From Saccoglossus kowalevskii (Eukaryota; Hemichordata; Enteropneusta; Harrimaniidae), in assembly GCF_000003605.2 (NCBI RefSeq), contig NW_003122912.1, forward strand, positions 154,029 through 218,028: 64,000 nucleotides of DNA, written 5' to 3'. How positions within the stretch are numbered: the first letter of the stretch is position 1; each line of letters begins with the position of its first letter. Positions 1-64,000 of this stretch are shown piece after piece. Position numbers and translations under genes: made by a program. The notes under the pieces were generated by a model, which saw only the letters and a list, made by a program, of their open reading frames with translations, was not told where the DNA came from and did no database searches.

Positions 1-914
1 TTGATTATTGGATTTCTCGCTGCTTCGTTGATTATAGGCGTGTCACTTGGATTAATGTATTTAATACCCAGGCATTGTACCCCATGCTGCTCCCTCTCAA
101 TGGCTCTTTTGCCAGCGTTGTTTCGAAAAATAAATGTGCGTTTGCGTCTTCCTCTATTTCGTGCGGTTCTCGTGGCTACTCGATATATTTTGATATACAG
201 TGCGAATACAACGAATAATGGAATCCAATATCCTAAAATAGTTTGCGACAGTATGAACCATGTAACGTCGAAATATGCAATTACACACTCTTCCTCTGAA
301 GTATTGTGGTCACGTTTGAACCGATGCAACAGAAAGTTAGGTAGCCCGTCTATCAGAAATGCTACTATCCATGTCAGACATATTGTTGTCCAAATTTGTC
401 GTTTGTTGATCCGAGTTAAATGTCGTATTGGATCAACTAATGCAATGTATCGATCCACAGTTATAGCCAATATGGCGAATAACGAAACACTGCAAATATT
501 ATAATCAAGGGCGAGCCATATATCACACACTAAACGACTAAACGGCCACTTTCCCATTATATTGTACATAGTAAAAACGGGAGTTGATATCGCGCCAACA
601 AATAAATCCGAAACGGCTAGATTGAGAATGAGTAAATTGGATAGCTTCCGAAGATCTCTAACTTTTGCGAAGAGTAATATAACAATGAGATTTTCAACAA
701 TTATAGCTAGACTTAAAACAGCACCAGCTATTGCCGTCAGTGTAAGCGGAATTGTTGAGGACGGCGATCTTTCATTGTAACGTATACTACTCACTGTCAG
801 TGATATGAAACTGTGGTTGGAATAGTTCGATATTTCCGGACTCCATGACGTCGACAGCGTAGTATTATCGTACTTCAATGTTGTAGTTTCATGTAACGTC
901 CCGTTTAAATCCAT
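1..914 (-). CDS. Muscarinic/histamine-like class A GPCR, copy A (3' part beyond the window)
   Basis: A continuous minus-strand frame runs from an ATG at 912-914 to the left edge (about 304 codons, no stop). It encodes an amine-type seven-helix receptor through TM5 and the start of a long third intracellular loop. Visible: TM1 with the conserved Asn, LAVSD in TM2 (Asp2.50), the TM3 cysteine, WLALDY with the amine-binding Asp3.32, DRY at the end of TM3, and the TM5 proline. It is a near copy of the receptor at 3425-5347, head to tail with it. Most of the frame is nearly identical, but the end of TM4 and second extracellular loop (about 300-372) differ strongly, and there the sequence leans towards the third receptor at 24784. 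TM1 reads E-N where the other copies have G-N, and a Trp/Pro pair before ECL2 is changed to Leu/His, so slight functional decay is possible. No introns. Whether TM6-TM7 are intact cannot be seen here. Confidence 0.85.
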   Translation of the reverse strand, partial: MDLNGTLHETTTLKYDNTTLSTSWSPEISNYSNHSFISLTVSSIRYNERSPSSTIPLTLTAIAGAVLSLAIIVENLIVILLFAKVRDLRKLSNLLILNLAVSDLFVGAISTPVFTMYNIMGKWPFSRLVCDIWLALDYNICSVSLFAILAITVDRYIALVDPIRHLTRINKRQIWTTICLTWIVAFLIDGLPNFLLHRFKRDHNTSEEECVIAYFDVTWFILSQTILGYWIPLFVVFALYIKIYRVATRTARNRGRRKRTFIFRNNAGKRAIEREQHGVQCLGIKYINPSDTPIINEAARNPII

Positions 915-1165
915 TGTGTCTGTGGTCAATGCGACCACAACACTATTACGACTATATGTTCCCAACTTGGCGCTGATTGTTTGAATAATACCGTGTTGCT
1001 GTCACAGTACACTACTTGTTGTTGACACAGCATGTATATGCAATGTGATCTTCGAGAAGTAGATCTCGCAACTGAAGCAAAATCACACGAGATGATGGAA
1101 TAGAAAGTATGTCTCGAACATAAATTACATTTCTATACTAAGGGATGACGTTGTAAATAAAAAAA

Positions 1166-2510
1166 AGGTTTTATTATTTTAAAAGGAAGGTCACTGTTGC
1201 GAATATGTATACATGTAATGGCCTAATATCACGTGTATGTGCTGTTAATTAAAATGTATTTGATCTTGAAAATTATGTGTGTGTTGAATTGTAAGGATTT
1301 TAACAGATGCTTCTCAAAGGCTACATATATCGCATTTGTTCTAAATAAAAACGCCCTCACGTGGCTATGACTGACAATTTAAATGTAGCACGCAGAAGTA
1401 TAGCTTGACATGTAGGCTATCTGAAGTAATATCGCCTGATTAATCCATAACAACATAGAGAGTATTCACTTAGAATACTTGCTCGTTGCCAGCAAACTGT
1501 AACGAAACCATTGAATTTATTCACGGGTATCATATTATCATATTTCAACATCGGTACATCTTAGTTTTGCGTTTGCCATGAAGTCGCTGAGCTGTAATTA
1601 ACGTATTTAAATGAGCTATGGTAATTTGAACACGTTGACACAATCCAGCATTTCGATTGGTTAATTAGTGACACAGTTTTAGGTCTCGTGGTTTCAGGTT
1701 ATCTCGTGCATGTATATTGCAAGACATGGGGGATATCGTAGCGCATGCGAATTCATTCGCTTACGATGAAACTAAGTTGAATTTGACCTCCATTTCATAA
1801 CAATTTATTTTTGTACGTTACTATAATCACTACTGAGAAATAATCAACAATTGCAACACTTCGAAAACAGTAAGTTATTGTGAAACGTAGCATGACCGGA
1901 TGATGCTACCCTGATCATTTGCTACCATGCAATGCATTCGTGTTTGTTTTTATTTGAAACGTATTTCAGAATATACTTTACGTTACCAACTTTTTTTTAA
2001 AAAAAATAATTGCATATTCAATCAAATATACTGAGTATTTTTTTTTTCGTCATCTTGTGCTTTATATATTCACTTTGCCTGACTGATTTTTCAACATTTC
2101 AGAACCAAATTGAGGCCTTTGGCCTTACACTTTTTTCTGACGCCTAAATAATAGTGACGCAAAAGCAAGAGATTTTACGTTATTCAGGCTCGAATGCGCA
2201 GGGTCCTAACTCGAATTCCAGAAAACCAAAGATATTCGTGTCTAGGAACGCGTGTTTCCCCGGACACTGTAACACACCGAACAAATACACTCAATCAAAC
2301 CTTTATAGATAGTCAGACGATAACACGTCACGGTGTCTTCAAAAGTACCCGGATGTTACGTATATGTGTGCGTTGCTTATTAACTCAAATAATTACTTCC
2401 ATGCCTATTGATGATACTTTTGCCATAGACGAATATATAAGGATGACAAATTTCAATACTCATAATTTAAATTAGTATCTTTATTAGTAAGTTAAAAACA
2501 CAAATAAGTA
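1166..2510. other. Copy A-specific 1.35-kb stretch, no gene seen
   Basis: AT-rich DNA that interrupts the similarity between the two duplicated receptor units. No domain, terminal repeat or target duplication was recognised, so insertion and deletion cannot be told apart. Confidence 0.5.
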
Positions 2511-3424
2511 GCGTTTTGACTGTGAACAAAAAGTGTACAGTCAATTAAAGCTGTAAAACAGCTTTGTCAAGTCCAAGTTTGAAGGCTGAGTATGCCTTAA
2601 TTTGTACCCACTGATGATAACGAACTTGAACAATAATTAGTGATGGTATTTCCCGATCATTTTGTGAACAACACTGCGAAAGGAATCATTATAAACAGCA
2701 TAGAGATCGCTATTAAAAACCCATAATTCGAAATTTAAAACCAAAAATTACCAAGATCATAAATGTGTATTGATACTGATAATATAATTGTACACCCTGT
2801 CGTTGTACAATCAACTTCCCTGGCGAATATTGAGTCCCTCGATGTTTTACATAGTCAGCTCGTTATCATCATACCGGTGGGAATTCTTTGTATTATATAT
2901 GCATTACTGGTTGAACAACAGTGCTACCTGTGAGCATATATACGAGGCTAAAGTGATTTATGATGATGTTACAATACACCAAACCGTCGCTCGTGAAATC
3001 AATTATGTCATACAGCTCGAACTGAATTAACTAATGGTAACCAGACACCGCTCTATAAATATATTGTACGACATTTATGAGGTGTTTTAACATCTACAAA
3101 TAGTAGGTCATTCATGCTCCTATCGATATTTTTCTCCATGAGAGCCAACAATAAATTAAGTTTCTAGCCAGCTTGGTTGAAGGATTAATGCTGCAAAAAA
3201 ATGACAAATACCCACATTCCCCTCTCTCAGAGTAGAAAACATTGATTAGTGCTAATTAAGTCATATATGTTATTCTAATACATTTTATTGGCTTTTATCG
3301 CTGAAGCGTAATCGTTTGCTACTTTCAGTTTCATTGGGTCATGAACACATTTTCGATTAGGTTGTTGGCACCACGAAGTGGTAAATGCAATTGTGGTTTA
3401 AAAAATTAAAGCATAGTCGTTATT

Positions 3425-5347
3425 TCAAACTAGTTTACATTTGAAAAGGAGTCTCTTAAGCGCTTTTCGAAACTTTGGATTAGCAAGTGCGTAACAAATA
3501 GGATTAATTGCACTGTTTGTGTAGTAAATCCAGTAGACTATTTTAAACACATTTGGGTGAATGCATTTTGGACAGAAGGTAATCACCATAGCAACTATGT
3601 GATACGGCATCCAGCAGCAGACCAATGCTGCCAGTAATGCAGTGACGGTGAGGAATGTTTTACTGTCACTCGGTGTGGTGTTAGATCTTCTTCCTGCCAT
3701 CGTGCTTGCAATATTTGAACTAATTCTCGAATGTTCGTCATCAACAGAAGGCAGTTTTTTGTCCGACTTGGAGTATCGATCAACTGGCTCTGCCGCGGAT
3801 TTAATTTCGATATTATGCGTGACGAGCGATGTGTGGTTATTGACTACCTCTATCTCCGGTGTTCCGACATGCGCCATTGAAGAGTGTGTCTGTTGACCCG
3901 TTGACATCAAAGTATAATTCATTGGTGCGTTCTCCGATCCGCGTACGTGACTTGACGTTACGTCACTTATTTTCGATTTATCGCAGTTATTTTTTTCAAA
4001 ATTGCAAATCGATAAACCGTGAACTTCAGAATTACCTATATCGGTATTGGAAACACAGGCCCGTTCATTGTGTTCACTATTTTTATCGTTATTTGGCTTC
4101 ACTGTTTCAAAGTCATCCCCATCCTTTGAAAATGCTAAATTCATAACTCCAATTTCACTGCTAGGAGCATGATTTAGGTCACTGCAATCTGATATTTCTA
4201 CTTCCACGGCGGCAGTGTCTGTTACATCGTGGTATGTCACATCACTATATTCATTTATCGACATGTTATTAGGTTCCGCCCTGGTTGTCGAGTGATCGTC
4301 GCAACCTTCCACGTGTAATCTCTCCTTGACGGTTAGATTTCCATAGGCGTTACCTGAATTCATAGACGTTGCACAATTGTTGTCATTGTCATTGTTGGTA
4401 TGTGCAGGGCGTAATTTAGCTATACTCGGTTCATTGATTATTGGATCTCTCGCTGCTTCGTTGATTATAGGCGTGTCACTTGGATTAATGTATTTAATAC
4501 CCAGGCATTGTACCCCATGCTGTTCCCTCTCAATGTGTCTTTTGCCAGCATTGTTTCTAAAGATAAATGTGCGTTTGCGTCTTCCTCTCTTTCGTGCGGT
4601 TCTCGTGGCTACTCGATATATTTTGATATACAGTGCGAATACAACGAATAATGGAATCCAATATCCTAAAATAGTTTGCGACAGTATGAACCATGTAACG
4701 TCGAAATATGCAATTACACACTCTTTCTCTGAAGTATGGCGTTCACTTTGAAATCGAGGCCACATAAAGTTAGGCAGCCCGTATATTATAAATGATATTA
4801 TCCATGTCAGGCATATTGTTGTCCAAATTTGTCGTTTGTTGATCCGAGTTAAATGTCGTATTGGATCAACTAATGCAATGTATCGATCCACAGTTATAGC
4901 CAATATGGCGAATAATGAAACACTGCAAATATTATAATCAAGGGCAAGCCATATATCACACACTAAACGACTAAACGGCCACTTTCCCATTATATTGTAC
5001 ATAGTAAAAACGGGAGTTGATATCACGCCAACAAATAAATCCGAAACGGCTAGATTGAGAATGAGTAAATTGGATAGCTTCCGAAGATCTCTAACTTTTG
5101 CGAAGAGTAATATAACGATGAGATTTCCCACGATTATAGCTAGACTTAGAACAGCACCAGCTATTGCCGTCAGTGTAAGCGAAATTGATAACGACGACGA
5201 TTTTTCATTGGGACGTATACTACTCACTGTCAGTGATATCAAACTGTGGTCAGAATAGTTCGATATTTCCGGACTCCACGTCGTCGACAGCGTAGTATTA
5301 TCGTACTTCAATGTTGTAGTTTCATGTAACGTCCCGTTTAAATCCAT
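3425..5347 (-). CDS. Muscarinic/histamine-like class A GPCR, copy B (complete, 640 aa)
   Basis: Single-exon receptor of the plasma membrane, expected to couple an amine-type ligand to G proteins. The ATG at 5345-5347 begins MDLNGT; an in-frame TTG further upstream was not used. N-glycosylation sequons lie at N4, N17 and N30. TM1 about 57-82 (Asn75), TM2 92-115 (Asp103), C130 pairing with C210 in ECL2, Asp137 at position 3.32, DRY at 154-156, Trp182 in TM4, Pro232 in TM5, CWMP at 578-581 in TM6, and NPICY at 615-619 in TM7. ECL3 holds a CPKC pair (592/595), as in muscarinic receptors, while DVTWF before TM5 resembles the histamine H1 receptor. The third intracellular loop is very long (about 250-560), acidic and Ser/Thr-rich, as in muscarinic receptors. 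No orthologue is named because the features are mixed. Tandem duplicate of the frame at 1-914. Confidence 0.9.
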   Translation of the reverse strand: MDLNGTLHETTTLKYDNTTLSTTWSPEISNYSDHSLISLTVSSIRPNEKSSSLSISLTLTAIAGAVLSLAIIVGNLIVILLFAKVRDLRKLSNLLILNLAVSDLFVGVISTPVFTMYNIMGKWPFSRLVCDIWLALDYNICSVSLFAILAITVDRYIALVDPIRHLTRINKRQIWTTICLTWIISFIIYGLPNFMWPRFQSERHTSEKECVIAYFDVTWFILSQTILGYWIPLFVVFALYIKIYRVATRTARKRGRRKRTFIFRNNAGKRHIEREQHGVQCLGIKYINPSDTPIINEAARDPIINEPSIAKLRPAHTNNDNDNNCATSMNSGNAYGNLTVKERLHVEGCDDHSTTRAEPNNMSINEYSDVTYHDVTDTAAVEVEISDCSDLNHAPSSEIGVMNLAFSKDGDDFETVKPNNDKNSEHNERACVSNTDIGNSEVHGLSICNFEKNNCDKSKISDVTSSHVRGSENAPMNYTLMSTGQQTHSSMAHVGTPEIEVVNNHTSLVTHNIEIKSAAEPVDRYSKSDKKLPSVDDEHSRISSNIASTMAGRRSNTTPSDSKTFLTVTALLAALVCCWMPYHIVAMVITFCPKCIHPNVFKIVYWIYYTNSAINPICYALANPKFRKALKRLLFKCKLV

Positions 5348-6053
5348 TGTGTCTGTGGTCAATGCAAGCACAACACTATTACGACTATATGTTCCCAACT
5401 TGGCGCTGATTGTTTGAATAATACCGTGCTGCTGTCACAGTACGCTACTTGCTGTTGACACAGCATGTATATGCAATGTGATCTTCGAGAAGTAGATCTC
5501 GCAACTGAAGCAAAAACACACGAGATGATGGAATAGAAAGTATGTTTCGAACATACATTACACTGCTATACTAAGGGATGACGCGTTGTAAATAAACGGG
5601 GTCATTATTTAATAAGTCGACTGTGAAACAAAAAAATGTATAATTAATTAAAGCTGTATAAACAGCATTGCGATCGCTATTATAAATTCATGATTCAAAA
5701 TTCAAAACTAAGAAAATTACCAAGATCATAAATGTGTATTGATACTGACAATGATATTATTGTAAACCCTGTCGTTGTACAATCAAATTCCCTGGCGTAT
5801 ATTGAGTCCCTCGATGTTTTACATAGTCAGCTCGTTATCATCATACCGGTGGGAATTCTTTGTATTATATATGCATTACTGGTTGAACAACAGTGTTACC
5901 TGTGAGCATATATACAAGGCTAAAGTGATTTATGATGATGTTACAATACACCAAACCGTCGCTCGTGAAATCAATTCTGTGATATAGCTCAAAACTGATT
6001 GAAACTAACGGGACACCGCTCTATAAATATATTGTACGATATTTATGAGGTAT
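3425..6053. repeat. Tandem segmental duplication, right copy
   Basis: The right-hand unit carries the complete receptor gene and about 700 bp of upstream DNA. Upstream DNA matches the left copy to about 6053, after which similarity stops. A short plus-strand reading frame (2788-3030 and 5775-5987) is open in both copies, but the surrounding non-coding DNA is equally similar, so this is not evidence for a gene. Confidence 0.85.
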
Positions 6054-6059
6054 TTTGTA

Positions 6060-9000
6060 CTGACTTCACTACGGTTATCTTGTAATTATGACGTTTAATC
6101 GCATCGAAGCCCCTATTTAGCCTTCATTTATTTCAACACTACGTTTAAATATGCTATCAAACAAAGGAATTACTTTCTCAAATACCATTTATGATAAAGT
6201 GGTAAATGACCCGTACGATGTATGTCATTTGTTCTCAATTACTGATAAACTGTTTACTATATGTATCGTGACCCATGGATCACGCCTATATTTGAACATT
6301 CATGTAGGCGAGGAACTGTGTCATACAATAGCCAAGACTTATTACATATATTGCATAGTTGAAGAAATATAATAACGTATTCATGACACTATGTTATGTC
6401 ACGATGTGTATTACATTCCATCAGTTAATTACGTCATGACGATATGTCATCATGCACACGGAGACATCTCGAAGCGTTAATATGGCGATTAACTTACCCT
6501 GATTGCCTCTATATGGTGTAAGAACAGGTTGTCTTTTGCGTTACTATGGTGAATATATTCTAAGATATCGTTTATTGAATTTAAGTTTTAAGAGGTCATC
6601 CGCTTTCCCATTGAAGTATCTGAATTTTATTTATTTATTTATTTATTTATTTTCCTTTATTTTTATATTTCAAACATTAGTTATTCAACTTGTTATCAAT
6701 AACATTTAATATTATCACTGTCCCAATTAGTTTTCTAGCTACTATATAAACATTTAAACAATGTGTTAAAACAATGTAAAGCTGGTCCCACAACAATTCA
6801 CAGACATGCGTAGAAGTGCCGCGTGATTTATGATTCCGAAGACAGTAAAACAGACATGGTTGGTTACTTCTCACATTTAGCACAATATCTGTGCAATACT
6901 TAGTACAAAATACATACTTCTCGATCCTTTTTATGTGTTATGGCCGTACAATCATACAGAAAGTATGAGAGTTGTATTCACCGTTAAGATTAAAATAATT
7001 GTCATCCCATTACACTGTAGAAATTCTGTTGGACAGATTTTCGTACAAACTTTTATATTTAAACTCAGAGTATTTTAAAATTCAAATCGCAAACAGCAAT
7101 AGGAAAGTTGATCCTATCGCGGCACTATAAAAAGAAATATTTTTTCACTCAATTTCATTATTATTGAAATAATGTGTTTTTTAATTAATTTATATATTCT
7201 TTGCCATATTCTATCAATAAAACTTTTATATTTCTGTAAACATTCAGAAATACATTTTGTTTTAATTAAAAATCATAGAAGTGCTTGCTAGACTAACATT
7301 GAAAATACATGGAAATACCATTATCGACCAGAATGGCAGCACAGCACAAGAGTGTTTTTTTTAACTTAAATGTAGACGTAACACAATATAATAGTCTAAG
7401 AATAAAACTAATATAAATTTGTTCAATAAATCAGTTATCAATGTATCAATAATTTGACATGCGTCTAAGCCTGTGTGAACAAAGTTTCCATTAGCAGTTA
7501 TCATGGGAATATAAAATTAAATTAACATTTTAACCAAATAAGTGTATCGTACGTTTTTGTTTATTTAAATATAATATTTATATTACAGTATCAAATTAGT
7601 TCTCGTTTGGTTACGGTCCCGCGATCATCTACTTTCAAGTGATTAAATAATACGCGCATCACTTAGTGCCACTCAATTAGAAGGGTTTCTAATGTCTTAG
7701 CGGATATATGATACAAAACAATGATATATAATGCAGTACGCACTCCACAATGCATGATCTACAAGTTGGATACTTCTAACTCCAGTTACGGCATATATCA
7801 TGCAACTTCCATGTGATAAAAGCATGTGATATGTTCACCCCCATTCCGGCAATTTGCATTTTCCTCGTACACATTTATAACTGTGACGTCACAAGCTACT
7901 AGTCTAATATTTCTTTTATATGTCAGTGAATATAATGTGCTCAAATGACAGATGTTAAGATATATTTACTAGACTTACTCATCGGATACAATTAGATGTT
8001 ATTGTGCAGACACTACACTTTTCACCATTTTATTATTATATATTTCCAGAAACTAGGACTTGGTCATACAACTAGGATAGACAAAAAACACCCAATTTAC
8101 CTAAAATGTATGGAATAGGAATGCATACATACATTGCCAGTCTTACGAGTGATCTAAAAAATGTGGATTTTACGCTGATGTTTCTTAGCGGTTTACTCGA
8201 TTGATTTACCTCTAATTTGTCTGAGTGATACACTTTCAACTCATATATTCTTTGTAATATTCTCTGCTCCACGGGCGTTGAGGGTGTTGTATGCATGTTC
8301 CAAATGATAATAGCCTCATACTTTACTGTCGAGTTTCATCAAATAAACCTGATAGTCCACAATGATATTAATTGTTTTATGTCAGTAGTATTAGGTGAAT
8401 GGCAACAGGAATGTGAAAAGTCTGGATTGTGAACGGATATCTATGAAATTGTTGAAATGAAGATAGCTTACAAGAACGTAACGCAGAATAGGTGTCCTCG
8501 CGCACATCAAACTAGTAAGAGGTTCAATGGGGAGGATAACTGAGGTTTCTTGTGGCAAAAGTTGTAAACATTCCAACAACAAACAATTAACATTCAGAAA
8601 TCGAACTTATATAAAAATGGCAAATATAATTTTTTACAGTACTAGTAATTGATTTGTCAGATCAATTTGTAAAAGTATAACATATGAATAAAATAAATTG
8701 AAAAGGGCTGAACAAAATGTTGAAGCATTACTTTCATCTTAATCGTTAGCTTTGACTACTATATAAACTGTGAGAGTGAATATTTACGCTAAGCAATTTC
8801 TGCTTAATTCAAAGTAAGACTTAAAAACACTTTCACAATGTGATTGGTGCAAGGATATAGTAAACAATGCAGCACACGGTATATGTTAACAATACAAATT
8901 GCTGTGTTCCGCCTAATATAATATATACTAGTATACTGTAACAGTACATTCCATGGAAGATGATACGATAGCGACACTTATACCTACATTTTACGAGCAA

Positions 9001-10660
9001 GTCTAGTGCCAAACTCTCAGAACTAATATATATGGCGACGAGGATTAAGTTTCGAATGGCTACAACAATACCATCTAATCTTGTTAATTCTGATTGATAT
9101 GTATGTAATCATATTGCAGGAAGCCTAGCGGGACGTATATATACCATGTACGCAATCATAAGTGTCCATTTGTCGGGGTAATGATGTGAAATGAAAATTT
9201 ATGTAGTGATGGTACTAACACATTGATTACAACTCTCTAATTTTAGTTAGTCGTGGTATCATCTCATTTGATAATATGGGAGGCAATTAAGAATAATTAT
9301 TAATTTTCAATAATTTCTTCGTAGCCGTTAGTGTGACTGCAATTACAAAGCACATTATTCATATCTAGGCCAGTGACAACTCGATGAAATGATCAAGGCC
9401 ATGATATACGACAGGCGCATTTGACAAACAATACACAATACAATTCCAAATATTAATCGGCAATGACCATCGGTGGCCTTGAATATATTTATATTGTTGT
9501 TATTGACCAATGAGCTTTTACTGTAGAATGTCATCGCGGCAAAGTATAATTATATTTACTCGTGGTGCATGTGACGGGATACATGTAATTAAATTAAAAA
9601 CTGAAACACAGTATTGAGATGCAAGAAATATTTCGTATCGACAAAAATGTGGACAAGAAACTAACCATGATTTAAAATCTAACGTCCTTTATAACTCTAA
9701 GCTACGTAATATATTTCACGTAATATTATTCAGTCTCATAATACACGTTCAATTAAAATGATGATTTAATTGTAGCTGCTCCTGCAATATGCAGTAATAC
9801 ATACTGATTTATGTAATATTTATCATTGCATTCATCACAGTATATACTTCCACGTGTTGATTGTGAATTATTGCACATCTTCATATTTCCAACGATCACA
9901 AGGAATCGGTATCATCATATCGATTCAAGCAATTTAAAATACAGTTTACGTAGTTCACCAGCGAAATATGGATTCTATGTTTACTATGCATCAATGAACT
10001 ACGCGATTAAGAACTTTCGTATATGGTAATTATTTTTTTCATCTTGCACGCTTAAGCTGCAATCATAGGTAATTTTACACATAAAACTACACATAAAATT
10101 ATTCCTTAAAGTTAAAGAATGACGTTATTTAAAATGCTGTGAACGTTGACCTTAATCACTGCCCGGTCAGCATCTGATAACCGAGTTCTGATCGACCGAT
10201 GAGAATATACATTTCAATATTAGCGTATAATGCATATAATACGAGGCTTTAGCTCTGATCCAATCACACGATATCCTGTAACATAAACGGAACCATTAAT
10301 ATGAACACAAAAGAGAATTTTAAATCGACATAAATCATGATTGATAACTCTGGATGGTATCCTTGGCAATAAATTGAATCTCATTCTTCACACTTATTTT
10401 TAAAACATCTGATATACATAAGGTAATTTTAACATTGAGTCATGTTCCGTTGAAAGGTTAAGTTAATGTATATATGTCAAATGAATGCTCTAACAAATTT
10501 TAATACCTTTAATTATTTAATTAGAAATGAAGACATTGTTTAAACATAAACAATTATGCTTAACATATTTCTTTATTTCAGTCGTTGAATGTTCTAATAT
10601 CCACGTGGTTTGTGTCTGTAATCAACGCGAGCGCCATTCCGTGAGGCCAAACTTTTATTA
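6060..10660. other. Gene-free AT-rich stretch
   Basis: No coding region with recognisable domains on either strand. It contains a short (TTTA)n run at about 6627-6655 and many short A/T runs. It would be upstream of receptor copy B and could hold its regulatory DNA, but nothing specific can be pointed to. Confidence 0.5.
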
Positions 10661-10662
10661 TC

Positions 10663-11045
10663 CCTTGTTTCGCGAACCCGCCATATGAACAGGAGCCAAA
10701 AATGAAATAAACATAAAACTTTATTTCAGCGTGATTTCTCGCGCCCGCCGACCTGTGAGCGCAAAAAAATGCTAAAAAAATATTATTTTTATCTTCATTT
10801 TTTTACCGCCCGCCGTATAACAAATCCAAGTTGCATTTTCGTGGGAGTATCATTATCAAAGTACCGAAGTCTCGCGCAGATGAGAAACAAGGTTATACAT
10901 GGAATACAATTTTATTTCATTTCTTCTTTCCTATCAATGATCTCACTTACAATTCTTTGAGAATCATACAAATCTAATGGAATTAATTGTATTTTTTCCC
11001 CGCCCTCCTCAAAAAAGTTGCCTTATAAAAACTCGAGAAACAAGG
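10663..11045. repeat. Possible MITE with short inverted ends
   Basis: The ends read CCTTGTTTCGCGA at the left and, inverted, CCTTGTTTCTCGA at the right, enclosing about 380 bp with several GC-rich CCCGCC segments unlike the AT-rich surroundings. No clear target duplication was found, so this is a weak call. Confidence 0.3.
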
Positions 11046-11121
11046 AATAAATAAAGTACGGCCTGAATAGTTTTAATTTTACGCTTTCAGTTGTTTAACG
11101 TTTATTTATCGTGCCAACGTC

Positions 11122-11963
11122 CAGTGTTCGAAATTAACGTCGGTCCGGTCGGCCTCACGCCGACAGTGGGTGTAAAGGGCCTAGAGCTGTGAAAAACCAT
11201 CAGTCCTTGTGACCGACCATAAATTTATACTTAAAAAAACCGTTATTATTATTTAGTATGATTGTAAGACCAAATATATAATAAATATCGATAGTAACAC
11301 CAGAATTGTTTCTAAATTGCGTTTTCTTGCACGTTTGATCAACAAATGGCATCACTCATCGACCTGGGCATAGGAGTCATAATTCAAGCTTGCCGAATGA
11401 TCGCGAAATGCGCCNNNNNNNNNNNNNNNNNNNNNNNNNNNNNNNNNNNNNNNNNNNNNNNNNNNNNNNNNNNNNNNNNNNNNNNNNNNNNNNNNNNNNN
11501 NNNNNNNNNNNNNNNNNNNNNNNNNNNNNNNNNNNNNNNNNNNNNNNNNNNNNNNNNNNNNNNNNNNNNNNNNNNNNNNNNNNNNNNNNNNNNNNNNNNN
11601 NNNNNNNNNNNNNNNNNNNNNNNNNNNNNNNNNNNNNNNNNNNNNNNNNNNNNNNNNNNNNNNNNNNNNNNNNNNNNNNNNNNNNNNNNNNNNNNNNNNN
11701 NNGCCAGTGATCATGACAGTGTTTTTTCTGAAGATTTTGATGAGTTTAGTAACGATGAAAGAAATGATGATGACCTCTTTGAGGCTGCAGATAATATATC
11801 TGATTAATTAGTAAATAAAGGTTTTGCAATTGCAAGCTTGTATTATCCGTTTAGTCTTTGTCTGTTAAATATCAGGGCCTACAGTGAGCTAGAAGGACCT
11901 ACAGTTTCAATTTGACATACGTCCTTCGGGCCTTGTATGATTTTCATCTAATTTCGAACACTG
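11122..11963. mobile_element. hAT-superfamily DNA transposon, short or internally gapped
   Basis: The termini are perfect 15-bp inverted repeats, CAGTGTTCGAAATTA at 11122-11136 and its complement at 11949-11963. They are flanked by an exact 8-bp direct repeat CCAACGTC (11114-11121 and 11964-11971). CAGTG ends plus an 8-bp target duplication are the hallmark of hAT elements. An assembly gap (11415-11702) lies inside, so true length is unknown. Right of the gap a plus-strand frame ends in a very acidic tail (NDDDLFEAADNISD), followed by AATAAA at about 11812. This tail is not the usual hAT transposase C-terminus. The element is probably non-autonomous. Confidence 0.85.
11415..11702. other. Assembly gap (N run)
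   Basis: 288 Ns inside the hAT element. The stated gap length may be arbitrary. Confidence 0.95.
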
Positions 11964-13575
11964 CCAACGTCGTCTTACCACGAACTCACTACACACTGCA
12001 TTTTAGCTATTTTTCTTATTTTTTTTCTTTTTAGTATAACATTACATATAATTATCAAAACAACAATTCGATCCGTATTTTTTAATAGATCAGCTTGTAG
12101 AAGTTGTTGTGGCATATTGTAGATTTCATATTCTGATGCAAATGTATCGACCAACAAGGCTCACTAGCTTTAAATATAGATTTACAACATTTATAATTCA
12201 ACATGCGTTCCCTTAAGTTTCACTAGTAATAAACACTGTCACAGCAACAGTAGTGATGCACGTACACATAACACAACGAAAGATGCTCCGATGTGTTTTC
12301 ATTTTGAACTCATGCTTTTCACGTAATTATAGAATGATTGACGTTATTATTTCAAAGAACAGTCAATTCGGCTAATGTTGATGGCATCAAGTCATACTAA
12401 ATAAGCTCGCCGCCACTAAGCACCCCTACTGGTTAATGCGAAAACAAAAGTGATGGATGCGTAAATGACAACTCACATCCTAAAGGACAATGCATGTCTA
12501 CTAATACGAACCATTTGGCGAGCCACATGTAATTTGAACACAGTTCCCCGTCGTTATAAATTAATGATATGGGCAAAAATTATTATAATCACTTGCATTT
12601 ATTAATCACAGGACAAAAGTGCCCGTGATTTATTAAAGTGATTGGCATAAATAATGTGCATATTATTGAACATAGTGTTAAATAGTAATTAGTATTTAAT
12701 GAAGAATAAAAAAAAATGCTTTGAATAGATCACAACAACCGAGTAAATATCAGACTCGCATTTTGTGTTTGTGTGCGCGCGTTAAAGGCATTTAACAAGT
12801 CTCATTTTATTTTTCCCTGGAATACTGTTGTATCCGCAACCCGATATCTTGCTGTTAGGAACATTATCAAAAGTTGAATGTAGGATAAAAAAACTCAATT
12901 CCTTTAGCCCCCCCCCCCAACCCCAACCCCAATGAAACTTAATTGATAATCATGGCGTCAGACTACATTCACCATTAACTACAAATTAATAATCGGACAG
13001 TAGTATCGCATAGCAGTTGGTTGTCGGGTGGGTGTAAAAAGACTTTACAAAATGTGAGGTGAATGCACCTCATTTGACGCACATGTTTACACTCGGACCA
13101 AACAATTTTTTCGTCTTGGATGTGTGTTTTTTCTTTTTCTGTTATTTCCGTCCATGATAGGATAGGGAAAAAAATACAAATACACCAAAAAATGTTTGAC
13201 TTCATTAAATAAATAAAATCGTTTTTGTAGGATGGAAACTTTTTGAGGCCAAACCACACCCCCACCCCAAACTAAAGCAAATAAGTTTTTTTATCCGACA
13301 TCGATCTTTTGACGTCGTCCCTTCATAACGTCTAATGCTATATGTTTACATTGGCTGTGAAGGTGACGTTGTTTCGTACTTATTGCACCCCGTTGTACAC
13401 TTAAGCGGTGGAAGCATAGAAAAGTACAAGTATGCTGTATGCAGTGTTTCAGGTCTTTCTAGAAAATGTACTATTTTGGCGCAAAGTCAGAGTTGACATG
13501 TCACAGAATTATTCATGGCCGAGCGTCAAACATATATATAAAGTAATATACATTTTACATTGTATGTTCTATAAT

Positions 13576-13935
13576 ATGAGGTTATTACGAGAATACTTCA
13601 AAGTATGTACGAAGACAGTACAGCTGGAGTATCGACCGACCCGCGTGGCGTACTGTCTGAGTGCATACTTTGAGGTATTCTCGTTATAACATTATTATTA
13701 TACTTCCAAGGATACATCATGGGAATGCCGAAATCCAAAAAGTTTAGAACAGAATCAGCGAGCTTCGCTGTGTGGTTACCGATGGCAGCTATGTTTGTTT
13801 TTATTATTAGAGGACGCTTATGCGTGTAATCATTCTATATATTGGATTCGCATTTCCTTGTATAGTAGGATGAAAATACCCCGTAAAATACCACACCTGT
13901 AACATATGGCGTTGCGGTGACAGATGTATAATAAT
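13576..13935. mobile_element. Hairpin-bearing MITE-like insertion, copy 1
   Basis: Insertion of about 360 bp shown by the empty site in the duplicate unit near 16130; ATAAT occurs at both edges (13571-13575 and 13931-13935), a possible target duplication. Its left part is a near-perfect hairpin: arms 13581-13621 and 13650-13690 (41 nt, about six mismatches) around a 28-nt loop. The remainder is closely similar, in inverted orientation, to 49485-50045. No transposase is present and the outer ends are not obvious inverted repeats, so the class is uncertain. Confidence 0.7.
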
Positions 13936-13983
13936 GTTATTCTTTGTTGAACAGAAAAGACGGCTTTTATACCCTGGTGATTC

Positions 13984-14073
13984 TACGTCATTAAATCCTG
14001 TGTCTATGTCATCGGATCTGCGAAGGTTTACGTCATTGAATCCTGTGTCTATGTCATCGGATCTGCGAAGACG
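13984..14073. repeat. 45-bp tandem repeat, two copies
   Basis: A 45-bp unit beginning TACGTCATT and including CCTGTGTCTATGTCATCGG occurs twice in a row with one or two differences. The corresponding place in the neighbouring duplicate unit (about 16199) has only one copy, so the doubling is recent. Confidence 0.8.
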
Positions 14074-15213
14074 GAACTATTTTCATAGAGTTGCAGTTCT
14101 CGAAATGAATAGAATTAAATACAGTCGTTGTCTTGTGGTGTATTAACACGAATACATTCGTCACTATTCTAAATCAAAAACCTTTGTGTATTGGCATCCC
14201 AGTGAGTCGACGCTGTACTAAAACACCACGTTCAATGTTGGGTAACGCGCCGTTCATCACCTTGACGTCGCGCCCAATCATAGACGCACAGCAAGCGTAT
14301 GGATTTTTTTTCTCAGTCGTGTGCAGGACTGTACACTCATTCAGTCAAATTTGGTTGTTGTCGTTTCTATACAAGATGTTTATTATGATAACAGCAAAAA
14401 TAAAAACGGTACAACTGTGAGCTATTATTTGTACATACACACTCTCAAATTAATATTGTTCGTTTTGAGTCTACGGCTTTTAGAAGTGAACAGTTGATAT
14501 GTACGTGTGGAACAGGATACACGTACTATTTTCAAAACATATGACATCACCTTTTGATCTCGTACCTCTGTTTACGTATTTTTCACTGATTGGTCCATGT
14601 TTTTTTACAGTTATGTGTGTTTCAGTTATTTTAAATATTGTTGTAGTAGACTTTTTAAGCACATTACACGTGCTTACATCTAGTGTATTTTGTCAAAAAC
14701 ATCAGATGTGTGGGTCTATGTAACAATTGTCTTATCCTTTTACATGTATACGCCACGTCGCTGTCAATCAGGCTTGGCCGACAGTGTTGATCGTAAACCC
14801 ATTAGTGGATTCTCACTCAGTGAAGTATTTGTACCGATCAGTATACATTAAATATGGCCTTTATTTTTTGATAAAGAATCAAAATTGTGTAAACATTCCG
14901 TGTGACATGTATTTTTATGAGCGAAAAGACGTCAAGAACCTGGGCAAACGGCAATTATAACAACAAACAGTTGAAGATGTACAGTGAACAACAATTCGTT
15001 CTGTATTATTTAAATTGTGGAATATGACAAACATTTCTATATATCAAGGGGTGTTGATGTAAATAAAGACGTCCGACATTCTTATTTCGCTGACAGAATT
15101 CATAAGTCGTTGTAAATCTGAGGTCATCTGATTAGGTTGTAAGGCCTTGATTGAATAATAACTGTATATTTATACCTCCTGGCAGTGTTTTGGTAAATTC
15201 TAAAGTCTATAAA

Positions 15214-17974
15214 GTAATTATAGAATGATTGATTTATACAGACCGTTATTATCTCAAAATCAAAATCAATTCGGCAAATGTTGATGGCATCAAGTCATAC
15301 TAAATACATTGTAAGCTCGCCGCCATCAAGCATCCATACTGGTTAATGCGTAAATGACAACTCACATCCTAGTGAACAATGCATGTCTACTAATAATAAC
15401 CATTTGGCGAGCCACGTGTTATTTGCGCACAGTTCCCCATCGTTATGAATTAATGATATAGGCAAAATTATTATAATCATAGGACAAACAGTGTTTCCGT
15501 GATCTTAAAGTGATTGACATAAATAATGCACATATTATTGAACATTGTGTCAAGTAGTAATTAGTATTTAATGAATAATAAAAAAAACGCTTTGAATAGA
15601 TCACAACAACCGAGTAAATAGCATTTTGTGTGCGCGCGCTTAACACGTCTCGTTCTATTCACACGCAGAAACGACGTTCATACACAATCATGTAATAACA
15701 ATCACGAGAATATGCTACATAAACATACTTTGACCAAACCTCTTTGGGTGAATAATCGAATTCATCGGTAATTTGCTTTGATGGTGTTGCTGATAATGGA
15801 AATATACAGTTTACGCTCGGTAATCATACGCTATTTTTCCCTAGAGAACGCTATAAGATACTTCCGCTTACTGTTAATAACGTCTGAATGCTATATTTGT
15901 ACATAGGCTGTGAAGGTGACATGGTTTCGTACCTATTGTATCCCGATGCACACTGCCGCGGTGGAAGCATAGGAAAGTACCAGTATGATATGTGTGCTTT
16001 ATGTGTTTCAGGCCATTCTAGAAAATTTACTGCTTTGGCGCATAGCGGAGTTGACATGTCATAACATCTTTCAAGCCGTAGGGTCAAACATATATATAAA
16101 ATAATATGTTTTTACATTGTAACTATGTTTCTATAATGTTATCACAAGCCAAGTAATTCCAAGTTGAAGAGAAAATACGGCTTTATACCCAGGTAGTTCT
16201 ACGTCATTGAATCCTGTGTCTATGTCATCGGTTCTGCGAAGAAGGAACTATTTTCATAGAGTTACAATTCTCTAAATGAATATAAATAATAGCAGTTGTT
16301 GCCTTTAAACGTGAACACGAAGACATTCGTTACAATTCTAAATCCAAAACCTGTGTGTATTTGCATCCCAGTGAGTCGCCGCTGTACTAATTAAGCAGCG
16401 CGCTCATTGGCTAATGAGTCATTCATACACATGTTGGTATGTTCGCTTTCGCTAGTTTGTTGCTAATTACAAAAAAAACTAAACTGCAAATATTCGAAAT
16501 CTGATAATATTTTGCTCGTTTATATCTGCCGGATTGACATCCGAGTGGCATATAAATTACCATAATGCCAATGTGGTCGTCGGAAGATTGTCATACAGTT
16601 CTGTCAAACATGAAATGTAGTTCTATGTAAAACTGCATTCGCACATGAAATATGGGCACAAAATGTCTGCTGCCAAAAATACATAAAAAAAATAGATTTT
16701 TATTTTCGAATTACGTAATGTCTGTGTTGACATTCCAATGTTATTTCGAAGTAATTATATGATGTATTCCAACATCGATTCAATGACGCCTTTGCCGTAG
16801 GATAATGATGAAGTTGAACGTTGTAACAATTAACAAATACAATTGAATTGCAACTACATTTCAACGTTTAGGGCCAGGCGTTATGTCAACTTAATTTGGC
16901 TGCTATGATCCCGCCTATCTAGAATCTTAGGATTGTGCCTTTAGCTGAAGATTCAAATAAAAACAGTGCAATACTTGAAACAATACTTAACATGGTAAAC
17001 AGGAATTGATAAGCGTAGTAAACTACGTCACGAACCAATATATGTATCCAATTGACATGCCACGATTTGTATTACGTAATATACCATTGTGATGTTTTAA
17101 GTTTATATTGAGCAGTTTTCAGCAATTGAATTATGTTTTGTATCATGTGTTCTAAACCAATACATTTACACATATAAATAATTTTTATTTTAATTTGAGA
17201 GACCAGTGCAATACTGTAAAATACTTTATTTTCTTGGAATCAATTCAGTGAAAATAAAATCCAGCGAATATACCATTTTTCCTATTTTTGACATACAAAT
17301 TCCTCACAAATCAGTGAAAATATATTCCATACAAACACCCAAAAGGTCTTTTCAGTGAAAATTAATTCCAGCTAAAATAAAGTATTTTACAGTAGGATCG
17401 CTGGGCTAATGCCCGGTAACCCGGTACCATTGTATTTCCTACAATCTAACGTTTTTGTAATATTCGTATAATGGGCAACAACGATTCGTTTCCAGAGAAT
17501 GATTATATAGACCGGCACAGCACAATCACCAATATGCGGATTTCATCGGTCCCATTTCCTCAACCTTACAAGCCGTTGAATGAATGAAACTCTCATTTTC
17601 ACGTAGAATTCATGATATAACTCAGTATACATTAAATATGGTCTTTATTTGTTGATAATTAATCAAAGTTGAACTGTGTAAACCTTCCGTGTGACATGTA
17701 TTTTTATGAGCGAAAAGACGTCAAGAAAGTAACTATAACAACAAACAGTTATACAGGAAATTACAATTTTTTGGCATTTCGCATATCTGTATTATTTAAA
17801 ATGTGGAATATAACAAACATTTCTATACATCAAGGGGTGATGATGTAAGAAGCCCAACATTCTAATTTCGCTGACAAAATTCATATGTGATTGGAAATCT
17901 GAGGTCATCTGATTAGGTTGTAAGGCCTTGATTGAATAATAGCTATATATTTATACCTCCTGGCAGTGTTTTGA
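15214..17974. repeat. Tandem duplication of non-coding DNA, unit B
   Basis: Partner of the unit at 12323-15192. It has the empty site for the hairpin insertion at about 16130-16140. It also contains its own TA-flanked MITE at 17214-17392 that unit A lacks, so insertions have occurred after the duplication. Confidence 0.85.
17214..17392. mobile_element. MITE with TA target duplication (Tc1/mariner type)
   Basis: 179-bp element whose ends are inverted repeats of about 45 bp starting CTGTAAAATACTTTATTTT. It is flanked by TA on both sides (17212-17213 and 17393-17394). TA target use and short length fit a non-autonomous Tc1/mariner derivative. No coding capacity. It is absent from the equivalent place in the neighbouring duplicate unit. 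Confidence 0.75.
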
Positions 17975-19349
17975 TAGATTTTGTCTCATTTTATGCATAC
18001 AAATGAAAATTGGTGACAACTATGTAATGAATAAATACTTTAAGTAACGATAAATGATGTACATGTACATGGACCTGGTATACATATGTACGTCAATCTC
18101 AAGTCAATTTAATTGTTGGTATATTTGGCAATATTTTGTTTTGTGTGGATTATACATTAATTGATTAGCAAATATTATCATTCAGGTTATTTCATTATAA
18201 TTTTTGTCTCGATAGAACAATCCAATGAAAACATGTTTGGTGAATAGCAAATTTACTTAACAGCTTGATACTACAAACATATATAATGGTGTATCTCATT
18301 TGGAGTATATATATCAATTTAATCTATAATAATTCATCAATAAATATGCCATTGTTTCCAAAAACGTCATATATAAAAGACACTCGCCTGCTGTTATAGC
18401 CTCCAATTCATTCGTGTTCGGTGGTGTTTCAAATTGCAACCACACTTCTACGAATGAACAGCATATAATGAAATATAATTATCAATTCGCCAAAAAAGTG
18501 TTTAACATGATCTTTATCTTATACTAGAAAGACAAATATATATACAAAGCAAACAATCATTTTATGATAAATGATCTGTGTGAATTATCATATTTTGATT
18601 CATTCATCTCATGAAACCTTCATATAAAGTCACAGCATGGTATGTCGTTATACAAAATGCCGCTCCATGCGTAAGCGGTAAATTCGCTGTATGACCTATA
18701 TTCACTTATATGACTGACCTGGCAAACAGACTAGAACAACAACAAAGTGTGGGGTAGACTTGATATTCTATTTTATCTTGCATTGCAGTTGTAGTACTAA
18801 TACTCTCGACCAACAACACACTTCCAAATCTATATTAAAATGGCTTGGGAGGAACACCAGTTTAATTTAATCTGTGGTTCAGTGTTCTGTATTTTCTCGA
18901 AAAAACAACATTATGTACAACTAAGAACTTCTTATCCAGCCTATATTGTATGAGATCGTCAAGCCCACGTTGCTTTTGTTTTATCTTCGTGATTTAACAT
19001 GAGATTAAAACCAGTTTGATCAGTAGTTGTCAAACCTCTATCACTGTCTCTATTTTATCGCTGACATTGTGCTCTGTAGTCGGTATAGCACGTATAACAT
19101 GTAGTTACAAGTGAGGGCGTCAACGGCATTTCTAACTAGCATATCAAAATATTTTAATCGATTCATCATGATATATAGATATAATTACTATGGTAAAGTA
19201 ATAAACAGTACAGTAATGAAGTCGATGTAAAAGTGTCTTTTTGCAGGAAAATTTCTTCCTATACCTTAATTATCGTCATTATATATGTTTATTACGAGTT
19301 ACTGCAATGAGTATAAAACCAGTAATTTTAAAGTTCGCAAAGATTGAAG
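17975..19349. other. Gene-free stretch downstream of the orphan GPCR
   Basis: AT-rich DNA with no recognisable domain, repeat family or RNA gene. The 3' untranslated region of the minus-strand receptor at 19350-20276 would fall at its right edge. Confidence 0.45.
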
Positions 19350-20276
19350 TTAGAATAATTTGAAACGTAATATTTGAAGATATGCTTTCTTGAAATCGGG
19401 ATTCATTGCATAAAGCATTGGGTTAATAGCTGAATTTAAAAACACAAATATTGCTGCCAATTCAAGGGATCTTGCGTTAAACCGTTGATTTTGCTTGGAC
19501 ATCACAAGTGTCGCTGTGACGATGTATGGCAGCCACATTATCAGAAAAATCAACACCAAGACTCCAGTGTTCACCAAACGTCGAATATCCCCAGATGGAT
19601 TGAATAAATATACACTAGTTGGTGACATACTTCCTTGATTTACGATTCTCCTACGTTGTTTCCGAGCTTCTATTAAAATACTAATGCTAGAAAATAGCAT
19701 TATCGTCATGGTAACCATGGCCATAATTGGACCCGAAACAGTGACCGACGTAGACTCCAGATAAATACAATGATCCTCGATAACATGATAGAATGGATGG
19801 ATGATATTTGGGATGACTATGACGATAATTATTGGTATCACCCAAGAACATAGTATTGCAGTCTTGACTCGTATGGCAGTAACTCTCATGTGATAACACA
19901 ATGGCGATGTGATGTAGATGTATCGATCCAGACTTACCAGTGCCATTGACATAAACGAGCACGCAAACACAGTTGGCTGAATCGCAGATAGAATCCAACA
20001 GTAAATCGATCCATAGAAAAACGGATTGTAAATTAAGCATTGGTACACTAAATTTACAAATCCTGTAACAAAGTCATTGATCGAAAGGTTGAGTATGAAA
20101 TAATTAGCGACGCGTTCTCGTAAGTTGTACGAAGAAATAAACGCCAGCACAACCATAGTATTGGTGAACATACAGACCGCACTGATGCAGATATACAGTT
20201 TACGTATCACTTGGTATTCTCGGGTCACCTCTTCGTAATCATACGATAACGATGAAGAACTGCTACTGTCGTTCAT
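19350..20276 (-). CDS. Orphan rhodopsin-class GPCR (308 aa, single exon)
   Basis: Complete intronless seven-helix receptor. The ATG at 20274-20276 (MNDSSSSSS) was preferred over an in-frame TTG seven codons upstream. Landmarks: sequon N2; TM1 24-47 with N39; TM2 57-80 with D68; C93 in TM3 paired with C170 in ECL2; DRY at 117-119; W145 in TM4; TM6 WLP at 248-250; NPMLY at 285-289. Position 3.32 (seven after C93) is Gln100, not Asp, so it should not bind amines the way the other receptors in this window do. The third intracellular loop is short (about 203-235) and the C-tail is minimal. It could belong to a peptide- or melatonin-like branch, but I do not recognise the subfamily. A decayed relative of its TM2-TM4 region lies at 60588-60765. 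Confidence 0.88.
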   Translation of the reverse strand: MNDSSSSSSLSYDYEEVTREYQVIRKLYICISAVCMFTNTMVVLAFISSYNLRERVANYFILNLSINDFVTGFVNLVYQCLIYNPFFYGSIYCWILSAIQPTVFACSFMSMALVSLDRYIYITSPLCYHMRVTAIRVKTAILCSWVIPIIIVIVIPNIIHPFYHVIEDHCIYLESTSVTVSGPIMAMVTMTIMLFSSISILIEARKQRRRIVNQGSMSPTSVYLFNPSGDIRRLVNTGVLVLIFLIMWLPYIVTATLVMSKQNQRFNARSLELAAIFVFLNSAINPMLYAMNPDFKKAYLQILRFKLF

Positions 20277-22770
20277 GATTATTTCTAGGCTGTTCAACTA
20301 ACACATGCCGGTGTTTTCTCGAGGCTGATGCAGACGCTTTTTATACGGTAACGACAATGACAGGCAATACGTCCTTGATAACCCCATGTACTTCTTCACG
20401 ATGAACAATTTATAAATGTTCCAAAACATTCAGCGCCAGACCATTCTACCTTCAATGTGATAATTAATTAATGTTTCGGGTTAATGTATATTCGGTGTGA
20501 ATGTGAACCATTATACGTAAAATTCGATGAATGAACTTCCCTATACTATTGTACCATTGCCATTAGTACACCGTGCGTCACTTTTATCATATGGGTAAGC
20601 GTTAATAATAACAAACACAGTTAAAGATGACAGAGAAATATTAATCAAATTGTGGCATATAATATATAGTTTATAATAAAAGTACACAACATTAATATGT
20701 TATCAGCATATGACATGATATTAACAGTGATATTCACGCACTAATGGCAAGATAACAATTGTGTACAGTCTGAAAATCACTTTAACATCCGATATAACGG
20801 ATTATTATTTTTGAAATTCTACTTATCACATATATCCGGTTTGCAGCTTTTGGTCAACAAAACTATACATCAAATTTGCAATTTGTGTAACTACAGGGAC
20901 ACTGTTTACCGCGGATACTGCCTGTGGTTGAACTAAAAAGTATCTATTTTATTTTTGGTCGACTTTCCCACGGCCTCCACATGCCTCAAATGTAGTTGGC
21001 ACGTTAATGATAGCTTGGTGATGCATTTCTCCAAAATAAATGTATTAATCTTTTTATGTATGTATTTTGAAAATAAACAAGTTCAACATTTTATTTTTGG
21101 ACTTGAGAGAATACTACTCACAATAGAAAGAATACGTACCTACATTTATAAAAGATCCGGTTCCAAATATATTTGTATCGGGGTACATCCAAATAGCTTC
21201 CAATCTATATGTCTATATAATAGCAATAAAGTAATTATCTATACACTGTTGTTGGGATGCATGTATCCATACTTTAAAAGTAATACAGTAATACAAACAC
21301 TCATATAACACTATTATCAGTGATATGACATTTCATTTCGGCTCCTATACTGTTAATTACAAATGAATTGTATGTAACGTCGTGGAAAGCGGTTTCATCA
21401 CGCTTAAATACAACGCCTGTGTTATATTGTAAAATTACAATAACCACACCTAGACAAACCTCTATCCTCTAGGTAGTATAGTAATACCCAATAGAAACCG
21501 ACTCCACAATACACACAAACTATGCTGTAAGTATCAATTGATAGCACATGAACCAACGCTAGTATTAACAATCCCAACAACTTTTAACAATCCAGTTACT
21601 AATGACAGTAAAGTAACATTAAATTTCACTGGCTGTGCTTGTTACCTAGACATTAAATTTGTCCGGCACTGTACATACTCACACTAACTCTATCTCTATT
21701 CCCAACATTACTTAATATCACAGTGAACTAGCTTTTTAATGTTTTCATCTCCAATTTATAAAAGTTTACATTGTTACACAGAATTAAATATGCAAATAAG
21801 ATGTATTTCACAATTGTGAACGGAAATGACTTGGGATGAATATGATTGGATTTCAAAAATAAATTATTAAAATATTGACGTGAGGTAACATAACCCCCCA
21901 AAAATTATACGTATACGTTGAAAACTATCTTAGAAAACTTATTTATTTATGGTATTGATGGAAGTCATGAAAAGCTTTAAGTTTATATTGTAATATTCAA
22001 ATGAAAAAAATAAAATATTATTGTATCTCATAGCCGTACCAGTCAATATATTCACATATTGACCGTAGCTACTCGGTATCTACTTAATGATTATGGATTA
22101 TAAATACATACAATCCATTGGAATTATGATGAAACATCTATTTGTGAATGTGGGATGCTCCGAATGTTGTCATTGGAAGCGGGAGCGGTCTTGCAGCCAT
22201 TTACAAAATGTTTGTTGTATTCGGTTTTATTCAACCCCTCGTACAGGATTGTTAACTTCGGCTTCGCCTTGGTCAACTATCTGCGCCATTGTGTGTACAC
22301 AATTGTGGTTTCATTGTTCCTGGGGTTGAATATGCAAATTGTTTCCGATCTATGTCCATTGTTGTATGATCAAAATGATTTCAGGTCGCCGAGCGACATG
22401 CACAATAACAGCAGTATTCATCTGTTACATACTTCAATTTAATGCTAAACTTCTGGTTAATGTTAGATTTGATTTCAGACAACTTTATCTGTTTATTATC
22501 TATATAGTATACAGAAGAGCCACTGTCATAACGACCGTGGGTTAATTAGAAAGACCTGAATTTCACTCTAAATGGAGAGACTAAAGTTTTAAAATCTTTT
22601 GCAATATACAGTGCAGTGTGGACTACATTGAACAGCATTTTTTCTTGTCTACCTATCTCGGTTGCTGCGTGCATGTGTTATGTAGTTCCTATTGCGCAGA
22701 TGAACAATTGGCTGGGAATAAGTTCAGAAAACACGACCTGGACGCCACGGCACATTCAAATATTAATCGT
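20277..22770. other. Gene-free stretch
   Basis: No coding domain recognised. Around 22226-22336 a short inverted pair (ATTCAACCCC ... GGGGTTGAAT, about 110 bp apart) suggests a tiny palindromic repeat. Upstream DNA of the orphan receptor occupies the left part. Confidence 0.4.
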
Positions 22771-22771
22771 C

Positions 22772-22850
22772 TGCCTGGCTCAGTTGGTAAGAGTGATTAC
22801 TCCACAGCTGATCAAAAACAGAAGACGTTGTTTAAGTTCCAGCTCTTGTC
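22772..22850 (+). repeat. tRNA-like (SINE-type) segment
   Basis: Contains TGGCTCAGTTGG at about 22775-22786, an excellent RNA polymerase III A box, and a poor B-box-like AAGTTCCAG about 60 bases on. No full cloverleaf could be drawn, so this is more likely the head of an old tRNA-derived SINE than a working tRNA gene. Confidence 0.35.
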
Positions 22851-23802
22851 ACTGAAACAAAATATCTGTTTTGAAGTAATTTGCAATATGGCGCACGTTC
22901 ACCGTTCACTGGAGAAAACAAAATAAAAGGCATACGTAAAACAATAGCGAAAATGCAAACACAAATTAAAAACTACCTATAACTACCTACCTCTCGATCA
23001 ATCACAATGCTCCATTGCCGGATTTTATGTCAAATCTGCTTGTTTTCAAAAGTGTTCTAGAACTTGTATATGTACCTTCTCGAAGAGTTCATACGTCCTT
23101 GTTCCCACAGTGTTTTGATCCTTGAGTTATATCAAATGCAAAAACAGAAGTTTTACTGTGTTAAAAAGAAATTGTTTACGTACAAAGGACTAGGATCTCA
23201 CAGAACGGCGGAAGACAAACAGGCTGTTTGTCTGGAACAAGATGTCCTGTATTGGCTATTGGACGACATTATTTTACTAGTTAAATAGTAAGTATTGTGT
23301 CCATTATGCAGATAATGCAATGCATATAAGGTGGACCTGCCACAATTTCAGTATGCAAATTGTGTGTATGTGTGGGTGTGTGTGTGTGTGAGAACAATGA
23401 CTACACATTCGAAAAGGTCAATGCCCACGCACACAGGTACTCATTCACGCATTTCGTAGTAAATTATTTATTAACAATAGTCATTATCAATCATCGTATC
23501 TCGCAATATGTTTTGGGGCATTGCGAATATGTACATTATGAATATGCAAAGGATTATGCACGACTGGGGTGCATTCTTTCACATACTTGATCGACACGAG
23601 GGGCAACTTAAAATGCGTCAACTAAAACTGTTTGTACTGACCAATCATGTTCGATTAATTGTGTTGATATAAATGTATACACGTGTTTCGAGCTTTGTTT
23701 TAATTGTTCAAATAGCATTTACATATTATGTAACTCTGCGAAATAGCTATGACCACATTTTGAACGTGTCAAAATTCAAAAAACGACCAATAATATCGAA
23801 TT

Positions 23803-23860
23803 CCTGGTAGGTCCTTTTAGCTTAAAGTTTCGAGTTCGAACCCGAATAGGGGCGTTGCGT
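23803..23860 (+). repeat. tRNA-like segment with perfect B box
   Basis: GTTCGAACCC at about 23833-23842 matches the T-arm/B-box consensus. The 5' half does not form a convincing D-arm. Treated as a tRNA-derived repeat fragment. Confidence 0.3.
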
Positions 23861-24235
23861 CTATTCCCATAACTTCACACTTTGGTATAAATATATTGAA
23901 GTCACAGACTCTAGAATTCACATGAATGTTGACTTTGTAAAAAGATGGCGGGTGGGCTATATCTAGATAATGTCTTACACTGAGACAATCGGTCTGGGTA
24001 TGCCCAACGCCAACTAATAGCCTGATCACGGGCAGTGACAATCGCTGCTTAGCGGCTTTATTTTTTATTTATTCATTTTTCTTCATTGCACTACCTTGGA
24101 AGTACTATTTAAGGTGTGTTTGTTGAACATATGGAAATGTGTATAACGGTTACATATGTTGTTTGTATGTCAAACAATAACGCTCGTAAAATGGGGCGGT
24201 GTTCATCACATGTTAATTGCAACTGCGTTTATTGA

Positions 24236-24325
24236 ACAGTGAGTGTGGTGTGGTAGGTAGCACGTCTGTCTTCAGGCGAAGCAATAGACGGGATCGCTAG
24301 TTCAAACTCCTTGTTTATAATATTT
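24236..24325 (+). repeat. tRNA-derived SINE-like unit 1
   Basis: Reads GTGGTAGGTAGCACG (A-box/D-arm like) followed about 45 bases later by AGTTCAAACTCC (B-box like), then AT-rich DNA. It is clearly related to the unit at 24462-24545. Degenerate arms argue against a functional tRNA. Confidence 0.45.
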
Positions 24326-24461
24326 GTTTATTTAAAGGTACAATTAAATAAGTGATTCAATTGAACCTTGACTACATAGCTGTATACGTTATTTGTGATG
24401 TGCGAGATTTGACTTTATTATCATTATCCACAATATGTCATGTTAAATTGCCGTTGTTGGC

Positions 24462-24545
24462 GAAGTGTGTTTGGCGTGGTAGGTAGCGAGTTTGCAACTG
24501 TGGCGAGGCGATTGCCGTGATCACGAGTATGAATCCCGTCTTTCA
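24462..24545 (+). repeat. tRNA-derived SINE-like unit 2
   Basis: Shares GTGGTAGGTAGCG with unit 1 and has AGTATGAATCCCG in the T-arm position, again followed by an AT-rich tail. It lies just upstream of the receptor at 24784. Confidence 0.45.
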
Positions 24546-24783
24546 TATTGTAATATATGTCTGTTTGTTTCGTGTGTACAATGCATTATTATTGATGGAA
24601 ACATTACGATGATTATACCAAACAAATAGATAATTTTTATCCTTTATCGCAGGTTTATGGTTGATTTGTTTTCTATTAGTTCCTATATGACAATCATATT
24701 ACACAAAGTGGGGTATTAATTGTTAATATCATTAGTTGGAGCTCATCGAAAGAAGCAGCATAGAGTTTGCATATTCCACAAGC

Positions 24784-26325
24784 ATGATGGAGCTAAATGA
24801 GACACGTAATGAAACTGCAACATTGAATTATGGTACTTCCAAATCACCGATGCCGTGGAGTTCAGAAATGTTGACTACTCATCTCCCATTTGAAGAGCCG
24901 CCGTTAATATCCATATGGACGGCAATAGCAGGTAGTGCTCTAGGCCTAGCTATAATTCTAGGAAATGTTGTCGTCATATTACTTTTTACGAGAGTTAGAA
25001 GTCTTCGGAAACTATCAAATTTATTCATTCTCAATCTAGCTGTTTCAGATCTTCTAGTCGGTTTGATGTCGACTACTGTGTTCACTATGTACAACGTAAT
25101 AGGAAAGTGGCCGTTCAGTCGTTTAGTTTGTGATATATGGCTCACTATAGATTACACTGTCTGCAGTGTATCGCTGTTTGCCATATTGGCTATAACTGTG
25201 GATCGATACATTGCATTAGTTGATCCAATACGACATTTAACTCGGATCAACAAACGACAGGTTTGGACAACAATATGTCTGACATGGATAGTAGCATTTG
25301 TGATATACGGGCTACCTAACTTTCTGTGGCCTCGGTTCCAACGTGAATACAGTACTTCTGAAGAAGAGTGTGTTATTGCATATTTGGACGTTACATGGTT
25401 TATAATCTTGCAGACAATATTAGGATATTGGATACCATTATTTGTTGTATTCGCACTGTATATCAAAATATATCAAGTGGCTACTAAGACTGCACACAAA
25501 AGAGTAAGCCGGATTGACAATGCCGGTGCACAGTCCACGAACCCAACATGTAAGGCACATGAACACCGGACGTTCAAGGGTGTGGAAAACAGAACGGAGC
25601 CTAATAAAGAATTGCCAGATTGCACAGACTTAAATAATGCCTCTAGCAGTGAAATTGGAGTTATGAATCCCGCATTTTCTAAGGATGGAGATATTTTCGA
25701 AACAGGAAGGCCACAAGACAGTACAATCGTTCCGTTCGATGGCAGTGGTGACTTAAATGACAAGCAATGCTGCACCACGGACGATGCAGTAAAAAATCAA
25801 TTTCACGTTTTTTCTGAACAAGACAGATCAGGATTTGCAACTCACATTGATGATGCGATCTCAGCGAATAAAGTCACCCCTTCAAAAGAAGCCAGTGATA
25901 CAGTGGAGCTACACGGTAGGTCAGAATCAATTACTACGCTGAATTATCCTGATCATGTATTTGAACTAGATGACATGCAAACCGGTCGACGCGAAGATAA
26001 AATGTCTGCGGCCTACGTTGGACAATCTAAAACTGTTGTGAATACAGCGCACAATATGGCAAAAAGAACTACTAAAACTAATGAAAGTAAAACATTCCGC
26101 ACTGTCACTACATTACTAGCAGCAATTGTGTGTTGCTGGATGCCGTACCACATAGTTGCCATTGTGATTACCTTATGTCCAAAATGCATTCATCCTGATG
26201 TGTTTAAAGTGGTCTACTGGATGTACTTCACAAACAGTGCAATTAATCCTGTATGTTACGCACTTGCTAATCCTATGATGCGAAAAGCGCTGAAAAAACT
26301 CATCTTTGAACGCAAACTAGCTTAG
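24784..26325 (+). CDS. Muscarinic/histamine-like class A GPCR, copy C (513 aa)
   Basis: Complete single-exon paralogue of the two receptors at the left end, on the opposite strand. The first ATG is 24784; the immediately following ATG at 24787 aligns with the start of the paralogues, so either may be used. Sequons N5 and N9. TM1 43-68 (N61), D89 in TM2, C116 and ECL2 Cys196, amine-binding Asp123 (3.32), DRY at 140-142, TM5 proline 218, CWMP around 451-454 in TM6, an ECL3 CPKC pair, and NPVCY at 488-492. The third intracellular loop (about 232-435) is about 100 residues shorter than in copy B and largely different in sequence, although a short segment (SSEIGVMN) is shared. Long tracts of TM3-TM4 are identical at the DNA level to copies A and B, suggesting conversion between paralogues. 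Confidence 0.9.
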   Translation: MMELNETRNETATLNYGTSKSPMPWSSEMLTTHLPFEEPPLISIWTAIAGSALGLAIILGNVVVILLFTRVRSLRKLSNLFILNLAVSDLLVGLMSTTVFTMYNVIGKWPFSRLVCDIWLTIDYTVCSVSLFAILAITVDRYIALVDPIRHLTRINKRQVWTTICLTWIVAFVIYGLPNFLWPRFQREYSTSEEECVIAYLDVTWFIILQTILGYWIPLFVVFALYIKIYQVATKTAHKRVSRIDNAGAQSTNPTCKAHEHRTFKGVENRTEPNKELPDCTDLNNASSSEIGVMNPAFSKDGDIFETGRPQDSTIVPFDGSGDLNDKQCCTTDDAVKNQFHVFSEQDRSGFATHIDDAISANKVTPSKEASDTVELHGRSESITTLNYPDHVFELDDMQTGRREDKMSAAYVGQSKTVVNTAHNMAKRTTKTNESKTFRTVTTLLAAIVCCWMPYHIVAIVITLCPKCIHPDVFKVVYWMYFTNSAINPVCYALANPMMRKALKKLIFERKLA

Positions 26326-26884
26326 ATAAATGTAGTCAAGACTAGTCAAGTGTGACGCAACCCCATAAGTCGAATGGCGCATTTGTTATAAATATCAAGG
26401 AAATATCAAGTGCTGGGAAAATGACACAGGAAAAAATGCTTATTTACAGGGCGGTCGTCGCTGAATATACATATTTGATTCCAAAAATAACAAAATAATG
26501 ATGGCCGCTAGCTACCAGAAAACCATAAAGAAATCTTGGAAAATGCAATTTAAAGAAAACTAACCTAACAAGAATGTTAAAATAAAAACAATAACTTTTC
26601 ATTATATAACTGATATCTTCATTTTTCAATGGTTAAGCTGTGACTACTTGTAACACATTTAAGGACTCTTGAAAATTGCAATGCTTTTCACGCGGTTGAC
26701 ATATATGCCACTCGGGACTAGAACGTAATCATATTATTTTAAAATTGTCAATCAAATGGAATTTCCCCTAGTCCACCCCGAAATGCACCTTTCTAATAAA
26801 TAATTTAAAAATATATTTGTGATTATCCGTTTTGGTTTTTCCGTTTATTATAACTGATATTTTTCAATTCTCAAATTTCTGAAT

Positions 26885-27840
26885 CGCGGAGTATATATTT
26901 TGGCAATCTGTTTCTTGTATTGCTTTAATAGCTTTATCTGTCATGTTGACTCTAGCTTCAGTAATGTTTCCATTTGATTGGAAGATAATCTCGAGGAAAT
27001 TGTATTAGTTTACACAACAACGTTTTTCATTTTGATTTAATTAATTTAATGTAATTAATTTGTTATCACTTTGTAGTTTTTCATTTCTAAATGTGATTAG
27101 TTAAGTTTTAGGCAGGTAAAATTTTTCATTTTTGGCCGTAGTTCTGTAATTTATTTTTTGCCGTTACACATTAGCTGTTTTTGACAATAATGTCAAACTG
27201 TCAGCATATAGTCACGCGTTTAGTCTAATGTGACCTGATGATGAGATTCATCTTAAACTGATTTACTTAAATCATTTACTTAACAAATAAATAGGATAGA
27301 ACTTAAAACACAGTCTTGTCTTACACCTTTACATGTACACAAGGATAGGTTATCGTATTTCCATTGGTGTTAGAATACATATTTTTAATAATTTTGTCAT
27401 TAATTCAATTAATTCAACTCATAAAATAAACCATTTCTTCAGACACTAATAATTTACCATTTTGCTATTTTTATAACAATCACTGTCAAAACAAAAATAT
27501 AATTAGTTGCTCGACATTGCTTAAGCTTGGTTATAATTGATGAAATTTGTTTCCAAGTACTGTGTAGTTATGTTAGCAATACAATTTCAGAATGATTTGT
27601 CTATATCTTATATTACACTAGTCTCCCAAATGTTCAGATATGCTCATAAGCCTGAGGCTTAGTTAAATAATCTTTCTAATCAGCAGTGTATTTTAAAAAT
27701 ACTTAACAACCACCACCACCATATATTCTTACTCTCAAGTTTCTTATCAACTGTCTTAATTTTATTGCTGATCAACTTATTTTATTTTATTTTATTTTAT
27801 TTTATTTTATAGTACTCTTACCACTTTTCAACAGAAATGG
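26885..27840 (-). mobile_element. Decayed non-LTR retrotransposon (LINE) reverse transcriptase
   Basis: Reading the minus strand in several frames gives reverse-transcriptase landmarks in the correct order. VEKWYEYY lies near 27810; GVRQDCVLSSILF near 27327-27290 (family motif GVRQGCVLSP); LYADS near 27217-27190 in place of the catalytic YADD; and FLEIIFQSNGN near 27003-26965 (the FSSNG segment after the palm). Many stops and frame changes separate them, so the copy is old and inactive. The clade cannot be fixed by eye. Confidence 0.65.
27776..27812. repeat. (TTTTA)n microsatellite
   Basis: Seven or so consecutive TTTTA units, lying within the decayed LINE. Confidence 0.9.
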
Positions 27841-28755
27841 AATTAGCTTGATCTGTGTTCGTGTTTTGCAGTTTGTTAATGATTGTTCAACATGTATTTG
27901 TATTACTACTTTTTTAATTTGTTAACAATTAAAGTCTCTTAAATGTGTGTTTTGTTTTAATTACTAAAAGCAAAAAGAGCCTCATTACCACAAAATGTAT
28001 GTTTATGTTTTCTCATTTCGAATAATCAGAAATATATGATTTTTGACAAGCAAAAATTTAGTTGTACATTTTTTTCAAATTTGCCGGTTGATATTATATA
28101 TATGTTATTTTTAAAATGAAAAAAAGCTTGCACCACAGAAATTCCTTTTGCTTTACATGAATTGAAAATGCCTCTTATTGCTTGTTATTTCTGTTCACTG
28201 AATAGCTGTAGTATGCCGGTATTGGTACGGTACTGCTGGATTTTTTTTTATCTAACCACGTGTCAACAAGTCCGATGATATTTTTTTGAATATTCTAATA
28301 TGACAGATAAAGAGACTTTCTCTGTGAAATATTTCTTTTTTTCAAAGTTTATGAATAATTTGATTTTGCATGTGTTCTTTACATTATCTGTATTTGTTGA
28401 TGTTTGTTTGGTCTCTGGTCATAATCATGTGACCAGTTAGGGATGGGATAGAAACCCTGGGTATAGATATGCTATGTTGTTGTATCCATAGTGGCAGATA
28501 TTTTTCTGATTGCAAATAAACAACACCGAATATTGGGCATGGTAAATACTCAATCTGATTAAAATCCTATGTAGGTATAAGGCTCCAATTTTTTTTATTT
28601 ATTTTTTTATAACCTTTTATATTATATTTATTTGTATTTTAGTTTGAATATGTCGATTTTTTTGTTTTCTTGCCGTTAATCAGTTCTTAGAAAATCTGAC
28701 TCAATGCCTATACAAATCTCGTACAACGAGATCAGTTTTCGACGAGTTTTGTCGA

Positions 28756-28890
28756 CCAATCATAGTGTGGCTTACAAAAATAGCTGTCTGACTTTGCGCA
28801 TGCGCCAGACTCATCGTTCTTGGTTATTTCAAGATGGCTTCAAGTAATGTTAGAACCGATGTGAAATGAAGAGGATTCAGAATTTGAGGT
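28756..28890 (+). promoter_or_regulatory. Promoter-like region and first exon inside the TIR element
   Basis: A CCAAT box (about 28756), an NRF-1-type palindrome GCGCATGCGC (28796-28805) and an ATG in AAGATGGCT context (28834) occur within 80 bp. An acidic short exon follows, ending in a good splice donor (GAG then GTGAGT, about 28889). The frame from this ATG meets a stop after 11 codons. This would be the remains of the promoter and 5' exon of the gene carried by the element. Confidence 0.4.
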
Positions 28891-29344
28891 GAGTTTTAGT
28901 CACTTTTACAAAAACTTAATTATCTTTTGTGAGCAATCACGGCTGATGTATGTATTTCATTTGAGATCATTCGGATTTCAACTTTGATGACCTTGTATTA
29001 CCACAGGTGAGGCGGCGTTACTTGATCTTGTTAACGAGTCGCATTCGACGCAATATAAACCATGCGCGCATGTTGTTTCGACTTTATGCATTATGCATTA
29101 TGAGTTAATGTATTACGACCAGGCAATGTTTTTGTGAGTCTATGATAAATCTATGGCTTTCATGTCAGTAATTTTCGTATTTGTATTTAGCCTTTCGACG
29201 ACATCCCCTACTCCCGTCTTAACCGTTAAACAGTAAGTTTTGTCCTCATGCCGTGACTGTGACCTATATGCATTAACAACTTAAAAGTAACGTGAATCAT
29301 TTATTTGCCGAGTCAATTTTTTTATTGCGATATATTAAATGTGC

Positions 29345-29527
29345 ACATTTCCCATTTCTTTAAGGTGTGCAAGAAGGAGTCATTAACACATCTGTTATTA
29401 AAACAATGTCCAAGCCATCCTGTGAACTGGATTTGGTTAAATCACTAATCTACCCATGTATAATTAAGAAACCTGGTTCTGTTATCATAGGTTCTCCCGT
29501 GATTCCATTAATGAAAGTTCGGGTAAG
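29345..29527 (+). pseudogene. RecQ-like helicase fragment, ATPase lobe 1
   Basis: After an acceptor-like AG, the frame contains KSLIY, the segment after the Walker A glycines (which are lost, reading CELDLV in place of PTGxGK). It continues PGSVIIGSPVIPLMK, matching the conserved motif Ia stretch PGSVVIVVSPLIALMKDQV of RecQ-family and transposon-borne RecQ-like proteins, and ends at a GTAAGA donor. Loss of the P-loop means it could not hydrolyse ATP. Confidence 0.6.
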
Positions 29528-29904
29528 ATTTCCACTCAACATTAAAATCATAATTTGCATTATGTGTGTTATAAATTGTAGAAGTTCATGTTGAATGGTC
29601 GATGGGATGCGGTTTAAAAGTGGCTTAGCCACTCATCATTTCATATTTTCTGATAAAATGCGAATATTTTTAATGTAGGATATATGTGAACATATTCCCC
29701 CACTACTGCATGTGTACAGAGCTGTATTTGGGCTATTCATTATAAAAGTGCTCATTCTAACAAAATTTCAGTGTACATGTTTTATTAGAGAATTTGTTTT
29801 TTTCAAAATCAGGAAATGATTAGATTTGGAATCCCAACTTGTACACGTTTACCTTCAAATGATAATTTCTGTGATCTTTCTGTGATTCTGTGATGACAGC
29901 CAAA

Positions 29905-30240
29905 AAAGCAGGCGCAAGACACAACAAAGTGCATTCAAGGAATTTTCCTAACTTGTTGGGGGAACTACGCTGTTTTACCTGATGTTACGGGCCTTGCACT
30001 GGCCACAACTGCCTCATTGGATTGTCAGTCGTAAAGACTCCTAGGGACAGTGCGTCCATATTTTATTGGATGGTTGACAAACTAAGAGAAGAGAACGATA
30101 CTTTCCCACAGACAGTTATTTGTTGTTCATTAGCACTTAATCGTTATTTCAAAGAGGAGTATTCCCAGTCAGTTTTTTATATGCGAATGTACTATAGGGA
30201 ACTGGCAGTATTGTACAAGAATCGCATCCAAAAGAAATAG
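29905..30240 (+). pseudogene. RecQ-like helicase fragment, motif III and lobe 2
   Basis: The segment DVTGLALATTAS corresponds to the motif III region (ALTATA) and is followed, after a stop/frame change near 30020, by FYWMVDKLREEND, TFPQTVICCS and RYFKEEY. These match the start of the second RecA-like lobe, where relatives have TPKTIIYCRS. The order after the lobe 1 piece at 29345 fits one ancestral gene. It ends at a TAG at 30238-30240, though the frame just before still resembles the family. Confidence 0.6.
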
Positions 30241-32379
30241 CTGAAGTGTTAACTAAAGTTTGAGATTAATATTTTGCCACATAGCCTTTGGTATGGGCAT
30301 TTTTATCAAAACAACTCATGTACTCCATTTAGATCGCTCTTTTTCGATATTGACAGTTATAATACAGGGGTCGGGTTGAATTGGTAGAGATGATGAACCA
30401 TCTCAGCTGTCTTGTTTTATCATGTGAATTAAAAAAATTATATAATAAATGTAACAGTATGTAGGAGGGTTAATTTATTTGAAAATTTTGCATCAAATAA
30501 AGACATCAGTGACATGAAGAGCAATAAACCACATCACCTAAATAAGTGACGTCTTGGTATATTAAGCCATTAATTTATTTTCCAGCTTTTTTCATAAGCA
30601 TAACATGTTCATCTACTTAAAAAAACAATTGACAGAACAAGGTTTATTTAAGTATCAATAAATATCTATTTTTCAAAGAAAATACGTTTATCAGTCACTA
30701 ATTTACTGGAAATACTCTTATAAAAATAACAAAAGTATTTGGAAGCTATTCATCACAGTTTTAGAATTTTAATTTTAGTTTTTTTACCGGTACTATTAGT
30801 TAATTGTGATGGTACTGTTTATCAAAATAGCACAACTATTGCCTGAATCTTAGTTAAATAACAAATTGGTGGATCTTTTCTTTGTGTGACCAAAAATATA
30901 AACTAAGACATTTTGCATAAAAACACTGACTAAAAATAAGATAGAATTAATTCTGATCAGACATAGACAAGAATAATGAAGTAATCAATAATTATAAAAA
31001 AAAACAGAACTGGTGTGAGACAAAACTATAGTACAGCATCATGTCTAAGAAAATACTAATTAACATGTTAAATTAATCCATGTGCTGCATCAATTAACGT
31101 AACGTAATTACAAGAGTTGGCGAAAAAAAGTACACTGTGCTTGCAGCCTCTCAGCTGAGATATCTGGGCTGTTAGCAATACACACCAATAAATACAATAT
31201 AGGTGATTAACATAAATATTATGTAAATTATATAAATATATACTATCGACACGCAAATACTAGTAGTTTGTTTCTAAAACTGAATCCACAAACAATACAT
31301 TCATCTGCCCTGGAGGATAATTGTTTCTGGGGTGTCACGTTCTTCCTGAAAAAAACAAACATGGAACACGGTGAATTGATAGCGTTGCTGGTCCATCGTA
31401 AACATGCGTGTTGATGGTGACCAATCTGTCAACCGGGAGCAGTAGAAAAAGCATCCATACTTCACGAATTCTTAGTTTAGAAACGATCGACTAAAAGGAA
31501 TGTTCAAGTAAAGATGGGATAAAACGACCTGAAGTTGATACCGGATCATCGACGCCGATCCAGAGGCAAAAAACAACTGGCACAAGTAATTCATCTGCCA
31601 CCAAACAGAAATGAAATACAATCAAGGCCAAACTGATTAATGAATGCTACTTACTTGTTACTTTAAACAACGATCCATCATCGAGCTGCCGTAAAGCAAA
31701 GCAAAGTAGCTGCCGTACTCAGGCGCGTTTGTAACCCGTGATCTGATTGGCTGGTCTCTGGACGAGATTTGTACGAGATTTGTATAGGCATTGAGTCAGA
31801 TGTAGTTAGAGGCGACTGGGACACGATTTTCTTAGAACTAATTAACGGCAAGAAAAACCAAAAAATCGACATATTCAAACTAAAATACAAATAAATATAA
31901 TGTAATATAATATAATATAAAGGGTTATACAAAAAATTTAAAAAAAAATAAAAAAATTGGAGCCTCATACCTACATCGGATTTTAATCAGATTGGGTAAA
32001 TACTATAAGTCAAATAAAGGTAAAAATGTACTGCATGACGTGGATAAGCGCGGTGATTAAGCATTCTTTGAAGATGTCCGGTGGTGAGGTGAAGACACGC
32101 CGTTACTTGAAGCTAGGAGTTTAAGTGACATACCCTAGCCTATCATGCCGCTTATTCGGTGTTATTCACTGGCTTTACTTTCTATGTAAGCAGCTACTGT
32201 GAGTTTATGATTATTCTGACTGTGTCCTCTTTACCGCCTGTTATTTTCGTGTGTTTTTGAACACAAACAACTGAGCCAATGACGTCGTTGATATTCTTTG
32301 TTAAAGCTGCTGTTATCATTAAGATGTAATGTATCCATTAAATGCAGGTCAGATTTGATGTTCTTGTCAATGTGTGTAA

Positions 32380-32770
32380 CATTGTGTCCTGTCTTTGTCT
32401 CGACCCAATGGCCGTTTAATTTAAATTGCTGTTTAAACCGAGTATAATAACACATTTTCAAGGTCACCTTTAATGTTCCCTTGCACGTCATCCTTGGAAG
32501 TCGCTGCATTATCATTAGCCATAACTTCATCGTACATATTAATATTGTGAATTCGAATGGCGTTCGGAATATTGTCCACTTACAATACAAATAGTAGATG
32601 ACCCATGGCGGACCCGTGTGGAACCCCGAATTCTAATTTTCTTAGATTCTGATACCATACGGACTTATTTTTTTACGATGTGCGTGTGATTTGCACAGAT
32701 TAAGTCATGAAACCACACAAGCAGTTGATTAGAGAAAACATAGTTAATTTGTATACAAATTAGCGAATTG
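32380..32770 (-). mobile_element. Second decayed LINE reverse transcriptase (CR1/Jockey-like)
   Basis: On the minus strand LLVWFHDLI (about 32720-32695) is followed by FGVPHGSAMGHLLFVL and, after a stop, VDNIPN (about 32625-32560). This matches the block [22 protein letters not shown] of CR1/Jockey-type reverse transcriptases; MYDEVMAND near 32535 stands where YADDT is expected. Stops interrupt it. It is a different family from the LINE at 26885-27840. Confidence 0.6.
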
Positions 32771-33991
32771 TATACATATTAATTGGGGCTGGGAAAGCAA
32801 GAATACATATTCTAAAACTTATGTTATTAAAATTATTTGATCAATATACACGGATTTGCACAAACCAAATTATATTCATATAGTTATACACGGGTCTCAA
32901 GACGTATTCGTAGACAGAGGCCAGTGTGTTAGCAGTGAAACGCGCTCAAACGAACAAACAGTCGGATAGACTATTGATGCAACATTTTATTCCTTACACA
33001 GATTCAAAAAACTATATTGTTATTGTTTGATTGGTTTCGGAGAATTATGCAAGATATCATGTGTTCAGGTGATCCCCATTCTCCTCAGTTGTCGCATTGA
33101 TTTCACAAAAATTATCGATATCTCTTAGTTATTCTTTTCACATAATTTTGTGTTGGCAATCTAACTAACATAAACAAATACAATCTGCGTATCATCTTTG
33201 GCGGAGGAATACTTTAGGCTACAGTTGGATCCACAGAAAATTTTCTCTGTCGTACCTCTGATCTTGCGTAATGACTGACATCTCTGACACTGCACCTTAT
33301 CAACGTGTTTTGTTGTACTGTTACCGGCTGTCCATGGAAGTTGGCAGTCACGACATCTTTTTTGGTGTGAACCTCAATTACTTTGTAAATAAAGATCTGG
33401 CAAAATTCGTGGCCCGGATTTTATTCAAATTGTATTCAATCATAATATAGGTATTTGCTGTTACGGCATTCTACGTGTATACAGAGTGCGCCCATTCACG
33501 TTTTTTTATAAAATATTAAGTGTGAAGAAAAACTGTGACGGTATACTTAAGTGACGCAAGAGATTGGTATATGTGAACGTACAATAATGTTAGTTTGGAA
33601 CACAAACACAAAATTAACCAAATTGTTGGTGCGATGGGAAATTGGAATGGTTTACGGCTCAGCAGCGTGTTTTGCCGTGGGCCACGATCGCTTTATGGCA
33701 ACATACGTGGGACACAAATAGTTATGAGTCATCATAAAATCAAACATTATGCAAAACATGCAATGCAATCATGGTATAATATCTGCTTCATTTTCCTACA
33801 TTCAGTTACGCCTAAAAACACGAGTGCATTCGCGTTCACAATGCCGGGTGTTATATTGGAAACAGACATTCGTAATTCTGAAATTATAATCGAGTAGAAA
33901 CAGTATTAACTACACTTACTGTTATGTAATATGACAGAATCCCACACCCTGCCCATGGCTTTCGTTGCGTATGGAAGTTATTTTCACGAGT

Positions 33992-34061
33992 GATGCGGTG
34001 TATCCTGCGGCCGTACTTTCACCAGCGAAGCGAGTGAAAGTACAGCAGAATACACCGCATC
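33992..34061. repeat. Short inverted repeat (hairpin)
   Basis: Arms GATGCGGTGTAT...GTACTTTCAC (33992-34022) and GTGAAAGTAC...ATACACCGCATC (34034-34061) pair across an 11-nt loop, with a few unpaired bases. Probably the core of a small palindromic repeat; no flanking target duplication was identified. Confidence 0.65.
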
Positions 34062-35967
34062 TAGGCTCCATAGTAATCGCCGATTTTACTACAGGTTGAT
34101 CTTCTGAGAGCCCTTCAGGATAATAAAACTCGGTTTCCAGGTGGTCAACATACATTAAGTTCTCCCAATCGTAGTATTCCATGTGATATGCCAAAAATGT
34201 TGCTGGACGATTTGAGCCGGATAAAAAGCAGACGAAAAATAAATGCAAAATAAAAGTAGTTCGATCGCCAATGGAAATGCCATGCTCATTTGCATATCAA
34301 CCGTGAAAATACCGAAAACATTGCATGGGTGATATGCAAATTAGTTTTAGTAAAAATAAGTGACTGCCTAAAATTACCATTACTGTTCATATTTCATTTC
34401 ACTTGGCAAGTATATTCATGTACCCTATCGTACTTCTAAATGTTGTTTATTTCTGCCATCTTTCGAAAAACGGTACTCCTGAAGGGCCTGCTTTGTTTGC
34501 TCTCAGACCTCATTTGCATATGGAGTGTGGAAATACCGATTTTGATTTCAGGGACGAATCAAAATAAACTGAAGTACTTATGTAATATTTTTTTGTAGTG
34601 CTTAGTAGTCTTACATCGATGGAAATGTTGGGCGCTGAGCTAGAGATTGCATCAAAGAATAATTCTAGTAGCATTTTGTCAGATTGAATGTACGTCTTTC
34701 ACCTAGAGAATTATAATCCTAGAGTGTTCACAGCAACACCGAAACATATACCGAGACTAAAGTTGCTTACTTACATGTGTTTGTGGAACTCAAAATACTA
34801 ATTTAGGACCAGTGTGTCACAAGTATCCTCATTCACTTGCATGACATGGACGCAACAAACATAAATCAAGCGAGCTTTTTCCCCTTTGCTCCTCGAGGGG
34901 TTTCCTAATCCTAATCATCTTAAAAAATCATTTTTATAAACGAAATGAGTGACTCATTTTGAAACAGAACATCTACAAAATAAAAAAGTATTTTCACTAA
35001 ATATTTACATCACATTACAATAATGGTCACCTTTTTTTCACTAACGCCAAATTAAAGCTTACGATGTAGCAACCACGCATATGCAATACCTATCATTCTA
35101 TTGGTGAGAGTGTCTCTCCGGCTCCATTGAAATGATCATGGTTTTGCAGTTGGTTAGTAATACAAAAAAAGTAGTAATTTATCAAGTAATATTTCGAGCA
35201 TAGCAACAAATAAAATATTTGGTATTAAACTGAGTAATATTTTAGTGCTATTCCCGGATATATAGCCGTTTTGGAATAATTCTGTGCATTTTTGTATATT
35301 GATGGATTACACCTAAATGTAGGCATATATGAATCTGTTTCGGCATATTGTTAGCCGACTCCACTAAACCTGCTAGAGTTCAGCCACTTCTAAGAATGTT
35401 ATACCTGTTTTGAGCAAGCAGCAGGTACAGCTGACATTTATGATATAATTGGTTCACCCTAGTGATGATTACACTGAAAAGATCCCACAATATGTCGTTA
35501 CAATGCGTGTATTTACACCATTGACAACTCGCAGAATATACGAGATGTCATACTAATATGACTAGTCAGTCTGTGTGACAGATTAACGGGTCGAAACAAT
35601 GCTTTCCGACTTAATAATTTATAATGCACAAAAATCAATATAATGCGTTAACACAATCATTAATAATCAGTTATAGTTTTGTTGTTCACAATTCCCGTGG
35701 GTTATTGTGCTTAGAATGGGGAAAAGCCTGTTGAATGAATTTAATTTACAAAAAAAACGTTTATCAAATATAAGGAGACTGATGCAATGAATACACTTCA
35801 TTCAAGCAGCCTGAGCTTTAGATTTTTTCTTTATAATGATATATTATGGTCAATAAACAATGTTCTTTGGGGAAAAACATTCATGTTTATTTGGGGGCTC
35901 GATCGCGAGAACGTTATTTTTTGTTTTTCTTCTTGTATTTGTACTTATTGTTTTGAAAGCAAATGCA

Positions 35968-35968
35968 A

Positions 35969-36031
<63 letters not shown>
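35968..36031. repeat. (TTA)n microsatellite
   Basis: About 21 consecutive TTA units; the apparent poly-Leu and poly-Tyr reading frames across it are artefacts of the repeat. Confidence 0.95.
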
Positions 36032-37588
36032 AGAATGCACGAAGGCAGTACGGCGATTGTGTCGACCGACACAAATCAATAGTTTTTGCCTTAATAAAAA
36101 AATAACACCGAAATTTGTTTTACTTAAAATATAAAAAAAAAAGGAAAACGTTCGAATGTGGTGTCATTAATCTGGAACATCTTCAATGTCGATGGTGTAG
36201 CTTAATCTATTTACAGGGCAATTCGAACGCTGGTACGACTGTAAATACGATTTTTTTTACGCAACGTTAATTTGTATTGTTTTCTGTTTTAGATCTATAA
36301 TGATACAAAAAATAAAGTAGATAGTTATTTTGGAATTTGTTAATACAAAATATTCCCCAGCGACGGACACATGTAATCCCCAAAACAAGCCTGTCAATTT
36401 CATACAATGAATTATGTTATGGTAGAAGTCTAGTCACGAAAACACACGGAATTTAGTAATTTTTCAATAAATTGTACTCCGTCAATATAAGGATAATGAA
36501 TTGAACACACTGGGTTCAGAAGTCTATTTTTTGATAAATTGATAGTTTTAGTGAATGGCTTTAATTTTGTCTTTATTAACACCATTTCATTATCAATTCG
36601 TACGGTGGAGATATTATGCCATGTCTCAAATTGTAGTCTAATGACATAGGGAGAAAAATATTTATGTAATATATATGTATTTCTAATCATTATTTCATTC
36701 ATTTCATTATTAAACATCTTGGTTTTAAATTGTCAATAAATACAATTTTGCTTTAACGTTGTGTTCTATAGAATAGTTTTTTTTTTAATTAACCTTTGGC
36801 AAGAATTCTCAAGTTATGGTACTGCAACGCACGAACAAATGTTACTCTATGTTACAATGGAACTACATGTCAATGAATGTAAAAATATTGACCACTTAAT
36901 AAAACAAGATTATTGACTGGTATTTGTCGGCAATATTACAATATTCACATTCAGTATTGTGCAAAACAAACGTGCACACGTATGAAACTATTGCCATTAC
37001 TTTTTATTTCCAAATGAAAGTAAAATGAACGAATTTTATTTTATGGAAGTAAATGTCGGAGTATATGTACAATGGTATGTCATTACAAATGGTATGCTAA
37101 AGAAACATAAATAAACATAATCACTTTATTGTCAACATCCGAGGGCATGATTTATATATATATATATTCTTAGGTAAACATAAATACCACACACAATTCA
37201 TTTGGTAAAAAACATGACATCAGCAATCATTACAGAATTCTTGAGTACAGACAGAATATAATTACAAAATATATTGTAAAGCTATTACGTCAGCAAATTA
37301 TTCGTCTGGATTTCTGTGTTTGTCGATATGTGCTTCCTATGACGTGTGATAGTGTGGCAGTACACTTTTGATTACTGTGCACTTATTCTGCTTCCACTGA
37401 CCCTACGACATTATAGAAGTACTGTTAAATATTTTGTTATATATTGGGGTAAAATAATTTTCCTGTCAAATGTAGATATAGACATTCCCCTTTACTTGCT
37501 TAATTTATATGAAACGGTTCCCTATTTAGTAACACTAGAGGGGGCTGTATTATTTCAGTCTCGTCATTCGCGTTATTGGTATATAGTA

Positions 37589-37590
<2 letters not shown>

Positions 37591-37631
<41 letters not shown>
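37591..37631. repeat. (TA)n microsatellite
   Basis: About 20 uninterrupted TA units. Confidence 0.95.
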
Positions 37632-37636
<5 letters not shown>

Positions 37637-39640
37637 CTGAAGACGAGCACATTCGCGCAACAAAGACTTTCACAGAGTAACATTTCATTAATGTTCTGGT
37701 ATCTGTCACAGCTTGTCGATAGATCGCAAGTTCATAGTTCAGAAAATTGTTCGTAAGTAAGCTTTGACTCTTATATTATTACGTTGAGAGGCTGAAAATC
37801 AGCGAAGGTAATGCCTATGTGCAAATCTGGCCCTAAAACTAATGTAAATGCTGACCTAGCGATTACTGTTTTACTAATTGTTTTCAAGATAATGGAACGA
37901 GTGGTCCATATGCAGTTATGTGGCACCAGTGACCTGACTATGCTTTCTTGACGTGAGGGCGCTTTAAAATGATATAAATCATTTCTTTCAACCTTACAAG
38001 CGTAGTAACGATTAATAAGTCAATGTCAGAACCCACTCAGATTAGGACCAACGGTTTTCACTATATTAGACACTTGTTGTTTTACTACATGCAAAATGCC
38101 ATACAATAACCTGAAATCAAAACGTTTGCTGAGGACAAAAATTTGAATATTCTTTCAACATATTTTAAATGTAATAAAAGCTTGATTTGGTAAAGACACA
38201 GCCTGTGTTATTCGACACTATACAAAGTTTGGCAAACTTGGCAAAACTCAACATACAAGTTTAGAGAAAAAAATATATGACAGATAGATTGTTACAAATA
38301 AATGTGTATCAGTGTCAGCATTTTGATTAAAGTATAAGTCAATTATAATTATGCTAATACAACTTTATGGCGCAACAGTCCACTAACCTTCGATAGCGGA
38401 AGGTATTCTTTCAGTGTCTTTTGTCGACATTTACTAGGTTAACACACTCTTTTTGTTCCAAACAGTCTGCGTTTACTAGTTTGTTTTGCTCTCAGCATTG
38501 CCTGATTACTAGGAAAGTATTTTCCCTTCGTAAAAACTTGCCCCCTTTACTAATTTCTTTGTTCCAAGGAATGACCGTTTACTGAGAAAGAAGTACGTGA
38601 AGTCCAGTACGTGGCTGTTTTCACTCGACCTAATTACAAGCACAATTGCCCCTTTCTCAATTTAAAAAAAAGTCAGTCACATGATTTCTTTCTGAATGCA
38701 GTAGCACACATGGTAAAGAGGTCGTTCGCGCATAATACCGGAGGTAACATTTAACACTGCTCAAATCAATTGATTTTATTTTCTCTCTATGCCCACGAAA
38801 TACTATCAACATTATAATCCTTTCGTCGAGCGGAACTAATCATATTACCGATTGTCCATAAATTTAATTGTAATTTTATCGAGTTTTTTGAAACCGCAAA
38901 TCTGATTGATTTTATATATGGTATATGCATAGACCTCTCTTTGATTTGTTCATTTCGTGATGACACATTTAATTCTCTAATTTTGATTAATATTTTTGTA
39001 ATGTTTATAAAATGTGATATTTTCGTCTTAAAAGCAGCTCATACAATTGCTCTATATGTGTATGTCTAGGTACTTCGTGTGGACTCGTTTAATATTTGCT
39101 CAGATTGCTTGTGAAATGTGCATTGCTAACTGCGGGGCTAAATTAGGCAAAAGGCTGCTTGTTAAAAATAGTGTTAATTAATTGACCTACACGATAGTCA
39201 CTGAAGACGGGATTCTGTTAAAATTCCATTTCGTTCATTACACAATCAAACAAACACGGTGTATTGCTTCAGAAATATTTTAATTTGTATTCCATCACCA
39301 AATCTACAATACGTTTTTTTAGCTAGCTTAGTTACAACATGAAATAAATGAATATAAAACAAGATTTTCACGGACATGACACTGCCATGCCCAGGTCATC
39401 CGCAAACACGAAACCGAAGTCAATCAGACGAACTGAAAATATATAACGTGACCAAAATTAAATAAATCAAAGTGAACAATGTGTAAGTACATATCTGTGG
39501 ATTAGGATCTTTCCACATTTCATAAAAGAACAAATATTTAGAATTAAAATATCGATAATCGGGAAAAAAATCATCAAAGTGGTGTCGGTGTCGTTCCTTT
39601 CGTCTTACGGGTTCATTAGTTTGTTTCATCTTCACTGAGT

Positions 39641-42020
39641 TTATTCATTGCATCTAAAGAAAATAAGACACAATAACGCAATTATTATCTAATTATGCAG
39701 AAAATACAATGATCAGGCTATGTATTTGACAATGATATAAAATGTTCTATTACAATTCTTCTACGGACTTTTTACACGAACTAGTAGATAGTGTATTACC
39801 TCTCGCCGGATGTCTTCCTAAAAGGTCCGTGAGTTATAAATGAATCGTTTGGTAGATCAGAGTATTCTTCTCTTTTACGTCCTTTGTCGACGCATCCCTA
39901 AAATCAAGTCACGTAATATGTTGAATGACAGCAATGTGCAGGCAATGCATACTTTGTTTTGTTACACACAATATACAACATACGATTTTAGGATTAGTTT
40001 GGGCACACGTACCTGATCACAGCGTGTTCCAACCTCTGCTTTCTTGCAAATCACAACCGCACAATGGATATACAGATCAACTTGCTCATCATCAGGAATG
40101 TCAACATAAACGTTGACAACATCATATGCATCCCAAATAAAACGTTTGGTACGATCGTCGGCTGAAGGTTCTTCCATCACTGTTTCATCAAGGCATCTAT
40201 GATCATAATAACATAATTTAGTAATGTTATTTAATAAAATTCTGCTATTGTATTAGTCGAGTAATTCGCTAGATAAACTGGATAATGCACACATTAAATC
40301 ATAAATATTTCACCCGTTAGTAATCATTGGATATCTGTCGTCCGAAGAATGTGGATTGTCACTCTGAGATGCAAAGCAGTCCACTACGAATAATTCCAAA
40401 CTGTCATCTCCACTATGAGTTGATATACCAAAGTATATCAGGACGCCATCGCACACTTCAACAGGGAAATCCACATTAGGATCCATTATAGCTGTGAACG
40501 ATGCATCTTTATACAAGGTAGCCGTGACGTTGAATTGCCCAAAACCTTTCAGTTGTATTAACACGGAGCTTTTAAAACAAAGTACAAATTAATTAATTGT
40601 GCAATATCTATATGATAGAATAAAATAGCCTTTAAAACATTTAATTTTGATTTCGGCTGCTATGACCCACCTGTATGTACGTCATCTATGACAACATGCA
40701 ATTATGTGATGAACGCGATTTAGTGGATTGACACAAGCATATTCGACAATGTGAAAATCCTACCACAAGTAGGATATCTTTTAAAGCTCAAATTGTCGCT
40801 CTTAATAATAAAAATCAAACGTAGTAGTAGTAAAACGTAGTATATAATACAGGATATACTGTCGTTCTACTCTCTTATCAAATTACAATTTGCTTGTTTA
40901 GTGTATTTCATTTGAGGTAGATTATACAAGTCCAAGATTGTCCGAAAGTACCGCGAATATCGCTCAATAAGAATTACATAATAGTAAGCTTTATTGTGGA
41001 AAGCATACCAAGGATTAGCTTCAATATATATAGGTGCAATAATATATTCAGTTCCATAGCAACACAGTAGCTCTATGATTTTAGTTCCTCTTTCCGTATA
41101 GACCATGTTTATGTATTCTATTGACTTGTCTTTTGGTTTCTCCTGTGAAACAACAAAGCAGAACTTATGGTAATTGTGACGCCCTATGCTAAATGTTTCC
41201 TGTACAACTGAGTATATAAAATGTATTTATTAGTCTCCAATCTTATGTACAAATAATTGAATACATATAAATAACTGACGTTCATGTTAAGAAAGTATGA
41301 GAAATACAAACTTCGTAGTATTCACAATATTTTAAAACACTCACGTTTCTGAAAAGCACAACGCAACTACAATGCTAGGTTTGTCTGTAACAATGTGTGT
41401 GTGTGAAATAGAATGTAGAATTTTAGACACAACATAGCAAAATGTAAAACCAGCTTTCAATACAGTACAATTTTTATTTATTTATATTTTGTTTTCTGTA
41501 TATATAAATATACAGTTTCATATACAACTTCTTTACCTAACCATGCCTCTCCCAGTCCGTACAAAAATATATACGTTTTTCTTCAAAACAGACTATGATT
41601 TTTTTTTGTAGTAGTTGTTCAGAAGTATGGAAACTCATTCATTCATCTACTACTACTAAAATGACCTATGTCATCAATATACAATTCAATAGTTTTCACA
41701 ATTATTCTTTCTATCTATCATGCATGTATTATGTATTTACAAATAATAAATTAGCACTACCACCGAAGTTAAACGTATCAAGTTTTTTTATGTAACAAAA
41801 TACAGTTTACTTACTATAGAGATAGTACCACAATCAAAAAGGAATGTTTCAAACAAAAATGCATCTTCGCCATCATGAATAACATCTATACCAGTACACG
41901 CTGGATCATTCAGATGAAAGTAAGACGCATTTGCACCGGAATGATGAAGGAGCTCCAAAATATAACTCTTGCTAACAACTGCACTCATTTTGGTTTCACT
42001 GCATATTATGCCATCTGACT
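39641..42020 (-). CDS. ZP (zona pellucida) module and C-terminus
   Basis: Six exons. [25 protein letters not shown] and ELLCCYG provide its four conserved cysteines. [17 protein letters not shown], a central [19 protein letters not shown], then the classic NGCLDET split by an intron, [12 protein letters not shown], and [14 protein letters not shown] (about 39876) directly after the last cysteine marks the expected furin-type cleavage site. The terminal mini-exon (39641-39653) gives RCNE and a stop, so no membrane anchor follows in this model; an alternative acceptor near 39604 would give a hydrophobic end (see findings). ZP modules mediate polymerisation after release of the C-terminal propeptide. 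Confidence 0.88.
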
Positions 42021-45000
42021 CTGAAATAGTGATTAGTGTGATTGTTTTATTCTATAACATAACCATTCACACACAACACAATATCAACATAGACTTACAT
42101 TCATAACGTATTTTTATCTAAAATTCATTCTAACATTACAATAACACATCATGTTTTACTAATCCTGTTAACAGATAAAAACGCACCTTCTTCACAGTGT
42201 TTTCCGTGATGTCCTTCTTGGCACTGGCAGTGATAACCCTCAGAACTATCATTGACACAGAGTCCATCGTTCTGACATGGATTGGGTTGACATGAATCTG
42301 GGATCAATTAATAGAAACCTTGTTGAAAACGGTATTTATGTGTTATGCAGTCATTCGTGTAGCAATTATACGTTACGTTTCACCAGCAACAAATACCCCC
42401 GCCTCCCCAATTAATCACATCACGTTATATGTTAATTAAAGGGCGGTAGTCGTTGCGCCACGCAAGCGCGAGAAATATGGGTCTCATATAAACAAAGATG
42501 GCGACTTTGACTGTTGCGCAGATCAACGAGTACATATTGACACCTTTCAAAGCTATAACTAGGTTATATTTGGGTGATTGGGAGGTAGTCGAGCCCAAGT
42601 TAAACCTCATACTTGTGATTTCTTTTTGAAGAGTTCTTTGGATTATGGGAAAAATCAAAGTTTATCAACACAAATGTCGCACATGGTCAGCGCGACGACT
42701 ATCGCGCTTTAAATTATACGTCGGCCTTTTTGTGGAAAGAATCAAAAGAATCAATGCATCTGTCGGATCATCTGTCCGTGGAAGACGGCTTCTCAAATAC
42801 TGCTTAACGTTTTAACTTGCTTCGGGAGTTCAGATGGGGCTTTGTTCGGTAATGAAAACCACCAAAAATTTGGTCTTAGACTTGCATAGTATCTATCTAT
42901 TGTATGTTTGTTGGTGTTTGTTTTCAATAATATAAAACTTTGGGAATGTATAACTGGCAAAAGCTTCCCGACATCGCGACCAGAAGAGTACCCATCCACG
43001 ACCTCTTCCTGGTATTTTAAAGCGATGTATAGTCCAGTATCCTAGTAGTCTTCCAATGCCATCATGAAAATCTCAAAAAATAAAGGGAAATCCAAACGCG
43101 CGAAATTGCAGTTTTGGTGCTGTTTCTAATAAACTGTCAAATCAAACTCAAATGTTGTCCTTAACGCTGATTGATGGGATTATAATGACCTTCTCAATCA
43201 TTGCATGACGCATTGAAATCAGACCGGTAACAATCATCACCGATGTCGCGAGTGGGCGTCTGCAAGATTCACATGTATCTTGTGTTTTTTTAGCGATATT
43301 CCGGCTTTTGCCATTCACACAGTCCCATATTTTATTGAAAAAAACACCTAATAATAAAGAGACTGTATGCAAGTTTATCTTTTTTTATTTACTGTTTTTC
43401 TTTGACACAGATTTTGATATGTTGTTGCAGATGCCTAGTGGGGACCACTATGAGATTTGTTTACTACGTTTTTTTTCATAAAACCATGCATCAAGTTCCT
43501 TTTATATTTTATAAGTAGGTACCTTTGGTGGATATCTATCAGAGAACAGTAATTATGTGATGATACTTTCAATTCTCTAATTACATAATGGTGCATGTTC
43601 TATATCTAATAATGATAAATGTCACCTGTACAGTTCTCTTCATCACTACCATCCCAGCAATTATAATAACCATCACAAATTTGGAAGGCGGGAATACATT
43701 GTCTATGGTGGTGGTAATAGTGATAGTAGTAGTAATAGTAGTGATAATAATACTCGTACTTTGTACAGTTGAATTCACAAGCTGAAAATGCAAAATGACA
43801 TGTCATAAATAAATAGATGGTGACGTAGGGTTGAAACAGATATGTCCTGTTTATGTTGTCTTAAAGTCCTCTACTTGAAGGCATATTTAACAACCATAAA
43901 ATGCACAATTTATAGATGATGTGGTTGAGGATATAGAATAGATTCGTTTATTATCGCATGTTAAATCACCTTCTGTGTTTGTTGTGTGTGATAGAGCGTA
44001 TTCGACAATAAAAGGATATTTACCTGCTCTGTGTTATCGATAGTGTATTTTTAATGTACATTAACGAATATTCATGCTGTACTGAATTATATTGAGATCA
44101 TATTCCAGGCACAAGACCAGCTAAACTAATGTATTATACTTGAACACCTAATAATTGTTCTTTCTATGATGGAGAGTTTTTTTTTTTTTTTTGACATTTT
44201 ATAATTTACAAAAAGAGTGTATATTGTGTTGAAAATATCAATCTCAGGTTCTTTATCAAGTTCTGTTTGCTGTCCTCAATTAATCTTTATTTTGATACAT
44301 AGGCGCATCTTTTTATATTCTAGTATTGTTACTTGCATCGTTATTCCCTAGTTTATATTTTATTAGGCAGTACCCTTGGGGTTCAAATATCATAATATGT
44401 TCCAATATACTGTCAATGCTTTGACATTTTTATTTAAAATAACAGCCCCATACATCGCTGTGTATATCTTTGTGCGAACACATTTGCACTATTGTCAATA
44501 ATGTCTATATGAAGCAAGAAATATCTGAAGATAACTGTAATGGCCCGAATTTATAATCAGTTATATTGGTTATGTTTATCTGTGTTACCAAATCTAGATG
44601 TACAAACACAAAAGTGAACATTTATTAAACTCACGACAGTTCAGTTCATCACTGGCATCTCCACAGTCACTATGGCCATTGCATACCATATATTTTGGGA
44701 TGACTCTTCCATTATTGCATTGAGAATGCAATGCAGAATCGTATCCTATGTGATAATATAATATTTCCCGTATATTACTTTCAAATATATAAAGATCTGG
44801 CGGCGTGGCAATACACATGTAATATACAGTAAAGCTATCATCTTGTATACATACCACAGTTTTCATCGCTCCAATCACCACAAGCATCATATCCGTCACA
44901 CAAATTATAATCTTCAATACAGCGACCATTATTACACAAGAAGGACCCTTTTCGGCAACCAACTACAACGATGAATGTAATTCTATTATTACAAATTATT

Positions 45001-48000
45001 ATTAACAAATGAAAAGAAGACAAAAACAACATATTACAGATTTACTATTTGATCAGTTTAATGGAAAATTATATATATGCTATCGACGAATGGCTACAGT
45101 TCCTTTAACTTAAGTAACTTTTTCAGGTTTAGTTGTCTCATAAAATTATAAAGTAGACAAATTGTTTTACCACAATTGATTTCGTCGGAATCGTCCCAAC
45201 ATTGACTGTATCCATCGCATTGTAACTCGGCTGCTATACACCGTCCATTTTTGCATTTGAAACTTGTCTCATCATTGCAATCTGATAAATATATATGATG
45301 TAGGATATATACAGAAACCATTTGATTATAAATAATGATAATTTAAGGGTAGCATGTGCAGAGCAGGATTTGCTTATATCTTAGACTTTTGTACAAAAAA
45401 CAAATTAGGCTTAAGAATGAGGTACCTTGCTCTGAATAACACAGCATAGCATTCCCTACATTCATCAGCGTACCAAAATATTTTAACGACTATTTTATAT
45501 ATTAGCGTAATTATCGTCGACTCTCAGGACACACTCGTCGTCAGCAGACTATATCACCATCCATGTGTTTGAGTGATAAATTTTCCTTGCTGTGGGACTA
45601 CATGTCTGAGTTCCAGATGTATTGACGCATAGATTTATAATTTTCGTTAGTTAGTTAGTTAAATATTCAGATGTGATAGGTAATACAATCACGTAAAGTT
45701 ATTTTGCTGTTGATGATCTCTGAACAAAATCAACATTTTCTGCAAAACATTTCACAATGAAATTGCTTTACGGTGAATGATTACTATTTTACTATTTTTT
45801 AAGCATACCCCGTGCAGAAAGAAATGCCATAGGTAGTCCAGACGCTGAGCAACAAATGCAACAGGGTCTGATGCAGCAAACGATGCAATTCGTGATTTAG
45901 GTCCATGGCTAATGTTGCTGCAAATTATATCAGACTGTCGCAGTAATAAAACTGTCATACAATACCTTATTATGACTGCTTTTCTAACCATCAGCGCGAA
46001 ACGGATACGACTCGGATGGCGATGCACGACGTATTATCCTACAATTGTTGAAATACTCACCACAGCCAGATTCATCACTTAAGTCACCACAGTGATTGTA
46101 ATTGTCACAAAGGTCATGCCTATATACGCACCGTCCATTTTCGCATTGAAACTCATAATGGCTATTGCATTCTGTAATAAGAAATGGTTTTATACGTAAA
46201 GGGCCATGTATTTTTCAATACGTTGTAGCTCTGACTACGATGTGACTATATTAATTTGTGCTGCACGTACCTGTATTATTACATTCTTTCTCGTCACTGT
46301 AATCACCACAATCATTATCATAATAATCACAAACTTTATAATGCGGAATACACATGCCATTATCACATAGAAAATAACCATCAGAACAATCTATCAGACA
46401 AAAAAAGAAGATGAAATTAAGATCGATTCTCATTTGTCACACAATAGTGTAATTATTAGTTGTTAATTTAAAATACAAACTAACTCCATGATAGTAATAA
46501 TAACTAACCAGATAAATAAATAGATTGAGCACTATCAATGTATTACCTCCGCAATTTACTTCGTCACTTTGGTCCCCACAATGATCGTAACCATCACACA
46601 CTGCTTCAATAGAAGTACATCTCTTGTTATTACACGTGAAGTGATTTGTATTTGAACATTCTGTAATATAAACATACACTTTTCAGCTGTAACATTGTAT
46701 TATGTTATAATCGAAACAAGATTTCATATATTCGTGTTAAACTGCTCTTAATTTAAATGATACTTACTACAACCAATTTCGTCTGACCAATCGCCACAAT
46801 TATTATAACCGTCACACAATTGGTCACGATTTATACACAGTCCATTGTCGCAATGGAAACTATATTCCCAACAATCTGTAATATGATAACACAATTACTT
46901 ATCATGAGTAAATATAGAAATCAGAAAGGCTTAGAATTATGTAACACTCGGCGGAGAACAACCAATTCACCACATCCCAAATGACGTGGGGTTATTAACT
47001 GCGCTTTATAAATTGTTCAATCTATGTTTGGATGTGTGTCAAGCTACGACCGACACCTACTGATAATGAGTCCTATCTAAATCAGGTTTTCTTAGTATAA
47101 CAGTTGATTAACATACGTGGATGATCTGTTATAATAATTATAACGTACGTATATATGTTATGTTATATATATATGTGTTATGTTATAAATGTAAATATTT
47201 AAACAATATTATCTTACTAGTGCAATTGATTTCATCCGAAATGTCCGGGTGCCCACAGTCTAAATAACCATTACATACATCCCATTCCTCAATACAAACA
47301 CCATTGTCACATAGAAACATATAGTCACTATTGCAAGCTAAACAAAAACAAATATTTGTGTTGCCACGATTATGTTGTCAATATTGATATTAGTTGAAAA
47401 CAGCTGTGTGAAAATAACAGTTGTTGTACTCACTGCAATTCATTTCATCACTCTTGTCGTCACAGTAAGCCCATCCATCACATTTTGAATCGTACCACCC
47501 CGTACACATACCATTAGCACATCGGAACCCATCGCAATATTCATATGCTAAAATTGAGAATGTCAATAAGAAAACAGAATGGTAAATGAATGCATGAATA
47601 AAGTTTGAACACAATATATTCATTTTATATTGTATATAGAAATATGGGATAAGGACGGGAGATTAATATGCTTTTTTGGACAAAAAAACAATAATTCACT
47701 GACTACATATCAAGGAAACAATATCGAAATACACTTACTGCAATTGTTTTTTTCGCCTTCATCCCCCCAATCACCACAGTCATTATCACCATCACACAAT
47801 TGCCAATCATAAATGCAAACTCCATTACTACATAATACTTCGTTGGTGTCGTTACATGCTAGGAGTAAAAATGTTAGTGTTTAAATTGGTGATATATTTG
47901 GACGAGAAAACCCACCACAACGTTATTTTCAAAGTACACCCACACTTCACTGTCGGTAAATTTAAAATGTGTGAAGTACGCACAGAAAATAACCTCGAAA

Positions 48001-51000
48001 TTCACAATAATGTCGAATTATTTAAACTGTTCCTGTAGTAAGAACGACACGTTTGTTTTGTTTTTTTAAAGCAGCATATATGAACAATCAGACACAAAAC
48101 TGCACTTACTGATGAGTATAATACTGAAATTGAAATTGATCATGGCACCTTCGCCACAGTTTTTATGGATGAAAATAACACAACTGATGTACACTACGTC
48201 ATCTGTATGTGCACCCAAATACGGAGTCGGTATAGGGCTTATTTAAGTTATTTTTCATTAAAACGATAATCACTCATAAATCACTCATGTTACGTGAAAT
48301 ATATAAATAATAACGCTGAACATAAATAAACTTTTTGGAAGAATGATAAAACACATCAAAGTGACTTTCTAACTGACGTCCAAAAAATGATGGCGTTCAA
48401 AACACCTTATCAAAATTCAGAATCCGTAAACGGCAATACAATCCAATAACTTTTAATAGCAACTGACTATATTTACCACATCCAATTTCATCACTAAAAT
48501 CAGTTAATCTACAATTCAGATAATGATTACACCGTGATGTTTCTGGGATACATCGACCATATTCACATTCGAATCCTTGGCACGCATCACCTAATACACG
48601 ATATAAACAAAACTTAATGTTATGTATTCAGTGTTTGGCCTGAATAATAATGATGAATGATGGCATTGGTGAAGAAGCATTCCTCTGCCTTGAATGTCAT
48701 TATCATAAATATATGATATACAACATGATGTATTACCATTATTTAACGTAGTAGACTAAGATAATTTGAAATTATTTTCTTTATAATATTCAGTTCGAAG
48801 ATATAATTATATTATGCACACACTAGTCTACACTTTTGGAACAATTATTGAAAAGAAAATGAAATGGCAAGCAAGATTAATACCAACACACTGGGTAAAT
48901 TTAAGTTTGTGCCCATTATTGAGAGGAGGTAATATGCTTGCTACAATATAATAATTACAGTCACATTGTGTTATAAATCTGGCGTACGAATATAATTATA
49001 ATACTTACCACAGTACAATTCATCTTTATTGCAGGTATTGTGACCATCACAAACCATGCTACTTGTCAAACATCCCCAATTCCAATATCCACAATCAAAG
49101 GCCCCAGGTAAACTACAGTCTATTTATTGGATTCAAAATTTTAATAATTATTCAAGCAACAGTGAGTAATTCTTCATGGATTTAATCACATTATTGTATT
49201 TTGCTGGCGTGACGGAATGGGTAGAACCAGACATAGTGGCGATGTATGATTGGAAACAGACTTTCGATAAAGTGAGTGAGACATTTGACCATTTTGCCTT
49301 TTCAACTCGGTAGCAGGGTCAATCACAAATATAGCAAATCGTGTATAATAAGTTTGTAGGTGCGCCCTCGTAAATTTTATTTTGTGAAATTGACGCGTGA
49401 GTACGAACACGTGGTCTACACAGCAACATCCCTAACAAAGTAATTTGCTTCATTTATTGAAAACCACCATATATATAGTATTAATATACATCTGTCGCCG
49501 TAACGCCATAAGTTACAACGTGCCGTAATTTTGCGGTATTTCAAGGGGTATTTTCATCCTACTATATTAGGAAATGCGAACTCCAAATATGGAATGATTA
49601 CGTACGTACGCGCCCTCTAATAATAAAAACAAACATGGCTGCCACCAGGGTTTGACCGGACTCCACACAAAGAAGTTCGCTGACTCTGCTCTAAACTTTT
49701 TGGATTTCGGCATTCCCATGATGTATCCTTGGAAAGAAAAGATGTATAATAATAAGTTTATTACGAGGATNNNNNNNNNNNNNNNNNNNNNNNNNNNNNN
49801 NNNNNNNNNNNNNNNNNNNNNNNNNNNNNNNNNNNNNNNNNNNNNNNNNNNNNNNNNNNNNNNNNNNNNNNNNNNNNNNNNNNNNNNNNNNNNNNNNNNN
49901 NNNNNNNNNNNNNNNNNNNNNNNNNNNNNNNNNNNNNNNNNNNNNNNNNNNNNNNNNNNNNNNNNNNNNNNNNNNNNNNNNNNNNNNNNNNNNNNNNNNN
50001 NNNNNNNNNNNNNNNNNNNNNNTCGTAATAACCTCATATTATACACTACCAATATGACTGGGTTCTAATGATTTATTTAGTCCAAGTTATTTAATGTAGA
50101 CTACAGTGCATTGGGACTGCTATCTATATTATTCTCAATATCAATTGTGAAACCACGTTTGTGTCGTTTTTTGTGGTAGCATATTTGTTTCAAATGATTT
50201 ACCAAATATTTTAAATTAATTCAAATAATCTAAAAAAAAATATTTTTTCACTCTAATTTGTAGGAATAAATAATGACCACACTTGAATTTTCTTCTGGGA
50301 ATCAGAACTATTTATTCTTTCACATTTCTTTCCATGAAATGTATAAATCTGAACAGGTTGAGTTAGATAAGTAGCTCTTTTGACTAATATAAATCGCCCT
50401 CTCAATTTTCTTTTTATTATAAAATTATTACCAAGCTTGTAAAGTATATTTGCTAATTAAATGCACTTTATCTCGCATAACATTCCACAGCGAACATTGC
50501 ATTTGTGATGAAGAAGACTGCAATTGGTATACGTATCGAATTTTGTTTTATTATTTAACCGAGTGGTCAAGGGGTTTAGAACTGTTAACGTGATTTGTAT
50601 CTGTCAGTGAGTGGTGAGAGTGTTTCATCATAAACCCATGGCTAAACAACAGCGTCAGCGTAATCTAATTGGATTCAAAATATCACTACATTTGACATAC
50701 CGCAATCGAGTTCATCACTCCAGTCAATACAATCATTATAACCATCACACAAATTGTAGCTGTGATGAATACATATACCATTGTCACAGGTAAACATGTC
50801 GTCACTGCAAGCTGATAGAAAAATGACCAACACGTAATAAAGACGTCTTCAGGACGAAAAAAGAATTGATTGTTAAGTTGTTAAAAAATGTTTTGTCGTA
50901 TATTGTGAAAGCACTTTCCACTAAAAATTCCGTATTTAAATCAGGTATACTACATCAGTGAATTGCAGTTATCAACGTATTCAAAACACCAAAATTAATT

Positions 51001-53326
51001 ATATAAACGGATCGCCAGCTAAAGTGTCAATAACGTGCGGAGTAAAATTATTGTGGATTTCAATGTGTAAATGTTTGTTTAAAATGTTCATAGATGCATT
51101 ACTCACTGCAGTTTATCTCATCGCTCAGATCTTGACAATGTATGTAGCCATCGCATACATCCCACTCAGATATGCACTTGTAGCCATCGCACTGCAATTC
51201 GTTATAATCACATGCTGGAAGCAAATCAACATTGTATAATATTTTCAAGATTCGAGAGATCCACTTAGACGCGTGGACGAGTAAAATGAGATTTATGTAC
51301 GTTATGTGCTGTTAAAATGTATGTGTTCTACTTACTGCAATTGCGTTCATCACTGAGGTCGCCGCAATTGTCATAATTATTGCACACGTAATGTGAGTGA
51401 ATACATCGACCATTATCACACAGAAAGTCATCTGTGGTATTGCATGCTGTAATGCAATGAACGACATTAGCATGAAATATATCAACTTCAAATGTTTACT
51501 TACTTAAATTATCGTGAGTCAAGCGAATTCAGTTACCTGTAACAAAGTAGTTCGGTAGTAATCCATTACATTCTTGGGTTACATTTAGCCCAGTTAATCT
51601 CAAATTACCTAATTTATTAGCAGCGAACTTTGGCACACCAGCTCAAATAGTGTACCACAGTCATGTTGCAATTTATCGTATTCGTTACTAGGTGTATTTC
51701 CTTTCTTGTATAAGAAATGCTGGTAAAAGTAGACGTTTCTATATACAGAATTGAACTACAAGGGTCCCTCCCGCCACAATAAATTGAACTGCTTGTAGAC
51801 AGAGGAATCATAATTCTGTTCATAGGATGACGATTAAATACTCACAACAAAAATATTCATCTTCGCCATATTCGCAGTGGTTATGATCGTCACATTTCAC
51901 TGTTGAGGGTAGACACCGCCCATTGTTGCATGTGAAATGGTCGCCCTGGCAGTCTGACAAACAATGGACAGTATGATTATTGATTTGTTTTTAAATGTTT
52001 TTGAGCCAGGCGACAGTTCTGGACATTGAGTGTCACTGTTGTCTCTCCTGCAAGTGCTAGTGTTGACACATAAGTCATATCTCTCTATCAAATGGCAATT
52101 TTAATGCGCTATCCTGGTGTCAACCAGACTCGGTCAAACACAAGCACTTATAATTATTGATTAGTCTTATTCAATTTGCAATAAAAAAGGGTGCAATTGC
52201 AACTTTCTAGCAATATAAATTCGGTTATTGATTAGTCAAAGAATAACAATTTATATACTTACCACAACCAGTTTCGTCACTCCAGTCCTGACAATGATTA
52301 TACCCGTCGCATATATGTCCTTTATATATGCAAATGCCTGTATCACATCTAAGTTGGTTACTGTAACAAGCTGTGAATACAATTTCGGTAGTATGTAATC
52401 AAATGACATACTTTTAAACAGTGTTTTGGTAGCTATATTGTTGCATGTGGCATTCGCATGTTGATGTGTACGTTATTTTAAGTCAATAATTTCTCATGCA
52501 TGATCATGGTCTTTTTTTACAGAGAAACGGGCATGTTCCATAAAAATATTGACGTTTTGAACGGCTTTGTGTCACTAAGTTATGTCAAGAGCGGACTTAG
52601 AAGAGTCTTTTATATTAATTAACATACTAAAAATTATGTAAATGTCATCATATACTTTTTTGGGAAACCACACCTCAATCTTATTTCGTGTATAACATAA
52701 GTGGAACTCGCGTAAAATATGTTATTGTTTTTTTTTTAAATTAAATCGGAACCAAAGTATGAACATCTTTAGATACTGTGCAAAATATCGATACATCGAA
52801 AAAGAGTGTATATATGTGACTTAATTAATCCCTAAACATTGTATCTGATTAGGTATAAATTTAGAACTAAGATTTGTTTGTTTTCAAAACTGTTGTGGAT
52901 AATAAAGTGAAAAACTAGTGGTATAATTTGTTATGGTTTATTACGATTCCACATAAAATTATTACACCTATGTTTACACAGGGATCAAATTATCTTACTA
53001 ATCTGAGATTAGATTATATTTAGAACAAGGTTATTTTTTCATGAAACAGCATATTAACCATGTTTTTTTCTATTTTTAATCTTCGATCGACATGTAAACG
53101 TTTGGAAACATGTTGACTCAAATGAAATAATGTCATGTTGCAATGATTCAACAATGTATTTTTTAGGACTTACTGCAGTTAAGTTCATCACTCCAGTCGT
53201 CACAATCAGGATATCCATTACACTGATTCCAGTGGAAAATACACTGTCCATTGTCACATATAAACATATCATCATAATCATACCAATCATAATAATAGTA
53301 GTAATAATCGTTCATATTAGTACACT
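39641..53326 (-). CDS. Multi-LDLa / EGF / ZP-domain protein (core of gene, 5' end unresolved)
   Basis: At least 26 exons joined by consistent phases encode about 1,090 residues: 19 LDL-receptor class A modules, one EGF module, then a ZP module. LDLa modules are about 40-residue, six-cysteine, calcium-binding ligand-recognition units; ZP modules polymerise into extracellular filaments. A secreted or cell-surface matrix protein is inferred. LDLa exons in transcript order: 53174-53326, 52263-52370, 51846-51953, 51336-51446, 51107-51214, 50701-50811, 49009-49119, 48477-48590, 47739-47858, 47434-47547, 47218-47337, 46768-46875, 46547-46660, 46271-46390, 46061-46171, 45171-45281, 44855-44962, 44635-44745, 43626-43781. 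EGF: 42187-42297. ZP: 41815-42020, 40952-41142, 40314-40568, 40013-40196, 39800-39897, 39641-39653. Splice-site dinucleotides fit GT-AG throughout. No named orthologue is recognised. A signal-peptide exon at 57604-57663 is the likely start, but the joining exon was not found; a split into two genes near 48.1 kb is possible. Confidence 0.82.
42187..42297 (-). CDS. EGF-like module exon
   Basis: A single phase 1-1 exon encoding a six-cysteine EGF fold: NPCQNDGLC, then [16 protein letters not shown]. The pattern C-x4-C-x5-C-x10-C-x-C-x8-C is typical of non-calcium EGF modules; there is no D-x-D/N-E calcium signature before the first cysteine. It links the LDLa array to the ZP module. Confidence 0.92.
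42440..42708. mobile_element. TTAA-flanked MITE, copy 1 (intronic)
   Basis: 269-bp element with inverted ends AGGGCGGTAGTCGTTGCGC and, at the right, the complement of AGCGCGATAGTCGTCGCGC, flanked by TTAA (42436-42439 and 42709-42712). TTAA target use fits piggyBac or Kolobok derivatives. No coding content. A second copy, inverted, lies at 59025-59305. Confidence 0.85.
43626..45281 (-). CDS. LDLa modules 16-19
   Basis: Modules 16 (45171-45281) and 17 (44855-44962) are canonical. Module 18 (44635-44745) lacks the first and third cysteines (YDSALHSQC, then NNGRVIP), which form one disulfide in this fold, while keeping the other four and ASDE. Module 19 (43626-43781) is 52 codons because of a Tyr/His-rich loop ([20 protein letters not shown]) between its second and third cysteines; its calcium box DGSDEENC is intact. 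Confidence 0.85.
45765..46050. other. Intronic island of unusual base composition
   Basis: Between LDLa modules 15 and 16 a stretch of about 280 bp is richer in GC than the surrounding intron and has an open minus-strand frame of about 90 codons. I recognise no domain. It may be a fragment of an unidentified repeat. Confidence 0.25.
46061..47858 (-). CDS. LDLa modules 9-15
   Basis: Seven closely spaced phase 1-1 exons of 108-120 nt. All six cysteines are present in each. Module 9 has [11 protein letters not shown] with a three-residue spread before the last cysteine. Module 11 reads [11 protein letters not shown], with extra residues in the calcium box. Module 14 (46271-46390) has an extended YYDNDC. 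Modules 12, 13 and 15 are canonical. The 34-40 residue spacing is typical of LDL-receptor repeats. Confidence 0.88.
48110..48210 (-). pseudogene. Probable decayed LDLa exon (or alternative first exon)
   Basis: A perfect GTAAGT donor follows a minus-strand frame in which TGT-GGC-GAA-GGT-GCC resembles the DNA of the TGTGGCGATTGG...GATGAA part of intact LDLa exons, preceded by a further TGT in the place of the fourth cysteine. An acceptor-like CAG near 48211 would make it a phase 1-1 exon like its neighbours, but the later cysteines and the SDE box are gone. The same segment contains an ATG (48141-48143) followed by [11 protein letters not shown], a hydrophobic run that could serve as a short signal sequence for a promoter inside the gene. 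Confidence 0.35.
48477..49119 (-). CDS. LDLa modules 7-8 (divergent)
   Basis: Module 7 (49009-49119) has six cysteines but a Trp-rich middle (CGYWNWGC) and NKDELYC in place of the acidic box, so it probably lacks normal calcium coordination. Module 8 (48477-48590) reads [11 protein letters not shown], one residue longer than usual between the fifth cysteine and SDE. Both exons are phase 1-1 and flanked by large introns. Confidence 0.8.
49485..50045. mobile_element. Hairpin-bearing MITE-like insertion, copy 2 (intronic, gapped)
   Basis: Inverted copy of the element at 13576-13935, sharing for example the stretch around 49690-49740 and the segment near 49490-49570. The assembly gap 49771-50022 falls exactly between the two expected arms of the hairpin (TTTATTACGAG at its left, TCGTAATAACCTC at its right). 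Lies in the intron between LDLa modules 6 and 7. Confidence 0.7.
49771..50022. other. Assembly gap (N run)
   Basis: 252 Ns within the hairpin element; exons of the LDLa gene could also be hidden here if the gap is larger than shown. Confidence 0.95.
50557..50605 (+). repeat. tRNA-like fragment (Ser/Leu-type A box)
   Basis: ACCGAGTGGTCAAGGGG matches the D-arm/A-box of tRNA-Ser or tRNA-Leu. No matching B box or acceptor stem was found, so it is a fragment of a tRNA-derived repeat at best. Confidence 0.3.
50701..53326 (-). CDS. LDLa modules 1-6
   Basis: Six phase 1-1 exons. Module 1 (53174-53326) has a Tyr/Asp-rich insert ([13 protein letters not shown]) between its first and second cysteines, then a normal CDNGQCI...DWSDELNC core. 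Modules 2, 4, 5 and 6 have the standard acidic calcium box (DWSDE or DLSDE). Module 3 (51846-51953) keeps six cysteines but reads EYGEDEYFC, so Asp-x-Ser-Asp-Glu is altered and calcium binding is doubtful. A hairpin MITE sits in the intron downstream of module 6. Confidence 0.85.
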
Positions 53327-53329
53327 CTA

Positions 53330-56300
53330 AAAAGGTAATAGATAATTAATTTCAGAAAAACCGCAATCACCAACATGACTTGAATAAATTGAATTATCTC
53401 CTGAGAACAGTCTATAAAGTTTTGTTTCAGAATAAATGCCATTTGAGGTTGATAGGTTACAACTATATTGTAATAAAAGATAATAATATTTTCGGACCTT
53501 GGTTTTAGTGAATGGTTGAATGCTTCAAATACACACAGAAACTTCAATGTACTATATTTAAGCAATAATCTCTCACTGAAGGTAGCGAGATATTTCACAA
53601 TTTATGATGAGTTATTATTTAAGTGGCTTTAAGCAATGGAAACAACACAAAATGTTTGAGCTAAACAGTACATTCGACTCCTCGTTTTCGTTAAAATAAC
53701 TGTTCCATTTATCTAACATACACATATTATAATGTCCTTCATTGCAGTACATAAACAGAATTAAAGCTAACTATCAAAGAGTAATGATTTATTAATAACA
53801 TTTTCTATTCATATGTTTGACCTATCATGGAAAAATGATTGTCCTCAAGCTGATATTCAGGCCCTGAACAATTTAAGTATTAATTTGGAATGTCTTTTTT
53901 AAATATTTTTAATTAAAAGTGGAATTATCTCGGAAAGTAATCTTTAGTGTGTGAGCGATATCTGCGACACGGTGACATGAACGCAATTTAGTTGAAATTG
54001 AGAGGACATATATATATATCATTATTCAAAAGATATAAGAAGAAATTCATTTACTCTTTTACAGGTACTATTCACTAGAAATAGGAATATTCATTAACTG
54101 TATATGTAACCAATGTCAATACTCGTTCATGTGAATTGAATTGTTCACTTGTGGAATAATTTAGCAATTCCAGTAATGTCATCTAATTAGATTTTCGTTT
54201 TGCTGGGTGGTTAAAAGAAATTTGCTGGAATTTTTGTTGTTTAACATTTGCTTGTACATATCAAAACTGAATAGATGGATGGACGGTCGACAGACCATTG
54301 AATAAATAAATTATCCTTCCAAAAATGTAAAACAAGTTCTTGTCCAATCACAATAGTGTATTTATGCACTGGTATATAGTACATAACTGCGTATTTTCTG
54401 TCAAAATGTTCCTTGTTTTGTTTCCTTGGCTTAGCATTTAGAAGTTACTGCCAATTTAAGAATTGATCAAAACACGTAGCGTTGTGTTTCTGTTTCAAAA
54501 CGCGATTGGTGTAATTTATTTCAAGTCAGGATTATGTTTGAACCACAAATATATTGCCTACATTAAACAACTTCTGTGTACATGTATTACCTTGATACTG
54601 GCGTTTATCATGCTGGGCTTTTCTCAACAGACTGCTGTAATCCTGGAACCAAGAAGATACATGCGTATCAGCGTATGATAAAGAAAGGCATTATGGTTTT
54701 ATGAAAATATCAGCTCAGTTTCTATTTATATTTAACGGCTATACGAAGTTCAAACACTGTAGTTTTGGATTAATCTCACCTGACGGTTAGAGCTAGTCAA
54801 ATAGGAGAAAAGAGAAACTAACATGCAAATTATTCTAAAATAGTACTTTGGTATAGTAGATATAGTCAGATATAATAACATATTCATATCTTCAGTCTAG
54901 CAACAAACTTATTGGAGTATATAGCTAGTCGTCGAAATATTGATTATCGTGCTAATTGGATGTTGATAACAAACAAACAAACAAAAAGGTAGGGTTATTT
55001 AAGTTACATAATGACATAATTCCACTCGACTATATGTGTAATATGAGTACTCAACTGGTATGGCTTGTGACATTATTCAGATTGAAACTACTTAATTTTG
55101 TTTTTCTCACCTCTTCGTTTTCATGTCTTCCTGATAGTGTGCTTTGTTCACCCACCGAACCATCGCCTGGCCTCTGCAGAGTCCTGTGGAATGGTACGTC
55201 ATCAGCTGTAACATACTGGAAGATGAGATATTATAAGTCAATGCCGGATAATTTCATATTCAACAAAAATGGTAATAACACGTGGGCAGTGTCGTTATAC
55301 GAATAATTTCTAATGAATGGAGTGGAAATATTGTTTTACCTTGTAGTCATTCGCCTTAACCCGATGATTTGAATAATAATATTTTGCTCAATCATCGTTG
55401 TTGTATTTATATATTATCTTAATGAATCCATATAGTTTACTATTGAATGTAGTGTTTTCGAGATGTGACAACTGACGGTATACTGACACATAGTATAATT
55501 ACCTACAATATATATACATGTAACCTTTTCAGGTCATAATATGAACCTGATCAATCAAGACTTCGCTACTTTTCCTATCAGTTTCGCAGATATTGAGATG
55601 ATCGAGACGTCTAATTTGTGACGACACTGTTTAAATTATCCAGTAATTAATTTGTTCGTTATATGAGTGCAGAATACGCAAATAAGATTCTAATTAATTA
55701 TATATGATTGGATTTGTGAAATTATGGTAATGTTCATCTTCACTGGGTTTTGCAGACGGTCAAACAATTATTTTTAATTGAAGTAAAACATGTTTGCAGG
55801 TGTTAACTAGTTCTATTCACAGGGAACTCGTTAACTCCAAAAACAGGGCGGGCAGGGTTATTATTTGTTTGATGATCTTTACAATTACAGTTGCTCGGAC
55901 GTACTCGGTCCCTCTGAATGATCATATCCCTCGTATAACATTCTCGAAAATAAATGTCCCCAAGGTGGAATGTAACATCGGTCACGGAAATGTACATGTA
56001 CATGTCGCTCATGTTAGGAATTGGGAAACGCTTTAAAGCAAAATACCACATATTAAATCTCAATTGTATGTTTCTTGATCAGTATCTTTGCAAAATTGTA
56101 ACATTGAAGATCACGTTAACAACTTCATACCGTGACGAAACGGGGAGAAGAGAACTAAATTGGCGACGAATAAGTAATTATTCAACAGGTAAATAAACAA
56201 AGACTTAAAATTAATATGCGAATTATAGAAAATATGGAAACGTGTCCGGCGAGGTATACATTAACACTTACTCACAATAAAAAAGGCAGTCAATTTCTTC

Positions 56301-56760
56301 GAGAGGGACACATGTCACACAACCGTATGATCATGGCTGAGCAAAAATGTCATGCAACAACGTAAATATATATTATGTGTGTCTGAAAGGCAAATCTAGA
56401 TGCAGTTTTGCTTTATAGTAGCCCATACGTAACAATCATATGTATGGTGATATGAACGAAATGCTATGACCAAAGCTCAAATGCCGCTTGGACTGAACTG
56501 TTGAACTGTTCTCAATTACTGCAGCTGATTTATGACAGCAAGTTTGCTGATATGTCTTATTATGTAGACGTCTCAGACGTCTTTGAATCTCGCTCCACGG
56601 GCAACATAACGCCTTGAATGCACGTGAACCTTGTTCAGTCGTTCCGTAGCGACATTAGCGAAGTGTAGCCTAGTGTTGATATGTTGCAACGTAACGAGAA
56701 GTCGATTGGAATAAATGAATGAATGGATCATGCCCTAGAGCAGTAATACCCTCGACTCTA
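53330..56760. other. Large intron or intergenic stretch upstream of LDLa module 1
   Basis: No LDLa, EGF or other domain recognised. A higher-GC patch at 55110-55190 has minus-strand splice-like edges (acceptor TTCCACAG, donor GAG-GTGAG), and one frame, RPGDGSVGEQSTLSGRHENEE using an internal acceptor, could be a short acidic exon. Its exit phase does not join the phase 1 entry of module 1, so it is not annotated as coding. Confidence 0.35.
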
Positions 56761-56769
56761 TGACACTTC

Positions 56770-57140
56770 TATGAAACTAACCCGATTTCAACCTCGCTGT
56801 ACACTTTACGTTGTGTTCAACCAAGACATACCGCGGCCGGATATTGCACTCACGCAAACTGTTTTGTGGAGTTCGGGAATACTGCCAGCAATCAAGTTAG
56901 TTGTTGGTAAGATATCCCAAAGGTGTGTGAATCTGGAATTATTCGCGTTTCGTCTTGACACCACTTGCGGTTATTGAGATCGCGATTGGTCACGGGAATG
57001 ATGGAGTCCTCAAAAACAATTCTGTTCCGACGTCCCCCAACAAGCTGGGTAATAGCATTCTGATGTATTCCTGCTTTAAGCATACCAATTGCTTTTCCAG
57101 AGTTGCACCAAAATAAATTTCTTTGGACGGAATAAATTTT
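56770..57140 (-). mobile_element. Tc1-like transposase remnant
   Basis: The minus-strand frame contains SGKAIGMLKAGIHQNAITQ followed by RRNRI, matching the N-terminal helix-turn-helix of Tc1-type transposases (RGKAIGMLEAGxSQxxVA, then HRSTI). In another frame LRECNIRPRYVLVEHNVKC (about 56865-56810) corresponds to the L-R-x-R-x-I-R-P-R segment before the catalytic domain. The DDE core is not visible. An old, truncated copy, probably in the first intron of the LDLa/ZP gene. Confidence 0.6.
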
Positions 57141-57603
57141 ACACACACGAGTGCCGGGTTCAAATATCTTCTAAAACGAATAGTTCACATGTCACCGTGC
57201 CACGTCACGAAGACTCTCCAGCAACTGGTGTACAACTTAGTCACTCGCTCTGCACATTCACTCATCAGAGAAGTTAAATTCGGTTGCCTGTTATTTTTGC
57301 TTACTTTATTTACTTTTCAGATAGATTTTTTTCATGTATATGTTTAGTATATGTTTTTGAAAATGATTTTCATGTCCAGGGTCAGTATCACTGACTGATT
57401 GGCATCTAAATATTGGTTACATATATCGGGTGTTCATGATCAGAAGCTTAATTTTGACCATGTCATCTCGTAAGTGTTTCATAATATATGTAATCATTTC
57501 TTCTGTTATCATGTGTGACTTGTAAATAGCTAGAAGATGCATTAATATATGGCAAATTGGAGATAAGCAACGTGTAAAATAGAATAACAAACTAATGACC
57601 TAC

Positions 57604-57663
57604 CTGTTGAATGGTTAATGCTGCCACATATAGTGCAATTAGTGTTAGTTTTCTTACGACCAT
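57604..57663 (-). CDS. Signal-peptide exon, probably of the LDLa/EGF/ZP gene
   Basis: ATG at 57661-57663 opens MVVRKLTLIALYVAALTIQQ: a basic start, a hydrophobic core, then a polar end, typical of a secretory signal peptide. The exon ends in CAG with donor GTAGGT, phase 0. Two bases before the ATG lies a good acceptor (TAATTTTCAG) with a branch-like TACTAAT. A non-coding first exon ending TACTG-GTAAGT at about 57821 fits upstream. Orientation and position suit the 5' end of the LDLa gene, but LDLa module 1 enters in phase 1, so at least one linking exon is missing; it could instead start a separate gene. Confidence 0.5.
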
Positions 57664-57820
57664 TTCTGAAAATTAGTATTATTTTTATGAATCGGTGATT
57701 TTTTAATGTCGCACATTCTGGTGGACAAATTAGTAATTACCTCTAAGTAAAGAAAGAAAGTCAAAGAACATTCATTGTACAAATGCATAACATAGTGGGT
57801 AAAAAGAAAACTAAACTTAC

Positions 57821-57860
57821 CAGTACTCCGAGGTTCTTCCTGCACTGGCTCCAGAAGGTA
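57821..57860 (-). promoter_or_regulatory. Putative 5' untranslated exon and promoter
   Basis: Minus-strand sequence ending in a perfect donor (ACTG then GTAAGT) at 57821. About 40 bases upstream is an AT-rich AAATATATTT run that could act as a TATA element, and further up a POU-like ATGCAGATGCAT. Inferred from spacing only. Confidence 0.35.
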
Positions 57861-59024
57861 TGAAAACTATGCTCTTTCTGTGCGTAAATATATTTTCTTT
57901 AATTATGCATCTGCATCATGTGAAAGAACTGCAATGATTGGTCATGGTTTATCTAGTATATAACTTGCACAATGAAATGTAGTTGATGTTTTTGCCAAAA
58001 CCATTGAAACTAGGTACCCGGATTGCACGCTTAATAGAACTTTGGTCTAAGTAATTATGCAATATGGTGGAAACTATCCAGACGAAACTTCATTCGTGTA
58101 TGTATTGAACAAACCGATCCATTAAAAAAATAACAGTATGTTAAATATATACTTTTAATTAAAACAAAATTTAACAAATTATCGTGTATTATATGCTCGT
58201 CATATGCTGTAAATCAATGTGTGTAGCACTGCACTGTACTGTACTGTACTAACAGCTGTTTGTCGTGAGCACGGGTGTTTTTTTTTTGTGTTTTTTCTTT
58301 TTTTTACATTCTTTTGATCACAATTACAAATATATTTTCGTGTATTGCTTCATGTTAAAATGATTTATGTTGAATATGTGTAACTGTGTTCCAAAACAGG
58401 GGGCCCATTGTTTCCCAAACGGATCGTTTGGCTGTGAAAGTTTCGTATATTTTCCCTGGTTTGTAGGAATCTGAAAAACGCGTTTCCCAACTTGCCTTTT
58501 TATTTAGTTTCATAAAGTGAATATATATCGGGGGATTAATCGCATGTATTTGATTATCACTTCACGCTCTGACTTTTTTGCGGGGGTGGTGCATGTTTAC
58601 TTCAATTTGAAATATTTGCCATGCTTCTTATTATGGGTTATTTGTTTACTAGTGGTAGTTCGAATTTATTATTTTATCATATTCAACTGAACGAAGCAAT
58701 TTAAAATACGCACATTCCGCCTATTGATAAAATAGATGGCATGCCACTCGTGCGTAATCTGTGCTTCTTTGCAAATTCTAACTGTAGCGTTGAAGCTAAC
58801 CCACCTTTGACAATTGCCCATTGTTGTCAGCTTGGCCAGATGTTACATAACTTGTTGCTTATAGTGAGTTACACATGTGATCAATGCTGTATAAACTCTG
58901 TACTTTGTTTACTATGGGCACTAAAGTAATATAGCGCGTGGCCGAAATATAATTGTGTCACTGAACATAAACGTATAAAACATTGTTTTTTTTGTGTTTG
59001 TTATGAGCTGTTATTTCTCATTAA

Positions 59025-59305
59025 AGCGCGGTAGTCGTCGCGCTGCGCATGTTCGACATTTGTGTTGATAAACATTGATTTTCCCACAATCCAATGCGCT
59101 CTTCAAATGGAAATCACAAGTATGAGGTTTAACCTGGGCGCGACTTGCACTGATTACGGCCGGTGACTTCTTCGATACCTTCCAATCATATGAAAATTAC
59201 CTAATTAAAGCTTGGAAACGTGTCAGTTCGTACTCGTTGATCTGCGCAACAGTCAAAGTCGCCATCTTTGTTTATATGAGACCCATACATCTCGACTACC
59301 GCGCT
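59025..59305. mobile_element. TTAA-flanked MITE, copy 2
   Basis: 281 bp, ends AGCGCGGTAGTCGTCGCGC and its complement form (CGACTACCGCGCT), flanked by TTAA at 59021-59024 and 59306-59309. Interior matches the element at 42440-42708 in inverted orientation (for example GCGCAACAGTCAAAGTCGCC). Related end-like sequences without full elements occur near 61495 and 62561. Confidence 0.88.
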
Positions 59306-60587
59306 TTAAATTATTACTGCGCGCAGTTCGGGTCAGGCAATATGGGGTAACATCGAACAGACATAGCGAAAGTTGATACGATCGCCGCGCTACCTTTGTC
59401 TATACTTTGCAGTATTTTCGTGATTCACCAGGAATATATTAATCACATGAAACTACTTTCTTTGTAGCACTAAAAAGATTGACAGACGTGGACACACAGG
59501 CAATTTGGTATTTAAATCATACGCTTCATAATATAAGTTCTAAGCTGTATTTCAGCGTAAGCTGAATCTTGCATTGTTATCGTTTTAGCCATACATTCGA
59601 GATCGTGTGTTTGTTATTGCAAACGCCACAAATGTAGTCGGTGTATTGTATATCTATCCTGTATTGAATACTTATTCATTTTTGCTGATTTGAAAAACCT
59701 GATATTTTCGGGCCACTCAAGAGACCTATATGTTAAAATCCCTGGGAAGGAGGTGCACGCGGTAAAAGTACTAGTTTGATCGAGTTTCTGAATATTTCCA
59801 AATCACCAATCATCTTTCTAATATGCGTGTTTGGGCACCACACTGAGTTGCACTAATATTGGTGCTACGCGACGTATACATTAATACACTTTTGCAAACA
59901 AATTTCGCTGCTCCAAGATGCGCGTATATGTTAAATGTTGGAAATATTTACCAGTGAAGGTGGATACTTCATTATTATGTACTATGTACGTATTACGTTA
60001 CATACCTTCAACAAACTATTCCTATTCCATTTGTCTGCCTATGTCGTGTCAAAGTGTCGGCAATATACATAGCAAAGGCTAGTAACGGGGGCAAATATCT
60101 AATTGTTTTATTCTATTTTTAATATGAACCATGGCATTGAAAACATTAGAATGACTATGGGATTCAATAATTTAAAACCGTTTATATCAGCTTGAGTTTA
60201 AGGTATTGGGGACAAATCGTTCGGGTTACTGTGGTGAACAATATGTGTTTTTTGAATGGATTAGTGAATGGAATCTCGATTGGCTGCATAGCATTACACT
60301 TACTCACGGGAAACGTAATGCTATATGTGAGAAAGTACCCGTGGACAAGTGGAAACCACTCTTAAATAAATTACTTGAATAATTTAGAATATATATATAT
60401 TAAACAAAACCAATTAATTGCACAAGATATGTAACGGTTTTGTATATACCTTAATAAAGTGTCTGTTCGTGGCATAAATGACGAGGTTGATAATTGAATC
60501 TAACATAACACAAATTGATTGTTCAACCAACTGAGTGCCGATATTAGGCCGTTCAGTGACCAGAGTTAATTAAATTCCTATTTATCA

Positions 60588-60765
60588 CGAATTGACTGGA
60601 CTGTTAGTAGTACTCACATATTGTAATGGAAAAGTGATGTAATGTGGATGTGTCGATCCTGGCTCACCAGTGACATTTCCATAAACAATCATACATAAAA
60701 AGTTGACTGAAGCCATGACACAATCGAACAGTAAATTGGACGTCAGAAGAAAAGCTTGTAAAGTA
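60588..60765 (-). pseudogene. Decayed fragment of the orphan GPCR (TM2-TM4)
   Basis: About 175 bp on the minus strand align base for base with 19870-20050 of the intact orphan receptor. One frame reads MEMSLVSQDRHIHITS against SMALVSLDRYIYITS, so DRY has become DRH and other changes abound; the preceding segment is out of frame. No further part of the receptor was found nearby. It is a degenerate duplicate 40 kb from its parent. Confidence 0.75.
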
Positions 60766-61113
60766 ACCGCCTATTAAAGGGAGTTGTATTTTTTGCAGAC
60801 GTGCGTGTGTTTGTTTGTCTGTAAGCAAGGTGACTCAACAAGGTATACCTGGATTGTCCCGAAATTGTCATGAGAGGTTACACTTGCCTAGTCTTGGAAA
60901 GTATATAGACAGTAGGTTTTTGTATCACGAGTTTAGTCTTTTTTTCCAGGTCCCAGTTACACACATACTTATCCACATTTGATTCAAGTGGCCCCGGTAA
61001 ACACTCGTGAATGCGGTCATCTGACTTTTGCACACACAAAAACAGAAGCAGTCAACCGGTCAATGTTGAGGGCGCTCTGTTAAACACGTGTTTACAGTGA
61101 AGATTTGAACAAA

Positions 61114-64000
61114 ATGGCGGAAGAAATACAAAATCCTAGGTGCTTCTTCGATGTGTCTATTGATGGTCAGAAATGTAAGTAATACGTGATGCAAAAATAT
61201 GTTAATGCTTCGGTGACATCATAAACAGGACATGTGACAATTTCTGGTGTAATCACGTCATTATTGTTGCTCCCAACCCAACCTATGGAAACAACGGGGA
61301 CACAGTAAGTGACAATGCAATTCGTGGTAATGGCAATGTTAAATCGAAATAGGGAGATAGTTATAATGTGTTTTGTGGCGCGGTCGTGTGTGTTCGGTGA
61401 TCATGGACACCAATACCACCTCGATTTTCGTCGATGACTTTCACGGTACGGAGGATATCAACCTCGCTCTTATACATAGAACGGTTTATTAAAGTGCGGT
61501 AATGGCCAACGTCACTGGAAGTTTACCACCATGATTGTTCTAATTGAGTTAAATAGGAAAGCTTCGGTTTCTATATGTGATTATACTCTAAAAATATAAA
61601 TGAAAGAGTCGATTCAGATTATTTATGGAATAAATTGGGCAGTCACGTTAGGAATGTTCAAATATTCGCCTCAAGGTGGTTCGTATAACGTATTTTATAA
61701 ATTAACTATAATCCAAATCCACTGGTTGATCAGAAATTACTGCATATCAAATTAACACTATTTTATTAAATGAATGCGCTTATCAAAATGCTTGTCATGA
61801 AAACCATTGCCTTTCACAACAAACATTTCTTTTATGTTGTAGGTGGTCGTATGATATTTGAATTATTTGCTGATGTTGTTCCAAAGACTGCAGAAAATTT
61901 CCGAGCACTATGCACTGGTGAAAAAGGAGTAGGTGCTTCAGGGGTTCCATTACACTATAAACAGTGTACATTTCATAGAAGTAAGTTGATCTTTGGTTTG
62001 ATCAGTGCACACACTTTTTATGCAATAATAAATACAATTTAAGGATTGTCATGTGCAGCTTCCAAATTGTCTCTGACTTGCAACATATTTGAGACAGGTT
62101 AAAATGCCTATTGCATTAGTCCACATTCAGATAAAGTATGAAAACTGGGACTCTGTACATTCGTCCATCCATCTCCACCTATATCTTAGAAATTCCTGGA
62201 CCAATTAAACTACACACATACATCATACATATTCACTTCCATTTGTTTGGCGATCTAATTCAATATGGCCGAATGGTGGCCATTTTAATGTTAAAAATGC
62301 ATCAAAATTTAGCATTGCTGCCTTTCGGGACCCTGATCTTGACCTTACATGGACAGGTATTGTTAGAATTATTTGGTACATACATTGAACATTAAAACTT
62401 AAAATTTTTCAGATAGAATTGAAAATGGACAATGACAGAAATTTTGTACTAACGAATGCTGTTCTCTGCCATGCACGCTGACTCTGACATGCATTGACTG
62501 GGTGCATTCAACTTTAAAACTACATTTAACATCATTTTACCATCAGTATTTGTGTATTAATTAAAGCGAGAGGGTCGTCACCTGCAAAGGTTGACTTTGG
62601 TCACATTGTCTTTGTGAAATGTAGTTGTTAATTGCTCTAAAATATTGAACCTTTCTCACGATTGTGTCATTATTAAAGCTGCACACTGCAGTAAGTTCTA
62701 CATCATGTGTACCAGTATGTAACACTGCTCTTATTCTGTCTTTTCAAAGTAATTAAGTCCTTCATGATACAGGGTGGTGATTTCACCAAACATGACGGCA
62801 CCGGCGGTGAGAGTATATATGGGGAGAAGTTTGAAGATGAGAACTTCAATATTAAGGTAGGAATTTAGCCACTGGTTTTATTGTTGAATCTAACTAATAG
62901 ATGTTTCTTAGCTTGTCTTTACTGTGGTTATATTTTTCGGGGTCTGTATTTTCAATGGTCAATTTAAATTTTATATTAGATAATCCAGACTGGTGTTGAT
63001 TTTGACTGGTTGATTTTGTTTTTTTATCACATAATTTTGATCAATATCATTCATAGTTGTAACGTGTGAAATATCACTAGCTGATTGGGTATTGTAAACA
63101 CCACAATATTCATGTTCAACCATTCCATGCATGTTTGAACAATGTGCTGGGAAAAAAACAAATTATATGGAAGTACACTTTATATTACAGCAGTAAAAGA
63201 ATTTTGTAGTGATTTCTATTCTTCAAACGACACTATGACAACTAGTTTGTAAATAGCTTGTTGACTGAAATTCTGAAAGAATAATAAGGATCATAATTCT
63301 GTTGATTTTCATAACTTTTGATGATCATAACTGCAAAAAATGATTAGACATTATGACTTATTAGCGTAAATGAGCATATGATATTTAAAGGTATTTGTGT
63401 AAAATTGCAATTACTTTGTTTGTTTTTTTGCTTTTTTTATACTTTTAAAAGCTATTCATGTGATGTAGAGCTGCTTGGCTGTGGATAATACTAGACTAGT
63501 GTCACTTGTATCAAACAGCTTGGTATCATGCTGTATCAAATCCCTGTTCCTGGTCTCTCACTGATAGTATTGCAGTCAAATTAATTCATGATTTATTTGC
63601 ATACTCTGATATTGATATTAGTCAATTTGTTAGTATTGTTGATTGCCGTGACGTTTTTGTGACTGGTCTATTTTTTTTCTACAAATCAAGGCAATTTTGT
63701 GTGAGCTGTATTTCTCATTATCAATTGAATTCTGGTAAATGTGACTGCTCAATCTACACATCTGAGAAATACCATAATATACACACTGTTCAATGTTCTC
63801 ATTTATGATCTTTTACATAGCACGATATTCCTGGTTTACTGAGTTGTGCAAATGCTGGACCCAACACTAACGGATCACAGTTCTTTATCACTACTGTACC
63901 TTGTCCTCATCTTGACGGTAAACATGTGGTCTTTGGAAAACTCCTGAAAGGAATTGGTGTGTTACGAAGATTGGAAAATGTAGAGACAGTTCAAGATAAG
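61114..64000 (+). CDS. PPID: Cyclophilin 40 (peptidyl-prolyl isomerase D), 5' part
   Basis: Four exons, 61114-61174, 61843-61980, 62750-62856 and 63821 to the right edge, with GT-AG junctions and matching phases (1, 1, 0); 162 codons lie inside the window. The product catalyses proline cis-trans isomerisation and, through TPR repeats expected beyond the edge, acts as an Hsp90 co-chaperone. It starts [18 protein letters not shown] in a good Kozak context. The cyclophilin domain has [18 protein letters not shown], catalytic Arg66, Phe71, Met72 and Gln74 in FMIQGGDF, and SQFFITT with Phe124. Position 132, Trp in cyclophilin A, is His (PHLDGKH), and [13 protein letters not shown] follows: both are typical of Cyp40 rather than small cyclophilins. 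The TPR half is not seen, so the gene name rests on the domain signature. Confidence 0.92.

Follow-up and report, generated by a model that had tools for sequence, protein, structure and literature searches.

The minus strand of the window (the whole stretch of 64,000 nucleotides that was analysed) probably carries an animal gene for a secreted matrix protein in which 19 LDLa modules in a tight row are combined with one EGF module and a polymer-forming ZP module. Along this strand, 19 LDLa exons (53326-43626) are followed by the EGF exon (42297-42187) and five ZP exons (42020-39800). All of these exons are open, the cysteines are conserved, and an exon-by-exon reading found the splice phases compatible across the LDLa, EGF and ZP exons. 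The first-pass annotation had proposed an LDLa(19+)-EGF-ZP architecture on matched phases, which is the arrangement found on this strand, together with a domain search as a check. Pfam returned LDLa with an E-value of 8.8e-119 (17 separate stretches passing independently, in array plus EGF of the first model), EGF with 6.2e-8, ZP-N (PF23344) with 3.5e-6 and 27.7 bits at a cut-off of 24.7, and ZP-C (PF00100) with 1.3e-21 and 77.5 bits at a cut-off of 24.6, both ZP values for the revised model. The splice profiles were made from this gene's own sites, thus all splice scores given here are relative.

Searching the window with a loose six-cysteine LDLa regular expression produced 19 rows, every one on the minus strand and located between 52.4 and 44.9 kb; they represent 16 different modules, three of them counted twice. 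Twenty order-1 Markov resamplings yielded not a single match to this expression. Every one of the 19 modules occupies a single exon with a length divisible by three and phase 1 at both ends. This agreement is partly built in, since phase 1 guided the choice of sites; the availability of open phase-1 sites for all 19 modules counts for more than the agreement itself. Ten modules were scanned singly against Pfam, the remaining nine only inside the array. Eight of the ten passed the cut-off of 24.1 bits: LDLa 1 (53174..53326, 38.9 bits), 3 (51846..51953, 34.4 bits), 4 (51336..51446, 41.2 bits), 8 (48477..48590, 26.8 bits), 9 (47739..47858, 30.7 bits), 13 (46547..46660, 36.6 bits), 18 (44635..44745, 43.6 bits) and 19 (43626..43781, 31.9 bits). 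LDLa 10 (47434..47547) stayed just below with 23.1 bits and the degenerate LDLa 7 (49009..49119) reached 18.0 bits. From the exon-by-exon reading come LDLa 2 (52263..52370), 5 (51107..51214), 6 (50701..50811), 11 (47218..47337), 12 (46768..46875), 14 (46271..46390), 15 (46061..46171) and 16 (45171..45281), and LDLa 17 lies at 44855..44962. The acceptors of LDLa 7 and 17 scored below zero (-2.1 and -2.5) with a profile that left both out. In the first model LDLa 18 had a long tyrosine-rich start, whose acceptor at 44796 scored -0.4; the phase-1 acceptor at 44745 was preferred, since it scores better (3.3) and yields a module of normal length and an intron of 109 bases. Screening the 19 introns for phase 1-1 exons, with a splice score above 1 required, revealed no further LDLa exon; this threshold could miss exons with weak sites. 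Two overlapping phase 1-1 candidates with at least three cysteines in the intron between LDLa 19 and EGF were rejected, neither being LDLa-like. The longest intron (1581 bases, between LDLa 6 and 7) includes an assembly gap of 252 N (49771-50022) that could hide an exon.

The array comprises 739 residues, among them 112 cysteines, and holds eight N-C-S/T sequons. Six cysteines are present in 18 of the 19 modules, so that 112 of 114 cysteine positions are kept. LDLa 18 has four: precisely C1 and C3 are missing, and the module is otherwise kept. In the LDLa fold C1 and C3 pair in one disulphide, thus one whole disulphide is gone from this module, and the predicted number of at least 19 LDLa modules stands with this correction. 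Tyrosine-rich or Tyr/His-rich inserts of TAY-like triplets were seen in the two outermost modules, between C1 and C2 in LDLa 1 (53326-53174) and between C2 and C3 in LDLa 19 (43781-43626). The median identity between modules is 0.455 for 171 pairs in the revised model (0.444 in the first model). Of the six direct-repeat families in this region, five fall on LDLa exons and one is a 41-base pair of copies in two introns, 73% alike. Median identity and the position of the repeat families indicate that the copies are old. A recent tandem duplication or an assembly stutter is not supported as origin of the array, the repeat copies being 60-76% identical in DNA to their reference copies.

Tandem LDLa modules are a feature shared with LRP2 (megalin) and the LDL receptor family, found with modules 1-17 as query. 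Members of this family have YWTD propellers and a membrane anchor with a cytoplasmic NPxY; Pfam matched no such propeller (Ldl_recept_b) up to an E-value of 0.01 anywhere in the spliced exons, which were covered from LDLa 1 through to the tail. LRP2 also differs by the lack of a ZP module and, in the part of the alignment shown, by longer linkers. The spacing from C6 to the next C1 position is a single residue in 12 of the 18 cases; three linkers have two residues, one has three and two have four. In LRP2, ten junctions counted by eye in domains 1, 2 and 4 of that part range from 3 to 9 residues. The calcium and ligand roles of the DE, second, third and tryptophan positions are those of LDL-receptor structures. 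The terminal DE is present in all 19 modules; at the second calcium-ligand position 14 modules have Asp and five have Asn, whereas the third ligand position is Asp in 6/19 modules and a Trp at most four residues before C4 occurs in 4/19. The modules very probably fold, but calcium binding may be weak or absent in many of them. The earlier description of many calcium-dependent binding modules is consequently supported in part, by DE and the second ligand, and left short by an Asp at the third position in just 6 of 19 modules. Within the one-gene reading, and not excluding other roles, the array might act mainly as a structural rod or cation-holding spacer instead of a ligand-binding region. The one-residue junctions, the surplus of acidic over basic residues (148 against 33) and the scarcity of the third Asp and the Trp speak for this, yet the universal DE and the six cysteines of 18 modules, which make folding probable for most modules and calcium binding for some, do not; we regard such a use as possible and give it rather less than even weight.

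The second half of the gene begins with the EGF exon (42187..42297, phase 1-1). ZP-N is encoded by two exons, the first at 41815..42020 (phase 1-0) and the second, which includes a linker, at 40952..41142 (phase 0-2). In the first model the latter exon ended at 40871; this donor was rejected with a score of -3.1 in comparison to 8.1 at 40952. ZP-C is likewise divided into two exons (40314..40568, phase 2-2, and 40013..40196, phase 2-0). Among sequences of the PDB the revised ZP part has weak relatives in uromodulin (E 0.00048) and ZP2 (E 0.0065). A match of the first model to GP2 (E 0.00032) is absent from the matches of the revised model up to an E-value of 0.5. The following exon (39800..39897, phase 0-2) holds the tribasic RKR and, after it, a short Gly-Pro stretch that may, judged by eye, resemble an external hydrophobic patch (EHP). 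The first-pass annotation had named a dibasic site: the basic site is RKR in KGRKREE, but the strict furin motif R-X-K/R-R does not occur after ZP-C, there being no Arg at P4. In excerpts of two studies a consensus furin site after ZP-C is described as usual, not universal (PMC11673550, PMC13361971).

Without a further splice the frame stops directly after 39800. A possible last coding exon of ten bases lies at 39644..39653 on the minus strand (acceptor 7.2) and ends in a stop codon. A strict scan for a membrane tail down to 33 kb gave no rows. A relaxed scan to 30 kb gave eight hydrophobic rows with acceptors from -6.3 to 5.8, none of them convincing: the nearest candidate, at 39603, has an acceptor of -5.2, and the best, at 30952 with 5.8, lies 8.8 kb downstream. 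None of the eight was adopted and none was excluded. A decayed or non-polymerising copy of a ZP module would account for the missing convincing anchor, the imperfect furin motif and PDB matches that are weak throughout. We consider such a decay very unlikely, however, as the ZP exons are open and in phase and both ZP halves exceed their Pfam cut-offs; moreover, the amphioxus proteins BbZP2-5 are likewise reported, in the available part of the study, without a detected transmembrane segment (PMC3543715).

Judged by its exons, the LDLa(19)-EGF-ZP arrangement is likely to be one gene. Strand, order and phase match over the intron of 1328 bases between LDLa 19 and EGF, which is shorter than the longest intron of the gene, and none of the five hydrophobic ATG starts in this intron has a phase-1 donor that would give EGF-ZP a signal-peptide start of its own. 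Two adjacent genes, a secreted LDLa-only protein ending past module 19 and a separate EGF-ZP protein, are an unlikely alternative to which several observations nevertheless lend some weight. Among the 19 LDLa donors that of LDLa 19 scores lowest (5.4 bits), read-through beyond it is ended by a stop a few codons later, the 1328-base intron lies exactly at this border, and stand-alone EGF-ZP proteins are described for nemerteans and molluscs in excerpts of two studies (PMC11673550, PMC13361971). The identical phase 1 on both sides of the intron and the failure of all five ATG starts argue against two genes and for a single one.

At the 5' side of this gene, a tentative signal-peptide exon was placed at 57604..57663 of the minus strand (phase-0 donor of 7.6 bits) from hydropathy and a look at the sequence. 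The tentative second exon joining it to LDLa 1, at 54591..54642, is not significant, because an equally good candidate arose in 39 of 200 resamplings. Plus-strand cyclophilin exons from 61857 on suggest a limit to the upstream reach of the ZP gene.

Combinations of LDLa with ZP and of EGF with ZP are both already known; the part that looks new is the long LDLa array ahead of EGF-ZP. The first-pass annotation was not aware of any well-described protein having its modules in such number and order. In the open-access literature, as far as its texts were available, no description was found of a protein that joins EGF and ZP to a long LDLa array, so the statement is uncontradicted there; it has to be qualified by the LDLa-vWFA-ZP proteins of the amphioxus egg coat. 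According to the available part of that study, BbZP2-5 contain LDLa, vWFA and ZP (PMC3543715). They share with the gene described here the position of LDLa upstream of a C-terminal ZP module and differ by a single LDLa, one vWFA and no EGF, in contrast to 19 LDLa and one EGF. Over the span from LDLa 1 to the tail, the spliced exons gave Pfam matches to LDLa, EGF and ZP only, and none to vWFA. EGF together with ZP is found, again in excerpts, in the nemertean proteins NeZPL1/4/5/6 (PMC11673550) and in EGFZP/EGFL of the mollusc shell (PMC13361971). These proteins differ in having one or two EGF modules and, in all NeZPL, a transmembrane segment; LDLa is not mentioned for them in the excerpts, and the string 'LDL' has no occurrence in the available text of PMC11673550. 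An array of small modules borne by a ZP module also has precedents in the same excerpts, with eight CUB in NeZPL2 and repeated EGF in the ascidian HrVC70 (PMC11673550), in place of the LDLa present here. A 2026 review names, in its available part, LDL-receptor domains among the additions to ZP proteins (PMC13361971). The partners of nematode ZP proteins are mostly PAN, EGF and vWFA in the excerpt of PMC7456536, and excerpts on Oikopleura and coral name LDLa and ZP domains for separate proteins (among PMC3390340, PMC8382919 and PMC7579821). In all, the single parts are familiar, but an LDLa array as long as this one, preceding a ZP module, seems to be an undescribed variant.

The idea of a filament-forming matrix or coat protein, put forward with the annotation, fits the Pfam-matched ZP-N/ZP-C module. 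Uromodulin and GP2 resemble the predicted protein in an EGF beside ZP-N/ZP-C, a cleavage site and a C-terminal propeptide, and differ in a GPI anchor, a D8C domain and the lack of LDLa. In uromodulin, as described in the available part of the source, EGF IV precedes the ZP module, cleavage releases the EHP, and the domains before EGF IV are branch domains (PMC7737619). By analogy, a filament would form after cleavage of the tail, with the upstream domains branching off. A cut at the basic RKR would let the C-terminal peptide depart, and the ZP module, with ZP-N and ZP-C and the adjoining EGF module, could then polymerise into a filament. Acidic, dense in disulphides and some 740 residues long, the row of 19 LDLa modules would form an arm projecting from this filament like the N-terminal domains of uromodulin. 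Such an arm might do the binding or spacing work of a coat, be it an egg coat, cuticle, tunic, shell or mucus matrix. We infer a single transcript, secretion, cleavage, polymerisation and the role of the arm, and hold the whole mechanism, one gene for a secreted ZP-filament protein with a projecting LDLa arm, to be reasonably probable. It is favoured by exons that are ordered on one strand in compatible phases, by Pfam matches above protein-level cut-offs for all four domain types, by the relatedness, weak as it is, of the revised ZP part to uromodulin and ZP2, by the intron after LDLa 19, which is not the longest of the gene and has no suitable ATG start, and by modules that are old and have nevertheless kept nearly all cysteine positions; the example of uromodulin supplies the mechanism (PMC7737619). 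Against it stand the weak donor of LDLa 19 with the nearby stop, the negative acceptors of LDLa 7 and 17, the imperfect furin motif and the loss of the GP2 match with the revised ZP model. A convincing membrane tail is also missing, whereas anchorless uromodulin did not polymerise outside the cell (PMC7737619).

The upstream domains of ZP proteins vary by lineage, and with them what a coat binds; a ZP protein with 19 LDLa modules could be characteristic of an egg, cuticle or shell coat specific to one lineage. As a tentative and rather doubtful generalisation, there may be a class of ZP-filament proteins in which an unusually close-packed rod of 19 LDLa, with mostly one-residue linkers and partly without the canonical calcium and ligand residues, serves in the polymerised coat as a stiff and acidic spacer or as a multivalent trap for cations, and not as a lipoprotein-type receptor. 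An arm of this kind with very short linkers would be a natural test of LDLa arrays as matrix rods or cation stores versus receptors. The overall view of ZP or LDLa biology stays as it was.

For the neighbouring genes, 125 open reading frames of at least 64 amino acids were listed in the window, with minus-strand frames at 39.6-53.3 kb left out beforehand; 83 were taken into comparison and Pfam search and the other 42 dropped by hand. A tRNA scan and an Rfam scan gave no matches. Cyclophilin gene exons, identified by a cyclophilin match, lie at 61857-63900 on the plus strand and extend near the window end; they probably resemble PPID (Cyp40). Another rhodopsin-type receptor frame, at 19353-20297 on the minus strand, is closest in the PDB to beta-adrenergic and trace-amine receptors. 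Three long and related frames of such receptors (7tm_1) lie at 3-1001 (minus), 3428-5434 (minus) and 24736-26322 (plus), the second and third being 92% and 65% identical to the first, and the nearest PDB entries to 24736-26322 are muscarinic, 5-HT1 and histamine receptors. These three frames probably represent a local expansion of amine receptors.
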